Origin: a virus
Length of the DNA: 49,921 nucleotides
Strand: one strand, 5' to 3'
IMG/VR virus record: IMGVR_UViG_3300017917_002570
Span: 1 to 49,921 of that record
Both the position numbers and the translations under genes were made by a program. The stretch's first letter is position 1. Every line of letters starts with the position of its first letter. The notes under the pieces are model-generated. The model made no database searches and was not told the DNA's origin. It worked only from the letters and a program-made list of their open reading frames with translations. Positions 1 through 49,921 of this stretch are shown in pieces.

Positions 1-170
1 GTAATATGTGGTGTTGAATCAGTCTCACCCTCTGTAGGTGCGTATGTTGTAAGTGTAACAGTCTCATAACTCGTTGATTTACCGAGATTTACACTTGTAG
101 TTAACTCCCCACCAGTCTTAGTGGTAAGAGGAAACATTGATAATAATATGGTTAATATCGTTGTATTCAT
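1..170 (-). CDS. 3D-domain secreted protein (3' end outside window)
   Basis: Partial gene: it starts at the ATG complementary to 168-170 and runs off the left edge, so only 56 codons are visible. The N-terminus is hydrophobic (MNTTILTILLSMFPL) like a signal peptide. It is followed by VTLTTYAPTEGETDSTPHIT, which matches the start of the 3D (Asp-Asp-Asp) domain, a double-psi beta barrel found in MltA-like lytic transglycosylases and in many phage proteins. A muralytic or lysis-associated exported role is inferred. A Bacteroidota-type promoter lies just upstream and is divergent from the gene at 245. Confidence 0.6.
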   Translation of the reverse strand, partial: MNTTILTILLSMFPLTTKTGGELTTSVNLGKSTSYETVTLTTYAPTEGETDSTPHI

Positions 171-174
171 GATA

Positions 175-206
175 CAAATATACAAAGGATAATTTGAATA
201 TCCAAA
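175..206 (-). promoter_or_regulatory. Bacteroidota-type promoter for the 3D-domain gene
   Basis: Read on the minus strand, TTTG (complement of 203-206, inside TTTGGATATTC) is followed after 20 bases by TATATTTG (complement of 175-182). This fits the Bacteroidota -33/-7 consensus TTTG-N19-21-TAnnTTTG. It lies 5 bases from the start codon, so the leader would be very short. Confidence 0.65.
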
Positions 207-238
207 TTTAATATTAATATTTTTGGGAAGTATTTATA
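193..238 (+). promoter_or_regulatory. Promoter region of the zincin gene: Bacteroidota-type boxes plus TATTTATA element
   Basis: TTTG at 193-196 and TATTTTTG at 218-225 (21-base spacer) resemble the Bacteroidota -33/-7 boxes. TATTTATA at 231-238 ends six bases before the ATG at 245. The same TATTTATA element precedes all the other CTS-bearing genes in the window, so it may be a separate phage-specific (late) element. The 193-206 segment is shared with the divergent promoter. Confidence 0.5.
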
Positions 239-244
239 TATGTT

Positions 245-1390
245 ATGAGAATATCAATCACTGAAGAACAATATGGTAGGTTAATCCAAGCAAATGAAGT
301 TGTTGGGGTTCCTGAAGGTTTATACGAAACCGCAAAATCAATTTATAGAAAGTACATCGAAACTTTAGTTGAGGAGATTAACTTACAGTTTGGTAATATG
401 AAGATAGGTGGGTCATCAGATATTCAATTTTCAATTACTGGGGATTATACTATAAGTGATTTGCATTTTTATTTTGTTGACTTTTCAGTTTCATTTGATT
501 TCGACCAGTATAGAAAGGTTGAGATTGAACAAATGAGTATTGGTATGGGTGATAAGGTAACAAATGATTACAAAGTAAAATACAATCAAATTACGGATAG
601 AATTGTTATGGGTGCAAAATATCAGGTCCCTGATGATATTACCGAAGAAGATTTAATTAATAGTATTTTAAAATTTGAAAATAAAACTATTTCATCTATT
701 GCTCACGAACTAAAACATGTATATGATTTCAAAAAGAAACCAATTAGAAATGCTGGTGAAAAAGTAAAATACCACTCCATTGAGGATCTTATGGTTAGTG
801 TACGTCCTTTGATGAAGTTTAAAACAATGTTATATTATTCACATGTTGTTGAGGAGAGTGTTAGAAACAGTGAGATATATACATTAATGAAACTTAAAGG
901 AATCACCAAAAAACAATTCAAGGACTTTTTATCCAAAACAACTACATACGATTTTTTAGTGTACATGAAAGACTATGATTATGATAAGTTTATCAAAGAA
1001 ATGTATAATAGTATTAAAGGAATTGAGGTATTTTTAACTTATGTTAATATTGACCACGATGATATGACTGATGAAGAAAAGGTCAATACCACACTTAAAA
1101 AGTTTTATGAAATTGTATCGAGAAGACGTAAAGATTTTACTGAAAATGTTTTGCAAGATATACATTCTGATTTAATGATGTTGTTAGCGGCATCTCTTGG
1201 TATTAGTGATAACATTGTATCAATGGGTGAGAACGAAGCTAAGAAAAAAGCAATCAAAAAAATTAACAAACACATTAACAACTACACCAATTATATAGAG
1301 TTCTATCAAAAAGAATTGTCAGATATTAAAATATCAGCAATCAACACTCTTAAAAAGTTAGGCAAGTTATATAGTTTAGCAGAAGACTAA
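245..1390 (+). CDS. Putative zinc metallopeptidase with capsid-targeting-like N-terminus
   Basis: A 381-residue protein. The N-terminus MRISITEEQYGRLIQANE shares the TE-x-Q-x3-L pattern of the CTS-like proteins at 3406 and 6325, but no clear [L/I]xE cut site is seen. The motif SSIAHELKHVYD near residue 157 is an HExxH zincin active site, preceded and followed by helical Lys/Glu-rich sequence. Its third metal ligand cannot be placed with certainty. Packaging in the virion and entry with the DNA is inferred from the N-terminus. It is the only plus-strand gene in the first 27 kb; its TAA overlaps the stop of the convergent gene at 1387. The substrate is unknown. Confidence 0.6.
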   Translation: MRISITEEQYGRLIQANEVVGVPEGLYETAKSIYRKYIETLVEEINLQFGNMKIGGSSDIQFSITGDYTISDLHFYFVDFSVSFDFDQYRKVEIEQMSIGMGDKVTNDYKVKYNQITDRIVMGAKYQVPDDITEEDLINSILKFENKTISSIAHELKHVYDFKKKPIRNAGEKVKYHSIEDLMVSVRPLMKFKTMLYYSHVVEESVRNSEIYTLMKLKGITKKQFKDFLSKTTTYDFLVYMKDYDYDKFIKEMYNSIKGIEVFLTYVNIDHDDMTDEEKVNTTLKKFYEIVSRRRKDFTENVLQDIHSDLMMLLAASLGISDNIVSMGENEAKKKAIKKINKHINNYTNYIEFYQKELSDIKISAINTLKKLGKLYSLAED

Positions 1391-1710
1391 GGTTCAAATC
1401 TTAAAAATTTTATTGTAAGTAAATCGGATGTGATATCAAATCCCCATCCATCATCATATTGTGTATTGGCATCGTGATATCTTCCATTAGGTCCGGTAAT
1501 TGATAACACCGGAACAATAAATCTATTTGGGAATCTGTTTAAAAATTCGTGAATACCGTTAGAATGTGTTTCAACAATATCATAGGTATAATCTTCTAAA
1601 GGTAATAAAGATGTCCATGTCCAAGAAGGATTCACATCATCTAATGGTTGAATAAGATCTTCTTCATAGTCATCTTCATTACCAGTAAAAAATTTAAAGT
1701 CTCTAATCAT
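1387..1710 (-). CDS. Conserved-looking phage protein of unknown function
   Basis: A 107-residue acidic protein that I do not recognise. It has aromatic-rich segments (PSWTWTSLLPLEDYTYD and YDDGWGFD near the C-terminus) and no membrane segment. It is the last gene of the leftmost minus-strand run and its stop codon overlaps the stop of the convergent zincin gene. It starts two bases below the stop of the T5orf172 gene, so the two are probably co-transcribed. Confidence 0.6.
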   Translation of the reverse strand: MIRDFKFFTGNEDDYEEDLIQPLDDVNPSWTWTSLLPLEDYTYDIVETHSNGIHEFLNRFPNRFIVPVLSITGPNGRYHDANTQYDDGWGFDITSDLLTIKFLRFEP

Positions 1711-1711
1711 T

Positions 1712-2377
1712 TTATAATGTGTAAATGACTACATCACTAAAGGTGTCGTCGTTCTTTTTTTCAACGGGTTTTTCAAATCTATGAATATGTTCTCTCATGT
1801 TATCATCGATATCGATATCATAAACTTCCGCACCATTACCAACAAATTTGTTTATTTCTCTTTCAATAATGGATATGATATCATTTTCATAATCTGTATA
1901 CCACTCACCTTCAACTAATCTTTCATCTAAAAGACTGTGCAAGTATCTTTCAAATCTAAAGCAATCTGATTGTGAAATTTTCCAACACCTTTGTGCTATA
2001 ATTCTTATTGGTGTGTGTGTTTTTCTACCCTTTCTACCACTGTTAATGTCCCCCTGTAATTGATTCATTCTATTTTCAACATCATAAGCAATTCCAATTT
2101 TTTTATCAGGAAATACCCAACGATATTGTTCAGGTCTTTTTTCATCATGTCTATCTACGTAAGTTGCAACATACAGATAAGACATTTCATCGTTTCTAAA
2201 AAAATCACTATCTCTTGGTGTTATTGCACATCCCTTTTCAAAGTCTTTAATTTCGGATGTACCACTATAGTGTTTGTATGTTCTTTTGTTTAATGATTTT
2301 TCAATCTCTTCTAAGTTCTCGTTTTTAATGATAAATTGTTTGGTTAGCTCTAGCTCATTGTCATTTGATTGTTCCAT
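1712..2377 (-). CDS. T5orf172 / GIY-YIG-like domain protein
   Basis: Residues around 55-170 carry the pattern of the T5orf172 (MUG113) branch of the GIY-YIG fold: YLYVATY, then KKIGIAYDVENRMNQLQ, then FERYLHSLLDERLVEGEWY. Such domains bind or cut DNA in phages. The chosen start is MEQSND at 2377. The longer reading frame to 2434 would translate an AT-rich promoter-like region (boxes at 2405-2435), so it is rejected. The N-terminal 50 residues are an acidic extension without recognised domains. Its role as a nuclease or regulator is not resolved. Confidence 0.65.
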   Translation of the reverse strand: MEQSNDNELELTKQFIIKNENLEEIEKSLNKRTYKHYSGTSEIKDFEKGCAITPRDSDFFRNDEMSYLYVATYVDRHDEKRPEQYRWVFPDKKIGIAYDVENRMNQLQGDINSGRKGRKTHTPIRIIAQRCWKISQSDCFRFERYLHSLLDERLVEGEWYTDYENDIISIIEREINKFVGNGAEVYDIDIDDNMREHIHRFEKPVEKKNDDTFSDVVIYTL

Positions 2378-2404
2378 AGGTAAATAATATTGTTTTAATT
2401 TTAA

Positions 2405-2435
2405 AAAATATAAACAATATAAATTAAAAATCAAA
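2405..2435 (-). promoter_or_regulatory. Bacteroidota-type promoter for the T5orf172 gene
   Basis: On the minus strand, TTTG (complement of 2432-2435) lies 19 bases before TATATTTT (complement of 2405-2412). The last base of the -7 box differs from TAnnTTTG. The position supports the internal start at 2377. Confidence 0.45.
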
Positions 2436-2439
2436 TAGT

Positions 2440-2622
2440 TTATTCACCAATTAAAAAAATCTCCTTAATTGATTTCCCTCTGAACTCAGTTTTATACAAA
2501 TAACATTCAGATTCGGAAGATCTTAATCTTTTCATTTTCTTTTCTGCTTGTTCTAAACTATCACATTCAATCACCTCTTCCCCAATTTCAATGTGATATT
2601 TAATTTTGATTTTGATTTCCAT
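2440..2622 (-). CDS. Small hypothetical protein
   Basis: Sixty residues. An N-terminal beta strand (MEIKIKIKYHIEIG) is followed by a charged helix (SLEQAEKKMKRL), a layout typical of small phage alpha/beta proteins. I do not recognise a family. It lies six bases downstream of the zinc-ribbon gene at 2629. Confidence 0.5.
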   Translation of the reverse strand: MEIKIKIKYHIEIGEEVIECDSLEQAEKKMKRLRSSESECYLYKTEFRGKSIKEIFLIGE

Positions 2623-2628
2623 ATTTTA

Positions 2629-2850
2629 TTATGATTGTTTTAATAATTTTTCCCATTTAGAATAATCTATTTTGATATCTAAGGGTTCTTCGTCATAATC
2701 ATCCCAAGATGTTAAATGCCAATGATTACAATCTGGACAATGATAATAACGCACTTCCTTCCTCCATCGTTTACTTTGATTAAAACGAATGTAGTTTAAG
2801 ACCGTCTTTACATCTTTTTTTCCAAATTTTGTTTTTTGACACTGTTCCAT
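2629..2850 (-). CDS. Small zinc-ribbon-like protein with CPxCxxWHLT motif
   Basis: Seventy-three residues. A basic N-terminal half (KFGKKDVKTVLNYIRF) is followed by YYHCPDCNHWHLTSW. The Cys-x2-Cys and following His residues look like half of a zinc site; an upstream Cys is at residue 4. Short proteins with this CP-x-C-x-x-WHLT signature recur in tailed phages and plasmids, but their function is not known to me. A nucleic-acid-binding role is inferred only. Confidence 0.6.
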   Translation of the reverse strand: MEQCQKTKFGKKDVKTVLNYIRFNQSKRWRKEVRYYHCPDCNHWHLTSWDDYDEEPLDIKIDYSKWEKLLKQS

Positions 2851-2858
2851 TTAACATA

Positions 2859-3341
2859 TTACTTTGCAATATGTTCAGCGTATTGTTCCTGCAACCATTG
2901 CAAATAAACACACTTCTCATATTGTTCATCTTCAACATAATAATTAATAAGATAGTTTACGTTGTTAATGAACGTTTCACTAAATTCAAGTTGTTCTGAA
3001 TTTAAATAATGATCATATACTTCATCGATATTATCATCATACCTTTTGTTGGTTCTTCTTGGTATTGACATAAAACTTTCAATACCGTTGGTTATCATAA
3101 ACTCAGTTATGTTGATTACACTATCAAATAAACCCACCCCACTTAAATCGGTTGCTCGTCTAATTCTACGAACTTCAAATAAATCTTCTTTTCCTTTCAT
3201 GGCTTTCATAAAGCTATCCAATTCTTTTTTCCTTTCATCACTGAATCCTTCCTTCATTTCTTTTAATAATTCTTTAAATTTTTTAATGAATTTTTTAGGG
3301 TCATTAAAATCTTCTTCATTAAAGTCAAAACGCTTCTCCAT
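2859..3341 (-). CDS. Hypothetical helical acidic protein
   Basis: A 160-residue protein, strongly helical and rich in Lys/Glu in its first 55 residues, with no recognised domain. It is the first gene of the unit running down to about 1387, placed directly behind one of the clearest Bacteroidota-type promoters in the window (3360-3391). Confidence 0.55.
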   Translation of the reverse strand: MEKRFDFNEEDFNDPKKFIKKFKELLKEMKEGFSDERKKELDSFMKAMKGKEDLFEVRRIRRATDLSGVGLFDSVINITEFMITNGIESFMSIPRRTNKRYDDNIDEVYDHYLNSEQLEFSETFINNVNYLINYYVEDEQYEKCVYLQWLQEQYAEHIAK

Positions 3342-3359
3342 ATCTTAATTGTTTATACA

Positions 3360-3391
3360 CAAATATATAATTATATTTTGTATATTCCAAA
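3360..3391 (-). promoter_or_regulatory. Bacteroidota-type promoter for the gene at 2859
   Basis: On the minus strand TTTG (complement of 3388-3391, within TTTGGAATATAC) is followed after 20 bases by TATATTTG (complement of 3360-3367), a full match to TTTG-N19-21-TAnnTTTG. It lies between this gene and the terminator of the upstream gene, as expected for a separate transcription unit. Confidence 0.75.
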
Positions 3392-3417
3392 AAAAACCCC
3401 GAATATTATTCAGGGTT
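3388..3417 (-). terminator. Rho-independent terminator overlapping the stop of the 3406 gene
   Basis: On the minus strand AACCCTGAAT pairs with ATTCGGGGTT (one mismatch, 3-base loop; hairpin at 3395-3417) and is followed by a run of eight T. The hairpin begins within the last codons of the 3406-3924 gene, so its stop codon lies inside the terminator stem-loop. Confidence 0.8.
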
Positions 3418-3924
3418 ATTATCTATTGGTGTAATATTAACTGTTTCAGGTGGATATTCTTTCTCATAATATGACATTCTTTCATTTACTTTACCATATT
3501 GAAGGAAGGGTTCTATAATGTCGCTGAATATATCATGTAACTTATCTAAATCTACTTGTAGATTATCTATATCACTTACTAAATGGTCAAATTCATTAAA
3601 CTCATCACTATATCCTTCCTCACTAGCATATTCTTGTTGCTCATATGAATCTCTAATATCCCAATACTTGTTAAATTTGGAATTATAAGCATCATATAAT
3701 TTACCTACATTTTCTACAGCCTTTGTATACTTAGCCGGTTCCTCAAGAATATTACCAATATTAATTGATTTTAAAAACGTGAGTAATTTACCCATTGCTT
3801 TCTTACCCTCATTAATATCTCTTGTTATGGATTCAATATGTGTTGGTAACTCACTTAAATCATAAAATACGGATTGTTCCATAAGTTTGTTAAATTGAGC
3901 TTCCGTTAAAATAACCTTCTTCAT
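3406..3924 (-). CDS. Putative internal virion protein with CTS-like leader
   Basis: A 172-residue helical protein of unknown function. Its first 16 residues (MKKVILTEAQFNKLME) closely resemble the leader of the 6325 gene and end in L-M-E, a T4 gp21-type [L/I]xE cleavage site, so the mature protein would begin at Q17. The rest is acidic and predicted coiled-coil-like. TATTTAT at the complement of 3929-3935 abuts the start in the context TATTTATTAATATG. An internal or injected virion protein is inferred. A terminator overlaps its stop codon. Confidence 0.6.
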   Translation of the reverse strand: MKKVILTEAQFNKLMEQSVFYDLSELPTHIESITRDINEGKKAMGKLLTFLKSINIGNILEEPAKYTKAVENVGKLYDAYNSKFNKYWDIRDSYEQQEYASEEGYSDEFNEFDHLVSDIDNLQVDLDKLHDIFSDIIEPFLQYGKVNERMSYYEKEYPPETVNITPIDNNPE

Positions 3925-3928
3925 ATTA

Positions 3929-3935
3929 ATAAATA
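3929..3935 (-). promoter_or_regulatory. TATTTAT element upstream of CTS gene
   Basis: The sense sequence AGTATTTATTAATATG places TATTTAT four bases before the start codon. If it is a -10-like box, transcription would begin at or near the ATG, giving a leaderless mRNA. It belongs to the same set as the elements at 6566, 7722, 10254, 15781 and 17868. Confidence 0.4.
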
Positions 3936-4157
3936 CTACTCGGTAGGTAAATCTTCAACGGATTCAATAACCAACCTTTCGGATGGATATTGAGCAATAA
4001 GTTCAAAATGGGTTTCGGGTGTCCCATACTCCCCAATTACCTTTATTTTTTTATGAAATCTGGTAGCACATGTTGAATCGGGGTGTACTGTATCTGCAAG
4101 AATTGTGACTTCTTTTAATTCGGTACCAATGATTAAAAAACAATTGTATCTTTTCAT
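3936..4157 (-). CDS. Small hypothetical protein
   Basis: Seventy-three residues with a beta-rich N-terminus (MKRYNCFLIIGTELKEVTILAD) and two Cys residues. I do not recognise a family. It is the last gene of the 3936-6267 unit and lies directly upstream of the CTS gene at 3406. Confidence 0.5.
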   Translation of the reverse strand: MKRYNCFLIIGTELKEVTILADTVHPDSTCATRFHKKIKVIGEYGTPETHFELIAQYPSERLVIESVEDLPTE

Positions 4158-4158
4158 A

Positions 4159-4332
4159 TTAATCTTTTGAATTTCCGTGAATATAGAACATTAAACCAAA
4201 CATAAAGGTTAAAAAATACCTATAAAATTCAACCGGTTGGTTAAATTTAAACTGTTGAGTGACATATGCACCTAAAATAAATGCGGACATCAAACTTAAA
4301 AATCTTGCAAATCCTTTGGGAAATCTTTCCAT
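4159..4332 (-). CDS. Small membrane protein (57 aa)
   Basis: A short reading frame in what would otherwise be a gap. It encodes 57 residues with two hydrophobic stretches, about 11-24 (FLSLMSAFILGAYV) and 38-50 (YFLTFMFGLMFYI), joined by a polar linker. It starts in the ATAATATG context typical of this genome and fits between its neighbours with one-base spacing on both sides, which supports a real gene. The function is unknown; a small inner-membrane protein is the best description. Confidence 0.65.
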   Translation of the reverse strand: MERFPKGFARFLSLMSAFILGAYVTQQFKFNQPVEFYRYFLTFMFGLMFYIHGNSKD

Positions 4333-4333
4333 A

Positions 4334-4819
4334 TTATTCTGTTATTTCAGTTGCGTAATCACCAACTCTTATTTCTAATTTATCAATACCTCCATCGAAC
4401 TCGTACCAAGCATCGTTTATATCTCCGTCATTATACATATCCCACTCACTTGGTGCAACTTCTTGTTCTTCCTCAGTTAAAGGTTCACTCCATTCCAAAT
4501 CATAAAAACTGGTGTCACCGTCCCTTGTTTCAACTAATTCCAAACCACTAAAATCTTTATGAGTCATCTCTGAGATGTTTTTGGTTTTTAATAACTTAAC
4601 CAATTCAAAAACATCCATTTCAGTTGTTTTAAGTTCCCCACTTCTCCAATTGATATCTGCTGTAAGTGAGTAATCTTTACCTTCCCATTCACCACTAACA
4701 TAAAGAGTTTCATTCAAACATTTTCTACCAAATGATAGTGTGATAACTAAATCATCGGCACCCATATAATCCCTTAACTCTCTAATCACCAATGGGTATT
4801 GTGTTGGCTTTCTTGACAT
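4334..4819 (-). CDS. Hypothetical acidic protein
   Basis: About 161 residues from the start MSRKPTQYP at 4819, which follows the stop of the 4824 gene after two bases. An upstream in-frame ATG at 4849 would overlap that gene by 26 bases and cannot be excluded. It is acidic, especially at the C-terminus. The pattern VSGEWEGKDYSLTADINWRS suggests beta structure. No domain recognised. Confidence 0.55.
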   Translation of the reverse strand: MSRKPTQYPLVIRELRDYMGADDLVITLSFGRKCLNETLYVSGEWEGKDYSLTADINWRSGELKTTEMDVFELVKLLKTKNISEMTHKDFSGLELVETRDGDTSFYDLEWSEPLTEEEQEVAPSEWDMYNDGDINDAWYEFDGGIDKLEIRVGDYATEITE

Positions 4820-4823
4820 ATAC

Positions 4824-5336
4824 TTAGATTTTGATGTAACTAATTCCACCTTGTGTTCCTTTCAAAGGATTTGAATATTTCTTCTCAGCAAGTTCTCTTG
4901 ATATAAGTTTACCGTTTCTATGATACATTGCCCACTTCCAAGTCTTATCAGGTTTATAACCTGGACCCTTCCAATGATGATGTGCGGATTTCTCATATTT
5001 TTCCAACTTATAAATTGTTGCCTCTAAAACATATTCATCCGATACCTCAAGGTAAACCATACCTTCATATATCTTATCTCTTTTTGGACAATTATACATT
5101 ACCGCATAACCACAATCCATTGAGATGTTTAAGTCCTCATTACTACGAGCACTAATAACAATTGCAAGTTGATCACTTGTAACCTCAACTTTCTTTTTAG
5201 TTTGCTTTGGAATAACCTCAATAAGTTTTTTTATGTCCCCTCTATGGGCTCTAAGTGCCTCTTGTCTAGTTTCAAATAATGTTGATGGTTCTCTACCATC
5301 TAACAATTGAACTTTGTAAAGTTTTTCTGTTATCAT
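4824..5336 (-). CDS. Hypothetical protein
   Basis: A 170-residue protein with no domain I recognise. It contains basic Lys-rich stretches (KQTKKKVEV), a Trp/His-rich segment (HHHWKGPGYKPDKTWKW) and no membrane segment. Its start overlaps the stop of the 5333 gene by four bases (ATGA), so the two are translationally coupled in the 3936-6267 operon. Confidence 0.55.
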   Translation of the reverse strand: MITEKLYKVQLLDGREPSTLFETRQEALRAHRGDIKKLIEVIPKQTKKKVEVTSDQLAIVISARSNEDLNISMDCGYAVMYNCPKRDKIYEGMVYLEVSDEYVLEATIYKLEKYEKSAHHHWKGPGYKPDKTWKWAMYHRNGKLISRELAEKKYSNPLKGTQGGISYIKI

Positions 5337-5890
5337 GATTTATAAAGTCTGTTGTGATTATATAATGCCACAGGATTTTCCTCGGCAATAATTCCATATT
5401 CTTTCATTACGTTTTCGTAAATGACATTTTTATCTTCATTAATGTACTTTCCAATGATATTAACGAATCCATAATTTGATTCATCAACCTCAGATTGTTG
5501 AGTACCGGGTAACCCACAATATAATGCCTCTCCCACTTCGCTAATGAACATCCCCGAATAAAAACCCTTCAGTCCAAATACATTAACAAATTTGTCAGCA
5601 TTACACCAAATAAAGACACTGTTGTCTTTTTCTTTTAAAAGTGGTACAGTTGATTGGTCGATGATATAACCTCCGTATTTTGAACCACAGTTATCAAATT
5701 GACCTATTGAGAATAAACCACCTGGACTACCGTGTCCCATCATCATAACTCGGTCATGTTCTTTTATAAGATTCATGACATCCATTTTACTACATCCACC
5801 TTGAACAACGGTTTTGTTTGGGATGTCTTTATATACTATGTCAAGAAACGTGGTCGATTCATCCGAAGGATGTATAATTAATGTTTTCAT
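5333..5890 (-). CDS. Candidate clan CD (caspase/CHAT-fold-like) cysteine peptidase
   Basis: A 185-residue protein starting MKTLIIHPSDESTTFL. Residues about 50-60 read DRVMMMGHGSPGG, a strand ending in His-Gly. About 35-40 residues later comes SVFIWCNADKF, a strand ending in Cys. A beta strand closing with G-H-G-[S/x] followed by a strand closing with a Cys is the His/Cys dyad layout of clan CD peptidases (caspases, gingipains, CHAT). Similarity is limited to this layout, so the enzyme assignment is inferred. The gene overlaps the DnaA-domain gene upstream by four bases (ATGA). Alternatives are a non-peptidase Rossmann-like protein. Confidence 0.5.
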   Translation of the reverse strand: MKTLIIHPSDESTTFLDIVYKDIPNKTVVQGGCSKMDVMNLIKEHDRVMMMGHGSPGGLFSIGQFDNCGSKYGGYIIDQSTVPLLKEKDNSVFIWCNADKFVNVFGLKGFYSGMFISEVGEALYCGLPGTQQSEVDESNYGFVNIIGKYINEDKNVIYENVMKEYGIIAEENPVALYNHNRLYKS

Positions 5891-6267
5891 GATTCTATTT
5901 TTGATTTAATTTCTTCGAATATTCCATCAGCTACTCCTCGATAATCCTCATAGTGTTTGTACCTATCTCGATAGGTTTCCAATGCATGAATAATTGTTGT
6001 GTGGTCTCTATCTAAAATCTCACCAATATGTTCGTATGTGTGACCAAATTCAAGTTTTAAGACTGCTGCGTACATGTGTCTAGCATCAACCACTTCCCTT
6101 TCTCTAATTCTTGATAGAATCTTTGAGGTGGTGACACAACAGTTTTTTGCAACAATACTTAGTATTTCTTCTTTGGTTATTCTGTCCCTTTTAAACCTCT
6201 TAGATTTCTTGTATTCCTCGACGTTTTTAACACCTGGATAGACATAAGGACTAATGTTCTCTAACAT
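5887..6267 (-). CDS. Stand-alone DnaA domain IV (DnaA-box-binding) protein
   Basis: A 126-residue protein whose central part matches the C-terminal DNA-binding domain of DnaA: EEILSIVAKNCCVTTSKIL, then REVVDARHMYAAVL, then YEHIGEILDRDHTTIIHAL. The RDHTT signature of the helix-turn-helix that reads the DnaA box is intact. The AAA+ ATPase domain is absent, so it cannot act as a full initiator. It may bind DnaA boxes to recruit, block or redirect host or phage replication. It is first in the 3936-6267 operon behind a strong Bacteroidota-type promoter. Confidence 0.85.
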   Translation of the reverse strand: MLENISPYVYPGVKNVEEYKKSKRFKRDRITKEEILSIVAKNCCVTTSKILSRIREREVVDARHMYAAVLKLEFGHTYEHIGEILDRDHTTIIHALETYRDRYKHYEDYRGVADGIFEEIKSKIES

Positions 6268-6286
6268 ATTTTATTGTTTTAGAGTA

Positions 6287-6318
6287 CAAATATATGTGGT
6301 TTTTTAGAATATTCCAAA
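6287..6318 (-). promoter_or_regulatory. Bacteroidota-type promoter for the DnaA-domain operon
   Basis: On the minus strand TTTG (complement of 6315-6318, in TTTGGAATATTC) lies 20 bases before TATATTTG (complement of 6287-6294). Both boxes match the consensus fully. It drives the operon 6267 down to 3936. Confidence 0.75.
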
Positions 6319-6324
6319 AATATT

Positions 6325-6561
6325 TTAGAAATTTCCAAATAAAAATTGGTAAACTACCTCAGGAATTTTGGTACAAATAGATGGGGTTCCTTCGTTGTCA
6401 GTACAGTCAATATATGGTAAATTTTTAATATATCCCTTCATGTATTTTGGGGCTCTATTTAATCTACCAACGATGTAATCTCTTGGATATAGTTTCTCCG
6501 AATCATAATATGCTTCAGATAATACTCTATTTAACTGTGATTCTGTTACAATGAATTTCAT
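6325..6561 (-). CDS. Small putative internal virion protein with CTS-like leader
   Basis: A 78-residue protein. The leader MKFIVTESQLNRVLSE ends in L-S-E followed by Ala, the T4-type CTS cleavage form [L/I]xE, and matches the 3406 leader at the TE-x-Q-[F/L]-N core. The mature 62 residues carry two Cys residues (DCTDNEGTPSIC). It starts in the context TATTTATTAATATG. The function inside the virion is unknown. Confidence 0.6.
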   Translation of the reverse strand: MKFIVTESQLNRVLSEAYYDSEKLYPRDYIVGRLNRAPKYMKGYIKNLPYIDCTDNEGTPSICTKIPEVVYQFLFGNF

Positions 6562-6565
6562 ATTA

Positions 6566-6572
6566 ATAAATA
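6566..6572 (-). promoter_or_regulatory. TATTTAT element upstream of CTS gene
   Basis: The sense strand reads TAATATTTATTAATATG directly after the stop of the upstream gene at 6573. It is the same arrangement as at 3929 and 21856. Confidence 0.4.
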
Positions 6573-7700
6573 TTACCCTCTTTGTATTTGTTCACTTGAG
6601 GGAATTTCATTTCTAATGTTATAATTTTCCCTATTGTGTTCTAATGTTTCAGGTATTGAATTGGTTTCGTTAGAGTTCCACATCATTCTGGTTAATATTG
6701 ATTCGGACTCTTCTCTATTTTCACTATCTTCATACGAAGCTTCCTCTTCTCTCTCCTCTAACATTTCTTCGGTTACATCATCATTTTCTCTCCTAATTGC
6801 TGCACCGATTCTTTCACTTAATCGTCTTTCAGCTTCCACAGGTTGTTCTGACACATCATAAAATGCACCACTTTTATATAACCCATTATGATTCAAAAGT
6901 TTATCTTCTTTTGTTCTTTGGTCATCGGATAAAAGAAATCTATTTGTTTTAGCGTTCTTATTCATTGAAACGTCTCCAATGATTTTTCTTAACTCATCGG
7001 TTAATTCAGATTGTAATGAATCGATACGAGTATCTTTTTGATTCCAAAATGAAAACTCAGGATCATTTTTATCTAAAGAATAGAACGATGCAACTTTATA
7101 TCCCGTCTTTTTATTAATACAATATATTAATACACCTTTGGTTGAATACTTGATAAAGTATTCAGAATTATTAGATTGGGTTGTGCACCATTTAGTGTTT
7201 GACCCATATTTTTTTGATGCCAAATATGTTAATGGTCTAACCAACAACCACTCATCATCTTCAAATACTTTTACGATTTGATTTTCCATGTCTTTGGTTT
7301 CAACCTTCATATCGGCAACACTAACTGCATTAACGATATCCTCATATGATTTATATTTACTTAAATCATTTTGGTCTATTAAATTTCTCTCATTGTAATC
7401 ACAAAACTTTTTAAAATTAACTAAGTCTTGTGAATTAAAAAATCCATCAATAAAACGATACATCAACATCAATTGAATGTCACCAAACTTACCAAGTTGT
7501 TCATCAGTAATGAAATTAAATTCATTCTTTAAAACTGATTTTATTTCTTTTGTGTGTTCTTTTAAATTTGGGGTGTTTTTCATTAATCTAAGTAACATAT
7601 CAGTGTATTTAGATTTCCCTTCTGGACTGAATAGTTCAAGTACAGTAACTAAATTTAAATTGTTGTCAGGGTTTGTTCTTAGTTCTTTAATTTTTGACAT
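6573..7700 (-). CDS. KWC-motif phage protein of unknown function
   Basis: A 375-residue protein. The central segment WLLVRPLTYLASKKYGSNTKWCTT, then a strand-rich part YFIKYSTKGVLIYCINKKTG, is a pattern I recognise from many large phages, where a WC or HCV motif is followed by beta strands. It recalls the PcfJ-like domain at 25535, but equivalence is not shown. The C-terminal 120 residues are Glu/Asn-rich and probably disordered. TATTTATA lies 21 bases before the start, and the CTS gene at 6325 follows 11 bases after its stop, so it may belong to the late virion gene set. Confidence 0.55.
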   Translation of the reverse strand: MSKIKELRTNPDNNLNLVTVLELFSPEGKSKYTDMLLRLMKNTPNLKEHTKEIKSVLKNEFNFITDEQLGKFGDIQLMLMYRFIDGFFNSQDLVNFKKFCDYNERNLIDQNDLSKYKSYEDIVNAVSVADMKVETKDMENQIVKVFEDDEWLLVRPLTYLASKKYGSNTKWCTTQSNNSEYFIKYSTKGVLIYCINKKTGYKVASFYSLDKNDPEFSFWNQKDTRIDSLQSELTDELRKIIGDVSMNKNAKTNRFLLSDDQRTKEDKLLNHNGLYKSGAFYDVSEQPVEAERRLSERIGAAIRRENDDVTEEMLEEREEEASYEDSENREESESILTRMMWNSNETNSIPETLEHNRENYNIRNEIPSSEQIQRG

Positions 7701-7721
7701 TGTGATGTTTTTTTATAATAA

Positions 7722-7729
7722 TATAAATA
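7722..7729 (-). promoter_or_regulatory. TATTTATA element upstream of the 6573 gene
   Basis: The complement of 7722-7729 is TATTTATA, 21 bases before the start codon at 7700, in an otherwise gene-free 49-base gap. No Bacteroidota-type -33 box is visible beside it. Confidence 0.4.
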
Positions 7730-7749
7730 AAATGTTTTTTAAAACCAAA

Positions 7750-8034
7750 TTATTCGGTATAAATAAATTCGGAACGTTTGTAGTCTATTTTATCTTGGTG
7801 ATCTTTTTTCCAATTTTGTATTATTTCTTCAGCTTGTGATTTATTTTGAAATGGAAATGATCCCGATACCCAAACTTTAAATGGTAAATAAAAATAATTC
7901 GTTTTATACCACTCCGTTCGTTGTGGTAAATAATATCGTTGACCATTATAAACCCAAGTCTCAATCCGATATTTCGGTTTTGCCTCTAATGTTGTCACTC
8001 CCAACAACATTAGTACTAATACTATTTTTTTCAT
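7750..8034 (-). CDS. Small secreted protein
   Basis: A 94-residue protein. MKKIVLVLMLLGVTTLEAK is a convincing Sec signal peptide. The mature part is aromatic- and basic-rich (YNGQRYYLPQRTEWYKTNYFYLPF) with a helix containing QAEEIIQNWKKDH, a shape seen in SPOR-like or small periplasmic proteins, although I cannot assign a family. It is last in the 7750-9440 operon. Confidence 0.6.
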   Translation of the reverse strand: MKKIVLVLMLLGVTTLEAKPKYRIETWVYNGQRYYLPQRTEWYKTNYFYLPFKVWVSGSFPFQNKSQAEEIIQNWKKDHQDKIDYKRSEFIYTE

Positions 8035-8040
8035 TATAAT

Positions 8041-8247
8041 CTATATGATGGATATGTTCCAAACAATATTTTTTCGTTGGTAAACACCGTCTTTGTTCTT
8101 AACAATGTTATAGTTCTTTCTCCATGTTTGCATTGTTCTTTTACTAAGACCACATTTTTGTGCAGCTTCCTTAATAGTTTTAGATGTGTTTAAAGATTTT
8201 AACATTAATCTACATCTGTGATAATCCACGTTTAATATTTCTTCCAT
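8041..8247 (-). CDS. Small helix-turn-helix DNA-binding protein
   Basis: Sixty-eight residues. KTIKEAAQKCGLSKRTMQTW is a clear helix-turn-helix (Ala and Gly-Leu-Ser in canonical positions), resembling resolvase/transposase-type or phage regulatory HTH domains. Starts in an ATTAATATG context. Probably a transcriptional regulator; the target is unknown. Confidence 0.7.
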   Translation of the reverse strand: MEEILNVDYHRCRLMLKSLNTSKTIKEAAQKCGLSKRTMQTWRKNYNIVKNKDGVYQRKNIVWNISII

Positions 8248-8248
8248 A

Positions 8249-8932
8249 TTAATAAAATTTTCTTAATACTTCAATAACATCCCATGCATCTTCCAATGCA
8301 TTGTGTGTAACGAATCCACTAACACCCGAACGTTCCTTACATTGTGTTAAGTTTGGTAATGATGTATCATTCTTCCAATCAACACACAGAATTGCCGGGT
8401 CTAATACTCTTTGACGAGTACGAATTAACTTCTGCCACCAAGGTAGTTCTTGTAAAAATAGTTTATCAAATGTTCCAAAGTTCTTACCCGCAACATTTAT
8501 AGTAATTGGTTTTGTACCATTGTTAATTGCAGGTCTTAAATAACCATTACTCATTTGAATGTATCCACCACTATTATCACCCCCTTGGAAATATCCATTA
8601 GCTTCTAACCACCAATAGAATTCTTTCACAACTTCTTCTTTCTCATAGAACTTATAACCATATGGTTGTGCGTCCTCCATCATTGTTAGTTTCTCTCTAT
8701 CTTCTTTGTTCGCCTCCAAATATAATCCTATCAAAGAAATGATATGTTGATTCATTGTGAGTGCTCTTGGTGAACCAACTATTTCATTTTGAAGAACGAT
8801 TGCATTGAACTTAGGACATTCATCAAACGGTAATTTCTTTTCGGTATCTTCGATGATTGCACCGATAGATAATGTTTTGTGTTTCTCGTGGTCAAGACCT
8901 GATGTCTCAATATCAATTGATACGTAAATCAT
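8249..8932 (-). CDS. DEDD-family 3'-5' exonuclease
   Basis: A 227-residue protein that opens with YVSIDIETSGLD, the Exo I motif (D-x-E) of DnaQ/RNase T-like exonucleases. FGTFDKLFLQ carries the Exo II Asp, and HNALEDAWDVIEVL fits Exo III (H-x4-D), which would make it the DEDDh type. Metal-dependent 3'-5' hydrolysis of DNA or RNA is expected. It is not fused to a polymerase. A central insertion (about residues 85-140) is longer than in the minimal fold. Confidence 0.8.
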   Translation of the reverse strand: MIYVSIDIETSGLDHEKHKTLSIGAIIEDTEKKLPFDECPKFNAIVLQNEIVGSPRALTMNQHIISLIGLYLEANKEDREKLTMMEDAQPYGYKFYEKEEVVKEFYWWLEANGYFQGGDNSGGYIQMSNGYLRPAINNGTKPITINVAGKNFGTFDKLFLQELPWWQKLIRTRQRVLDPAILCVDWKNDTSLPNLTQCKERSGVSGFVTHNALEDAWDVIEVLRKFY

Positions 8933-8935
8933 ATT

Positions 8936-9196
8936 TTAATATTTGGTTTCGTATTCGGTTTTTATATTCTCTTCATGATGACTTTTATCATTTCCCTGTG
9001 TGGTGATAGTTTCACCCATTGTTGTGAAGTAATGTGTTTCTAAACCATCATGAAAACGATATACTTTTACACCATCTTTTTCAAATAGATAAGTTACTTT
9101 GTACTCATCATTATTTGTTTTTGTCCTCTCAATACCATCACCTAAACATGATGTTAGTGTGATTGAAATAAAAAATAACCCTATGATTTTTTTCAT
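8936..9196 (-). CDS. Small lipoprotein (DUF4884-like)
   Basis: Eighty-six residues. MKKIIGLFFISITLTSCLGD is a lipoprotein signal with a lipobox (LTSC). The mature part, DEYKVTYLFEKDGVKVYRFHDGLETHYFTT, matches the small DUF4884-like proteins found in Bacteroidota phages. Anchoring to a host membrane is expected. A role such as superinfection exclusion is possible but unsupported. Confidence 0.7.
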   Translation of the reverse strand: MKKIIGLFFISITLTSCLGDGIERTKTNNDEYKVTYLFEKDGVKVYRFHDGLETHYFTTMGETITTQGNDKSHHEENIKTEYETKY

Positions 9197-9197
9197 A

Positions 9198-9440
9198 TTA
9201 ATATTTGTTTTTTTCTGATTTACCTAAATGTACGTGACCCTTAATTCTTCCATTAAAGTTATCTTCTTCAATCTCTTTGTCAACAATCTTTGATGTACTA
9301 TTTTCACTTGTTAGTTCTTGTAGTATCTTTTTTGCAATTGAGTTTGCATATTTTCTTTTGTGTTTAGTATTGTCCGCACCTAATAATGGTGCTTCAAATT
9401 CAACATCTAACTCCAAAGTAATTTGATATCTAAATAACAT
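9198..9440 (-). CDS. Small hypothetical protein
   Basis: Eighty residues: an N-terminal beta strand (MLFRYQITLELDVEF), a Lys-rich helix (KHKRKYANSIAKKILQEL) and a His/Gly-containing C-terminus (GRIKGHVHLG). I do not recognise a family. It lies between the deoxyribonucleotidase gene and the lipoprotein gene with short gaps. Confidence 0.5.
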   Translation of the reverse strand: MLFRYQITLELDVEFEAPLLGADNTKHKRKYANSIAKKILQELTSENSTSKIVDKEIEEDNFNGRIKGHVHLGKSEKNKY

Positions 9441-9450
9441 AATAATTGAT

Positions 9451-9924
9451 TTATAATCCTAAAACTTTTAATTGATCTATTGTATGTTTTGCACTAACGT
9501 GGTGAATACCGATTCCGCCAGCATCTCTCCATCCTTGAATGTTATCTAATCTGTCATCGATTAGTATTGATTTGGGTGTGGCGAAATCTTTCTTATGTTT
9601 TGCACTTCTAAGAATTAAATGTACACCAGGTAATTCTTTATCGACCCAATCATGTTTAGCAACTCTTGAATCGTTTTGTCTGGATGGTGCGGATAATAAT
9701 TCTGGTTTATATTTTTCAATATATTTCCACAATCTCTTACCATCCTTCATCCACTCAAGGTTAATCCAAAAATCATAACCCGCCTCATTAATAGGATCCC
9801 AAAAATGACTATCATTTCGATGTTCACCATCCAACTGATGTCCAGTTAATTCAAAATAACCTTTATCGAAGTCAACTAAAACTCCGTCCATGTCGCAATA
9901 AATTTTGTATTCACTTTTCTCCAT
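9451..9924 (-). CDS. 5'(3')-deoxyribonucleotidase (NT5C-like HAD phosphatase)
   Basis: About 157 residues from MEKSEYKIYCDMDGVLVDFD. DMDGVLVDFD is HAD motif I (D-x-D), and SILIDDRLDNIQGWRDAGG is motif IV with the acidic pair. The sequence resembles the NT5C family, which dephosphorylates deoxyribonucleoside monophosphates and in phages tunes dNTP pools. The start at 9924 is chosen because the upstream extension to 9984 would translate through the Bacteroidota-type promoter at 9929-9960. First gene of the 7750-9924 unit. Confidence 0.8.
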   Translation of the reverse strand: MEKSEYKIYCDMDGVLVDFDKGYFELTGHQLDGEHRNDSHFWDPINEAGYDFWINLEWMKDGKRLWKYIEKYKPELLSAPSRQNDSRVAKHDWVDKELPGVHLILRSAKHKKDFATPKSILIDDRLDNIQGWRDAGGIGIHHVSAKHTIDQLKVLGL

Positions 9925-9928
9925 ATAA

Positions 9929-9960
9929 CAAAGATACAAAAATAATTTCGAATATCCAAA
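9929..9960 (-). promoter_or_regulatory. Bacteroidota-type promoter for the deoxyribonucleotidase gene
   Basis: On the minus strand TTTG (complement of 9957-9960, within TTTGGATATTCG) precedes TATCTTTG (complement of 9929-9936) by 20 bases. It directly follows the terminator at 9974-10000, which supports a new transcription unit. Confidence 0.75.
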
Positions 9961-9970
9961 AAAATAGCAT

Positions 9971-10000
9971 AAAAAAACCCTCACAATTTGTGAGGGTTTT
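9971..10000 (-). terminator. Strong rho-independent terminator
   Basis: AAAACCCTCACA, a short loop, then TGTGAGGGTTTT forms a perfect stem with A-runs on one side and T on the other. It follows the stop of the 10016 gene on the minus strand, where the hairpin is followed by seven T. The T-run on the plus side is shorter. Confidence 0.85.
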
Positions 10001-10015
10001 CGATATTACAATTCT

Positions 10016-10240
10016 TTAATCTTTAGCCACAACTTCACCCGTTTTAGCATTAACTAAAAACAAATTACCGCTAGCATCTTTGGCTGGATATACATCAATA
10101 TCACCACCATTCATATCCTCATCAATCTCTTCTTCATGAGCAATACTGTCAGGACTAACGTCCTCAACTTCTTGTTCGTTAATTATACTTGAGACAATGT
10201 TTTCAATGTCAGATTGTTTTAATTTAATTACTTTTGTCAT
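10016..10240 (-). CDS. Small acidic putative internal virion protein with CTS-like leader
   Basis: Seventy-four residues. An amphipathic leader (MTKVIKLKQSDIENIVSS, then I-I-N-E) ends in I-N-E, a gp21-type [L/I]xE site at residue 22. The mature part is very acidic (SIAHEEEIDEDMNGGDIDV) and ends with a strand-turn-strand NLFLVNAKTGEVV. TATTTATA is 13 bases upstream of the start. It probably enters the head with the scaffold; the function is unknown. Confidence 0.6.
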   Translation of the reverse strand: MTKVIKLKQSDIENIVSSIINEQEVEDVSPDSIAHEEEIDEDMNGGDIDVYPAKDASGNLFLVNAKTGEVVAKD

Positions 10241-10253
10241 GGTTCTGTTTATA

Positions 10254-10261
10254 TATAAATA
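10254..10261 (-). promoter_or_regulatory. TATTTATA element upstream of CTS gene
   Basis: The complement of 10254-10261 is TATTTATA in the sense context TTAGTATTTATATATAAACAG. It lies between the 32-residue gene at 10269 and the CTS gene. Confidence 0.45.
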
Positions 10262-10268
10262 CTAATTA

Positions 10269-10367
10269 TTAGGATTTCTTCTTATGAATACCCTTCTTTT
10301 GGTTCATTTTACGGGTAATTTTACCCATTTTAATTCGATTTTTGTGTTTTTGTTCTCTTTTTGTCAT
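10269..10367 (-). CDS. Very small, highly basic protein (32 aa)
   Basis: A short frame encoding 32 residues, about half of them Lys or Arg (MTKREQKHKNRIKMGKITRK, ending KKGIHKKKS). It sits in a 195-base gap between the terminator at 10396 and the CTS gene at 10016, with TATTTAT at the complement of 10372-10378 just before its start. Nucleic-acid binding or condensation is inferred from its charge. Its short length makes the call uncertain. Confidence 0.5.
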   Translation of the reverse strand: MTKREQKHKNRIKMGKITRKMNQKKGIHKKKS

Positions 10368-10391
10368 GTAAATAAATATAACAAAAGGCAC

Positions 10392-10425
10392 AAAAAACCC
10401 CGATGGGAATATCCTAATCGGGGTT
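10392..10425 (-). terminator. Rho-independent terminator after the SPFH gene
   Basis: AACCCCGAT (10396-10404) pairs perfectly with ATCGGGGTT (10417-10425) across a 12-base loop. On the minus strand it is followed by a T-run (complement of 10392-10397). It lies 10 bases after the stop of the SPFH-domain gene. Confidence 0.75.
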
Positions 10426-10434
10426 TATTAACTA

Positions 10435-11379
10435 CTAATTAACTCCTTTAAATAACTTAGGTACTTCACCATAGACAGGTAACTTACCATCCCATTTATT
10501 AATGTATTCTAATTGTAATAATAATGGTGTTAATGTTGCTTGTTTTAATCTATTTGACTCGGCTTCAGCTTTTGCAGATGTTAACATTGCTTGAGCATTA
10601 CCTTCCGCCGTTGCCACTTTAATTTTCGCTTGAGCCTCTGCCGTCTTAACTTCATTCTCGGCTCTTAATGCTGCCTGAACCGCATTGTTCTTAGCCTCAA
10701 TAGACTTCTTAAAGGTTTCAGGGTAAATCAAATTCGATGTGAACTGATTGATAACGAATCCTTCTTTTAATAATTGTCCATCTAACAATCTACGAACTTC
10801 GATTTCGAACACCGCTCTGTTTGAGATTAACTCATCTGCGGTATATTTGTTGGTTGCTAATCTAAATGCATCATATACTGCAGTTTTTAAGAATCCCTCT
10901 TCAATATCTTCCAAAGGTCTACGGTACTTGCTAAAAATTGTTGGTACTTTATCTCTTTGTACTGAATAGTTCATGATTGGTGACACACTAAACTCCGAAC
11001 CATCTTTACTGTTTACAACAAATGAATTCTCTCCTTTATACTCTTTGTGTTGAATAAATGTTGGGAACTCGTAAACAGTTGTTGTGATTGGATTGTAGAA
11101 TACCATACCAGTAACTGCAACCACATCATCAACTCCCTTATCATCACCATACTGATTTACTTTAACACCGACATGTCCTGCGTCGATTCTCTCACATGAG
11201 AAGAATAAAAATGTTATTGTAAAAAATGCTACTACTCCGATTAAAATGTTTCTCATAATTTGTTTTCTTTTTTGTGTTTGTTCTTGATTAAATTGTATTT
11301 CTAATTGGTCAATTTCTTCTTCTGACCTTCGACGACCGTAGTTATCATAACGGTGGTCGTATCTACTAAATGATGCCAT
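10435..11379 (-). CDS. SPFH/prohibitin-domain membrane protein
   Basis: A 314-residue protein. A charged N-terminal 42 residues is followed by one membrane segment (ILIGVVAFFTITFLFFS), then the SPFH domain (ERIDAGHVGVKVNQYG, later QHKEYKGENSFVVNSKDG and ISNRAVFEIEVRRLLDG), then an Ala/Glu-rich coiled coil (ENEVKTAEAQAKIKVATAEG). This is the layout of prohibitin/stomatin/HflK-C proteins that form ring-like scaffolds on the inner membrane. In phages such homologues may inhibit host FtsH-type proteolysis or organise membranes; which applies here is unknown. Confidence 0.85.
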   Translation of the reverse strand: MASFSRYDHRYDNYGRRRSEEEIDQLEIQFNQEQTQKRKQIMRNILIGVVAFFTITFLFFSCERIDAGHVGVKVNQYGDDKGVDDVVAVTGMVFYNPITTTVYEFPTFIQHKEYKGENSFVVNSKDGSEFSVSPIMNYSVQRDKVPTIFSKYRRPLEDIEEGFLKTAVYDAFRLATNKYTADELISNRAVFEIEVRRLLDGQLLKEGFVINQFTSNLIYPETFKKSIEAKNNAVQAALRAENEVKTAEAQAKIKVATAEGNAQAMLTSAKAEAESNRLKQATLTPLLLQLEYINKWDGKLPVYGEVPKLFKGVN

Positions 11380-11380
11380 A

Positions 11381-11734
11381 TTATTTTGTTTTTGTTTTTA
11401 CTTTTGGGTGAACAATATGTTGTTCCGTTTTCTTTTTAGTTGTTCTTTTCTTTTTAACAATCTCATCTTGTGGAATGTAATCCAATTCCGTTTCACCAGG
11501 TTTGATTGGTTCCTCTTCATCGGATAAAAAGTCGAACAATTTTTTCCACTGTACAAAATGAAACGCAAATAAAAGTGAGAAAATCCCAACCAATAATGCT
11601 AAAATGTTTTGAATTGTATCAGGTGCGGTTAAACCTGGAAAAACAATAAACTGGAAAATTAATCCAATACTGAATACTACACCAACAACTATTAATATGT
11701 TAGTGTTAAATGTTTTTTTTAATAATTCTTTCAT
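11381..11734 (-). CDS. Membrane protein with basic C-terminal tail
   Basis: About 117 residues from MKELLKKTFN. Two hydrophobic helices (ILIVVGVVFSIGLIFQFIV and NILALLVGIFSLLFAFHFV) are followed by a Lys/Thr-rich cytoplasmic tail (KKKRTTKKKTEQHIVHPKVK). The in-frame extension to 11794 is rejected because it translates promoter-like sequence (boxes at 11749-11779). It lies two bases upstream of the SPFH gene, so a joint membrane role is plausible. Confidence 0.6.
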   Translation of the reverse strand: MKELLKKTFNTNILIVVGVVFSIGLIFQFIVFPGLTAPDTIQNILALLVGIFSLLFAFHFVQWKKLFDFLSDEEEPIKPGETELDYIPQDEIVKKKRTTKKKTEQHIVHPKVKTKTK

Positions 11735-11748
11735 GTGTGATTTTTTTA

Positions 11749-11779
11749 AAAATATAAGTAATAAATTTGATAATTCAAA
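11749..11779 (-). promoter_or_regulatory. Bacteroidota-type promoter for the 11381 membrane gene and SPFH gene
   Basis: On the minus strand TTTG (complement of 11776-11779) precedes TATATTTT (complement of 11749-11756) by 19 bases. The -7 box ends in T rather than G, so it is a weaker match than at 9929. Confidence 0.5.
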
Positions 11780-11780
11780 A

Positions 11781-12434
11781 TTATCTGTCAACATTTAACA
11801 TTTCATCCATATGATGATCATCGGCACCCATTTCAGAACCAATTTGATGTTTTTTAAGTGCGTCAATCACTACCTTTAATTCGTATGGTGCGAATTCCAT
11901 ACTACCATCCATCCCTACGTCCATTCTACGTCCATTACTAATCTTCTTATTGAATGGTAAGTGACAGTGTCCGTGTAAATGAATACGACCTTTACGAAGT
12001 CCATTCCAAGAACTAATCGGGTAGTGACACATCTCTATTGTTTCACCTTGATATTGAAATTGGTCAAACCAACTAACTGATTTGAATAAGTCTCTTACGC
12101 CTCCTCGGTTTCTATCAATGTGATGGTCATGATTACCAAGAATTAAATGTATGTTCTTACAAATCAATCGATGGTAAAACTCCTCAATGTTTTCAAATCC
12201 ACCAAACGACCAGTCACCAAGATGTATTAACACATCATCTTGTCCAACTACTTCATTGATATTATTGACAATTGCAGCGTTCATCTTCTCCACAGTTGGG
12301 AAGTCTCTTGTTTGTTTTTCTGGTATTGAACCATCCGGCATTCTCCAATTAGTCACACCTCTACATATATTGGTGTGACTGTAATGCGTGTCGGATGTTA
12401 TCCAAACTTTTATACTATCATCTATCTTAATCAT
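11781..12434 (-). CDS. Calcineurin-like metallophosphoesterase
   Basis: A 217-residue protein with the full set of metallophosphoesterase motifs: WITSDTHYSHTN (D-x-H), LIHLGDWSFGG (GD), LILGNHDHH (GNHD), and RIHLHGHCHLPF (G-H-x-H). A two-metal phosphoesterase is expected; phage homologues act on nucleotides, nucleic acids or phosphoproteins and the substrate cannot be told from sequence. Overlaps the next gene upstream (12427) by eight bases. Confidence 0.85.
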   Translation of the reverse strand: MIKIDDSIKVWITSDTHYSHTNICRGVTNWRMPDGSIPEKQTRDFPTVEKMNAAIVNNINEVVGQDDVLIHLGDWSFGGFENIEEFYHRLICKNIHLILGNHDHHIDRNRGGVRDLFKSVSWFDQFQYQGETIEMCHYPISSWNGLRKGRIHLHGHCHLPFNKKISNGRRMDVGMDGSMEFAPYELKVVIDALKKHQIGSEMGADDHHMDEMLNVDR

Positions 12435-13152
12435 TTTTATATTTTGTTTTTACGTAATCAACCGCCTCTCTAAACATATCAATCGTACACCCTCTTTCAG
12501 AATATGGGTCGGAAAATCTTCTAAACATATCCTCATCACCAAATTTAGATTCGGTAATTAATTCAGTTGGATTGAACATTTCAACCTTACCATCTTTTAT
12601 TCTATACTCAACAACTGGTACAGCAATTACATCGTCATCACCCGACTCACTATTTTGTAATTGACACGTTAACTCCAAGAATGGAAACGCCTCAGCAATT
12701 TGAATCCAATCATTATAAACCTCCTCAACTGATGGCCATTTACCGATGTTATAATTGCTGGTTCCAATGTTACCGTTCCAATCACACCATCCGTGAGCAC
12801 CACCAATCCATGATGATACAATTCGACTATTTTGTAGATATTCTAAGTCTAATGACTTTATTTCAGAATTCTTTTGTTCTTTGTAATTCCAAATTGAGTT
12901 GTAATCATTCTCCTGAATATTTAATTTTTTGGCAATTGCTTTATTTTCCCCACCATACAACTCATCGGTAACTTCAATATCATAAAAATATTCATTCAAT
13001 AATTTATTGAATGTACGGTCATTAGATGAAAAGTACAAATCATCAGTACGAAGAATAATCTCCATAGCTTGTTCACGAGTTACCGGTTTACCAACAACTA
13101 ATAGTGCCGGCCATTTAGGTAAGTCTAAATCAAAAAAATCTTGTTGTGTCAT
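12427..13152 (-). CDS. Conserved phage protein of unknown function
   Basis: A 241-residue protein. The opening FFDLDLPKWPALLVVGKPVT with EQAMEIILRTD is a pattern I recall from conserved hypothetical proteins of large phages. It also has SSWIGGAHGWCDWNGNIG and PFLELTCQL, suggesting an alpha/beta enzyme-like or binding fold. No function is known to me. It overlaps both neighbours (eight bases with 11781, four bases with 13149), so it belongs to the same operon. Confidence 0.6.
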   Translation of the reverse strand: MTQQDFFDLDLPKWPALLVVGKPVTREQAMEIILRTDDLYFSSNDRTFNKLLNEYFYDIEVTDELYGGENKAIAKKLNIQENDYNSIWNYKEQKNSEIKSLDLEYLQNSRIVSSWIGGAHGWCDWNGNIGTSNYNIGKWPSVEEVYNDWIQIAEAFPFLELTCQLQNSESGDDDVIAVPVVEYRIKDGKVEMFNPTELITESKFGDEDMFRRFSDPYSERGCTIDMFREAVDYVKTKYKND

Positions 13153-13547
13153 TTCTGAAAAAATTTAAAATCTTTTGTTATTTTATTTGTCTGTCCTATT
13201 CTTTCTGTAGCTCGTCTGATTGCTTCATTTCTTTCTGATTGTGCCCTTTCAATTCGTGATATCGGTGGTGGAGGTGGGATAGTTCTACCCCAATTTGGAA
13301 TTGAATTCCTATTTATTAATCTCATCGTTTGAAACCATCTCCTATGTCTATCATTCTCTTGTATGTTATGTTGTTTTTTTATTTTTTCTTCACAATCTCT
13401 AACAAACAATGCCAATATAGGTCCCAAGAATATTGCTCCAAATATTATTTCAAAACTCAATGTGTAGCATTTGTTGTGTGTGTACATTGTATAGGCTGCG
13501 GATACAACCCAAAAAAATGATAATACAACAGCAAATTCGTTATTCAT
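13149..13547 (-). CDS. Membrane protein with proline-rich cytoplasmic region
   Basis: A 132-residue protein with two membrane segments (FAVVLSFFWVVSAAYTMYT and LSFEIIFGAIFLGPILALFV) and a polar C-terminal half containing a PPPPP stretch and RIERAQSERNEAIRRATERI. No family recognised. Its start is separated from the 13549 membrane gene by one base, suggesting the two work together. Confidence 0.55.
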   Translation of the reverse strand: MNNEFAVVLSFFWVVSAAYTMYTHNKCYTLSFEIIFGAIFLGPILALFVRDCEEKIKKQHNIQENDRHRRWFQTMRLINRNSIPNWGRTIPPPPPISRIERAQSERNEAIRRATERIGQTNKITKDFKFFQK

Positions 13548-13548
13548 A

Positions 13549-13740
13549 TTAGTCTTTTATTAAAGCATTTATTATTCCCGTTGTCGAACTGAATCCGAAA
13601 AATAGATATACGATTTTTGTTACCCAATGCCATTGAAACATATTTGGTTCGTTAGATACAAACCAAAATATAACATACCAAAATCCGAATCCAAATAAGA
13701 ATCCTATGAAAAATAAGAACAACACTTTTATGGTTACCAT
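13549..13740 (-). CDS. Small membrane protein
   Basis: Sixty-three residues with a long N-terminal hydrophobic segment (VLFLFFIGFLFGFGFWYVIFW) and a second one (WVTKIVYLFFGFSSTTGII). It has an AATAATATG start context. Inner-membrane location is expected; the function is unknown. Confidence 0.55.
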   Translation of the reverse strand: MVTIKVLFLFFIGFLFGFGFWYVIFWFVSNEPNMFQWHWVTKIVYLFFGFSSTTGIINALIKD

Positions 13741-13754
13741 ATTATTTTATTTAA

Positions 13755-14255
13755 TTAACAAAATTCCGTTGATGATGAGACTCTTAATCCATCCACAAAC
13801 CTATCGTCATATTCAGGTTTATCAAAAAATGAACCAACACCTTTTAACCTTTGTTGTCTCCTATATTCTTCGTTTACTACCATACCATTAGGTTCTCCCC
13901 ATTCTAATGCCATTGTGATAAATTCTTCCACATCAATCTCCTCACCATATTCATCGACAACTCTACCTGAACGGATAAATTCAAATAAACTTTCCTTATC
14001 ATGATAATATTTTTCTTTATGAAAATTCCAACAGAATTTCCATCCGTGACTTCTTTTACCCAAATGAATATTGGTGTCTTCTAAAAACATTTCCCACGGA
14101 GAAAACCATTCCCATTCTTTTCTTGGGCTGATAGTTCTAAATCCACCCTCAATATTTTCAGGTGATAAATCAAGATTAGTGATAAAACCAATTAAGGTTT
14201 GTTTACGAGCCTCCATTTGCTCATGTGTTGGTATGCGGTAGTAATTAGTTCCCAT
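13755..14255 (-). CDS. Conserved phage hypothetical protein (MGTNYY type)
   Basis: A 166-residue protein. It begins MGTNYYRIPT and contains LGKRSHGWKFCWNFHKEKYYHD, a Trp/His/Cys-rich pattern I recognise from conserved hypothetical proteins of phages, usually described only as unknown. Preceded by a strong Bacteroidota-type promoter; it heads the membrane/phosphoesterase operon that runs down to 11781. Confidence 0.65.
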   Translation of the reverse strand: MGTNYYRIPTHEQMEARKQTLIGFITNLDLSPENIEGGFRTISPRKEWEWFSPWEMFLEDTNIHLGKRSHGWKFCWNFHKEKYYHDKESLFEFIRSGRVVDEYGEEIDVEEFITMALEWGEPNGMVVNEEYRRQQRLKGVGSFFDKPEYDDRFVDGLRVSSSTEFC

Positions 14256-14275
14256 AGTATGTGCTAGTTAATACA

Positions 14276-14306
14276 CAAAGATAAGAATTAATTTTGATAT
14301 TCCAAA
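14276..14306 (-). promoter_or_regulatory. Bacteroidota-type promoter for the 13755 operon
   Basis: On the minus strand TTTG (complement of 14303-14306, in TTTTGGAATATC) is followed after 19 bases by TATCTTTG (complement of 14276-14283), a full consensus match. It starts just after the terminator at 14322-14341. Confidence 0.8.
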
Positions 14307-14313
14307 ATATTGC

Positions 14314-14341
14314 AAAAAAAATCCCCACATTTCTGTGGGGA
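14314..14341 (-). terminator. Rho-independent terminator of the 14392 gene
   Basis: TCCCCACA (14322-14329), loop TTTC, TGTGGGGA (14334-14341): a perfect 8-bp GC-rich stem followed on the minus strand by eight T. It lies about 50 bases after the stop of the 14392 gene. Confidence 0.85.
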
Positions 14342-14391
14342 AAAACGAAACCCTACGTAGGTCAGTCCAAGGATACTATCCAGGGAGAGGT
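14342..14391 (-). ncRNA. Structured 3' untranslated segment upstream of terminator
   Basis: Fifty bases between the stop of the 14392 gene and its terminator. As minus-strand RNA it can form an outer AAACC/GGUUU stem, with internal GGAU-AGU-AUCC and CCU-ACGU-AGG hairpins. Most terminators here follow the stop within about 15 bases, so this spacer is unusual. Whether it is a functional RNA element is not shown. Confidence 0.3.
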
Positions 14392-15756
14392 TTATTTGTT
14401 CATATCTTTAATTGCATTTATTACTAATTGTGCAATTTGATTTTCATTCATTCTTTTAGTGATGTCACTTCTATCAACAACACTTCTTGATTCAAGTTCT
14501 TCAGTAACATCCATATTTAAAATGTCATTAGAAACTTTCTTTAAACAATCAACAAGTGCACTCTTCACTTCAGGTCTTTCTGTTATTACTTTATATGCAT
14601 CTAAACCCTCTTCATTTTTTCTCCATTCTGTTGGGAATGTTTGTGAAGTTTCACTACAAGTAAAGTGTTTATCTTTTTGTCTATTGTTACCAGCAATTCT
14701 CATTTCATCACGTAATTTCTTACCTAATTGAGTTGAGAAATCTACAGTCCATTCGTAAGTTAAACCATCATCACTTCGTTCTAATTTACCTTTAATAGAA
14801 ATACTACTACCTACTGCAATATCTCTATCTTCAGGTCTGTATCCTCTTTTAGGTAATTTTAACAATGCAGTTAATGGGTCATTCTTATAGTTGGTGTCCA
14901 TATTCTCGGTTGGTCTTAACGCATCCCAGTTTGCACCCATGTTATATTGACGAGGCATGTGAGTAGTTAAGATATCAACACTTGGAGAATCACCATAAAG
15001 TCTATCTTCATTTGCTTTAGCAAAGTCCGCTATGTTTAAATAGAAATCGTAGTTATGTCCACCAAATTCAATTACTTGATTTGAGATGTTACTATGTCTA
15101 TCGATAGCTGCCTTTTGACCTTTAAACATTTGGTCAGGCATTTTTAGTGGAGGGAATCCGGATTCGATTAATTTATTGTTAATAGAATCATTAATTAGAT
15201 ATCCCTTAACAATTGGATTAAATGTATATCTCAATATTCTTTCTCTTTCGGGTATTGAAGTTTCTTCTTTTTCACCGAAATCTAAACCAGTTTGTTGTCT
15301 AAGTCTTAATGCTTGTGGGGAAGGTTTTGCCTTTCCCGCTTGTAATGGGTCGTGTTGTACTTTCTTTACCTTTACTAAATGTAAACCACCTTCCATTTCT
15401 TTTTTAGCCCACTCATAGAACTTTGGATTTTGTGCCGCAAATTCTTCTTCAGTAATTGGGACTAAACCTGCAGGTACAACTGCAGTCTTTCTACCTGTCG
15501 GTTCCTTACTTGGATTGTAAATGAACACATCAACAGGTGGCATGTCTTCAGGCTTTGTTCCCACTGGAGGTTTCTGAAAACGATATGATTTAACAACGGA
15601 TCTTCTTTCAAAACGTTGTCTTTCAGCTCTTTCTTCGGGCGTTTCGTCCCATGGATTCTTTTCCTCTCTACCTGGATTATATTTTGACATTTCATCCATT
15701 TCAAGAGATGATTCGTTCAATTTAGCCAATAAATCTTTCTTTAATATTTCTTTCAT
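14392..15756 (-). CDS. Large putative internal virion protein with CTS-like leader
   Basis: A 454-residue protein with no recognised enzymatic domain. The leader MKEILKKDLLAKLNE ends in L-N-E (residue 15) followed by Ser, a T4 gp21-type cleavage site. The next 60 residues are charged and proline-rich, the remainder is mixed alpha/beta. Its own terminator and an upstream TATTTATA element (15781-15788) make it a single-gene late unit. A structural or injected virion protein is inferred. Confidence 0.65.
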   Translation of the reverse strand: MKEILKKDLLAKLNESSLEMDEMSKYNPGREEKNPWDETPEERAERQRFERRSVVKSYRFQKPPVGTKPEDMPPVDVFIYNPSKEPTGRKTAVVPAGLVPITEEEFAAQNPKFYEWAKKEMEGGLHLVKVKKVQHDPLQAGKAKPSPQALRLRQQTGLDFGEKEETSIPERERILRYTFNPIVKGYLINDSINNKLIESGFPPLKMPDQMFKGQKAAIDRHSNISNQVIEFGGHNYDFYLNIADFAKANEDRLYGDSPSVDILTTHMPRQYNMGANWDALRPTENMDTNYKNDPLTALLKLPKRGYRPEDRDIAVGSSISIKGKLERSDDGLTYEWTVDFSTQLGKKLRDEMRIAGNNRQKDKHFTCSETSQTFPTEWRKNEEGLDAYKVITERPEVKSALVDCLKKVSNDILNMDVTEELESRSVVDRSDITKRMNENQIAQLVINAIKDMNK

Positions 15757-15780
15757 TTGGTTGTAGATTTCTTATATCTA

Positions 15781-15788
15781 TATAAATA
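15781..15788 (-). promoter_or_regulatory. TATTTATA element upstream of the 454-aa CTS gene
   Basis: The complement of 15781-15788 is TATTTATA in the sense context GGAGTATTTATATAGATATAAG, 24 bases before the start codon. There is no obvious Bacteroidota -33 box at the right distance. Confidence 0.45.
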
Positions 15789-15799
15789 CTCCGTTTATG

Positions 15800-16261
15800 C
15801 TATTTGAACCAACTTGGTATGTCCCTATATTTCCAATTACTGAATGTTCTTTTCTCACCCATATAGTAATTTCGATAGGATTGGATGTGACACAGTTCTT
15901 TATATTCGTTAGGCATCGCTAAAGGTGGGTGAGTAAACCTCTCATTTGGTATGTTTGGGTGATTATCCGCGCACCATAACAATATGTCATATGTTTTGTG
16001 AGTTTTCCCATAACGATGGTTATACTCCCAACATAATTTAATTCCCAAATCACATAACCATAGGTAATTATTGAGGTCTTCACGAACCCATATAGAACAA
16101 GGGTGGTTCTTGTGTGATAACTTGTACGGGGCTTCCCCACCCGTAACCCAATGTGCACCACACAATAATTGAGCGGTTTCCAATATCATTTTAACTACAT
16201 GTTTATCGTTATGATATTGTGCACATTTGGTTGTGTTACTATCTAAATAGAATATGTTCAT
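15800..16261 (-). CDS. Conserved phage protein (MNIFYLD family)
   Basis: A 153-residue protein that begins MNIFYLDSNTTKCAQYHNDK followed by HVVKMILETAQLLCGAH, a signature I recognise from conserved proteins of T4-like and cyanophages that have no firmly established function. Many conserved His, Cys and Trp residues (HNDKHVVK, NHPCSIWVR, FTHPPLAMP) suggest a metal-binding or enzymatic protein. Overlap is absent; the stop of the 16263 gene is one base away. Confidence 0.65.
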   Translation of the reverse strand: MNIFYLDSNTTKCAQYHNDKHVVKMILETAQLLCGAHWVTGGEAPYKLSHKNHPCSIWVREDLNNYLWLCDLGIKLCWEYNHRYGKTHKTYDILLWCADNHPNIPNERFTHPPLAMPNEYKELCHIQSYRNYYMGEKRTFSNWKYRDIPSWFK

Positions 16262-16262
16262 G

Positions 16263-16496
16263 TTACTTATATGAGTTGTAATAAAATTCTCTAACCTTCG
16301 AACCTAACTCCATATCGTTAGGGTAATCGTTGATAAACCTTTGAGGAATTGTGATATGTTGTCTATCGTTTCCTTTGTTGTAACATTTAATACATAATTG
16401 TCCAGCACCTTCGATATAACCTGTTCTGTAATCAACATGTGTGTTAATGTCTACTGTGGTTTCTTCACCACACAAGATACAAATTTCGTTTGGCAT
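16263..16496 (-). CDS. Small zinc-ribbon-like protein
   Basis: Seventy-seven residues. CILCGEETTVDINTHVDYR and GQLCIKCYNKG give two Cys-x2-Cys pairs about 30 residues apart with His between, a four-Cys zinc ribbon. The C-terminal half is polar. DNA/RNA binding or a structural role is possible. It is preceded by a promoter-like element at 16514-16545. Confidence 0.65.
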   Translation of the reverse strand: MPNEICILCGEETTVDINTHVDYRTGYIEGAGQLCIKCYNKGNDRQHITIPQRFINDYPNDMELGSKVREFYYNSYK

Positions 16497-16513
16497 ATAA
16501 TTGTTTTAGAGTA

Positions 16514-16545
16514 CTAAAATACCAATTATATTTGAAAAATCCAAG
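16514..16545 (-). promoter_or_regulatory. Weak Bacteroidota-type promoter for the 16263 gene
   Basis: On the minus strand CTTG (complement of 16542-16545) in CTTGGATTTTTC lies 20 bases before TATTTTAG (complement of 16514-16521). Both boxes deviate by one base from TTTG/TAnnTTTG, but spacing and the TTGGAtaTTC-like context match the stronger copies. Confidence 0.5.
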
Positions 16546-16560
16546 AAAATATTAAAAATA

Positions 16561-17862
16561 TTATGCTAAACTAGCAATTTTAGGGTTTGATCCGTTATTG
16601 TAACTGTTAACAACTTTAGCCACCAAATCACCTGTTCCCCATGTTTTTAGGGATTCACATCTAGCAATGTTGGAAGCACCGATATCATTTTTAAGTCCGT
16701 TGACGATACATTCATATCTACCATTTCTTAGGGTTTTAACGGTCGCTACCAACCCATCTTCCATTGAAGCGTAGTTTCTAACTCCATGACTATTCATAAC
16801 GGTTGAATTAGGCATGTTCCAAGTTGTATTGAATGGGTTGTATGTTCCACCCTTACCTTCTGCTTGTCTCCAAGCGTACATAAATTTCATATTCTCATCC
16901 GTAATAGGTGCACCTAAATTCTCTAACAATTTTGCATAGAAGTTTTTATCCTCCAAGTTACTAACATCGATAGTGTCGATATTCTTTTTTAAATCTTCAG
17001 GGGTTACTCCTCTCTCTTTTAATAAACTAATCAATTTATTAATCATTTCAGGAGTTGCACTTACCATATTTCCACCACCTTTACCATTTGCAGTAGAACC
17101 ACCATATTGTAAATGAAAATGACCACCAGTTGCAGCTGAACTTGGATTAGTGTACTCGTCTATATAATTGAACTTTGGATTACTTGATTTGTATTTGTTT
17201 AAAATATTAAGGAAAGATTTCGCATTTGCTGAAGTGTATGGTTGAATAACTAAATCAACAGCTTGTCCCACCTTATGTGTACTGTTGTACCCTAATTTCT
17301 TATGGAATTTATCATTACCGCTTGTAACAACAACCTTAACTTTAGGGTTAGTCATTTTAAAATCTCTTAAAATATCACTTACAACTCCACTAATGTCGTC
17401 CGTAATCTCCCCTCCACTAGTCAATTGACCAGACTTTTCTTGATATCCTAAATCGCTTAATGTACTTCTTAATTCATCAGACGCCTCATTAAGTTTTGCT
17501 TGATTGTCATTTATAAATTTAGTAACGGCAGATGCGGTTTCAGGTCCAAATAAACCATCAACCCCGTATTTTGGTAAATCATACCCTAAAAGTTTCAAAC
17601 CAATTTGTACAGATTCAACTCCCTTTTGGAATGACATAGTACCTTTCTCTTGTTGGGAAAGACCTCCTGAATTGGCAGCGTCTTCTAATGTTTTGAAGAA
17701 TGAACTAACGTCGTCAGAAACTAAATCAGCTTTCTTAGGATCGTCGGTCTTTTTTAAACCAACAGCCTTTAGAATGTTATCTAAAAACCCCTCCTCAATA
17801 ACTTGTGTACCATATGTAAGGGTGTGAATTCTCTTTAAATCTTCCTGTAACGACTTCTTCAT
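16561..17862 (-). CDS. Three-domain virion cell-wall hydrolase with CTS-like leader
   Basis: A 433-residue protein. The leader ends Q-V-I-E-E (I-E-E at residue 24, then Gly), a gp21-type site. Residues about 75-120 match a PG_binding_1 repeat (LKLLGYDLPKYGVDGLFGPE). Residues about 175-255 contain STHKVGQAVD and GGHFHLQ, the S-x-H-x6-D and H-x-H zinc motifs of M15-type (VanY-like) peptidases. Residues about 320-430 (FMYAWRQAEG, YNPFNTT, SHGVRNYASMEDGL, NGRYECIV) resemble lysozyme-like phage virion domains. Peptidoglycan cutting during DNA entry is inferred. A TATTTATA element lies five bases before the start. Confidence 0.75.
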   Translation of the reverse strand: MKKSLQEDLKRIHTLTYGTQVIEEGFLDNILKAVGLKKTDDPKKADLVSDDVSSFFKTLEDAANSGGLSQQEKGTMSFQKGVESVQIGLKLLGYDLPKYGVDGLFGPETASAVTKFINDNQAKLNEASDELRSTLSDLGYQEKSGQLTSGGEITDDISGVVSDILRDFKMTNPKVKVVVTSGNDKFHKKLGYNSTHKVGQAVDLVIQPYTSANAKSFLNILNKYKSSNPKFNYIDEYTNPSSAATGGHFHLQYGGSTANGKGGGNMVSATPEMINKLISLLKERGVTPEDLKKNIDTIDVSNLEDKNFYAKLLENLGAPITDENMKFMYAWRQAEGKGGTYNPFNTTWNMPNSTVMNSHGVRNYASMEDGLVATVKTLRNGRYECIVNGLKNDIGASNIARCESLKTWGTGDLVAKVVNSYNNGSNPKIASLA

Positions 17863-17867
17863 ATCAT

Positions 17868-17875
17868 TATAAATA
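17868..17875 (-). promoter_or_regulatory. TATTTATA element upstream of the virion hydrolase
   Basis: The complement of 17868-17875 is TATTTATA in the sense context CTATATATTTATAATGATATG, just before the start codon at 17862 and after the stop of the 17884 gene. Confidence 0.4.
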
Positions 17876-17883
17876 TATAGAAA

Positions 17884-18279
17884 CTATACTTTTATCCACT
17901 TCTGTGTTGAGTCTAATTTAAATGAACCAACATATTTTTTATTCCATTGGGTTGGGTGGATTAATGATAAAAATGTAGTCTCATCATCTCTCACATATAA
18001 ATGATATGTTTCCCCCATAACTGGTATGAATGAGTAAGTTGATTGATATACCAATTCATTCCAATTAACCTCATCAATTAGTTTTTGAAACTCCTCCTTT
18101 AATTCGTCATATCTTGACTTGAATTGTTTGTTAGCCACACCCGCCTGCATTTGTTTCCAACCACCAACGTCTTCCAATTTAATTGCTGGTGCACCTTGAT
18201 TACTACCATAAGTTAATTCTCTTTGGTAATATCCCTTTTCTTCATCCCACACAACTAAATCTGGTTTCTTTTTTGCCAT
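17884..18279 (-). CDS. Hypothetical protein
   Basis: A 131-residue protein without a recognised domain. The N-terminus is basic (MAKKKPDLVVWDEEKGYYQREL). The C-terminal half is beta-rich with aromatic residues (YSFIPVMGETYHLYVRDDE, FLSLIHPTQWNKKYVGSF), which suggests a small ligand- or nucleic-acid-binding beta fold. Its start codon overlaps the stop of the 18279 membrane-protein gene. Confidence 0.55.
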   Translation of the reverse strand: MAKKKPDLVVWDEEKGYYQRELTYGSNQGAPAIKLEDVGGWKQMQAGVANKQFKSRYDELKEEFQKLIDEVNWNELVYQSTYSFIPVMGETYHLYVRDDETTFLSLIHPTQWNKKYVGSFKLDSTQKWIKV

Positions 18280-18449
18280 TACATGATTTGATTTTTATCA
18301 TCTTCGTTATCTTCATTACCCCAATTAAGAAAATCGTCTCCTTTGTAATTAGGATGATGTTCTTTCATGTAATCGATACCCACAACCCATCTCCAAGATA
18401 TGAATCCAATCACAATAAACATGACTAAAAATAAAATTAAGTGTTCCAT
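18279..18449 (-). CDS. Small membrane-anchored acidic protein (56 aa)
   Basis: A short frame with one N-terminal membrane helix (LILFLVMFIVIGFISW) and a soluble acidic tail (DFLNWGNEDNEDDKNQ). Its stop overlaps the ATG of the 17884 gene (ATGTAATGG) and its own start is in the AATAATATG context, one base from the thioesterase stop. This tight fit supports a real gene. The function is unknown. Confidence 0.65.
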   Translation of the reverse strand: MEHLILFLVMFIVIGFISWRWVVGIDYMKEHHPNYKGDDFLNWGNEDNEDDKNQIM

Positions 18450-18450
18450 A

Positions 18451-18813
18451 TTATTTATTCTTTTTGTTATGTGCTTTAGGTTTACCTTCTTCGTCTAATA
18501 GAACAAAGATAATTTTATCAATTTTAATAATCGACTGTTTAGTGTTTTTATTTCTAACGTCACAACATAGTGTGACAGAAGTTGTTCCAAATTTAACTAA
18601 ATCAGTACCGAATTCAATTATGTCACCAACTTTTGCGGTTGCAACAAAATCAATTTCGGACATTGCCTTTGTTACTATGTTAGAATTACCTAATTGACAT
18701 ATTGCAAATATTGCAGCCTCCTCATCTATCCACTTTAACAATTGACCACCAAATAATGTACCTCTAGAATTAAGGTCACCAGGTTTAATTAGTTTCCTTG
18801 TTCTGTAAATCAT
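18451..18813 (-). CDS. Acyl-CoA thioesterase (hotdog fold, YciA-like)
   Basis: A 120-residue single hotdog domain. RTRKLIKPGDLNSRGTLFGG followed by QLLKWIDEEAAIFA matches the YciA/BACH acyl-CoA thioesterase core (N-x-x-G-T-x-F-G-G-x-x-L-x-W-x-D), which hydrolyses acyl-CoA to free acid and CoA. The conserved Asn and Asp positions are present, so activity is plausible. Such enzymes are uncommon in phages. It overlaps the HAD gene at 18785 by 29 bases. Host lipid or CoA metabolism during infection is the likely target. Confidence 0.8.
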   Translation of the reverse strand: MIYRTRKLIKPGDLNSRGTLFGGQLLKWIDEEAAIFAICQLGNSNIVTKAMSEIDFVATAKVGDIIEFGTDLVKFGTTSVTLCCDVRNKNTKQSIIKIDKIIFVLLDEEGKPKAHNKKNK

Positions 18814-19399
18814 CTGTTAAATATTTTATAATTTCTTCTTTTATTCCTGTTTGTTTAATACCTTCTCTACTCTTAGGTGTTAGAACAAAATTAGTTAATC
18901 CCCAATCCATTTCCATCTCACCCCACGTTTCATGTGTTTGTGGGATACCCATATTCAAATCATCGACCGCAACCCAATGAGTGATTTCAGGATGGTCTTG
19001 TAGATATTGTGTAATTTCAATTGAACGTTCTTGTTCCAACATCCACTTAGATGACCATTGAAATGTGTGTTCATTATAACAAGTACAATCTAAATGTGAT
19101 TTAGTAAATCCTATGGGTTTCTTTTTGATTCCCTGTGACTCATAATATTCACCCATCTCCTCAACACTTGCCCATCTTTTCCAATCAGATGAGACAACAA
19201 TCTCAGCGTTAGTTTCTTCCAATATTTCATTCAATATGTCGATTGCTTTCTTGTTAAAATTATCAAAACGAGCAGCAACAGGTAATGAGTCAATCGATTG
19301 ACTCAACTTACGTCCCGCTTTTTGTTGTTTTTTAAATCGACCACCCCATTCGGTTGCTAAACATATAACACCATCATGGTCAAGAAATATTACCTTCAT
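18785..19399 (-). CDS. HAD-like protein (Swiss Army Knife RNA repair-type HAD)
   Basis: A 204-residue protein. VIFLDHDGVICLATEWGG carries HAD motif I (D-x-D), VVSSDWKRW motif II-like Ser, and HWVAVDDLNMG motif IV acidic residues. It resembles HAD domains of the kind found in phage RNA-repair (polynucleotide 5'/3' phosphatase) proteins. No kinase or ligase domain is fused. A phosphatase acting on nucleotides or RNA ends is inferred. Overlaps neighbours at both ends (29 bases with the thioesterase, 20 with 19380). Confidence 0.65.
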   Translation of the reverse strand: MKVIFLDHDGVICLATEWGGRFKKQQKAGRKLSQSIDSLPVAARFDNFNKKAIDILNEILEETNAEIVVSSDWKRWASVEEMGEYYESQGIKKKPIGFTKSHLDCTCYNEHTFQWSSKWMLEQERSIEITQYLQDHPEITHWVAVDDLNMGIPQTHETWGEMEMDWGLTNFVLTPKSREGIKQTGIKEEIIKYLTDDLQNKETN

Positions 19400-19682
19400 T
19401 CTTTAATCTTTGTTTACGATTCCTCATTTCTTCAAAAAATGTTGCGGAACCTTTTAATTTATTTAACATATCTTCAGTGATATCACTTTTAATTTTAAAC
19501 ACACGACCATCATCACCGTTCATATGAATGATATGACCGACAGTTGTTTTAACATATGGTATATGGTAAGCCACCATATTTTCGGTGTCCCATTTTATTG
19601 TTTCACCACACGATTCAACTTCACCTTTATTTACACCACCATACTTTGTAAAGTGTATGTACTTATCTCCTTTATTAAACAT
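19380..19682 (-). CDS. Hypothetical beta-rich protein
   Basis: One hundred residues: MFNKGDKYIHFTKYGGVNKG and VGHIIHMNGDDGRVFKIKSD look like an SH3-like or KOW-like beta barrel followed by a short helix. I do not recognise the family with confidence. It overlaps the HAD gene by 20 bases and the 19675 gene by eight, so it is part of one operon. Confidence 0.55.
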   Translation of the reverse strand: MFNKGDKYIHFTKYGGVNKGEVESCGETIKWDTENMVAYHIPYVKTTVGHIIHMNGDDGRVFKIKSDITEDMLNKLKGSATFFEEMRNRKQRLKNEGNIS

Positions 19683-20358
19683 TTTTAAATTCTTTAAAAA
19701 CTTTTATAAAATCTTTTTCATACTTCTTTATTTCTTTTGTTTCCATTCCATTATAGAGTCCTGTCGATAAAAATGCTTGAGCCTCATCTTTAAGAATCTT
19801 CTCATCGTTAACATAACCCATTTTTATTAACTTCTTGAATATCTTTTCTTTTATTTTATTTGGAAGTAAATATAACAAAGTATTCATCCTCAATCTGTAA
19901 CTCTTATTTGTATAATACAAACCATGAGCAATTTCATGATCCATTGTTCTTAAATCTTTTGAACTTGCACCAATCAAATACCAATCACATCTTGTTCCAT
20001 TATTTTTATTTTGTGAATCAATTGCACAATAAAAATAAATGTCATTCATAATTTTATCATATTCAGTATCATAACAAAATATGTGATTGGCTTTCTGCAT
20101 AACATTACTTGGTATGTTATATCCTGACCAATCTTCGGGATATGTAAACACTCCTTTTTTCCATGCAGTTTTATAGTGTCTCATGTACTCCATCCACGTG
20201 AATGGTTTACCTCTAAACTTTTTATATGGTGACTCATAGAACTCTTGGTATCTACAGAACAACATTGCTCTATCATAATCATCATCTATAGTTACACAAT
20301 AAATTCTAGGTTTAACTTCAACTACTTTACCTTTTACTAATGGATGTTTAATTTTCAC
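19675..20358 (-). CDS. Putative zinc metallopeptidase-like protein (HEIAH)
   Basis: A 227-residue protein. DLRTMDHEIAHGLYYTN contains an HExxH zinc motif followed by Gly, the form seen in zincins. The rest shows helices before and after, with Tyr/Lys-rich sequence (RYQEFYESPYKKFRGKPFTW). No CTS-like leader or signal peptide, so it probably acts in the host cytoplasm, unlike the zincin at 245. A third zinc ligand, perhaps the Glu of EILKDEAQAF, is a guess. Confidence 0.55.
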   Translation of the reverse strand: MKIKHPLVKGKVVEVKPRIYCVTIDDDYDRAMLFCRYQEFYESPYKKFRGKPFTWMEYMRHYKTAWKKGVFTYPEDWSGYNIPSNVMQKANHIFCYDTEYDKIMNDIYFYCAIDSQNKNNGTRCDWYLIGASSKDLRTMDHEIAHGLYYTNKSYRLRMNTLLYLLPNKIKEKIFKKLIKMGYVNDEKILKDEAQAFLSTGLYNGMETKEIKKYEKDFIKVFKEFKNV

Positions 20359-20567
20359 TAACTCTTAATTTTAAAATCTTTATTATAGATATTATTTTCT
20401 TTTATCCATTGAACAACCTCCATTACCGCTTTAGCTTCGATATATGATTCACTTAAACCTCTATCTTCATTTGCTTTTAGTTTTTGAGTTGCACTGTATT
20501 CTAATTCATTTAATGCTTCTCGTTCTAAAACAATAAATTCTTTAAACCCACCAATTATCTGTTCCAT
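20358..20567 (-). CDS. Small helical hypothetical protein
   Basis: Sixty-nine residues, almost entirely helical (EREALNELEYSATQKLKANEDRG). Reminiscent of the small helical proteins that accompany phage replication genes. No family assigned. It shares one base with the zincin gene (TAATG) and starts in the AATAATATG context. Confidence 0.5.
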   Translation of the reverse strand: MEQIIGGFKEFIVLEREALNELEYSATQKLKANEDRGLSESYIEAKAVMEVVQWIKENNIYNKDFKIKS

Positions 20568-20568
20568 A

Positions 20569-21183
20569 TTATTTACAACTTTTTAATATTTCTAAACACA
20601 AATCTGCCGGTATCTTACTTCTTTCGTAAGCATTTGCTCGACCTTGTGTTCCTGTTTTAGATCCTCTTGGTGCAGCAACGTGACAAGGATCACCATTCTT
20701 ACACATTTTACGAGGAACCCATACCTCACTGTTAGTCCATATGTCAGTCGGTTTCATACGTTCATCACCATATTGACAATAGGTAACCGTATTTCTTTTG
20801 TAACCATCCATAAATGGCATCTTACGAAGTACACCTCTTGGATTTTCAATGAACCAATATGTTGGATTGAAATGTTCAATCACCTCAATGGTTTTCTTAA
20901 CCAACTCAATACCTAATCGTGCAGTATCGGTTTTAGGAATGTATGCACCTTTACCTCCGGTCCAATGATGTCCAAGTGCTGCAACACTAAATCCTGTACA
21001 TGGTGGTGACGCCCAAATAACATCTGGTTGAAAGGGTACTTTGGTAACATCGAAATCGAGAATACTAACTGAGTAATGAATACCTTCGAAGGGATTGATA
21101 TCTGATGAAAATACCTCCATACCCAAACTCTCAGCAATCTTTCCCACTGAACGACTACCAGCAAATAATTCTAACACCTTCAT
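20569..21183 (-). CDS. DNA cytosine-C5 methyltransferase-like protein (short form)
   Basis: A 204-residue protein. LELFAGSRSVGKIAESLG is SAM-binding motif I and VIWASPPCTGFSVA is the Pro-Cys catalytic motif IV of C5 methyltransferases. YWFIENPRG is motif VI (E-N). The target recognition domain and the late motifs are strongly reduced compared with the 23042 enzyme. This short form is common in phages. It probably methylates DNA to evade host restriction; sequence specificity cannot be read. Confidence 0.75.
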   Translation of the reverse strand: MKVLELFAGSRSVGKIAESLGMEVFSSDINPFEGIHYSVSILDFDVTKVPFQPDVIWASPPCTGFSVAALGHHWTGGKGAYIPKTDTARLGIELVKKTIEVIEHFNPTYWFIENPRGVLRKMPFMDGYKRNTVTYCQYGDERMKPTDIWTNSEVWVPRKMCKNGDPCHVAAPRGSKTGTQGRANAYERSKIPADLCLEILKSCK

Positions 21184-21464
21184 TAACGTAAGTGTTTAAA
21201 TTTATTTGCGAGTTTATTGATGTAATCCTCTTCTTCGATTGTTAACAAATCTCTACACTTAGCTAATTTATCGAGACTTGACCAAAATGTAAAGTCATTG
21301 AAATTAGGTTGACGAACACCAGTACCTTTAGATTTACTTGATTGTGAAGGTTCGATGTGTCCATCTTCTTCTAAGATTTCTACTAATCTCGTTAGTTCTC
21401 TTTTACTACATGAGTCAACAAACTCACTTGGGTCGATGTCTACTTCTGCTGTAAATTCTGGCAT
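21183..21464 (-). CDS. Conserved phage hypothetical protein
   Basis: Ninety-three residues. The N-terminus (FTAEVDIDPSEFVDSCSKRE followed by LTRLVEIL) is a pattern found in small conserved phage proteins of unknown function. Charged helical C-terminus. One-base overlap with the methyltransferase gene (TAATG). Preceded by a weak promoter-like TATCTTTT at the complement of 21490-21497. Confidence 0.6.
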   Translation of the reverse strand: MPEFTAEVDIDPSEFVDSCSKRELTRLVEILEEDGHIEPSQSSKSKGTGVRQPNFNDFTFWSSLDKLAKCRDLLTIEEEDYINKLANKFKHLR

Positions 21465-21489
21465 AATATTATAATTTTAATGTTTAATT

Positions 21490-21497
21490 AAAAGATA
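21490..21497 (-). promoter_or_regulatory. Possible -7 box of a promoter for the 21183 operon
   Basis: The complement of 21490-21497 is TATCTTTT, one base from TAnnTTTG. No TTTG is found at the expected -33 distance; the upstream sequence is T-rich with TTTCAAATTT. It lies in the 57-base gap after the Fe-S carrier gene. Confidence 0.35.
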
Positions 21498-21521
21498 CGA
21501 AATAAATTTGAAATTAAAAAA

Positions 21522-21851
21522 TTATAGAGAAAAACTTTCACCACATCCACAGGTACGTGATGCGTTTGGGTTTACCCAATGGAATCCTTTTCCATTTAAA
21601 CCATCGGAATATTGTAACTCAGTTCCAAATAAATAAAGAACCGACTTTTTATCTATGGTAACTTTTAGTGGACCTAAATCTATAATTTCATCCATATCGG
21701 TTACTTCATCATCGAAGTCCATTATATATGATAATCCACTACAACCACCTCCCTTTACCCCAACTCTTAAGTTGTGGGTATCGGGTGTTAATTGTTCGGA
21801 CACCATTAAGGTTAATAAATGTTCTAAAGCCCTTTCTGAAATTGTGATCAT
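21522..21851 (-). CDS. A-type iron-sulfur carrier protein (IscA/ErpA/HesB family)
   Basis: A 109-residue protein of full family length. RVGVKGGGCSGLSYIMDF holds the first conserved Cys, and NPNASRTCGCGESFSL the C-terminal C-G-C pair, so all three Fe-S ligand cysteines are present. A-type carriers deliver [2Fe-2S]/[4Fe-4S] clusters to target proteins. In the phage it may support its own Fe-S proteins, such as the radical SAM and U32-like proteins at 47-49 kb. It has a TATTTATTAATATG start context like the CTS genes. Confidence 0.9.
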   Translation of the reverse strand: MITISERALEHLLTLMVSEQLTPDTHNLRVGVKGGGCSGLSYIMDFDDEVTDMDEIIDLGPLKVTIDKKSVLYLFGTELQYSDGLNGKGFHWVNPNASRTCGCGESFSL

Positions 21852-21855
21852 ATTA

Positions 21856-21862
21856 ATAAATA
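21856..21862 (-). promoter_or_regulatory. TATTTAT element upstream of the Fe-S carrier
   Basis: The sense strand reads GAGTAATATTTATTAATATG directly after the stop of the 21863 gene, identical in arrangement to 3929 and 6566. It suggests independent expression of the Fe-S carrier with the virion gene set. Confidence 0.4.
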
Positions 21863-22108
21863 TTACTCTATTAAATCATCTAAATCGATATTATGTTCGG
21901 ATATGATTTCATGTATCTTTTCAAATACCATTTCAAGAGCATCATACTTATCCATCTCTTTTCCTTCCATAGACCACTCTAAACTCTTTTTAGTGTTGTG
22001 AGTTATACTCCATAGTGCTAATGCTAAATCCAATGATTTAACCGCCCTTTTATGTGCCATTATATCATCTGGTTCATTTAAATCATATTCTAATTTCGCT
22101 TTCGCCAT
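21863..22108 (-). CDS. Hypothetical helical protein
   Basis: An 81-residue, largely helical protein (MAKAKLEYDLNEPDDIMAHK followed by RAVKSLDLALALWSI and KIHEIISEHNIDLDDLIE). It resembles conserved phage proteins of unknown function. Its start overlaps the small membrane gene at 22090 by 19 bases. Confidence 0.6.
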   Translation of the reverse strand: MAKAKLEYDLNEPDDIMAHKRAVKSLDLALALWSITHNTKKSLEWSMEGKEMDKYDALEMVFEKIHEIISEHNIDLDDLIE

Positions 22109-22230
22109 AAATCACTAAGTTTTTTACCCGGTTTAGTTACGTTACCATTTTCATCCATCATGGGTGCTCGATAAAATTCGAACGCCATCCATAAGAATGT
22201 TCCAACAATTCCAATAATAAAATAAATCAT
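22090..22230 (-). CDS. Small single-span membrane protein (46 aa)
   Basis: A short frame encoding an N-terminal membrane helix (MIYFIIGIVGTFLWMAF) and a basic cytoplasmic tail (KPGKKLSDLWRKRN). It fills the gap between the 21863 and 22234 genes and overlaps the former by 19 bases. The function is unknown. Confidence 0.6.
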   Translation of the reverse strand: MIYFIIGIVGTFLWMAFEFYRAPMMDENGNVTKPGKKLSDLWRKRN

Positions 22231-22233
22231 ATT

Positions 22234-22518
22234 CTAATGTTTTGATTTCCAAAATTGATACCATTTTCTTTTTGGTAACGGTTTACATTGTGAGAAAGGA
22301 TTATCACCAAATGATACTTTGTTAAGATATTTTGATGTTAACATATTCAAACACACTTCCTGATATTTTTGTGGAATTACATCAAAGTCCGCTTTAATTT
22401 CCACCTTTAAATCTATTGGTCCATCAGTTGTATAAAGAACTAAGTGTTCATTTAATGTAACAATAGAAGACGCCTTTACGGTTACATAATCATTACCTAA
22501 ATTAAATTCAGTACTCAT
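22234..22518 (-). CDS. Hypothetical protein
   Basis: Ninety-four residues, with a beta-rich N-terminal half (STEFNLGNDYVTVKASSIVT) and a basic C-terminus (KPLPKRKWYQFWKSKH). No family recognised. It is separated by one base from the coiled-coil membrane protein gene at 22520. Confidence 0.5.
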   Translation of the reverse strand: MSTEFNLGNDYVTVKASSIVTLNEHLVLYTTDGPIDLKVEIKADFDVIPQKYQEVCLNMLTSKYLNKVSFGDNPFSQCKPLPKRKWYQFWKSKH

Positions 22519-22519
22519 A

Positions 22520-22795
22520 CTATTCAGTTTCGTGATTTAAAAAATTTTCATATTCAAGTTGTAGTTTAGGATGTTTTCCGAAGAAATAATCTCTAGTAAT
22601 TTCATGTCTACCAATCTCTGCATTTAGAATGAAAATTTCCATATCTAAACTGTCAACTCTATTTTTTAATGTTTCGTTTTCGAGCACTAATTGGTTCGTT
22701 TTTACTTCGGTTCTGTTTAAAGTTACTAACACCGATAATCCCGTTATTACCACCATTACTAATAATGGTCTTATCCACGTATTTTTTTTCTCCAT
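22520..22795 (-). CDS. Membrane-anchored coiled-coil protein
   Basis: About 91 residues from MEKKNTWIRP. One membrane helix (LLVMVVITGLSVLVTL) is followed by a coiled coil (LVLENETLKNRVDSLDMEIF) and the conserved-looking tail GRHEITRDYFFGKHP. The shape recalls an inner-membrane spanin, but this exact tail occurs in conserved phage proteins of unknown role. The in-frame extension to 22825 (MHLKKEKKFL) is possible. A perfect 18-base palindrome (22820-22837) lies just upstream. Confidence 0.6.
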   Translation of the reverse strand: MEKKNTWIRPLLVMVVITGLSVLVTLNRTEVKTNQLVLENETLKNRVDSLDMEIFILNAEIGRHEITRDYFFGKHPKLQLEYENFLNHETE

Positions 22796-22819
22796 TAAAA
22801 ACTTTTTTTCTTTTTTTAA

Positions 22820-22837
22820 GTGCATTTATAAATGCAC
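22820..22837. repeat. Perfect 18-base palindrome GTGCATTTATAAATGCAC
   Basis: The sequence is identical to its reverse complement over 18 bases and lies in the short gap between the 22858 and 22520 genes. There is no T-run on the minus-strand 3' side, so it is not a terminator for these genes. It could be an operator or an mRNA hairpin affecting the downstream gene. Confidence 0.5.
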
Positions 22838-22857
22838 GTATTTGAATTATATTCATG

Positions 22858-23022
22858 TTAAAATATTTCTTCCGCAATTCCTAAAACTTCAGCAAGTGCT
22901 AATGAAATTGCAGCATTTCCAACTTGTTCATGAAAAAGAAAAAAGCAGGCACCAATTCTGATGCCTGATTTAACTATACTAATCCAAAAATGACTATTCG
23001 ATTTTGATTCTTTAGGTTCCAT
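22858..23022 (-). CDS. Small hydrophobic phage protein (54 aa)
   Basis: A short frame encoding MEPKESKSNSHFWISIVKSG, then RIGACFFLFHEQVGNAAISL and ALAEVLGIAEEIF. The end pattern (AEVLGIAEE) with a preceding hydrophobic segment recurs in small conserved phage proteins. A hairpin inside it (CAGGCA/TGCCTG) looks terminator-like but is coding. Promoter-like boxes precede it (23030-23060). Confidence 0.7.
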   Translation of the reverse strand: MEPKESKSNSHFWISIVKSGIRIGACFFLFHEQVGNAAISLALAEVLGIAEEIF

Positions 23023-23029
23023 AATAGTA

Positions 23030-23060
23030 CTAATTTAAGAATTATTTTTGATATTTCAAA
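23030..23060 (-). promoter_or_regulatory. Bacteroidota-type promoter overlapping the end of the dcm-like gene
   Basis: On the minus strand TTTG (complement of 23057-23060, in TTTTGAAATATC) precedes TAAATTAG (complement of 23030-23037) by 19 bases. The -33 box lies inside the last codons of the 23042 gene. Confidence 0.5.
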
Positions 23061-24022
23061 ATTTGTTTGTTCTTTTTTAAGAAACTCATGATATGACCAG
23101 TTACGGGGATGCACCATCCATTACCAATCATCTTGATTCGAGCGGTGTCTGAAACACCTTTAACATTGGTGTAACCGTTTGATAAACCTTGTAAGATTTC
23201 CGCCTGTGCAATAGTTAGTTTCTTAACAACTCCCGATTTAGTTGTATAAAATCCTGTACCATATGATTTGCCAGTCTTCTTACTTGTACTTCCCAAACTT
23301 GTTACTAAACAATTTGATTTGTTATCTTGACGAGTTGTTTGTGGATATACGTATTTTCCGTTTTTATCTTTTCTTCCTCGGAAGCCAGCACCGTTCGCAG
23401 CACCTTTAATTAAATCACCAATTTTAATTCCTTTGTCTTCAGGAACTGTAACACCTTCAATATCCGTCCAAAATAAACGTTCACGACTTTGTCCCCAAAC
23501 AACTGCAGCATCAAATAAAATAGGTTGAACACCGAACGCTTTAGTAATAACATTCTCCCATCTTTTTTCCATCACCACATTTTCTAATAAGAATTTAGCC
23601 TCAGGTAACCCATTCTTTCTTTGGAGTGCCTTAATTTCTTTCACCAATCTTAGCATCTCCCAAACCAAATAAGATTGTCCCTCAAATTCAAAACCTTCTG
23701 ACTTTAACTTTAGATAATCCTTCAATGTTAAAACCTCAATTTCATTCTTAGTAATCATACCTTTCTTCTTACCACAAAATGAAAAGTTTTGACAAGGTGA
23801 TCCACCATCAATCAAAGTTACATCCAAGAAATCTTTCGCTTTAAGATTACGAACATCTCCAACTTGAATAATGTCTGGATGATTATGTTGCATTACCGCA
23901 ATTGCGGATTTATTAACCTCACTGGCATATTCTTTTTTTACTTTTAAACCAGCATACTCGGCGGATAATCTTGAACCACCGTAACCTGCAAATAATGACA
24001 ATAATACTTCTCCTTGTTTCAT
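23042..24022 (-). CDS. DNA (cytosine-5-)-methyltransferase
   Basis: A 326-residue enzyme of normal family length. Motif I LSLFAGYGGSRLSAEYAGL (SAM binding), motif IV GGSPCQNFSF (catalytic Cys), motif VI LLENV (Glu), motif VIII QSRERLFW and motif X MIGNGWCIPV are all present. The variable region between VIII and IX (about residues 200-260) is the target recognition domain. It transfers a methyl group to C5 of cytosine, probably to protect phage DNA. It has its own promoter (24054-24084). Confidence 0.9.
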   Translation of the reverse strand: MKQGEVLLSLFAGYGGSRLSAEYAGLKVKKEYASEVNKSAIAVMQHNHPDIIQVGDVRNLKAKDFLDVTLIDGGSPCQNFSFCGKKKGMITKNEIEVLTLKDYLKLKSEGFEFEGQSYLVWEMLRLVKEIKALQRKNGLPEAKFLLENVVMEKRWENVITKAFGVQPILFDAAVVWGQSRERLFWTDIEGVTVPEDKGIKIGDLIKGAANGAGFRGRKDKNGKYVYPQTTRQDNKSNCLVTSLGSTSKKTGKSYGTGFYTTKSGVVKKLTIAQAEILQGLSNGYTNVKGVSDTARIKMIGNGWCIPVTGHIMSFLKKNKQILKYQK

Positions 24023-24053
24023 GTTTATTTTGTTTAATAGTTTAACAATGAGA

Positions 24054-24084
24054 CAAAGTTAAGTATATTTCATGAAATGCCAAA
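24054..24084 (-). promoter_or_regulatory. Bacteroidota-type promoter for the C5 methyltransferase
   Basis: On the minus strand TTTG (complement of 24081-24084, in TTTGGCATTTC) is followed after 19 bases by TAACTTTG (complement of 24054-24061), a full consensus match in the 81-base gap between the two genes. Confidence 0.7.
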
Positions 24085-24103
24085 TATTTTTAGAATATTT
24101 TTT

Positions 24104-25498
24104 TTAATGCATTAAAAAATCATATTTTTCCTTCTTCCATTCCATATTTGCATACTTTTTAAATCTCTGTGATAACACTGAAATGGCGTCATTGAAAATA
24201 TCTTGCGTAGGAGTGTTAGCTTTCCCATATGATTGGACCAAGGATCCCTTACGGTATTGTAAATCAACGCGTTTTCGTTTATATTGTAACCCAACATAGA
24301 TATAAATCGACCCATGTGGAAATTGTTTAGACATACAATTTTTCATATTATAACCCTCAAGCCTAAAGTCCTCCTCAGTGACCAATACTTTGGGTTTAAA
24401 CGACTCTCCATTAATTATGATAGTTTCCTCAATATCATTAATAAAATCGACTGGTAGGTCATATTTTACCCTATATCCACGTGCAAAGTGAAACTTTATA
24501 CCTGACCAAGTTTCTAATAAATTTTCAAATTCAGAATCGTTCTTTGCTTTGTATTTTAAATCAACACCTCTGTTCTCTAATAAATCTCTAATTGAGAATA
24601 ATTTGTTTAGAGAATATATTAGGGAATCCGATTTTAAGGTGTCGGTTTCCCAATTCTTAATTGTTTTAACCATACAACTTTTTTCCGATTCATTTTTTAA
24701 TTCATGTATTTTTTTGTTCGGTGGTAAATCGTAACAGTGAGTTTCCCAAACAAATTGTTTTAAATAATCTATATAGTTGGAACCGAATAGTTTACATAGA
24801 TAATTTAGAGATTCAATGTGAATTGGTTTACCCCAATTCTTATTTAATTCGCCAATTATGTATTTTGATTTTAATCCGTATGATTCTAAAACTGCAGGTA
24901 GGAATTTGTAATCATTTCTCTCTAACCATTTCTTTTTAGGATAGTTGTGTTGTATATCATAATATACACTGTTGTGTCCTTTAATCCCTTTCATTTCTAA
25001 ATGATAGTCCACTAACATATCATATAAATAATTGACCTGACATTCACCTTTATTAATTTTATTAACAATGTAATCTGATTTTAATTTATCTTTAATCAAA
25101 CTATAAATTAAATCTATAATTTTACCAGTGGCTCTTGCATATTTTACCCCCCAATACCCGATTCGTTTTTCCCCTCTTTCAAAACCATTTTCGGTTAAAT
25201 CCAACAATAAACTAAAATCGTTTTTCTTTTGTTTGATTGCACTTTTAAACATATTCAAATCAGTTAACCCATCGTTAACTATTTTATATGTCACAACAAC
25301 GTCTCCGGTTGATTTATTTAATACTAACTCATGATAGAATAATATATGTCTTTTGGTACCATATCGTTGGTAATCAAAGTCAAAGTCTCCCTTATAGATG
25401 ATGTTGGTATCGTCCCCATATAATTTTAAACTACATTTGGATAACGAATTACTCTTCTTATCTTTCTTTTCTTGATTGTGTGTAAATAATAAATCCAT
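24104..25498 (-). CDS. PcfJ-like protein, paralogue of the 25535 gene
   Basis: A 464-residue protein. Near residue 380, EEDFRLEGYNMKNCMSKQF, a strand-rich segment (YIYVGLQYKRKRVDLQYRKG) and LVQSYGKANTP match the PcfJ-like domain of plasmids and phages (E-G-x-x-M/L-x-x-C-[V/M]). Upstream, ESLNYLCKLFGSNYIDYL matches SLARLCYLFGDNYSKYI in the 620-residue neighbour, so the two are paralogues. The function of PcfJ-like domains in phages is unknown. The start codon sits inside a 12-bp inverted repeat (25492-25518). Confidence 0.7.
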   Translation of the reverse strand: MDLLFTHNQEKKDKKSNSLSKCSLKLYGDDTNIIYKGDFDFDYQRYGTKRHILFYHELVLNKSTGDVVVTYKIVNDGLTDLNMFKSAIKQKKNDFSLLLDLTENGFERGEKRIGYWGVKYARATGKIIDLIYSLIKDKLKSDYIVNKINKGECQVNYLYDMLVDYHLEMKGIKGHNSVYYDIQHNYPKKKWLERNDYKFLPAVLESYGLKSKYIIGELNKNWGKPIHIESLNYLCKLFGSNYIDYLKQFVWETHCYDLPPNKKIHELKNESEKSCMVKTIKNWETDTLKSDSLIYSLNKLFSIRDLLENRGVDLKYKAKNDSEFENLLETWSGIKFHFARGYRVKYDLPVDFINDIEETIIINGESFKPKVLVTEEDFRLEGYNMKNCMSKQFPHGSIYIYVGLQYKRKRVDLQYRKGSLVQSYGKANTPTQDIFNDAISVLSQRFKKYANMEWKKEKYDFLMH

Positions 25499-25518
25499 AT
25501 ATAAAATATATATGGATT
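25492..25518. repeat. 12-bp perfect inverted repeat enclosing the start codon of the 24104 gene
   Basis: AATCCATATATA, spacer AAA, TATATATGGATT. On the minus strand the hairpin includes the ATG at 25498, so in mRNA it could mask the start codon, or as DNA act as an operator. It lies in the 36-base gap between the two PcfJ-like genes. Confidence 0.6.
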
Positions 25519-25534
25519 TTATTAGATTGTGTAG

Positions 25535-27397
25535 TTAAAAAAAGTCGTTTATTCTTTTTGGTTCTCTATGTTCATTAATCAATTCTATACCATTTATTTT
25601 AACGGGTGATTTTTTCTTTTCCAATGAACGTAGAAGACCCATCCTTGCGTAATATTTTGTTTTAACTTCAAGTTGTTGAACCGCTAACTCCATATCACCT
25701 GGTGGTCGATTATTACAAAAATGTCTCGCCTGAATTAATTTACCTGTTTGACAATCAAACTCACATGTTACTCTATCTTGTTGATTTTCAGTTCTAATTG
25801 AAACGATAATTGATTTCTCTTTATCGGCATATGTTGCCACACAATGATGCATAAAATCACCTTCTTCTTTATATTCTTCCTCACGTTTTAATATATGTGG
25901 ATAGAATGTAATTTCACCTACATTATTATCATCTAAATCTATTTTAACATCAACTGGTTTCTCAACATCTTCAACCATTTTGTCAACAAAAACATATTCG
26001 ATAACCCAACCCTTTTTAATCATTCCCACCATCTTTGATAAGTCAGAATGTTCTTTGTGGAATTCATCTATATTTTTTGATTTTAAATATAAATCAGGGA
26101 TGTATTTTCGTAACTTCTTAATCATATTAAAATGATCAATCAAATCACCAATAAATCTACCACCAATTAATGTTTCTTTTTCACTAGATAATCTTAGAAA
26201 TCCTCCAGTTTCACATTTTAAATTGTTAAGAATTTTAACAATGTTTTCTTTCTCATTATTGGTAATGTCAAATCCATGATTTTTATTCTCTTGAGCAAAT
26301 ACAAACTTAGAACATCCCATTTCTACCGGTTCTATTGTTGAGTTGTCAAAATGTTTCATATCAATACTTGCAATGTATTTTGAATAATTGTCACCAAACA
26401 AATAACATAATCGTGCAAGTGAATGGATATCAAGTTTACTGTTCCTATGCATAATCTTGATAGTTATTTTAGATTTAATTTGAAACATATCTAAAATAGA
26501 TGCAACAAGTTTTCTTTCATTCTTCTTTAGAAACTTTTCGGTTGGATAATATTTCTTAATCCACAAACCATAATCGTTGGAAACTTTTATTTGTTTAGTT
26601 TCAACAAAACGTTCTAACATTAATTGTACAAACCATTTACCATTAAAGATAATGTTTTGATTAAGTTTTAATGTTTTATCTAAATTATAGATAAAATCCC
26701 TATTGTTAAATGTTTCTTTATATTCTATCATTAACGAGGAATCGTCATCCAATACTTTTCTCATATCTATAATTCCACCTTGACTAAATTGAACTTCCAA
26801 CATTGTGAAACTATTCGTTCTAAATGTTTTGGAGATTTTCTTCCCATGTTTAGTCATACTACATGTGGTAAAATTACCCGTCACTGTATTGAAGGTAACT
26901 GACTCAACGCTCGATGATTGTTTAAAATAGATGGAATTAAATGGTCTATAACGATTATGTCTGTAAACTTTGATTGTTATTTTATCACCGTGTCTTCTTA
27001 TTGAACGTTCGATAGTATTAACTGCAATCTCACTAAATGGATTACCATAATGTCTTTTAATGTGTCTATCGTTTCTAGTCTCAAATTTATTAATTGCATA
27101 ATTTATGGAAGTTCTTTCATTTATATTAGGTTCTCCATAAAAAAATCTGGTCTTTTTGTTACCCATTTTCTCGGGAAATTCAACTATTCGACCAACCGAC
27201 GGTTTTCTTAAATCCTCAACCAAGAATTTAATTTGTTGTTTTCTTTTTTCAAAAATAGTTTCCTCATCATCACCATCAAAATCGTCTAAGTTTACCGACA
27301 TCGAATTTAATGACTTCTTTTTATCATCAATTTTACTGTAGTCTTTAAAAACCGTAATGGTTGCATAACTGAATTTTTGGGTAATAATATCTTCCAT
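25535..27397 (-). CDS. PcfJ-like protein (620 aa)
   Basis: The C-terminal part (about residues 500-590) reads EEEYKEEGDFMHHCVATYAD, then IIVSIRTENQQDRVTCEF, GKLIQARHFCNNRPPGD: the PcfJ-like domain with its H-C-V core. The N-terminal 400 residues are basic and alpha/beta with no recognised domain. It is the largest gene in the window and has a 464-residue paralogue downstream. A promoter-like TATATTTG lies 19 bases upstream (27417-27424). Confidence 0.75.
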   Translation of the reverse strand: MEDIITQKFSYATITVFKDYSKIDDKKKSLNSMSVNLDDFDGDDEETIFEKRKQQIKFLVEDLRKPSVGRIVEFPEKMGNKKTRFFYGEPNINERTSINYAINKFETRNDRHIKRHYGNPFSEIAVNTIERSIRRHGDKITIKVYRHNRYRPFNSIYFKQSSSVESVTFNTVTGNFTTCSMTKHGKKISKTFRTNSFTMLEVQFSQGGIIDMRKVLDDDSSLMIEYKETFNNRDFIYNLDKTLKLNQNIIFNGKWFVQLMLERFVETKQIKVSNDYGLWIKKYYPTEKFLKKNERKLVASILDMFQIKSKITIKIMHRNSKLDIHSLARLCYLFGDNYSKYIASIDMKHFDNSTIEPVEMGCSKFVFAQENKNHGFDITNNEKENIVKILNNLKCETGGFLRLSSEKETLIGGRFIGDLIDHFNMIKKLRKYIPDLYLKSKNIDEFHKEHSDLSKMVGMIKKGWVIEYVFVDKMVEDVEKPVDVKIDLDDNNVGEITFYPHILKREEEYKEEGDFMHHCVATYADKEKSIIVSIRTENQQDRVTCEFDCQTGKLIQARHFCNNRPPGDMELAVQQLEVKTKYYARMGLLRSLEKKKSPVKINGIELINEHREPKRINDFF

Positions 27398-27416
27398 TGT
27401 TTAATAGTTTATGGAA

Positions 27417-27424
27417 CAAATATA
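27417..27424 (-). promoter_or_regulatory. -7 box of a promoter for the PcfJ-like gene
   Basis: The complement of 27417-27424 is TATATTTG, a full -7 match. No TTTG is found at the -33 distance; the region holds TTTTCTAAATATTTT. It is divergent from the small plus-strand gene at 27468. Confidence 0.5.
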
Positions 27425-27467
27425 CTAAAAATATTTAGAAAATACTTATTAATATAAATTATATATT

Positions 27468-27602
27468 ATGGCAAAAGCAAAAGGTAAAGGTGGGGCATCT
27501 TCGATGAAGATTACCTTCGGTAAGAGAAAGAGTGGAAAGGCTCAAAAATCATGGGGTCCAAAAGCTCAAAAACCGAAGAAATATAGGGGTCAAGGACGTT
27601 AA
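27468..27602 (+). CDS. Small, very basic, conserved-looking protein (44 aa)
   Basis: A short plus-strand frame encoding MAKAKGKGGASSMKITFGKR followed by KSGKAQKSWGPKAQKPKKYR and GQGR. More than a third of the residues are Lys/Arg, with no acidic residues. The GGAS-x-K-[I/V]-[T/S]-FGKR-x-G-KA-x-KS pattern and the Y-R-G-Q-G-R end recall small basic proteins in Bacteroidota phages. It is flanked by minus-strand genes and its stop overlaps the stop of the convergent NlpC gene. DNA binding in the head or DNA compaction is inferred. Confidence 0.75.
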   Translation: MAKAKGKGGASSMKITFGKRKSGKAQKSWGPKAQKPKKYRGQGR

Positions 27603-28075
27603 TCTAAACGACCAGCACCCTTATATGCTCGAAGATAGCGGGGTTCGAATAAGCTACTTATTTTGACCCCCTCTTTCCTATTTGCCGCGTGTGCAAATGT
27701 ATCATTTCCCAAATAAAGACCGCAATGCCAACCACTTGGACTTTGGGTACTTCTAAAGAATATAATATCACCTATCTTTAAACTATCTCGTTTAATCCTC
27801 ATAGTTTGTTTCCATTGTTCAGCACAATTATTACCCAATTTCCTACCATAAACCTCCCAATAAAGTTTTTTGGTAAATTGGGAACAATCAATACCTTTCT
27901 TAGTACTTCCACCTAAACGGTACTTAACACCATACCATTCCATAACAAAAGAGGACAATGGTGTTAATTTTAATGGATTAAGTTTATTATATTCAACATA
28001 ATCCCTAATCTGATTTTGCGCCATAGAAGACATAACAATTAATGTCATAATGGCAATAAGTGTTAATTTTTTCAT
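27599..28075 (-). CDS. Secreted NlpC/P60 peptidoglycan endopeptidase
   Basis: About 158 residues from MKKLTLIAIMTLIVMSSMAQ, a Sec signal peptide. YRLGGSTKKGIDCSQFTKKL holds the catalytic Cys (residue 64), GWHCGLYLGND the His and HAANRKEGV the third polar residue of the NlpC/P60 triad. It should cleave D-Glu/DAP-type bonds in the periplasm, probably as a lysis or wall-remodelling enzyme. The start at 28075 follows the ATTAATATG pattern; an upstream ATG at 28123 would overlap thyA and spoil the signal peptide. Confidence 0.85.
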   Translation of the reverse strand: MKKLTLIAIMTLIVMSSMAQNQIRDYVEYNKLNPLKLTPLSSFVMEWYGVKYRLGGSTKKGIDCSQFTKKLYWEVYGRKLGNNCAEQWKQTMRIKRDSLKIGDIIFFRSTQSPSGWHCGLYLGNDTFAHAANRKEGVKISSLFEPRYLRAYKGAGRLD

Positions 28076-28076
28076 A

Positions 28077-29180
28077 TTAATTTGATAAAGGTGCTTTAAT
28101 TGTTGGATGGCATTCATAACCATCGATTATAAATTGGTGTGGTTCGGACTTCATTATAAATTCATTAAAAGTATCTATATGATGTTCGAAATGCACTAAA
28201 GGTATTGGACTGAATTTTAATTTTGGTAAATTTTTATAAGGTTCTCTGTTTATTTGTTCTTTAGCCTGTTCAATGTGGTTGGAATACAAATGAACATCGC
28301 CTAAGTTACCTATTAAGTCTTCAGGTACCATATTAACTTCTTTTGCAATTATTTCTAATAATAAACCATATGATGCAATATTAAATGGTAAACCTAAGAA
28401 TGTATCAACTGAACGTTGATTCCACATTAGTGAGATTGATTTGCTTGGTATTCTTCTTTCGTCCATCATATCTAAACCATTGATTTTCCCCAATGCGTTT
28501 CCACCATCCTGCTCCCAAGTCTTATCTCCGCCAGTGAATAATGCATATCTTTCATCAAAACTTAAATCTCTTGTATAAACTTGGAATCCATAATGGCAAG
28601 GTGGTAAAACCATCGCATCTAATGCACCTACATTCCATGCTGATACCATTAATCTTCTACTATCAGGATTTGTTTTGAGGTCATCGATTAGATTTTGAAT
28701 TTGGTCAATTGGTTTTGGATTTAAATCCCAATCCCAACTTCTCCATTGTTTACCATAAATTGGTCCCAATTCACCCCACTTTTCTGCGAATTTTGAATCT
28801 GTTTTAATTCTATTCGTAAATTGTTCTTTTGTTAAATTGGATAACATGTGAAGCTCTTCTAATGCGTATGTATTTTCTCTACTTTCAATATCATACACAG
28901 TCATATATTTTTTATATGCATCTCCATCCCAAATATGACAACCATTATCTACAAGATATTTGATATTAGTGTCTCCTCTAAGAAACCACAATAACTCTGT
29001 AACCATTGTTTTCCAAGCTACTTTCTTTGTGGTCAACAACGGAAAACCTTGTGACATTTTATGTTTTATTTGTCGACCAAACACCGATATTGTACCAGTA
29101 CCCGTTCTATCTGTTTTAACAACTCCGTTATCTAAAATATCTTGTAATAAATCTTGATATTTGGAATCTAATGTATTCAT
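28077..29180 (-). CDS. thyA: Thymidylate synthase
   Basis: A 367-residue ThyA. Recognisable parts: GVVKTDRTGTGTISVFGRQ, FPLLTTKKVAWKTMVTELLWFLRG, the active site VLPPCHYGFQ (catalytic Cys), SRRLMVSAWN, QRSVDTFLGLPFNIASYG and DGYECHPTIKAPLSN at the C-terminus. It makes dTMP from dUMP with methylene-tetrahydrofolate. It is about 100 residues longer than E. coli ThyA because of insertions after the HIWDGDAY region and after QVYTRDLSFDER. A start at 29189 is also possible; 29180 has the ATTAATATG context. Confidence 0.95.
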   Translation of the reverse strand: MNTLDSKYQDLLQDILDNGVVKTDRTGTGTISVFGRQIKHKMSQGFPLLTTKKVAWKTMVTELLWFLRGDTNIKYLVDNGCHIWDGDAYKKYMTVYDIESRENTYALEELHMLSNLTKEQFTNRIKTDSKFAEKWGELGPIYGKQWRSWDWDLNPKPIDQIQNLIDDLKTNPDSRRLMVSAWNVGALDAMVLPPCHYGFQVYTRDLSFDERYALFTGGDKTWEQDGGNALGKINGLDMMDERRIPSKSISLMWNQRSVDTFLGLPFNIASYGLLLEIIAKEVNMVPEDLIGNLGDVHLYSNHIEQAKEQINREPYKNLPKLKFSPIPLVHFEHHIDTFNEFIMKSEPHQFIIDGYECHPTIKAPLSN

Positions 29181-29181
29181 A

Positions 29182-29547
29182 TTAATCATTTAATCTTTTT
29201 TTATTCTCGGTCTCTGTTTCTCTACTATATCGTTCTTTAAATCCAATAATTCGATGAAAATCTTTATATGCGTTTATGTGGTGATGTTTTAAATGATCTA
29301 TACCGTATTCATATTCAAATAAAATATCTTCATATCGTTGTTCTTTTTTATCCCAACCATCTTCCGCAATTTCCATTTCACTTTGTAAATTAGAAATTAC
29401 CTCTCGTAATGAATCTTCTTTACATGCGTTATAGGTCAATGGTTGTGGTGCAACGTTATGGGGTTTTCTAATTGAGATGATTGTTAATAAACCTATGATT
29501 ATTACGGTACCCAAAATTCTAATTACAGTCTCTTTGTTAATTTCCAT
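29182..29547 (-). CDS. Membrane-anchored coiled-coil protein
   Basis: A 121-residue protein. One N-terminal membrane helix (TVIRILGTVIIIGLLTIISI) is followed by a soluble charged helix (SLREVISNLQSEMEIAEDGW), an organisation like the 22520 protein. The tail includes YGIDHLKHHHINAYKDFHR. Spanin-like or unknown role. It overlaps the 29537 gene by 11 bases. Confidence 0.55.
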   Translation of the reverse strand: MEINKETVIRILGTVIIIGLLTIISIRKPHNVAPQPLTYNACKEDSLREVISNLQSEMEIAEDGWDKKEQRYEDILFEYEYGIDHLKHHHINAYKDFHRIIGFKERYSRETETENKKRLND

Positions 29548-29731
29548 GTTCTTGTTGTATTTGAAATCCTATCATATATTGTAACCATCTTACTGTGAAT
29601 CCCCAAGACGGTGCAATTTTACCATCATCATAAATTTGGTACTTATCATAGTAAAATATAAATGCCGGTAGTATGTACCAATGGTGTCTTTTCTTATAGA
29701 TAAAAAAATCTTTATAATATTTCTTTTTCAT
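29537..29731 (-). CDS. Small aromatic-rich protein
   Basis: Sixty-four residues, unusually rich in Tyr, Trp and Phe (YYKDFFIYKKRHHWYILPAF, then KIAPSWGFTVRWLQYMIGFQ). A short hydrophobic part may associate with the membrane. The Trp-Gly-Phe-x-x-Arg-Trp pattern occurs in small phage proteins of unknown function. Overlaps both neighbours. Confidence 0.55.
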   Translation of the reverse strand: MKKKYYKDFFIYKKRHHWYILPAFIFYYDKYQIYDDGKIAPSWGFTVRWLQYMIGFQIQQEHGN

Positions 29732-30017
29732 TTTTTTTAAAAAACGGTTTTAGTTTATCTTTAATTGCCTCATAATGTACCATTGCAAACCATTTACCAA
29801 TAATACTTCCAGCAATATAGAATATTATACCCAAATAGTCTCCCCTAAATAATCCATCCAATGAGTAGTATGTTGAACCTAATGCCATTAGATTTATCCA
29901 TACACTATTAACCAATAAACTTTTAATCTTATTCTCATATGTAAATTTTATCTCCATTACTTTAAAGATATTAAACATAATTTGAAAGAATAAAATTAGT
30001 AAATAATTACTCATCAT
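29712..30017 (-). CDS. Small membrane protein
   Basis: About 101 residues. Hydrophobic segments at the N-terminus (YLLILFFQIMFNIF), in the middle (LLVNSVWINLMALGSTYYSL) and near GIIFYIAGSIIGKWFAM suggest two or three spans. The C-terminus is basic. Start ambiguous between 30017 and an internal ATG before EIKFTYENK. It overlaps the 30007 gene by 11 bases (ATGATGAGTAA). Confidence 0.5.
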   Translation of the reverse strand: MMSNYLLILFFQIMFNIFKVMEIKFTYENKIKSLLVNSVWINLMALGSTYYSLDGLFRGDYLGIIFYIAGSIIGKWFAMVHYEAIKDKLKPFFKKNEKEIL

Positions 30018-30297
30018 AATTTCCTGTTGTTCTTCTTAGTAGACGGTCGACCTCATCTTCTCTTTCTTTCATTTCGATTATACGAATGTAGTAACCATTA
30101 GGGTTTGCATCAGAATCTTCAGATTTTACATTCTTATCAAACCATTTACTAAACCATTTACCTTTGTAAGCTAAAACCTGACATCTTTCAGAAAATTCTT
30201 CTGAGTCTGATTGATCCAGTAATCCCTCACTTACTAATTTGTTCAGCACAATGTCTTTGACTTTGTTGTAATTCTCCATTTCTGCAGTTAAGTCCAT
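30007..30297 (-). CDS. Hypothetical protein
   Basis: Ninety-six residues, charged and helical (MENYNKVKDIVLNKLVSEGL, then SDSEEFSERCQVLAYKGKWF). The KGKWFSKWFDKN segment recalls proteins that bind other phage proteins or nucleic acids, but no family is recognised. It is part of the 29182-32214 operon of small proteins. Confidence 0.55.
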   Translation of the reverse strand: MDLTAEMENYNKVKDIVLNKLVSEGLLDQSDSEEFSERCQVLAYKGKWFSKWFDKNVKSEDSDANPNGYYIRIIEMKEREDEVDRLLRRTTGNYDE

Positions 30298-30308
30298 ATA
30301 ATTTTATT

Positions 30309-30896
30309 TTAATTGTTTTCGTCTTCTTCTCTTTCTTTTTTAACTTCAAGATATGCCTCTAACATCATGTCTCTATGTTCATACAAATCGTTCATTACTT
30401 GATAACGATATTCCTCATCGTTTAGCATATCGTCAACATCAATATCATCATCATAGTCTTCGATATCATCATAATCGTATGCGTAAACAAATGCACCCAT
30501 CGGTTCATACATCTCATCTTCGTATGTACCGTAAATAATGATGTCTTTGTTGATTTCGGTAAGTATCGATGTTAATTGTTCAAGATATTTTGTTGGGACA
30601 TTCCATGCAGATTCGAGAATAAGTGATGTCTCTTTTGTTTCCTCCACAAAATTTTTAGTTTCCCACTCACCAAATTCGATACGTAACCATTTACTACCGA
30701 CATTGTCCATCATAAATGCCACACCATAAAAATTGTCAGTATCGTTGAAATTTCTATTGTAAAGTTTATTGAAGTGTGGGAGTAAATCTTCATGTTCAAA
30801 TGTCTCACCCTTTGTTTGAAACAAATCGACAAGTTTTTTATGGGATTCCTCATTAAGATTCTTAATCTTAACATAGGTTGTCATTGTATTTGCCAT
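30309..30896 (-). CDS. Acidic phage protein, tentative Api92-like ferredoxin-like fold
   Basis: A 195-residue, very acidic protein. DNVGSKWLRIEFGEWE, then LILESAWNVPTKYLEQLTSI and YGTYEDEMYEPMGAFVYAYD resemble the Api92-like ferredoxin-like domain of phage proteins (W-x-x-P followed by a Y-x-[E/D]-x5-G-x-F strand). The tail is dominated by Asp/Glu runs. Acidic phage proteins can mimic DNA, but that is not shown here. Confidence 0.5.
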   Translation of the reverse strand: MANTMTTYVKIKNLNEESHKKLVDLFQTKGETFEHEDLLPHFNKLYNRNFNDTDNFYGVAFMMDNVGSKWLRIEFGEWETKNFVEETKETSLILESAWNVPTKYLEQLTSILTEINKDIIIYGTYEDEMYEPMGAFVYAYDYDDIEDYDDDIDVDDMLNDEEYRYQVMNDLYEHRDMMLEAYLEVKKEREEDENN

Positions 30897-30907
30897 AATA
30901 AAATTTT

Positions 30908-31258
30908 TTAATCTTCGTTTAAATCATCCAAAGTCCAATTTTCATTTTGTTCCTCAACAAAATCTTTCATGTCACTCATACCATGTAGAATGTCATCAAC
31001 ATTATCCATATCATGGAAATTAAAATGAAATTTAAGTCCAGTTGTTGAATATAACACTAACCCAACCCATTGTTCGTTTTGTCTAGTAATATCAGGGAAA
31101 TCGTTAGAAACGTAAACGAAATTAATGTCAAGTTCAAGTTCGTCCTTAATATCCATACCAACTTCTTCATCGGGATATTGTTCTTTAAAATCTTTTTCTA
31201 AAGATGATAACTTTTTAAAGGTATCAATGATTTCTTGTTTTAATTCTTCTTTTGTCAT
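30908..31258 (-). CDS. Acidic protein, probable paralogue of the 31268 gene
   Basis: A 116-residue, very acidic protein. It shares with the 31268 protein the opening LxSLExxFK (LSSLEKDFKEQYPDEEVGMD), a following strand, the pattern [L/R]xS-x2-G-[L/M]-x-F-x-FNF, and a closing helix. Tandem duplication is inferred. No function recognised. Confidence 0.55.
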   Translation of the reverse strand: MTKEELKQEIIDTFKKLSSLEKDFKEQYPDEEVGMDIKDELELDINFVYVSNDFPDITRQNEQWVGLVLYSTTGLKFHFNFHDMDNVDDILHGMSDMKDFVEEQNENWTLDDLNED

Positions 31259-31267
31259 ATTATTTTT

Positions 31268-31843
31268 TTAAATTGATTCGTAATCAATATTCCCATAATT
31301 GTCATAATCATCATTCTCATCATGACCTTCACCCTCCTGTGCCTTTCTATATGCCTCACACGTACTTCTTGCCATTACGGTGTGTGTCCATGTTTGAACA
31401 CATTCTCTTGAACATTGAATGGTATACTCTTGCTCTTCATTATCTTCCCAACCTTCCTCATCTTCACATTCATCGGTAAGTAAAACTTTCGTTTCAACGG
31501 GTCTTTGGAATTTATCCGTCTGTTCAATGATGTCGTTTCTGAATTTTTTTAACTCTTCAAATGAGCTAAAATTAAAACTAAACATTCCATTTTCAGAACG
31601 TAACGTTACGTTAACGTGTTCTTTTGGTGAATTTTCAATTTCATTTTCTTTGTAGTGTGTAACAAAAAATCCACCAGCATCTCCAAATTCGATTTGTGAT
31701 TCATCAGGATAGATACTAATCCACGCATCTGGATTATCAATCACCATTTGTTTAAATTCATTTTCTAATGATTGCAATTCTTTGATTGCGTTGGAGTACT
31801 TTTTAGTAAACTCCTTATCCCATTTTTTTGTGTACTTTGCCAT
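31268..31843 (-). CDS. Acidic protein with paralogous N-terminal half and Cys-containing tail
   Basis: A 191-residue protein. The N-terminal 115 residues match the layout of the 30908 protein (LQSLENEFKQMVIDNPD; LRSENGMFSFNFSSFEELKK). The C-terminal 70 residues (YTIQCSRECVQTWTHTVMAR, then STCEAYRKAQEG) add three Cys residues and an acidic, Tyr/Asn-rich end. No enzymatic motif is seen. Confidence 0.55.
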   Translation of the reverse strand: MAKYTKKWDKEFTKKYSNAIKELQSLENEFKQMVIDNPDAWISIYPDESQIEFGDAGGFFVTHYKENEIENSPKEHVNVTLRSENGMFSFNFSSFEELKKFRNDIIEQTDKFQRPVETKVLLTDECEDEEGWEDNEEQEYTIQCSRECVQTWTHTVMARSTCEAYRKAQEGEGHDENDDYDNYGNIDYESI

Positions 31844-31844
31844 A

Positions 31845-32024
31845 TTATTTCTTTTTAGGTTTTCTAATGTAGTCTAACACGAGATTAAATGACCCTAGAC
31901 TTATTACTCCCCATCCAAAATACTTAACCAACTCTGGGTCCGCACCTTTTAAACCGTATTTCTCAACCAATATCCCCGTTAGTATCATCATTATGTATAC
32001 TATCTCCCTGATTTTTATTTGCAT
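31845..32024 (-). CDS. Small membrane-associated protein (59 aa)
   Basis: A short frame: MQIKIREIVYIMMILTGILV, then EKYGLKGADPELVKYFGWGV and a hydrophobic helix ISLGSFNLVLDYI with a KPKKK end. It overlaps the 31963 gene by 62 bases if it begins at 32024, or 29 bases if it begins at an internal ATG near 31991, and stops one base before the next start. The fit at the 3' side supports it. Confidence 0.5.
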   Translation of the reverse strand: MQIKIREIVYIMMILTGILVEKYGLKGADPELVKYFGWGVISLGSFNLVLDYIRKPKKK

Positions 32025-32214
32025 TTTCTTTTAATTTAGATAAACATTTATATAAACAATGTGACTCTTCAATTGAATACACACCATTTTGTTGATTTGT
32101 TATAATTGACAACTCAATTAGCTTAACGGCACTTTGTTCATCCATGGTTTCGATGAACACATCAAAGTCTTTTTGAGTTGGGAATTCCAATAAACCGTTA
32201 AAAATACTATTCAT
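31963..32214 (-). CDS. Hypothetical helical protein
   Basis: Eighty-three residues with helical sequence (DFDVFIETMDEQSAVKLIEL) and an Asn/Asp-rich tail. No family recognised. First gene of the minus-strand operon 32214 down to 29182, placed behind a Bacteroidota-type promoter and divergent from the DUF192 gene. Confidence 0.55.
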   Translation of the reverse strand: MNSIFNGLLEFPTQKDFDVFIETMDEQSAVKLIELSIITNQQNGVYSIEESHCLYKCLSKLKENANKNQGDSIHNDDTNGDIG

Positions 32215-32218
32215 ATTA

Positions 32219-32250
32219 CAAGTATAATAAATTATTTTGATAATTCCAAA
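32219..32250 (-). promoter_or_regulatory. Bacteroidota-type promoter of the small acidic protein operon
   Basis: On the minus strand TTTG (complement of 32247-32250, in TTTGGAATTATC) precedes TATACTTG (complement of 32219-32226) by 20 bases. The -7 box has one mismatch. It lies in the divergent gap before the DUF192 gene at 32264. Confidence 0.6.
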
Positions 32251-32263
32251 TAATTATCTACAT

Positions 32264-32629
32264 ATGTCAGTCCACATAAACAATAAAACCTTCAATGCTG
32301 AGTATCTATCATCCCCAGAAGAGATTCGTAAGGGTATGATGGGTAGAAACTCATTGGATGGTTGTATGGTCTTTAAAATGGGTAAAGGACACCATTCATT
32401 TTGGATGAAGAATTGTCTAATACCACTTGATATTGTTTTTGTTCTCAATAACAGAATCAATCAAATACATTCAAACTGTCCACCTGCAGAATCTCATAGA
32501 ATGAATCCACCGAAATACACGGGTATTGCTGACCATGTAATTGAATTTCCGGCAGGTACCACCGACGGTTGGAGGGTTGGGGATAGAGTTGCTATGTATT
32601 TGGGGTCTCCTCAGAATCCGGTTAAATAA
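32264..32629 (+). CDS. DUF192 family protein
   Basis: A 121-residue protein from MSVHINNKTF. EEIRKGMMGRNSLDGCMVFK, then HSFWMKNCLIPLDIVFVLNN and DHVIEFPAGTTDGWRVGD match DUF192 closely (R-x-G-x-M-x-R, F-W-M-K-N-x-x-I-P-L-D). Cellular DUF192 proteins are often exported; this copy has no signal peptide. The function is not established. An upstream TTG at 32237 is unlikely as start because of the divergent promoter. Its 3' end overlaps the oxygenase gene by eight bases, convergent. Confidence 0.85.
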   Translation: MSVHINNKTFNAEYLSSPEEIRKGMMGRNSLDGCMVFKMGKGHHSFWMKNCLIPLDIVFVLNNRINQIHSNCPPAESHRMNPPKYTGIADHVIEFPAGTTDGWRVGDRVAMYLGSPQNPVK

Positions 32630-33095
32630 GTTTATCTATTTTCATTATTTTAAACAAATCTTTTTTTAGAAAACAAACCAGAGTATAACGATATCCTTCC
32701 GATACATTTTTAACTAAATGTCTTTCATTTTTGGTAAAATATACAAGTTGATTCTTTTTTGGTTGGATTGTAATATTATCGAAAACTAATTCTCCACCGG
32801 TAAAATTGTCATTTAAAAAAGAAACAAAAGAATATGGTTCAAAATGTGTATGTGGATGTTCAACCATATTGATGGTGTTATCTACACGTTGTATTCGTAT
32901 TCTATCCATCATATCCAATTGTAGACCAATTTTTCTTAAAAATGAAAACTCACTGAACACTCCCGTAATATCTATACCTTTATATCTATAAATCTTATCC
33001 ACTTGAGTATATTCTCGTTGAATATTATTTTCATAATATTCAATAAGTTCTTTAGCTTCAATGTTAGTCATTAATTCGGTATAAATTACAATCAT
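32622..33095 (-). CDS. 2OG-Fe(II) oxygenase-like protein (prolyl hydroxylase type)
   Basis: A 157-residue protein. EHPHTHFEPYSFVSFLNDNF, then TGGELVFDNITIQP, NQLVYFTKNERHLVKNVSEG and YRYTLVCFL follow the double-stranded beta helix of P4H-like oxygenases, with the distal His (ERHLV) and the Arg that binds 2-oxoglutarate (Y-R-Y). The proximal H-x-D metal pair appears as H-T-H, an unusual change. The enzyme may hydroxylate protein or nucleic acid; activity is uncertain because of the altered ligand. Confidence 0.65.
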   Translation of the reverse strand: MIVIYTELMTNIEAKELIEYYENNIQREYTQVDKIYRYKGIDITGVFSEFSFLRKIGLQLDMMDRIRIQRVDNTINMVEHPHTHFEPYSFVSFLNDNFTGGELVFDNITIQPKKNQLVYFTKNERHLVKNVSEGYRYTLVCFLKKDLFKIMKIDKLI

Positions 33096-33096
33096 A

Positions 33097-33771
33097 TTAA
33101 TTTTCTTCTTCTACTACAATTGGAGTTATAAATTCATATTTTACCTTAGGTTTAACTTTTTCAAATACCCAAAAGTATGAGTGGTACTTACGTGCATGTT
33201 CCTGTTTTGTCCATTTGGTGCCAAAACTATTAATACGAACATTAGACGTCAATACAAACATGTCTCTTGGATAGAATCCAATTTGCATTGCCATATTCAT
33301 TATTAAACAATGGGTAAAGTGATTCTTACCTCCCGATACTGTGTCTTGACATTTCATTACAACAAATCCACCCTTTTCACATACTCGATATAGTTCCTTT
33401 AATGTGTTGTAATAATTCTCAGTTAATTCTCTATAATTTGAATACCCTTCAAATCTTTTTGCTATGATTGAACTACCCTCTTTGTTACCTTTATATGATG
33501 AACCTGCAATAACAAACGGAGGGTCATACATTATACTTTTCATACTCCCGTCACCGAAAGGTAAGTTTTCTGAACTCGCTTCAACTACCGTATCGTTAGC
33601 GGGATAGATATCTGATTTATTTACGGGTGAAGGTAAATCTTTCCAAAATGCACCTTTAGAGTAGGTACAATCTAAATCAAATCTCTCGATACCATATAAT
33701 TCCATAATGTTCTTTATGGCCTCATAATTTGAATTGTAGACACTTTTTACGGGTTTAAAATCTTTTTCCAT
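33097..33771 (-). CDS. N4/N6 amino-type DNA methyltransferase-like protein
   Basis: A 224-residue protein. SIMYDPPFVIAGSS is the D-P-P-F catalytic motif IV of amino (N6-adenine/N4-cytosine) methyltransferases. LYRVCEKGGFVVMKCQDT is a typical following strand, and KYHSYFWVF the C-terminal one. The SAM-binding F-x-G motif is not obvious; DCTYSKGAFW near the N-terminus may take its place. Likely base methylation of DNA, with restriction evasion or regulation as the role. Confidence 0.75.
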   Translation of the reverse strand: MEKDFKPVKSVYNSNYEAIKNIMELYGIERFDLDCTYSKGAFWKDLPSPVNKSDIYPANDTVVEASSENLPFGDGSMKSIMYDPPFVIAGSSYKGNKEGSSIIAKRFEGYSNYRELTENYYNTLKELYRVCEKGGFVVMKCQDTVSGGKNHFTHCLIMNMAMQIGFYPRDMFVLTSNVRINSFGTKWTKQEHARKYHSYFWVFEKVKPKVKYEFITPIVVEEEN

Positions 33772-33837
33772 TTGTTTTTTAATATTTTTTTTGTATACTT
33801 TAGTAAAATATAAGAAATAAAAAACAATAAACCAAAA

Positions 33838-33845
33838 TATTTATA
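33838..33845 (+). promoter_or_regulatory. TATTTATA element upstream of the MGCGCK gene
   Basis: TATTTATA in the context AAAATATTTATAAAAAAAG, 14 bases before the start at 33860. The 88-base gap is otherwise AT-rich and divergent from the methyltransferase gene. Confidence 0.45.
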
Positions 33846-33859
33846 AAAAAAGAAACACT

Positions 33860-34027
33860 ATGGGATGCGGATGTAAAAAAAACAACAACAATCAATCAAC
33901 AGTACAACAACCTGTTAACATCACATTAACTGAATCAGGGACACCGGTGGTTACACAACCAGCACCTGCTCCAACAACTAACACTACGGAGATTAATGAT
34001 ATTGTTGATCGTTTAAATAATCAATAA
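33860..34027 (+). CDS. Small Cys-motif protein MGCGCK (55 aa)
   Basis: A short frame beginning MGCGCKKNNNNQSTVQQPVN, then ITLTESGTPVVTQPAPAPTT and a short helix NTTEINDIVDRLNNQ. The CxC-Lys start followed by a low-complexity Asn/Gln/Pro/Thr linker matches small proteins of large phages that begin MGCGCK. The two Cys may bind metal; the linker is disordered. A perfect terminator follows 27 bases after the stop, so it is its own transcription unit. Confidence 0.75.
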   Translation: MGCGCKKNNNNQSTVQQPVNITLTESGTPVVTQPAPAPTTNTTEINDIVDRLNNQ

Positions 34028-34053
34028 TATCATCAATATAAACGATTTCACAG

Positions 34054-34082
34054 AATATCGTCAAAAATGACGATATTTTTTT
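34054..34082 (+). terminator. Strong rho-independent terminator
   Basis: AATATCGTCA (34054-34063), loop AAAA, TGACGATATT (34068-34077): a perfect 10-bp stem followed by T-run. It ends transcription of the MGCGCK gene before the glycan operon. Confidence 0.9.
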
Positions 34083-34096
34083 AATCCTTTGATATA

Positions 34097-34104
34097 TATT
34101 TATT
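34097..34104 (+). promoter_or_regulatory. TATTTATT element upstream of the glycan operon
   Basis: TATATATATTTATTATATAAACAC, with TATTTATT 15 bases before the ATG at 34120. It lies just behind the terminator, so a promoter for the downstream operon is needed here; this is the best candidate. Confidence 0.45.
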
Positions 34105-34119
34105 ATATAAACACTATAT

Positions 34120-34431
34120 ATGAATATAAGTTACACTTACTTGTATGAATTAATCGATTTTAAAGATGAGTCCATATTTTATGTTGGTAAAACCAATAAC
34201 CCACATAGTCGCTTTTCACATCATAGAACAACAAGTAAATTCTCCGGATTGAATTTTTATCTAAGAATTGTTGACAAATATATTGATAATGAAGATGTAC
34301 TAATAAACAAATATATAAATGAGGGACATAAACTTCTTAATATCAGAAAAAACAACTATATTAAACAAGAATTTAATGTTGGGGACAAGTTAAAATTTGA
34401 CCATTATGATATTGTAATAAAAATTTTTTAA
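34120..34431 (+). CDS. GIY-YIG nuclease-like protein
   Basis: A 103-residue protein. YTYLYELIDFKDESIFYVGKTNNPHSRFSHH splits into the Y-L-Y and F-Y-V-G-K-T-x-x-P-x-x-R motifs of the GIY-YIG fold, with the Arg present. The C-terminal residues (QEFNVGDKLKFDHYDIVIKI) form a short beta extension. GIY-YIG proteins in phages are often homing or free-standing endonucleases. It is first in the glycan operon, which may be an accident of mobility. Confidence 0.65.
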   Translation: MNISYTYLYELIDFKDESIFYVGKTNNPHSRFSHHRTTSKFSGLNFYLRIVDKYIDNEDVLINKYINEGHKLLNIRKNNYIKQEFNVGDKLKFDHYDIVIKIF

Positions 34432-34434
34432 ACA

Positions 34435-34638
34435 ATGAAAATGAAAGATAGATTGAAATTAACAAGTGTTAATATCATAAAAGAAAATTATTATAAATTT
34501 AAAGATATAACAGTTAATACTGACATGACTTTACAAAAGTTAGTTAATAGAACTATGGATTTATATAATAAAGACGAGGACTTTAGAAATAAAGTCGATA
34601 ATCACCAAACAATTGAGGTAAAGAATTCCAAATTTTAA
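34435..34638 (+). CDS. Ribbon-helix-helix-like small protein
   Basis: Sixty-seven residues. LTSVNIIKENYYKFKDITVN followed by TDMTLQKLVNRTMDLYNKDE follows the strand-helix-helix layout of Arc/MetJ-type regulators (beta strand, then Y/F-K-x-F helix, then T-L-Q-x-L-V-N-R). It resembles small RHH proteins of T4-like phages. It may regulate the downstream operon; it lies between the GIY-YIG gene and the first glycosyltransferase, with gaps of three and one bases. Confidence 0.6.
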   Translation: MKMKDRLKLTSVNIIKENYYKFKDITVNTDMTLQKLVNRTMDLYNKDEDFRNKVDNHQTIEVKNSKF

Positions 34639-34639
34639 A

Positions 34640-35998
34640 ATGAAGAAAAAAATATTATTATTGTCTGACGACTTACGAATGACATCGGGGATTGCAACAA
34701 TGTCAAAAGAAATTGTATTGGGAACATTACACAAATACGATTGGGTTCAATTAGGAGCAGCAATTAAACATCCTGAATATGGTAAAATTGTTGACATTAA
34801 TGATGATGTAAGGGCAAGAACAGGTGTTAAAGATGCTAATTTAAAAATTATTCCATATAATGGATATGGTGACATTGCTGTTCTTCGTAAATTAATTGCA
34901 GAGGAAAAACCTGACGCAATATTACACTTTACAGACCCACATTATTGGCAATGGTTGTATGATGCTGAACATGAAATTAGACAACACACTCCAATTTTAT
35001 TCTACCATATTTGGGATGATTTACCAGACCCTCAATATAATAGGGATTATTACGAATCATGTGATTGGTTGGGATGTATTTCTAAACAAACTTATGGTAT
35101 TGTACATCGTGTTGGTAAAAGAACCGATAAGGTTACATATAAACCATTAGAGGATTGGCAAATAAGTTACGTTCCTCACGGAATTAATCCAGAAACATTT
35201 AAACCATTAGATACAATATCTGATGATGTTAAATCACACATCTATGGAGATAAGGAATATAATTTCATTTTATTCTACAACAATAGAAATATTAGAAGAA
35301 AGCAACCATCGGATGTAATTTACTCATACAAACTATTCTGTGATAAATTACCAAAAGAACATGCCGATAAATGTTTATTATTGATGCACACCAATCCAGT
35401 TGATGAGAATGGGACGGATTTAATTGCTGTTAAAGACGCGTTGTGTCCTGACTATAATGTTAAATTTACAACATTAAAATTAGAACAAGATAAACTGAAT
35501 GAATTTTACAATGTTGTTGATTGTACAATTAACATCGCAAACAATGAAGGTTTTGGTTTAACAACCGCCGAATCATTAATGGCGGGAACACCAATCATTG
35601 TTAATGTGACTGGTGGTTTACAAGACCAATGTGGGTTTAACTATAGTGCAGATGATTATATAACATTTGGCTCATTACATAATAAAAGAACACACGGTTC
35701 AACATTACATGGTGAGTGGGTTGCACCTGTTTGGCCATCGGCAATTAACTTAAATGGTTCAGTACCAACACCGTACATCTTTGATGATAGAGTTAATGAT
35801 GATGAGGTGGCGAATGCAATTGCTACAGTTTATGCATGGGGTAAGGAGCAAAGAAAAATAAAAGGATTAAAAGGTAGAGAGTTTGTAATTAACAATTTAT
35901 CTAATAAAATAATGTGTGATAAAATGATTGAGGGTATTGAACAAACCTTAGATAATTTTAAACCAAGAAAGAAATTTGATTTATATAAAGTAATATGA
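34640..35998 (+). CDS. GT4-type glycosyltransferase
   Basis: A 452-residue GT-B-fold enzyme. KILLLSDDLRMTSGIATMSK is the N-terminal Gly-rich acceptor side, DYYESCDWLGCISK sits mid-protein, and the C-terminal part has ANNEGFGLTTAESLMAGTPI, the E-x7-E nucleotide-sugar-binding motif of GT4 enzymes. It transfers a sugar from an NDP donor with retention; the sugar is unknown. Coupled to the next gene by ATGA overlap. Confidence 0.85.
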   Translation: MKKKILLLSDDLRMTSGIATMSKEIVLGTLHKYDWVQLGAAIKHPEYGKIVDINDDVRARTGVKDANLKIIPYNGYGDIAVLRKLIAEEKPDAILHFTDPHYWQWLYDAEHEIRQHTPILFYHIWDDLPDPQYNRDYYESCDWLGCISKQTYGIVHRVGKRTDKVTYKPLEDWQISYVPHGINPETFKPLDTISDDVKSHIYGDKEYNFILFYNNRNIRRKQPSDVIYSYKLFCDKLPKEHADKCLLLMHTNPVDENGTDLIAVKDALCPDYNVKFTTLKLEQDKLNEFYNVVDCTINIANNEGFGLTTAESLMAGTPIIVNVTGGLQDQCGFNYSADDYITFGSLHNKRTHGSTLHGEWVAPVWPSAINLNGSVPTPYIFDDRVNDDEVANAIATVYAWGKEQRKIKGLKGREFVINNLSNKIMCDKMIEGIEQTLDNFKPRKKFDLYKVI

Positions 35999-37242
35999 GT
36001 AAACCGTTTTTATTATTTAGAGGACCAGTGAAAACAAGAAGTGGGTATGGTGCACATTCAAGAGATTTATTACAAGCACTTTACGAAATGGATTTGTTCG
36101 ATATTAAAATTGATAGTTGTATGTGGGGTTCCACACCGATGACTGCATTAGAAAATAATCTATACCATAAATGGATAGAAAGTAACATCATAACACAATT
36201 AGATAAAATACCTGACATTTATATTCAAGTAACGGTACCTAATGAATTTCAAAGAGTCGGTAAATTTAACATTGGTATAACCGCAGGTATTGAAACAACC
36301 ATCGCACCTAAAGATTGGGTTGATGGTTGTAATAGAATGGACTTGGTGATAACAACATCATCATTTTCAAGAGATGTTTTAATACAAACAGTTTACAATG
36401 AAAATGAAAAAAATACTGGTAAGTTAATTAAACAACATAAAATAGAAAAACAAATGGAAGTTTTGTTTGAAGGTGTTGATACATCAATATTCAATGATAA
36501 CTACACAGGCATTGATATTGACATCAAAGAAGATTTCGCTTATTTGTTTGTTGGTCATTGGTTAAAGGGTGATTTGGGTCAAGATAGAAAAGATGTGGGG
36601 ATGTTAATAAAATGTTTCGCAGAATCCTTTAAGGATATGGATGATAGACCTGCGTTGGTGCTTAAAACATCGTCTGCTGGATTTTCAATTAAAGAAAGAG
36701 AAAATTTTAGAAAAAAGATTGAAGGATTAGTGAGTGAACATAAAAACCCACCATCAATTTATTTGTTATTTGGTGATCTTACAGATAATGAAATGAATAA
36801 TTTATATAATCATCCTAAGATTAAGTCTATGGTTACAATAACAAAAGGTGAAGGTTTTGGTAGACCTCTATTAGAATTCTCTATGACGGGTAAACCAATC
36901 ATCGCATCTAATTGGTCAGGACATAAAGATTTTTTACCTATGGATAAAGCAATCATGGTCGGTGGTAAATTAACTGAGGTTCATGATAGTGCAGTTGATA
37001 CTTTTATACTTAAAAGTTCTAAATGGTTTACCGCAAATTATGGTGAAGTTGTGGAAGTGTTTAAATTAGTTTATAAAGATTATGACCAATTCTTAGAGAA
37101 ATCCCAAATATTAAAAGAAGATAATAAAACTAAGTTCTCATTAGATGCAATGAAAGAAAAATTTAAAGAGATAATTGGTCCGTTTACCATAACACCAAAA
37201 GAAGAGAAATTGGTTTTACCTAAATTAAAAAAAATTAAATAA
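35995..37242 (+). CDS. GT4-like glycosyltransferase
   Basis: A 415-residue protein. FRGPVKTRSGYGAHSRDLLQ gives the N-terminal loop, and TKGEGFGRPLLEFSMTGKPI the C-terminal E-x7-E-like motif of GT-B retaining enzymes. SNWSGHKDFLP follows as in GT4. It probably acts after or with the 34640 enzyme. It overlaps its neighbours on both sides (ATGA and TAATG). Confidence 0.8.
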   Translation: MSKPFLLFRGPVKTRSGYGAHSRDLLQALYEMDLFDIKIDSCMWGSTPMTALENNLYHKWIESNIITQLDKIPDIYIQVTVPNEFQRVGKFNIGITAGIETTIAPKDWVDGCNRMDLVITTSSFSRDVLIQTVYNENEKNTGKLIKQHKIEKQMEVLFEGVDTSIFNDNYTGIDIDIKEDFAYLFVGHWLKGDLGQDRKDVGMLIKCFAESFKDMDDRPALVLKTSSAGFSIKERENFRKKIEGLVSEHKNPPSIYLLFGDLTDNEMNNLYNHPKIKSMVTITKGEGFGRPLLEFSMTGKPIIASNWSGHKDFLPMDKAIMVGGKLTEVHDSAVDTFILKSSKWFTANYGEVVEVFKLVYKDYDQFLEKSQILKEDNKTKFSLDAMKEKFKEIIGPFTITPKEEKLVLPKLKKIK

Positions 37243-37514
37243 TGGCAAAGAAAAAGAAAACAAGTGAAGAAATTGTAGAATCTGTTGTTAGTAAATTATC
37301 AGTTCCCGAACAACCATTGATTGAAACATTTATGCCCTGTGAATGGGTTATTCAATTTGACAATGACGAGCCTCAATTATTCACAACCGCAGATGAATCT
37401 GTTGAATCGCCTGAAGTTGTAATTAGAATACAAAATACAAGTGAGGGTTATATTAAATTTACCGACCCAAAAACTGGTAAAACATTTAAATTTTTTGCAA
37501 GACCAAAAAAGTAA
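37242..37514 (+). CDS. Small beta-rich protein, paralogue of the 37517 gene
   Basis: Ninety residues. A basic start (MAKKKKTSEEIVESVVSKLS) is followed by a beta-rich domain: EWVIQFDNDEPQLFTTADES, VVIRIQNTSEGYIKFTDPKT and the end KTFKFFARPKK. The domain repeats in the next gene, so it arose by tandem duplication. It has no enzymatic motif. A structural or binding protein, perhaps the acceptor of the glycan, is a guess. Confidence 0.6.
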   Translation: MAKKKKTSEEIVESVVSKLSVPEQPLIETFMPCEWVIQFDNDEPQLFTTADESVESPEVVIRIQNTSEGYIKFTDPKTGKTFKFFARPKK

Positions 37515-37516
37515 TA

Positions 37517-37762
37517 ATGAATTTCAAATTTTTTAAAGGTGATGACACACCTTATATTACATTTACACCACAAACAAGACTTATTCCTGAGAATAATGTA
37601 GAGTTTTGTTTTCAATTTGGAGACAATGAACCGATTGTATTTGCTACAGGTCCTAATGAATGTCATATTCATTTAGCACCGAGTCCTGAAGGAAACATGA
37701 CATTCACGGATAACAATAATAACGTGTTTAAATTATTTGCAAGGGAGATTGAAAATGGTTAG
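37517..37762 (+). CDS. Small beta-rich protein, paralogue of the 37242 gene
   Basis: Eighty-one residues: MNFKFFKGDDTPYITFTPQT, then VEFCFQFGDNEPIVFATGPN and MTFTDNNNNVFKLFAREIEN. The FxFxFGDNEPxVFAT and FTD-x4-x-FK-[F/L]-FAR patterns match the 37242 protein. Ends by overlapping the next start (ATGGTTAG). The function is unknown. Confidence 0.6.
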   Translation: MNFKFFKGDDTPYITFTPQTRLIPENNVEFCFQFGDNEPIVFATGPNECHIHLAPSPEGNMTFTDNNNNVFKLFAREIENG

Positions 37763-38015
37763 AATATTTAAATTTTTTCATGGTTTTTCTGAAGGTGATT
37801 TTACTTTATATACAAATGGTAATCGAAGATTAACTGTATCGTGGGATGGTACCACAACAATAGACGCAGAAGATGAGTTAGTAAGATTGATGTCCGAAGA
37901 AATATCACGTACTATTGATGATGAAATTATTGATACATTAACAAGAAGAATAAACGGAGGTGGTAATTTAGATTATTTGAATCATTGGATGGATATAGGA
38001 GGACAAAGAGCATGA
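37755..38015 (+). CDS. Small hypothetical protein with conserved-looking C-terminus
   Basis: Eighty-six residues from MVRIFKFFHGFSEGDF. The first half resembles the start of the 37517 protein (FKFF-x-G). The second half is helical (EISRTIDDEIIDTLTRRING) and ends LDYLNHWMDIGGQRA, a form I recall in small structural phage proteins. The in-frame TTG at 37737 is a less likely start. It overlaps both neighbours. Confidence 0.6.
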   Translation: MVRIFKFFHGFSEGDFTLYTNGNRRLTVSWDGTTTIDAEDELVRLMSEEISRTIDDEIIDTLTRRINGGGNLDYLNHWMDIGGQRA

Positions 38016-38197
38016 GATGTGAAAGACATAGTTGGGATACAGAAGATAGAGAATGGTGTTGGAGATGTGAAGAATTAACAATTGAAGAAAATAAACGAAA
38101 ATATGAAGATAAGTTACGCAATAACAGTTTGCAACGAATTGGAGGAGATAAAGAGATTAGTCCCATTCATTCTGAATCACAAAAGACCTCAAGATGA
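38012..38197 (+). CDS. Small zinc-finger-like protein overlapping the next gene
   Basis: Sixty-one residues from the ATG that overlaps the previous stop (ATGA). MRCERHSWDTEDREWCWRCE has a Cys-x2-His and a Cys-x2-Cys pair, a possible zinc site. The C-terminal half overlaps the 38103 glycosyltransferase gene by 95 bases in another frame and looks like low-complexity sequence. The N-terminal motif and coupling suggest a real gene with a relaxed end. Confidence 0.45.
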   Translation: MRCERHSWDTEDREWCWRCEELTIEENKRKYEDKLRNNSLQRIGGDKEISPIHSESQKTSR

Positions 38198-38723
38198 GAT
38201 TGTAATTCTTTATGATGCGAAGAATGGAAACCCTGAAGTATTAGACTTTTTATTACCTTTTAATATAAAACCAAATGTACAAACGTGGAGATGTTTCGAT
38301 TGGAATAATAACTTTGCAGATTGGAAGAATATTTTAAATGGGTATTGTTCAGGTGATTACATTTATCAGATTGATGCAGATGAAATGATAAGTGAATATA
38401 TGATTGAAAATTTACATACCATTCTTGAAATGAATCCTAATGTGGATTTAATATTTGTTCCAAGAATTAATACCGTAAATGGAATTACTCAAGAACATAT
38501 CGATAAGTGGGGATGGAATGTGAATGAAAATGGTTGGGTTAATTTTCCTGATAGACAAGGTAGAATTTATAAGAAACATTTAAAATGGTATAGTAGAGTA
38601 CATGAAAGAATTATAGGTGGTAGTAAATTTGCTAGTCTACCAAATGATGAAGAATATTGCATTCAACATCATAAAACAATAGAACGTCAAGAAATTCAAA
38701 ACAAATTTTATAGTTCAATATAA
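38103..38723 (+). CDS. GT2-family glycosyltransferase
   Basis: About 206 residues from MKISYAITVCNELEEI. The opening strand and N-E-x-x-x-I pattern, then PQDEIVILYDAKNG and YIYQIDADEMIS (D-x-D metal/nucleotide-sugar motif) define a GT-A fold of family 2. NTVNGITQEHIDKWGWNVNE and a C-terminal His-rich QHHKTIERQEI suggest a full catalytic domain. The start at 38103 is preferred over 38082, which lies in the overlapping gene. Confidence 0.8.
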   Translation: MKISYAITVCNELEEIKRLVPFILNHKRPQDEIVILYDAKNGNPEVLDFLLPFNIKPNVQTWRCFDWNNNFADWKNILNGYCSGDYIYQIDADEMISEYMIENLHTILEMNPNVDLIFVPRINTVNGITQEHIDKWGWNVNENGWVNFPDRQGRIYKKHLKWYSRVHERIIGGSKFASLPNDEEYCIQHHKTIERQEIQNKFYSSI

Positions 38724-38754
38724 ATTATAAACAAAATTACGTATATTATACAAT

Positions 38755-39336
38755 ATGGAAAAAGTAGAATTTATAATACCAACATATAACAGACCATACC
38801 ATTTAATGTGTACAATCAATTCTATATTTGCACAAAGAAGTGAGGATTGGTCTATACATGTGGTGGCGGATTGTCCACCTGAAGGTACTTTAGATAAAAT
38901 AATTAAATATTTTGAGGGTGATGATAGAATTAGATTTACCATATTACCTGAAAGATATAACGATTGGGGTCACACACCCAGAAATTATGGATTAAAACAC
39001 GCAAAAGAGGAGTGGGTCATCATGACTGGTGAAGATAATTATTATACTCCAGTATTTGTTGACCATATGTTTAGTAGGGCACATTCGGATGTACATTTTG
39101 TTTATTGTGATATGATTCACAATTGGATTAATCATCAGTACATACATCTTCAATGTAAACCTGAATGGGGTCACATTGATATCGGTAATTTTATGGTAAG
39201 AACTAAATATGCTCAACAAATGGAATTAGATGTTACAAACATACAAGCAGATGGTAAATTTGTCGATGAGTATCTACAAAAATTCCCCAAAGGTAAGATT
39301 GAAAAGATAAGTAAACCATTATACGTACACAATTAA
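38755..39336 (+). CDS. GT2-family glycosyltransferase (short)
   Basis: A 193-residue GT-A enzyme. VEFIIPTYNRPYHLMCTINS is the family-2 N-terminal signature; GHTPRNYGLKHAKEEWVIMT followed by GEDNYYTP replaces D-x-D by E-D-N. The C-terminus is short, with no membrane helix. It belongs to the glycan operon, 31 bases after the previous gene; this gap may carry its own initiation signals (AATATGG). Confidence 0.8.
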   Translation: MEKVEFIIPTYNRPYHLMCTINSIFAQRSEDWSIHVVADCPPEGTLDKIIKYFEGDDRIRFTILPERYNDWGHTPRNYGLKHAKEEWVIMTGEDNYYTPVFVDHMFSRAHSDVHFVYCDMIHNWINHQYIHLQCKPEWGHIDIGNFMVRTKYAQQMELDVTNIQADGKFVDEYLQKFPKGKIEKISKPLYVHN

Positions 39337-39342
39337 AAAAAT

Positions 39343-40098
39343 ATGAATAAAGTAATTTTAGCAACGGGTTCAGATTTTAATTATTTAAAAAAAATCGAAC
39401 CTTATTTAGGGTCATTAGAGATGAATTCAAACTTTGACGAGAACATCTTAGTTTTATTAAGTGATGAAGATTTTACTATAAACAGTTTAAAAATTTCATT
39501 AGCTAAACAATCTCCATCTTCTATTAAGGCGTTAAGTCCAATAAATTGTACACAACATGGTGAATTTATTTTTGCCCCGTACTTTGATAAATTTAACGAT
39601 GATGATGTTATTTTTTATACTGATGGTGATATGTTCCTACAAAGAAACATTACAGATGAAGAAAGAGAAATGTATTCCAATTTTAAAGATGGTGATGTTT
39701 ACATAGGATATAACGCCTCACCAACAGATACATTATATGACGAAGCACCGAGGTTAGGTTACAATGGTGTAATGTTTGCAGAATTTTTTGACATTAATTG
39801 GAAAAAAATTAAAGTTTATAATACTGGTTTAATTGCCATGAATAAAAAGACATGGAAGAAATTAGCAAACGATTACATTCCATTATATCCTTTAGTGGAT
39901 AAGATGTTTAAGCATTACGCAAAGCAACAATGGTTAATTTCATTTTTAATTAATACTAAGTCAGACTATAACGTAATCGAAATGCCATATGATATTCACA
40001 ACCATAGACACTATCCAAGTCCTATTGGTACAAAACAAGTTGAAAATGGTGACGTTTATTTCGAAGATAAGTTAGTACTTTTTAAACATAAATGGTAA
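39343..40098 (+). CDS. Nucleotide-diphospho-sugar transferase-like protein
   Basis: A 251-residue protein. VILATGSDFNYLKKIEPYLG opens a GT-A-like fold and VIFYTDGDMFLQRNIT carries D-G-D, the metal/sugar-nucleotide motif of GT8-like enzymes. KVYNTGLIAMNKKTWKKL then YDIHNHRHYPSP fit the later strands. The donor sugar is unknown. Ends overlapping the glf start (TAATG). Confidence 0.7.
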   Translation: MNKVILATGSDFNYLKKIEPYLGSLEMNSNFDENILVLLSDEDFTINSLKISLAKQSPSSIKALSPINCTQHGEFIFAPYFDKFNDDDVIFYTDGDMFLQRNITDEEREMYSNFKDGDVYIGYNASPTDTLYDEAPRLGYNGVMFAEFFDINWKKIKVYNTGLIAMNKKTWKKLANDYIPLYPLVDKMFKHYAKQQWLISFLINTKSDYNVIEMPYDIHNHRHYPSPIGTKQVENGDVYFEDKLVLFKHKW

Positions 40099-41189
40099 TG
40101 TTTGATTATTTGATTGTAGGTGCAGGATTATATGGATCAATATGTGCACATGAACTAAACAAATCAGGTAAAAAGGTTTTAGTCATCGAATCTCGTAATC
40201 ATATTGGTGGTAATTGTTACACTGAGAATAGAGACGGTATTAACATTCACACATACGGCCCTCATATTTTTCATACATCAAATGAAGATGTGTGGAAATG
40301 GATAAACCAATTTGTGGAATTTAATAATTTTAGATATAGTCCCGTTGCAAATTATAATGGTGAATTATATTCATTACCATTTAATATGTGGACGTTCAAT
40401 AAATTATGGGGTGTCACAACACCTCAGGAAGCAAAAGATGTTATTGAATATCAATCAAAGGAAATTAATGAACCAATTAATTTAGAAGAGCAGGCAATCA
40501 AGTTAGTAGGTAAAGACGTCTACGAAAAATTAATTAAAGGTTACACCGAGAAACAATGGAGAAAACCTTGTAATGAATTACCAAAAGAAATCATTAAAAG
40601 ACTACCGGTTAGATTTACATATGATAACAATTATTTCAATGACAAATATCAAGGAATACCTATAGGTGGTTACACTCAAATATTTGAAAAATTATTGGAT
40701 GGTATTGATGTAAGGTTAGGGATGGATTATTTAAAAGATGATTTACCAGAACATAATAAGGTAATTTATACTGGACCGATTGATAAATTTTTCAATTATA
40801 AATTTGGTGAATTAGAATATAAAACCACTCGTTTCGAACATTTTAAAAAAGACACGGACAATTATCAAGGTTGTTCCGTTATAAATTATACCGATTCAAT
40901 AACACAGTACACTCGTGTTATTGAACATAAACATTTCGAAAAAGAGAATATCAGTAACAACAGTTGGGTAACTTACGAGTATCCAACTCAATACAATGCA
41001 AATGAAACTGAACCTTATTATCCCGTTAACGATATGGACAATAATCTAATATATCAAAAATATAAAATGGAGTCAGATAAACTAACTAATATACATTTTG
41101 GAGGTAGATTAGCTGAATACAAATACTATGACATGCATCAAGTAATTGACTCGGCATTAAATTTTATTAAAACTGAAATAAACAAATGA
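40098..41189 (+). CDS. glf: UDP-galactopyranose mutase
   Basis: A 363-residue flavoprotein. FDYLIVGAGLYGSICAHELN is the FAD-binding GxGxxG strand, SRNHIGGNCYT the next contact, THGPH-like TYGPHIFHTS and later FNMWTFNKLWG and YTEKQWRKPCNELP the substrate-side motifs. It converts UDP-galactopyranose to UDP-galactofuranose, the donor for galactofuranose transferases. This is the clearest biochemical clue to the operon's product. Start at 40098 gives TAATG coupling. Confidence 0.95.
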   Translation: MFDYLIVGAGLYGSICAHELNKSGKKVLVIESRNHIGGNCYTENRDGINIHTYGPHIFHTSNEDVWKWINQFVEFNNFRYSPVANYNGELYSLPFNMWTFNKLWGVTTPQEAKDVIEYQSKEINEPINLEEQAIKLVGKDVYEKLIKGYTEKQWRKPCNELPKEIIKRLPVRFTYDNNYFNDKYQGIPIGGYTQIFEKLLDGIDVRLGMDYLKDDLPEHNKVIYTGPIDKFFNYKFGELEYKTTRFEHFKKDTDNYQGCSVINYTDSITQYTRVIEHKHFEKENISNNSWVTYEYPTQYNANETEPYYPVNDMDNNLIYQKYKMESDKLTNIHFGGRLAEYKYYDMHQVIDSALNFIKTEINK

Positions 41190-42157
41190 AAAAAATTCTA
41201 ATACTTGGTGGATGTGGTTTTATTGGGGGTAATCTTTCAAAAAAATTAACCGATGAAGGTCACTTTGTTCGTAATGTGGATATTAAAAGACATCAATTCT
41301 TTACTAAATTTAATTCGGAATGGTTTCAAGGAGATTTAACTGACCCTCGTTTTGTATTTGATGTTATGTGTTTACCTGAGGGTTCATTTGATGAGGTGTA
41401 TCAATTAGCCGCGGACATGGGTGGTGCTGGTTACATTTTCACTGGTGAGAATGATGCAAAAATAATGCACAATTCCGCAATGATAAATTTAAATGTTTTA
41501 GATTCAGCATTAAGGACGGGTGTTAAAAAAATATTTTTCTCGTCATCCGCATGTGTTTATCCTGAACACAATCAGTTAGACCCAAATAACCCTAATTGTG
41601 AAGAATCTTCAGCATATCCCGCAAATCCCGATTCGGAATATGGTTGGGAGAAGTTATTTAGTGAACGACTTTATATGTCATATCATAAAAATTATGGTTT
41701 AGATATTAGGATTGGTAGATTTCATAATATATTTGGTCCATATGGAACATATAAAGGTGGTAAAGAAAAGGCTCCCGCAGCATTATGTAGAAAGGTTATC
41801 GAATCAATTGATGGTGGTGAAATAGAAATATGGGGAGACGGAAAACAAACTCGTTCATTTTTATATATTGATGAATGTTTAGAAGGGGTACGTCGTTTAA
41901 TGGATTCAGATTTTATTGGTCCTGTTAATATAGGAAGTGATGAAATGATTTCAATAAATGAATTGGCTCAGTGGATTATTGACATTAGTGGTAAAATGGT
42001 GTATATTAAGAATATATCAGGACCAACTGGTGTGAGAGGTAGAAATAGTGATAATAAATTAATTAAAGATAAATTAAATTGGTCACCGTCAAATTCATTA
42101 TATGACGGTTTGACTAAAACATATTCTTGGATTAAAGAACAAATTGAAAAAGAATGA
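41186..42157 (+). CDS. GDP-mannose 3,5-epimerase-like NAD-dependent sugar epimerase
   Basis: A 323-residue extended SDR. LILGGCGFIGGNLSKKL is the NAD-binding Gly motif, SSSACVYPE and EYGWEKL the Ser and Y-x3-K catalytic sites. LAADMGGAGYIFTG, IGRFHNIFGPYGTYKGGKEK, VNIGSDEMISINE and GPTGVRGRNSDNKLIKDKLN match, almost word for word from memory, plant GDP-mannose 3,5-epimerase, which makes GDP-L-galactose. Coupled to glf by ATGA. GDP-L-galactose or GDP-gulose as the product is inferred. Confidence 0.85.
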   Translation: MKKILILGGCGFIGGNLSKKLTDEGHFVRNVDIKRHQFFTKFNSEWFQGDLTDPRFVFDVMCLPEGSFDEVYQLAADMGGAGYIFTGENDAKIMHNSAMINLNVLDSALRTGVKKIFFSSSACVYPEHNQLDPNNPNCEESSAYPANPDSEYGWEKLFSERLYMSYHKNYGLDIRIGRFHNIFGPYGTYKGGKEKAPAALCRKVIESIDGGEIEIWGDGKQTRSFLYIDECLEGVRRLMDSDFIGPVNIGSDEMISINELAQWIIDISGKMVYIKNISGPTGVRGRNSDNKLIKDKLNWSPSNSLYDGLTKTYSWIKEQIEKE

Positions 42158-43257
42158 ACATAACATTTGTATTAGCGGTTTATAATAAATTAGATTTAAC
42201 ACAAAATTGTTACAATCGAGTTCGTGATTTATACCCAAACACTCCGTTGGTAATTAGTAGTGGTGGATCTTCAGACGGTACTAAAGAATGGTTAGAATCG
42301 TTAGATGATAATAATTTATCTTTCATACATGATGATGATAGATTAACGTTTTCAGAAACATATAATGCAGGTATTAAACTTGTGGATACTGAAAAACTTG
42401 TGTTAATTCATAATGACATGATTATAGGTGAAGGATTTTTAGAATCAATCGAAAGATTATTAGAACCTAACATGTTACTTTCATATACCACAATCGAACC
42501 ACCAATATTCAGGGGACATAAAAGACCTGGTAAAGTATTATTAGATTTAGGTTCGGGGTTTGAAAATTTCGATTACTTTCATTTCAATAGTTATGTTAAT
42601 CAATGGAAAGATAGTGATAACTTACATAATGGTGCGGTTTTCTTTATGAGTGGTTATAAAAAAATGTTTGTGGATGTTGGTGGGTTTGATGGATTTAGTT
42701 TTGTTCCCGCATTTTGTGAAGATGATGACTTTTTAATTCGTGCGAAACTAAAAGGATATGATTTAAAAACTTGTGATTCGGCAATAGTTTATCATTTTGT
42801 TTCGCAGACATCAAGATTTAGTGATGATTATAAAAATGAACGATTTAAATATGAATTGAACTCTAATAGAAATTTCATTAGGAAGTGGGGAATACCAATT
42901 TCCGCATTTAACGAGCTCAGGTATTGGGAAGATAAAGATTTTAAATATAAGACTTTCAATATGGGTTTAACCACAAATAACCAATCTAATTTGATTAACG
43001 TGGAACCATTCTTCGATAAAATTGAATTAGGGACGATTCCTGAGGGTTATATTGAAAGTGAACAAGATAATACTCGTTACGATTTAAGGTCCAAATTTAC
43101 CCTTACAGATAACGTAGAAGTGATGATTTATGAGATTAAACCATTCACTCAAGAAGATATGTATACTTTACAAAAAATAAGATTATCAATACCTTATTAT
43201 GATGCGGGAGAATATGAGGTTGGTAATATGAGAATAGATATTAAAAAACCCATTTAA
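42154..43257 (+). CDS. GT2-family glycosyltransferase with C-terminal extension
   Basis: A 367-residue protein. MNITFVLAVYNKLDLTQNCY, then SSGGSSDGTKEWLESL and KLVLIHNDMIIGEGFL (N-D in place of D-x-D) give a GT-A family-2 domain of about 260 residues; VGGFDGFSFVPAFCEDDDFL holds the conserved E-D-D site. The last 110 residues are an acidic beta-rich extension (NVEPFFDKIELGTIPEGYIE) of unknown role, perhaps acceptor binding. Confidence 0.85.
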   Translation: MNITFVLAVYNKLDLTQNCYNRVRDLYPNTPLVISSGGSSDGTKEWLESLDDNNLSFIHDDDRLTFSETYNAGIKLVDTEKLVLIHNDMIIGEGFLESIERLLEPNMLLSYTTIEPPIFRGHKRPGKVLLDLGSGFENFDYFHFNSYVNQWKDSDNLHNGAVFFMSGYKKMFVDVGGFDGFSFVPAFCEDDDFLIRAKLKGYDLKTCDSAIVYHFVSQTSRFSDDYKNERFKYELNSNRNFIRKWGIPISAFNELRYWEDKDFKYKTFNMGLTTNNQSNLINVEPFFDKIELGTIPEGYIESEQDNTRYDLRSKFTLTDNVEVMIYEIKPFTQEDMYTLQKIRLSIPYYDAGEYEVGNMRIDIKKPI

Positions 43258-44105
43258 TGAATATATTAGTAACCGGAGGTGCAGGTTTTGTTGGCACTAA
43301 TTTAATTAAAAGACTATTAAAAGATGGTCACAATGTTACATCCTTAGACAATTACTTAAGTGGTTTTAGTTCTAATCATCAAGAAGGGGCAAATTACATA
43401 GATGGTGATGTTAGAAATTTAACATTATTTGATGATGTAAAATATGATATAGTATTTCATTTGGCGGCAATTGCGAGAATACAACCATCATTTAAACACC
43501 CTGTTGAATATTTTGAAACGAACACAAACGGTACTTTGAATATTGTTCAATATTGTATTAAAAATGATATACCGTTAATCTACGCCGGAAGTAGTTCACA
43601 CCATAGTGGTAAGTTTAAAAATCCATACACTTTTAGTAAAGACATTGGTGAAGAAATTATTAAACTACACCAAGAACATTTTAATTTAAAATCAAGTATA
43701 ACTCGTTTTTATAATGTATATGGTCCACATCATTTAAAAGATGGTGGTTATAGTACCGTAATTGGTAGGTGGGAAAAACAATATGATGATAACCTACCCT
43801 TAACAATTTATGGTAATGGTTCTAAAAGAAGAGACTTCACCCACATTGATGATATTGTTAATGCGTTGATTAAGATACAAAATAAAGAATCGTGGGGACA
43901 TACTTTTGAATTAGGTAGGGGGCAAAATTTTTCTTTGAATGAGGTTGCGGATATGTTTAAAAAAGAAAGAATTTATATGGAGGATAAACCAGGTGAAGCA
44001 CAAGAAACTTTATGTGAAAGCTCGTTGGCCAGATTAATTTTAGATTGGACCCCAATTATAAATTTATATGATTATATTGATGAATATAAAAAAAAGGGAC
44101 TATAA
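43257..44105 (+). CDS. NAD-dependent nucleotide-sugar epimerase/dehydratase
   Basis: A 282-residue extended SDR. ILVTGGAGFVGTNLIKRL binds NAD, VFHLAAIARIQPS and GSSSHHSG follow, and PYTFSKDIGE is the Y-x3-K site. VYGPHHLKDGGYS and GNGSKRRDFTHIDDIV match UDP-glucose/GlcNAc 4-epimerase-type enzymes. It could supply UDP-galactose to glf. Last gene of the operon; its stop lies inside the bidirectional terminator. Confidence 0.85.
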   Translation: MNILVTGGAGFVGTNLIKRLLKDGHNVTSLDNYLSGFSSNHQEGANYIDGDVRNLTLFDDVKYDIVFHLAAIARIQPSFKHPVEYFETNTNGTLNIVQYCIKNDIPLIYAGSSSHHSGKFKNPYTFSKDIGEEIIKLHQEHFNLKSSITRFYNVYGPHHLKDGGYSTVIGRWEKQYDDNLPLTIYGNGSKRRDFTHIDDIVNALIKIQNKESWGHTFELGRGQNFSLNEVADMFKKERIYMEDKPGEAQETLCESSLARLILDWTPIINLYDYIDEYKKKGL

Positions 44106-44117
44106 AGTCCCTTTTTT
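44088..44117. terminator. Bidirectional terminator between convergent operons
   Basis: A8-GGGACT, loop ATAA, AGTCCC-T6: a symmetric hairpin with A- and T-runs on both sides, so it can stop transcription of the glycan operon (plus) and the 44119 gene (minus). The stop codon of the epimerase gene is in the stem-loop. Confidence 0.9.
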
Positions 44118-44118
44118 A

Positions 44119-44574
44119 TTATTTCTTAATTAATCTAAACAATACTTGGTATTTGTCTTTTGTCTTTCCTGCCTCCTTCAAATCTTGTATTGTGATTTCA
44201 GGATATTCGATTTCAATTTCTTGATTTAAAAGTACACCATATTCATTATCGAATTCAAGATATTGTGGGTTAATAACCTTTCCTGTTACATTACCTTCCT
44301 CATCTTTTACTTCGTTGTACATTTTTACCATGATACCACCTTTACCATCTTCTTCACCGTATTTCTTAATTAATTCATCTCTCAAAGTTTCTACCTTAGT
44401 TCTTTCTGCTTTAAGGTTTGTTGAGAAATCACTTAATTCATATTTTAAAATGATTGATAGGTTTTGCTTAGAGAACCCTTCATAAACTTGTTCACCAGTT
44501 TGTGGTTCAACATATCCATTAATTTCACTTTCTAATTGTAAAACGTCCCCTAATTTTAATGTAATTTTATCCAT
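44119..44574 (-). CDS. DUF1617-like phage protein
   Basis: A 151-residue protein. KLGDVLQLESEINGYVEPQT, then KAERTKVETLRDELIKKYGE and NPQYLEFDNEYGVLLNQEIE follow the helical pattern of DUF1617-like phage proteins (charged helix, then R-[D/E]-E-L-I-K-K-Y-G). The function of this family is not known; it occurs in virion and late gene regions. It is the last gene before the bidirectional terminator on the minus strand. Confidence 0.7.
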   Translation of the reverse strand: MDKITLKLGDVLQLESEINGYVEPQTGEQVYEGFSKQNLSIILKYELSDFSTNLKAERTKVETLRDELIKKYGEEDGKGGIMVKMYNEVKDEEGNVTGKVINPQYLEFDNEYGVLLNQEIEIEYPEITIQDLKEAGKTKDKYQVLFRLIKK

Positions 44575-44626
44575 AAATTTTTAATTATCTTTTATAATAT
44601 ATATCATATTTTTAAAAAAGTAAAGA

Positions 44627-45631
44627 CTACATTATTGTTAAAAGAGCGTAAGTTATCATAATTGAAATCCACACAATTAAAGCCTTCAAATAAGTCATAA
44701 AACCAGTATGGAAATACTTTTGACCTATTGGTAAACATTTATGTGATGGGGAAATTAGATATGCAGAATACTCTAAAGTAAAGAATAATACGAAATATTT
44801 CATACCAAATACACTAGTTAATAAACTCACAATACTTGCATATTTCGCTGAAGAACCTAACATGAAAGATGAAAGGAATGAGATAACCGAAACCACTAAA
44901 ATGTATTGGGGTTTACTATATTGTTTTATATAAGATTCAATTACATCATAATAGGAACCAACTAAATTACCTAAAATGATTACTACTGCAACAATCCAAA
45001 TCAATTCCCAATTAACATAATCTAATAGTTTTTTCCATGTATTAGAATAATACACTAAGTAGATTGTAAACACAGTAAATGCACCAAAATAATAATCGGT
45101 GAAACAACTAATAAGAATAGTACCCAAAAATGGTAACACCACATTTGTCACATTCTTCCAATTAATAGGATTATCGTTGACTTCGATATCGATTTCATCT
45201 TCATCCATAGATAAGATGTAGTAACTAATGTACAGTCCTGATATTAAAAGTAGTGGCCAAACATATGACATGAATTGCATGTAAGTTAAACCTAATACCG
45301 CCATTGGTATGATAACAGTTTTCTCTAATGGTGACCATAAGTAATAGTGATGGGTTGCAAGATAATCGATAATACCAAACTTCTTACGTTTCTTATTATC
45401 AATTGGTGCAATACTATTCAACATTGATGCTGAAAGTGCAACACGACCAGGTATTGGTAATATACCTCCGAATAGTGATACTAAGAATACTACCATTCGT
45501 TTAGACTTAACTTTTTGTTCAAGTAGTCTGAAGATGTCCATAAGGTATCCTCTTTCTTTGAGGATACCTGTTACGAACATAATGAATATTAAATAGACAA
45601 GGAACTCTTGTCCTTTGATTAAAATCTCCAT
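44627..45631 (-). CDS. DUF401-like inner-membrane permease-like protein
   Basis: A 334-residue polytopic membrane protein with about nine or ten hydrophobic segments (EFLVYLIFIMFVTGIL, FLVSLFGGILPIPGRVALSA, LWSPLEKTVIIPMAVLGLTY and others). The G-G-x-L-P-[I]-P-G-R-V and S-P-S-H-K-C motifs resemble DUF401 membrane proteins, which are related to anion/carboxylate transporters. A transporter is unusual in a phage. It overlaps the outer-membrane gene at 45619 by 13 bases, suggesting a joint envelope function. Confidence 0.7.
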   Translation of the reverse strand: MEILIKGQEFLVYLIFIMFVTGILKERGYLMDIFRLLEQKVKSKRMVVFLVSLFGGILPIPGRVALSASMLNSIAPIDNKKRKKFGIIDYLATHHYYLWSPLEKTVIIPMAVLGLTYMQFMSYVWPLLLISGLYISYYILSMDEDEIDIEVNDNPINWKNVTNVVLPFLGTILISCFTDYYFGAFTVFTIYLVYYSNTWKKLLDYVNWELIWIVAVVIILGNLVGSYYDVIESYIKQYSKPQYILVVSVISFLSSFMLGSSAKYASIVSLLTSVFGMKYFVLFFTLEYSAYLISPSHKCLPIGQKYFHTGFMTYLKALIVWISIMITYALLTIM

Positions 45632-46503
45632 GCGAATATAATTGTGGTTCTTGATTGTTTTGCGTCTTGATTAAGACCTGGCATATGTTCAATGTTTAAA
45701 TAACCTTTGTTATTAAAACGATATTGTAAAAGTGGACCGACGTACCATTCTTGTGACCCACCATCATAATCGTTATATCTAAACATGTGAGAAACACCTA
45801 ATGTTAAATCGTTATTGATAATGTTTGCATATGATGCGGTGTACGCATATTCATCTTCACGAAGTTCTTTTACTCTCGATAAATTACCTTCATAAATTGC
45901 GTTGAATCCCCATATCCCTCTTTTACCTATTCTATCACCTAATAGTAATTTTGGTTCAATACCCCAACGACCATCTAACATTTTTGTTTCCCAATAAAGA
46001 GTTGGGTTACCCCATAATTTGCCCCAATCGGCAAGAGCATATCGAAACTCCCAAGAGAAACCTCTCCATTTGAATTCTTTATCTCCATTATACCCATCAT
46101 AAACTGTATGTGAATATAAATCTAATTGAAGTCGTTTACCCAACCCGAATGTAAATTCATCTCTCATTCTAATTTGAGCCGGTCCATTTCTTCTTTGTCT
46201 AATGTCAAACCACTTCTCATACATTGTAGTTCCTGGTGGGTTCATCACATAAACTCTAGTGGAAGCGAACATTCTCATTGTTGTCCAAAGTGGTTGACCA
46301 TAAGGACCGACTTTGGTCATTAAAGGTACTTTCTTTGCGGTAACAACGATTTCTTGTAATTGATTAGGGACACTGTCCGTTTGAACTTTTAAGGATTGTT
46401 CTGAACCTTTCTGAATTGCACTACTACTGTATTGACCATATGACAATGTTGTAGTAAACAATAACACTAACATTAGCGATAGTGTTGTGATTGTTTTTCT
46501 CAT
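45619..46503 (-). CDS. Outer-membrane beta-barrel-like protein with TonB-box-like motif
   Basis: About 294 residues from MRKTITTLSLMLVLLFTTTL, a signal peptide ending near SYGQ. LQEIVVTAKKVPL follows, similar to the plug-start motif (EVVVTA) of TonB-dependent proteins. The remaining sequence alternates polar and aromatic residues, as in beta-barrel strands (FTFGLGKRLQLDLYSHTVYD, YVGPLLQYRFNNKGYLNIEH), and ends in a C-terminal Phe (FAWRF), the Omp insertion signal. It is shorter than a full TonB receptor. The upstream ATG at 46539 overlaps the -7 box, so 46503 is preferred. Confidence 0.75.
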   Translation of the reverse strand: MRKTITTLSLMLVLLFTTTLSYGQYSSSAIQKGSEQSLKVQTDSVPNQLQEIVVTAKKVPLMTKVGPYGQPLWTTMRMFASTRVYVMNPPGTTMYEKWFDIRQRRNGPAQIRMRDEFTFGLGKRLQLDLYSHTVYDGYNGDKEFKWRGFSWEFRYALADWGKLWGNPTLYWETKMLDGRWGIEPKLLLGDRIGKRGIWGFNAIYEGNLSRVKELREDEYAYTASYANIINNDLTLGVSHMFRYNDYDGGSQEWYVGPLLQYRFNNKGYLNIEHMPGLNQDAKQSRTTIIFAWRF

Positions 46504-46536
46504 TTGTTTTTTGTTTAAGAAAAGTTTATTATTACT

Positions 46537-46544
46537 CAAATATA
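46537..46544 (-). promoter_or_regulatory. -7 box of a promoter for the outer-membrane protein operon
   Basis: The complement of 46537-46544 is TATATTTG, a full -7 match, 33 bases before the start at 46503. No TTTG is found at the usual -33 distance (TTCC there). It suggests separate transcription of the envelope gene pair. Confidence 0.5.
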
Positions 46545-46567
46545 AACAAAAAATATGAGATTAGGAA

Positions 46568-47230
46568 TTACTTTTCAATTAAAAATATACCCAAACCATT
46601 CCAAAAGTCTTTAGAATCTTCTCCAATTGTATGTATACTTTTTTGATATGTGACAATTGATTTACTTTCATCTAAAGCCCTGATAGCACCTTCTTTTTGC
46701 CAATTCCAATCATCAACAATTAATATACATTTATCTGACATATGTGGGATTATTTTTTTAATGGTGGTATATTGATCATAGTATTTTGTTTCACCATCAT
46801 AAAATATAATATCTAATGGTTCAATTGTGGAATAATCAAATTCTAAATAATTTGCACGATACGCACTTATGTTTTCTACATTACCAAATTTCTTCACATT
46901 TGATAGAAACTCTTCTTTTGGGTCGGTGGATTGATTTCTTAAGTAAGATGTCATCTTTTGACTAACACCATTTGGCATCAAATAAGGTGAACTCCAATTA
47001 TCAATCCCCGTTGCTTTAATGTTATTACCATATATTGCTGAACAGAATGTTGAACCTCGGAACACACCAATTTCCAAGTAATTAGCACCATCAATATTAC
47101 AAATGTTATTGAGGAAACATTTAACTTTATTACTGGTGATTCCTTGAATGTTAAGAATATCTAAAGTTAATTTAGAAACTTCTAATTCACCCCATTGAAT
47201 TGAATCTTGTATATGTTTAATATAGTCCAT
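46568..47230 (-). CDS. Class I SAM-dependent methyltransferase-like protein (methyltransferase 24 type)
   Basis: A 220-residue protein. GANYLEIGVFRGSTFCSAIY is motif I (E-x-G-x-x-x-G), ATGIDNWSSPY the acidic end of strand 2 and LDIIFYDGETKYYDQYTTIK motif IV-like. CILIVDDWNWQKEGAIRALD closes the fold. It resembles Methyltransf_24 enzymes that act on sugars or small molecules. Last in a four-gene unit with radical SAM, U32-like and 2OG-oxygenase proteins; start overlaps the upstream stop (TAATG). Confidence 0.75.
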   Translation of the reverse strand: MDYIKHIQDSIQWGELEVSKLTLDILNIQGITSNKVKCFLNNICNIDGANYLEIGVFRGSTFCSAIYGNNIKATGIDNWSSPYLMPNGVSQKMTSYLRNQSTDPKEEFLSNVKKFGNVENISAYRANYLEFDYSTIEPLDIIFYDGETKYYDQYTTIKKIIPHMSDKCILIVDDWNWQKEGAIRALDESKSIVTYQKSIHTIGEDSKDFWNGLGIFLIEK

Positions 47231-48255
47231 TATTTTTTCTTTTTATGGTCCGCAACAATGTCACAGTAATTACAATCCCAACACTGGAATTTACATTTCT
47301 TAATTTTATTTCTCCAACCATCTAATTCTTCAGCAGGTACACCATCTAAATAAAGTTTGGATGTGTCTGATAAATTTTCCTTACCATCAACGTAATTTCT
47401 AATTAATTCCATAGTTTCATCTAATCGATTAAAACTATCTCTACCATGCATTTTGAATACATCAATGTAATTTAAAAATTCATCATATTCTTTTTTGAAT
47501 GGTGGAATGGTTGCAGCTTTAAAGAAGAATGCATTAATTTCTTTTTCCCATTTATATTCACAAGTTACTTTAGAAATCTCATGTCTGAAGTATGGTAATT
47601 CATTATCTGATTTTAAGTTGTTATATGAATAGTGTTCATCCATCATAGGACATCTACCTAAACAACCTTCGTTGGTTAACAAAGCAATCTTTACATATCT
47701 TCCATGTTTCTGTTGGAATTGTAATTGTGCTCTTCTGATGTTCTTTAACTCCTCTACGTCCCTCATCAAAATTCTATCAACATTGATGTAATCAAATCCC
47801 TGTTCTGCGTTGTACCAGAAGTCTTGTGCAGTTGCAACTTTTCTTAATATAGTATTCTTAATTTCCATTTCAGGGAAATGATTCTTAATACCCATTGCAA
47901 CCCAATGTGCGTGTGCTAAAGTGATACTTCTTAAGCCTCTATCGTACAATGGTTTAAGATGTTCAATGAACAACTTGTAGTTATCAAATTTAGGTGATAC
48001 GTTTACATTGTTGAATGTTGCACTCACTTTAATACCTAACACCTCTTGTATCTGAAGTGCATTATCGATAACAAGGTTTACATCTTCTGGTCTAAACACC
48101 GAACCCATAGCATCTTGTGTGAATGGGGGTATTCTACAAGTAAAGTAGACATCGTATATCCAATCTTTATATTCTTGTAAGAATGGTAGAAATTTATTCA
48201 TGAAATCTTCCTCAGATAACATGGGGTTTAATGGGATTGAAAATATTTTACTCAT
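47230..48255 (-). CDS. U32-like Fe-S TIM-barrel protein
   Basis: A 341-residue protein. VYFTCRIPPFT and GLRSITLAHAHWVAMGI suggest a TIM barrel, and LLTNEGCLGRCPMMDEHYSY the N-E-G-C-x-G-x-C-P motif of peptidase U32 family (as in RlhA and UbiU/V), whose Cys residues bind a [4Fe-4S] cluster. FKMHGRDSFNR matches the later F-K-x-x-G-R. A further cluster CKFQCWDCNYC ends the protein. U32 relatives carry out Fe-S-dependent hydroxylations. It overlaps the radical SAM gene by eight bases. Confidence 0.7.
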   Translation of the reverse strand: MSKIFSIPLNPMLSEEDFMNKFLPFLQEYKDWIYDVYFTCRIPPFTQDAMGSVFRPEDVNLVIDNALQIQEVLGIKVSATFNNVNVSPKFDNYKLFIEHLKPLYDRGLRSITLAHAHWVAMGIKNHFPEMEIKNTILRKVATAQDFWYNAEQGFDYINVDRILMRDVEELKNIRRAQLQFQQKHGRYVKIALLTNEGCLGRCPMMDEHYSYNNLKSDNELPYFRHEISKVTCEYKWEKEINAFFFKAATIPPFKKEYDEFLNYIDVFKMHGRDSFNRLDETMELIRNYVDGKENLSDTSKLYLDGVPAEELDGWRNKIKKCKFQCWDCNYCDIVADHKKKK

Positions 48256-49255
48256 GTGTTGCTCCTTCTAAACATCCACCACAAATTCCGTTACATAACG
48301 TGTCATAGAAATGACAGTCCAAACAGTCTTTTGGTAATGTGTAATTTTTATGGTTTTCTATATATAATTTATCAAATTCTTCTCTTAATGATAATACATT
48401 ATTTTCACCAGTAATGTTCAATACGTTATCTATTTTAACTTTATCTTCTAATGGATAACAATGTATTGAACTACCGTCGGGAAAAATATCTAATGGCATA
48501 AATCCACAAATTGTTTTATACTCAGGTATTTTAAATGTTGCAAACCCTAATGAATTTTCCATCACAGCACTTTTTGTTTTACCTTCCCATAGACATGGAG
48601 GTACTTGACAATCCGATGTGATTCTAATATCATTGTACTTACCAAATTTAAGTATCTTAGTTATCTCAGAACCCATTTCTTTATTGTTAACCAGATAAGT
48701 GTTAGTTAAATCTAAACCAACTCTAATTGCATTGACTTTACCATCCAATTGATGATACAACCATTTAACATATTCATAGAAATTTTTCTCTTTCCAATTA
48801 CTTGACATAGTAATGGCTAAATACAATCTTGGGTGGTCATCAAATCCCCAAGTGTTTAAATAAGCGTCATATATTTCGGTGTAATTCTTTTTGAATAATA
48901 CCATTCTATTTTTCTCATCTAACTCAGCGGCATTTGGGAACACCCAACGAATATGTCTAATGTTTTTAATTATGAATTCTCTTGTGGTTTTACTAAACAG
49001 AAAGTTACTTACAAGATTGATTTTGAGACCTTTAGAAATGATATGTTCAACAATACCTGTGAAGTTTGAGTGTTGTGTTGGTTCTCCACCAAGTATTGTT
49101 ATCTCTTCTTTATCTTTATATAAATTGTAATGGTTAATTAACTCATCTACTTTAGATAAAGTCATTTCACCTAAGGTATGTTTGGTTCTTGCTTCTTCTT
49201 TGGTGAAGCAAAAAGAACATCCTTTAGCACATGTACCATTAATTACAAAATTCAT
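48248..49255 (-). CDS. Radical SAM protein with C-terminal Cys-rich (SPASM-like) region
   Basis: A 335-residue protein. NGTCAKGCSFCFTKEEA holds C-x3-C-x2-C for the SAM-binding [4Fe-4S] cluster; EITILGGEPTQHSNF is the G-G-E-P motif; a TIM-barrel-like series of strands follows. The C-terminal part has CGFMPLDIFPDGSSIHCYPL and CLDCHFYDTLCNGICGGCLE, seven or more Cys residues typical of SPASM/twitch auxiliary clusters, used to modify peptides or proteins. Directly adjacent to the oxygenase gene upstream. Confidence 0.85.
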   Translation of the reverse strand: MNFVINGTCAKGCSFCFTKEEARTKHTLGEMTLSKVDELINHYNLYKDKEEITILGGEPTQHSNFTGIVEHIISKGLKINLVSNFLFSKTTREFIIKNIRHIRWVFPNAAELDEKNRMVLFKKNYTEIYDAYLNTWGFDDHPRLYLAITMSSNWKEKNFYEYVKWLYHQLDGKVNAIRVGLDLTNTYLVNNKEMGSEITKILKFGKYNDIRITSDCQVPPCLWEGKTKSAVMENSLGFATFKIPEYKTICGFMPLDIFPDGSSIHCYPLEDKVKIDNVLNITGENNVLSLREEFDKLYIENHKNYTLPKDCLDCHFYDTLCNGICGGCLEGATHE

Positions 49256-49900
49256 TTAAACGTATCTAAATTGTCTGGTCTTTAGCCAATTTTGATTGGC
49301 GTCAGGTTCGTTATTAATATCAAATGCAACACCCACTCTTAAATCCCCATTCCATTGTTTGAATTCATGTTCAACATATGAAGAGAATATTGATATTTCT
49401 CCTGGAATGTTTGGAAGGTCAACTACATTGATACTACTATCAAATATACCCATTTTTTTTCGTTTAAACAAATATGTGGTGTGTGTTTTTTCAGATGAAT
49501 AAAGAAAACAATGCCCACTAAGTGCATATGGAAATTTCTTATAACTCATATTATCCATATGTTTATGTAGTCCAAGATAATCCCCCTGTCTAAAAATGTT
49601 TGCCCACATTTTAATGTAGAAATTTTCCCATCCTAATGCGTTGAAAATCAATTCTTTAATTTTTGCAACAAGTATGTCTGTTTCGGGTATTCCTAAATCT
49701 ATTAAGTTGTAATATGTGTGATAGTTTGTAATATTACTATGATTCACAATCTTCATGCGTAATTTACTTCCATCGTCAAGTCCCTTAATGTAAGATTCCC
49801 TTTCCAATATTTTATTAGAAAGGGAATTAGTTGTTGTAGGATCTATGAAGTCTGATGTTATAATACCATATTCATATGTCTCTAAATAATTTTCAATCAT
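49256..49900 (-). CDS. 2OG-Fe(II) oxygenase-like protein
   Basis: A 214-residue protein. GLHKHMDNMSYKKFPYALSG followed by HCFLYSSEKTHTTYLF, then PGEISIFSSYVEHEFKQWNG and DLRVGVAFDIN reproduce the H-x-H/H-x-D ... H ... R pattern of putative 2OG-Fe(II) oxygenases (PF13759-like): a double-stranded beta helix with Fe ligands and a 2-oxoglutarate-binding Arg. It probably hydroxylates the product of, or substrate for, the adjacent radical SAM enzyme. First of the four-gene unit in the window; the upstream region is outside. Confidence 0.7.
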   Translation of the reverse strand: MIENYLETYEYGIITSDFIDPTTTNSLSNKILERESYIKGLDDGSKLRMKIVNHSNITNYHTYYNLIDLGIPETDILVAKIKELIFNALGWENFYIKMWANIFRQGDYLGLHKHMDNMSYKKFPYALSGHCFLYSSEKTHTTYLFKRKKMGIFDSSINVVDLPNIPGEISIFSSYVEHEFKQWNGDLRVGVAFDINNEPDANQNWLKTRQFRYV

Positions 49901-49921
49901 AGATTAGAAATCCATAGTTAA

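Follow-up and report, generated by a model that had tools for sequence, protein, structure and literature searches.

A U32-like protein and a methyltransferase beside tail-fiber-associated genes of T4-like aquatic phages: a candidate virion protein modification module

RESULTS

Four enzyme genes at the end of a viral record

The window, i.e., the whole stretch of DNA analyzed here, corresponds to a 49,921-base virus record from IMG/VR. An ORF list confirmed four intact minus-strand ORFs with the 0- to 8-base spacing or overlap described in the earlier note: RS starts at the base directly after the low end of OX, while the U32-like gene and RS overlap by 8 bases and MT and the U32-like gene by 1 base. 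The genes discussed below are as follows.

49256-49900, minus strand: OX, 2OG-Fe(II) oxygenase (PF13759, phrog_81), an optional accessory
48248-49255, minus strand: RS, radical SAM protein (PF04055) with a SPASM-like tail, a single-clade addition
47230-48255, minus strand: U32-like, TIM-barrel protein, N-terminal half of phrog_1458
46568-47230, minus strand: MT, class I methyltransferase (PF13578), C-terminal half of phrog_1458
45619-46539, minus strand: protein with a signal-peptide-like N terminus, read as an outer-membrane-type protein
44627-45631, minus strand: DUF401 membrane protein (PF04165)

The families assigned earlier to OX, RS, and MT hold up in Pfam searches, with scores of 28.9 bits for OX against PF13759 (cutoff, 27), 38.5 bits for RS against PF04055 (cutoff, 29.5), and 34.9 bits for MT against PF13578 (cutoff, 26.3). 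The predicted catalytic residues, whose loss in homologues would have spoken against the earlier proposal, are kept in the alignments of all three proteins. In OX, H114-x-D116...H178 and the 2OG-binding R188 are invariant in nine sequences; in MT, E53, G55, G59, D77, D145, D173, and D174, which comprise SAM-binding and acidic residues, are invariant in 27. The GGEP motif and Cys-rich SPASM-like tail ascribed to RS are both present, and the CX3CX2C motif from residue 9 (C9, C13, and C16), G56-G57-E58-P59, and nine C-terminal cysteines in a SPASM-like order are invariant among 16 relatives. A PDB sequence search with RS gave only weak matches (best, 0.016), and a search of cultured phages with RS alone gave none. 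The dN/dS values of the four genes, 0.015 to 0.15 between the window and its relatives, indicate strong purifying selection. The A-type Fe−S carrier gene reported at position 21522 was also verified by a match to PF01521.

Other parts of the window contain further enzyme genes. A second 2OG oxygenase gene (PF13640) lies beside an N6/N4 DNA methylase gene (positions 32622-33771). A plus-strand glycan-synthesis cluster with UDP-galactopyranose mutase, epimerases, and glycosyltransferases (positions 34640-44105) faces the four genes, and parts of it recur beside the module in relatives.

The U32-like protein combines a U32 fold match with noncanonical cysteines

The earlier designation of the third protein as U32-like is borne out by its predicted fold. 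An AlphaFold2 model (pLDDT, 87) has the U32 protein Mk0906 as its top PDB match (E = 4e-7; TM score of 0.66 on the target), with generic TIM barrels close behind. Aligned with hhalign to UbiU and its relatives, the phage family gave a sensible core alignment at a probability of 25% and a single-comparison E value of 0.0008; comparisons to single UbiU or UbiV sequences were uninformative. PF01136 was absent from the Pfam matches up to E = 1, the best of which, to PF01639, is not credible (17.2 bits against a cutoff of 25). A small U32 profile gave no significant match, and a PDB sequence search gave none at all. Among phage families, the protein matches phrog_36869 and phrog_1458 (~1e-92); together with MT, it constitutes the two halves of phrog_1458, a PHROG without a functional annotation.

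Characterized U32 proteins have roles in the hydroxylation of tRNA, 23S rRNA, and quinones (PMC6599085, PMC6747719), and the family has a four-Cys motif, CX6CX15-16CX3/4C, with variants in UbiU and UbiV (PMC6747719). In 46 sequences of the phage family, C198, C202, and C232 (C198-x3-C202-x29-C232) are invariant. The second C-terminal Cys cluster recognized earlier is likewise real and conserved in these sequences (C321-X3-C325-X2-C328-X2-C331), with no exceptions at C321 and C325 and conservation of at least 90% at C328 and C331. These seven cysteines fit neither the canonical motif nor its UbiU/UbiV variants. Because of this spacing and the lack of a PF01136 match, canonical U32 membership was rejected, and the protein is classed as U32-like. 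The CX3CX2CX2C cluster at residues 321 to 331 contains a radical SAM-type CX3CX2C spacing.

U32-like and MT form a conserved core next to tail-fiber-associated genes

Three samplings of viral contigs, begun from different starting proteins, and several smaller sets yielded 222 loci, which fell into 60 clusters at 90% identity; the 47 clusters with enough flanking sequence are counted here as lineages. U32-like and MT are one fused protein (U32-MT) in 39 of the 47 lineages and are encoded by adjacent genes in the remaining 8. In cultured cyanophages, U32-MT is a single protein of ~575 amino acids (T4-GC 354 in Syn19). In 42 of the 47 lineages, the U32-like and MT sequences lie just downstream of tail fiber genes and of three unannotated families, which we call F0, F2 (phrog_1604/2618), and F3 (phrog_1409); long tail fiber proteins precede F0. 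At least one of the three families occurs upstream in 45 lineages. The two lineages without any of them (L220 and L221) resemble the S-RIM14 type. The conserved core across phages is U32-like plus MT, accompanied by F0, F2, and F3. In cyanophage S-RIM14 itself (L083:1950-6791), ~6 kb with plastocyanin and 6-phosphogluconate dehydrogenase genes lies between F0-F3, on the upstream side, and U32-MT, and all of these families are retained.

The window ends 21 bases beyond OX and therefore lacks the fiber, F0, F3, and F2 genes that are found directly upstream in relatives. Two of these relatives (L003 and L004), with U32-like proteins 93% identical to that of the window, have the order F0-F0-F3-F2-OX-RS-U32-MT, and a third (L002), with 98% identity, has the same order, F0-F0-F3-F2-RS-U32-MT, without OX.

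U32-MT and F3 are each found in 123 of 50,697 phage records, and the organism counts of the two lists, compared as counts rather than record by record, match (77/38/8). A portal gene is present in ~467 Synechococcus, Cyanophage, and Prochlorococcus records, ~344 of which lie beyond the 123. In one scan of 84,980 bacterial and archaeal species, the U32-MT family had four matches, all on short MAG contigs of ~10 kb or less. At least two of these contigs carry F2/F3 or fiber-type genes, so the matches look like misbinned phage sequences, and a bacterial origin or bacterial homologues were rejected. The family is almost confined to phages.

F0 was modeled with AlphaFold2 at a pLDDT of 84. The model matches six-bladed kelch propellers in the PDB (E, ~1e-14), and its best viral match is a cyanophage sericin-1-like protein (3e-30). 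The N-terminal region of F0 has a weak match to the virion structural protein family phrog_20787 (1.7e-5), and in two loci (L162 and L163) F0 is part of a 2158-amino-acid protein at the fiber position. Trp and Tyr together make up 8.0% of F0, compared with 6.6% in unassigned neighbors, which is weakly suggestive of an aromatic modification target.

RS and OX are clade-specific or optional additions

The four-gene set, which the earlier note treated as one unit, was rejected as a conserved unit. RS, U32-like, and MT occur strictly together in the clade of the window, while RS is confined to that clade and OX is optional. U32-like follows RS directly in 104 of 104 cases, and in all 104 either F2 or OX directly precedes RS, with F0 and F3 next. 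In a tree of U32-like proteins, the presence of RS and the splitting of U32-MT into two genes each show a single change, and both changes map to one deep branch; RS was gained a single time, in the clade of the window, where U32-like and MT are separate genes. The protein type encoded at 45619-46539 follows MT in 8 of 8 RS-clade lineages. Cysteines C126 and C308 of F0 and C213 of F2 are kept only in the RS-bearing clade (L056 and L068). They were set aside as candidate RS target sites because all RS-bearing members belong to a single lineage, so that common descent confounds the signal.

OX is present in 10 of 80 close relatives; its absence from the relative with the 98% identical U32-like protein illustrates its optional nature. 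Across the 47 lineages, 2OG-type enzymes lie within 6 kb of U32-MT in 33 and tryptophan halogenases in 7, while DUF401 lies downstream of U32-MT in 19. On the U32-like tree, these neighbors change 11 times (2OG enzymes), 5 times (halogenase), and 5 times (DUF401). Cyanophage S-CAM4 has about a dozen 2OG-type genes, four of which (one DUF6445) are within its 9-kb U32 locus. DUF401 also occurs elsewhere in the S-CAM4 genome (159611-160660).

Halogenases occur at some cyanophage fiber loci

The crystallized flavin-dependent halogenase VirX1 was located in cyanophage Syn10 by means of its PDB sequence (6qgm). In the Syn10 locus (L228:6488-16128), VirX1 and a second halogenase are encoded directly behind the tail fiber genes, followed by a run of genes most of which match PF13759, PF13640, JmjC, or DUF6445. 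Neither F0/F2/F3 nor U32-MT was detectable at this fiber locus. The loci of S-WAM1 and S-RIM44 have a similar layout. The halogenase of HTVC008M is found among neck, terminase, and sheath genes and that of P-SSM2 near ribonucleotide reductase, neither being at the fibers. The role of phage tryptophan halogenases has been left speculative (PMC2984593), and the sections of a review considered here (PMC8407142) give no native substrate for VirX1. The Syn10 locus suggests that fiber proteins are its natural substrate.

DISCUSSION

We propose, with a probability of roughly 0.6, that the four enzymes are part of a dedicated module for the modification of tail fiber proteins. The likeliest target is a virion protein, since both the position of the core and its distribution among phages link it to tail-fiber-associated genes. 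To this extent, genomic context supports the earlier idea of a multistep oxidation or methylation of a virion protein; the four-gene set as its unit does not hold. From gene content, order, and co-occurrence, the conserved predicted catalytic residues, and the predicted folds, we infer what the module modifies, by what chemistry and in which order, and to what benefit, as follows. The substrates would be products of the genes immediately upstream, with the kelch-propeller fiber protein F0 or its partners F2 and F3 as the likeliest candidates; F2 and F3 could be true targets or helpers. The Fe−S-dependent U32-like domain would introduce a hydroxyl on a side chain, to which MT would then add a methyl group. 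Hydroxylation is suggested by a fold match rather than by close homology, and the preference for an aromatic side chain is a guess by analogy with U32 and halogenase chemistry. In the clade of the window, RS would add a further step and OX, in some members, another; other phages carry halogenases or extra oxygenases instead. Chemical changes to the receptor-binding surface would be the expected outcome, with effects on stability or host recognition.

The S-RIM14-type phages count on both sides. F3 and U32-MT are both present although ~6 kb apart, which we count for the module; the separation of the core from F0-F3 by that distance, metabolic genes included, counts against it, as does the lack of F0, F2, and F3 in the window itself. 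Late structural operons also hold unrelated passengers.

Other roles for these enzymes can be weighed against the same observations. Tailoring of a glycan, either a sugar made by the facing 34640-44105 genes or a glycan of the virion or host surface, would agree with that cluster and with the acidic triad pattern of MT (D145, D173, and D174), which we take to resemble that of TylF-type sugar O-methyltransferases. Cyanophage U32-MT loci, however, lack such a glycan cluster in the 5 to 8 kb around the module, and the constant partners are F0, F2, and F3, so we regard this explanation as unlikely. Slightly less likely still is an auxiliary role in which U32-like and MT act on host tRNA or metabolites. 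Such a role would follow a known hydroxylase/O-methyltransferase logic, as in TrhP followed by CmoB/TrmR on the tRNA wobble uridine and UbiUV followed by UbiG on quinones. It would also match the tRNA, 23S rRNA, and quinone substrates of characterized U32 proteins (PMC6599085, PMC6747719), but the phage protein lacks the canonical U32 Cys spacing and a PF01136 match, no conserved neighbor is related to tRNA or quinones, and across diverse phages its presence follows F3 and F0 rather than host metabolism.

The fiber operon could also accommodate U32-MT as a virion or assembly protein, i.e., a chaperone or fiber component that keeps the fold without enzyme activity, and tail fiber chaperones often occupy the position behind fiber genes. 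Against this, the cysteines show little or no variation in 46 diverse sequences, as do the acidic residues of MT and the SAM-binding glycines in 27, and we consider such a role improbable. Least probable of all is that U32-like is a noncanonical radical SAM enzyme performing other radical chemistry on the same fiber proteins. In ThiC, the cluster motif lies at the C terminus of a TIM barrel, and the C-terminal cluster of U32-like contains the corresponding spacing; nevertheless, a U32 protein ranks first among the fold matches, and ThiC is absent from the 50 matches listed.

Beyond the fiber modification module itself, it is tempting to assume that U32-MT, radical SAM enzymes, 2OG oxygenases, and VirX1-type halogenases constitute an exchangeable redox-tailoring island of T4-like aquatic phages that serves the modification of tail fiber and receptor-binding proteins, a hitherto unknown layer of virion maturation. 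We hold this wider view tentatively, at slightly under even odds. If true, it would also give phage halogenases a natural substrate. It would provide one testable role for abundant phage genes, namely, phrog_1458, 1417, 1604, and 1409, many cyanophage 2OG oxygenases, and tryptophan halogenases. If fiber tips undergo hydroxylation, methylation, halogenation, or cross-linking, then posttranslational chemistry that is invisible in the sequence would underlie the host range and receptor binding of abundant aquatic phages. The enzymes might also find use in modifying folded proteins.

Comparison with known systems

The U32 family (UbiU/UbiV, TrhP, and RlhA; PF01136) shares with the phage protein the TIM-barrel fold, conserved cysteines, and a core that aligns with UbiU and its relatives. 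The phage protein differs in lacking a PF01136 match, in having C198-x3-C202-x29-C232 instead of CX6CX15-16C, in its extra C-terminal CX3CX2CX2C and methyltransferase fusion, and in its near confinement to phages. Like the SPASM radical SAM peptide maturases (RiPP maturases), RS has CX3CX2C, GGEP, and a C-terminal Cys array in SPASM-like order and is encoded beside candidate protein substrates. Unlike them, its best SPASM model score (TIGR04085) is 15.9 bits against a curated cutoff of 27, no short precursor peptide was seen, and its candidate substrates are fiber-associated proteins. Campylobacter phages CP220 and CPt10 also carry a radical SAM cluster; it is an exchangeable five-gene block called metabolic, for which the portions of the report considered here (PMC2853527) describe no linkage to U32-MT or fibers. 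VirX1 of Syn10 is similarly a phage tailoring enzyme encoded directly behind fiber genes and among 2OG/JmjC-type genes, although its chemistry is different and its locus is without detectable F0/F2/F3 or U32-MT.

In the open-license literature searched, no fiber-linked modification by U32, radical SAM, or halogenase enzymes was described. By analogy, the module resembles a tailoring cluster in which the gene for the protein substrate accompanies the enzyme genes, the presumed substrate here being virion proteins and the enzyme set being undescribed.
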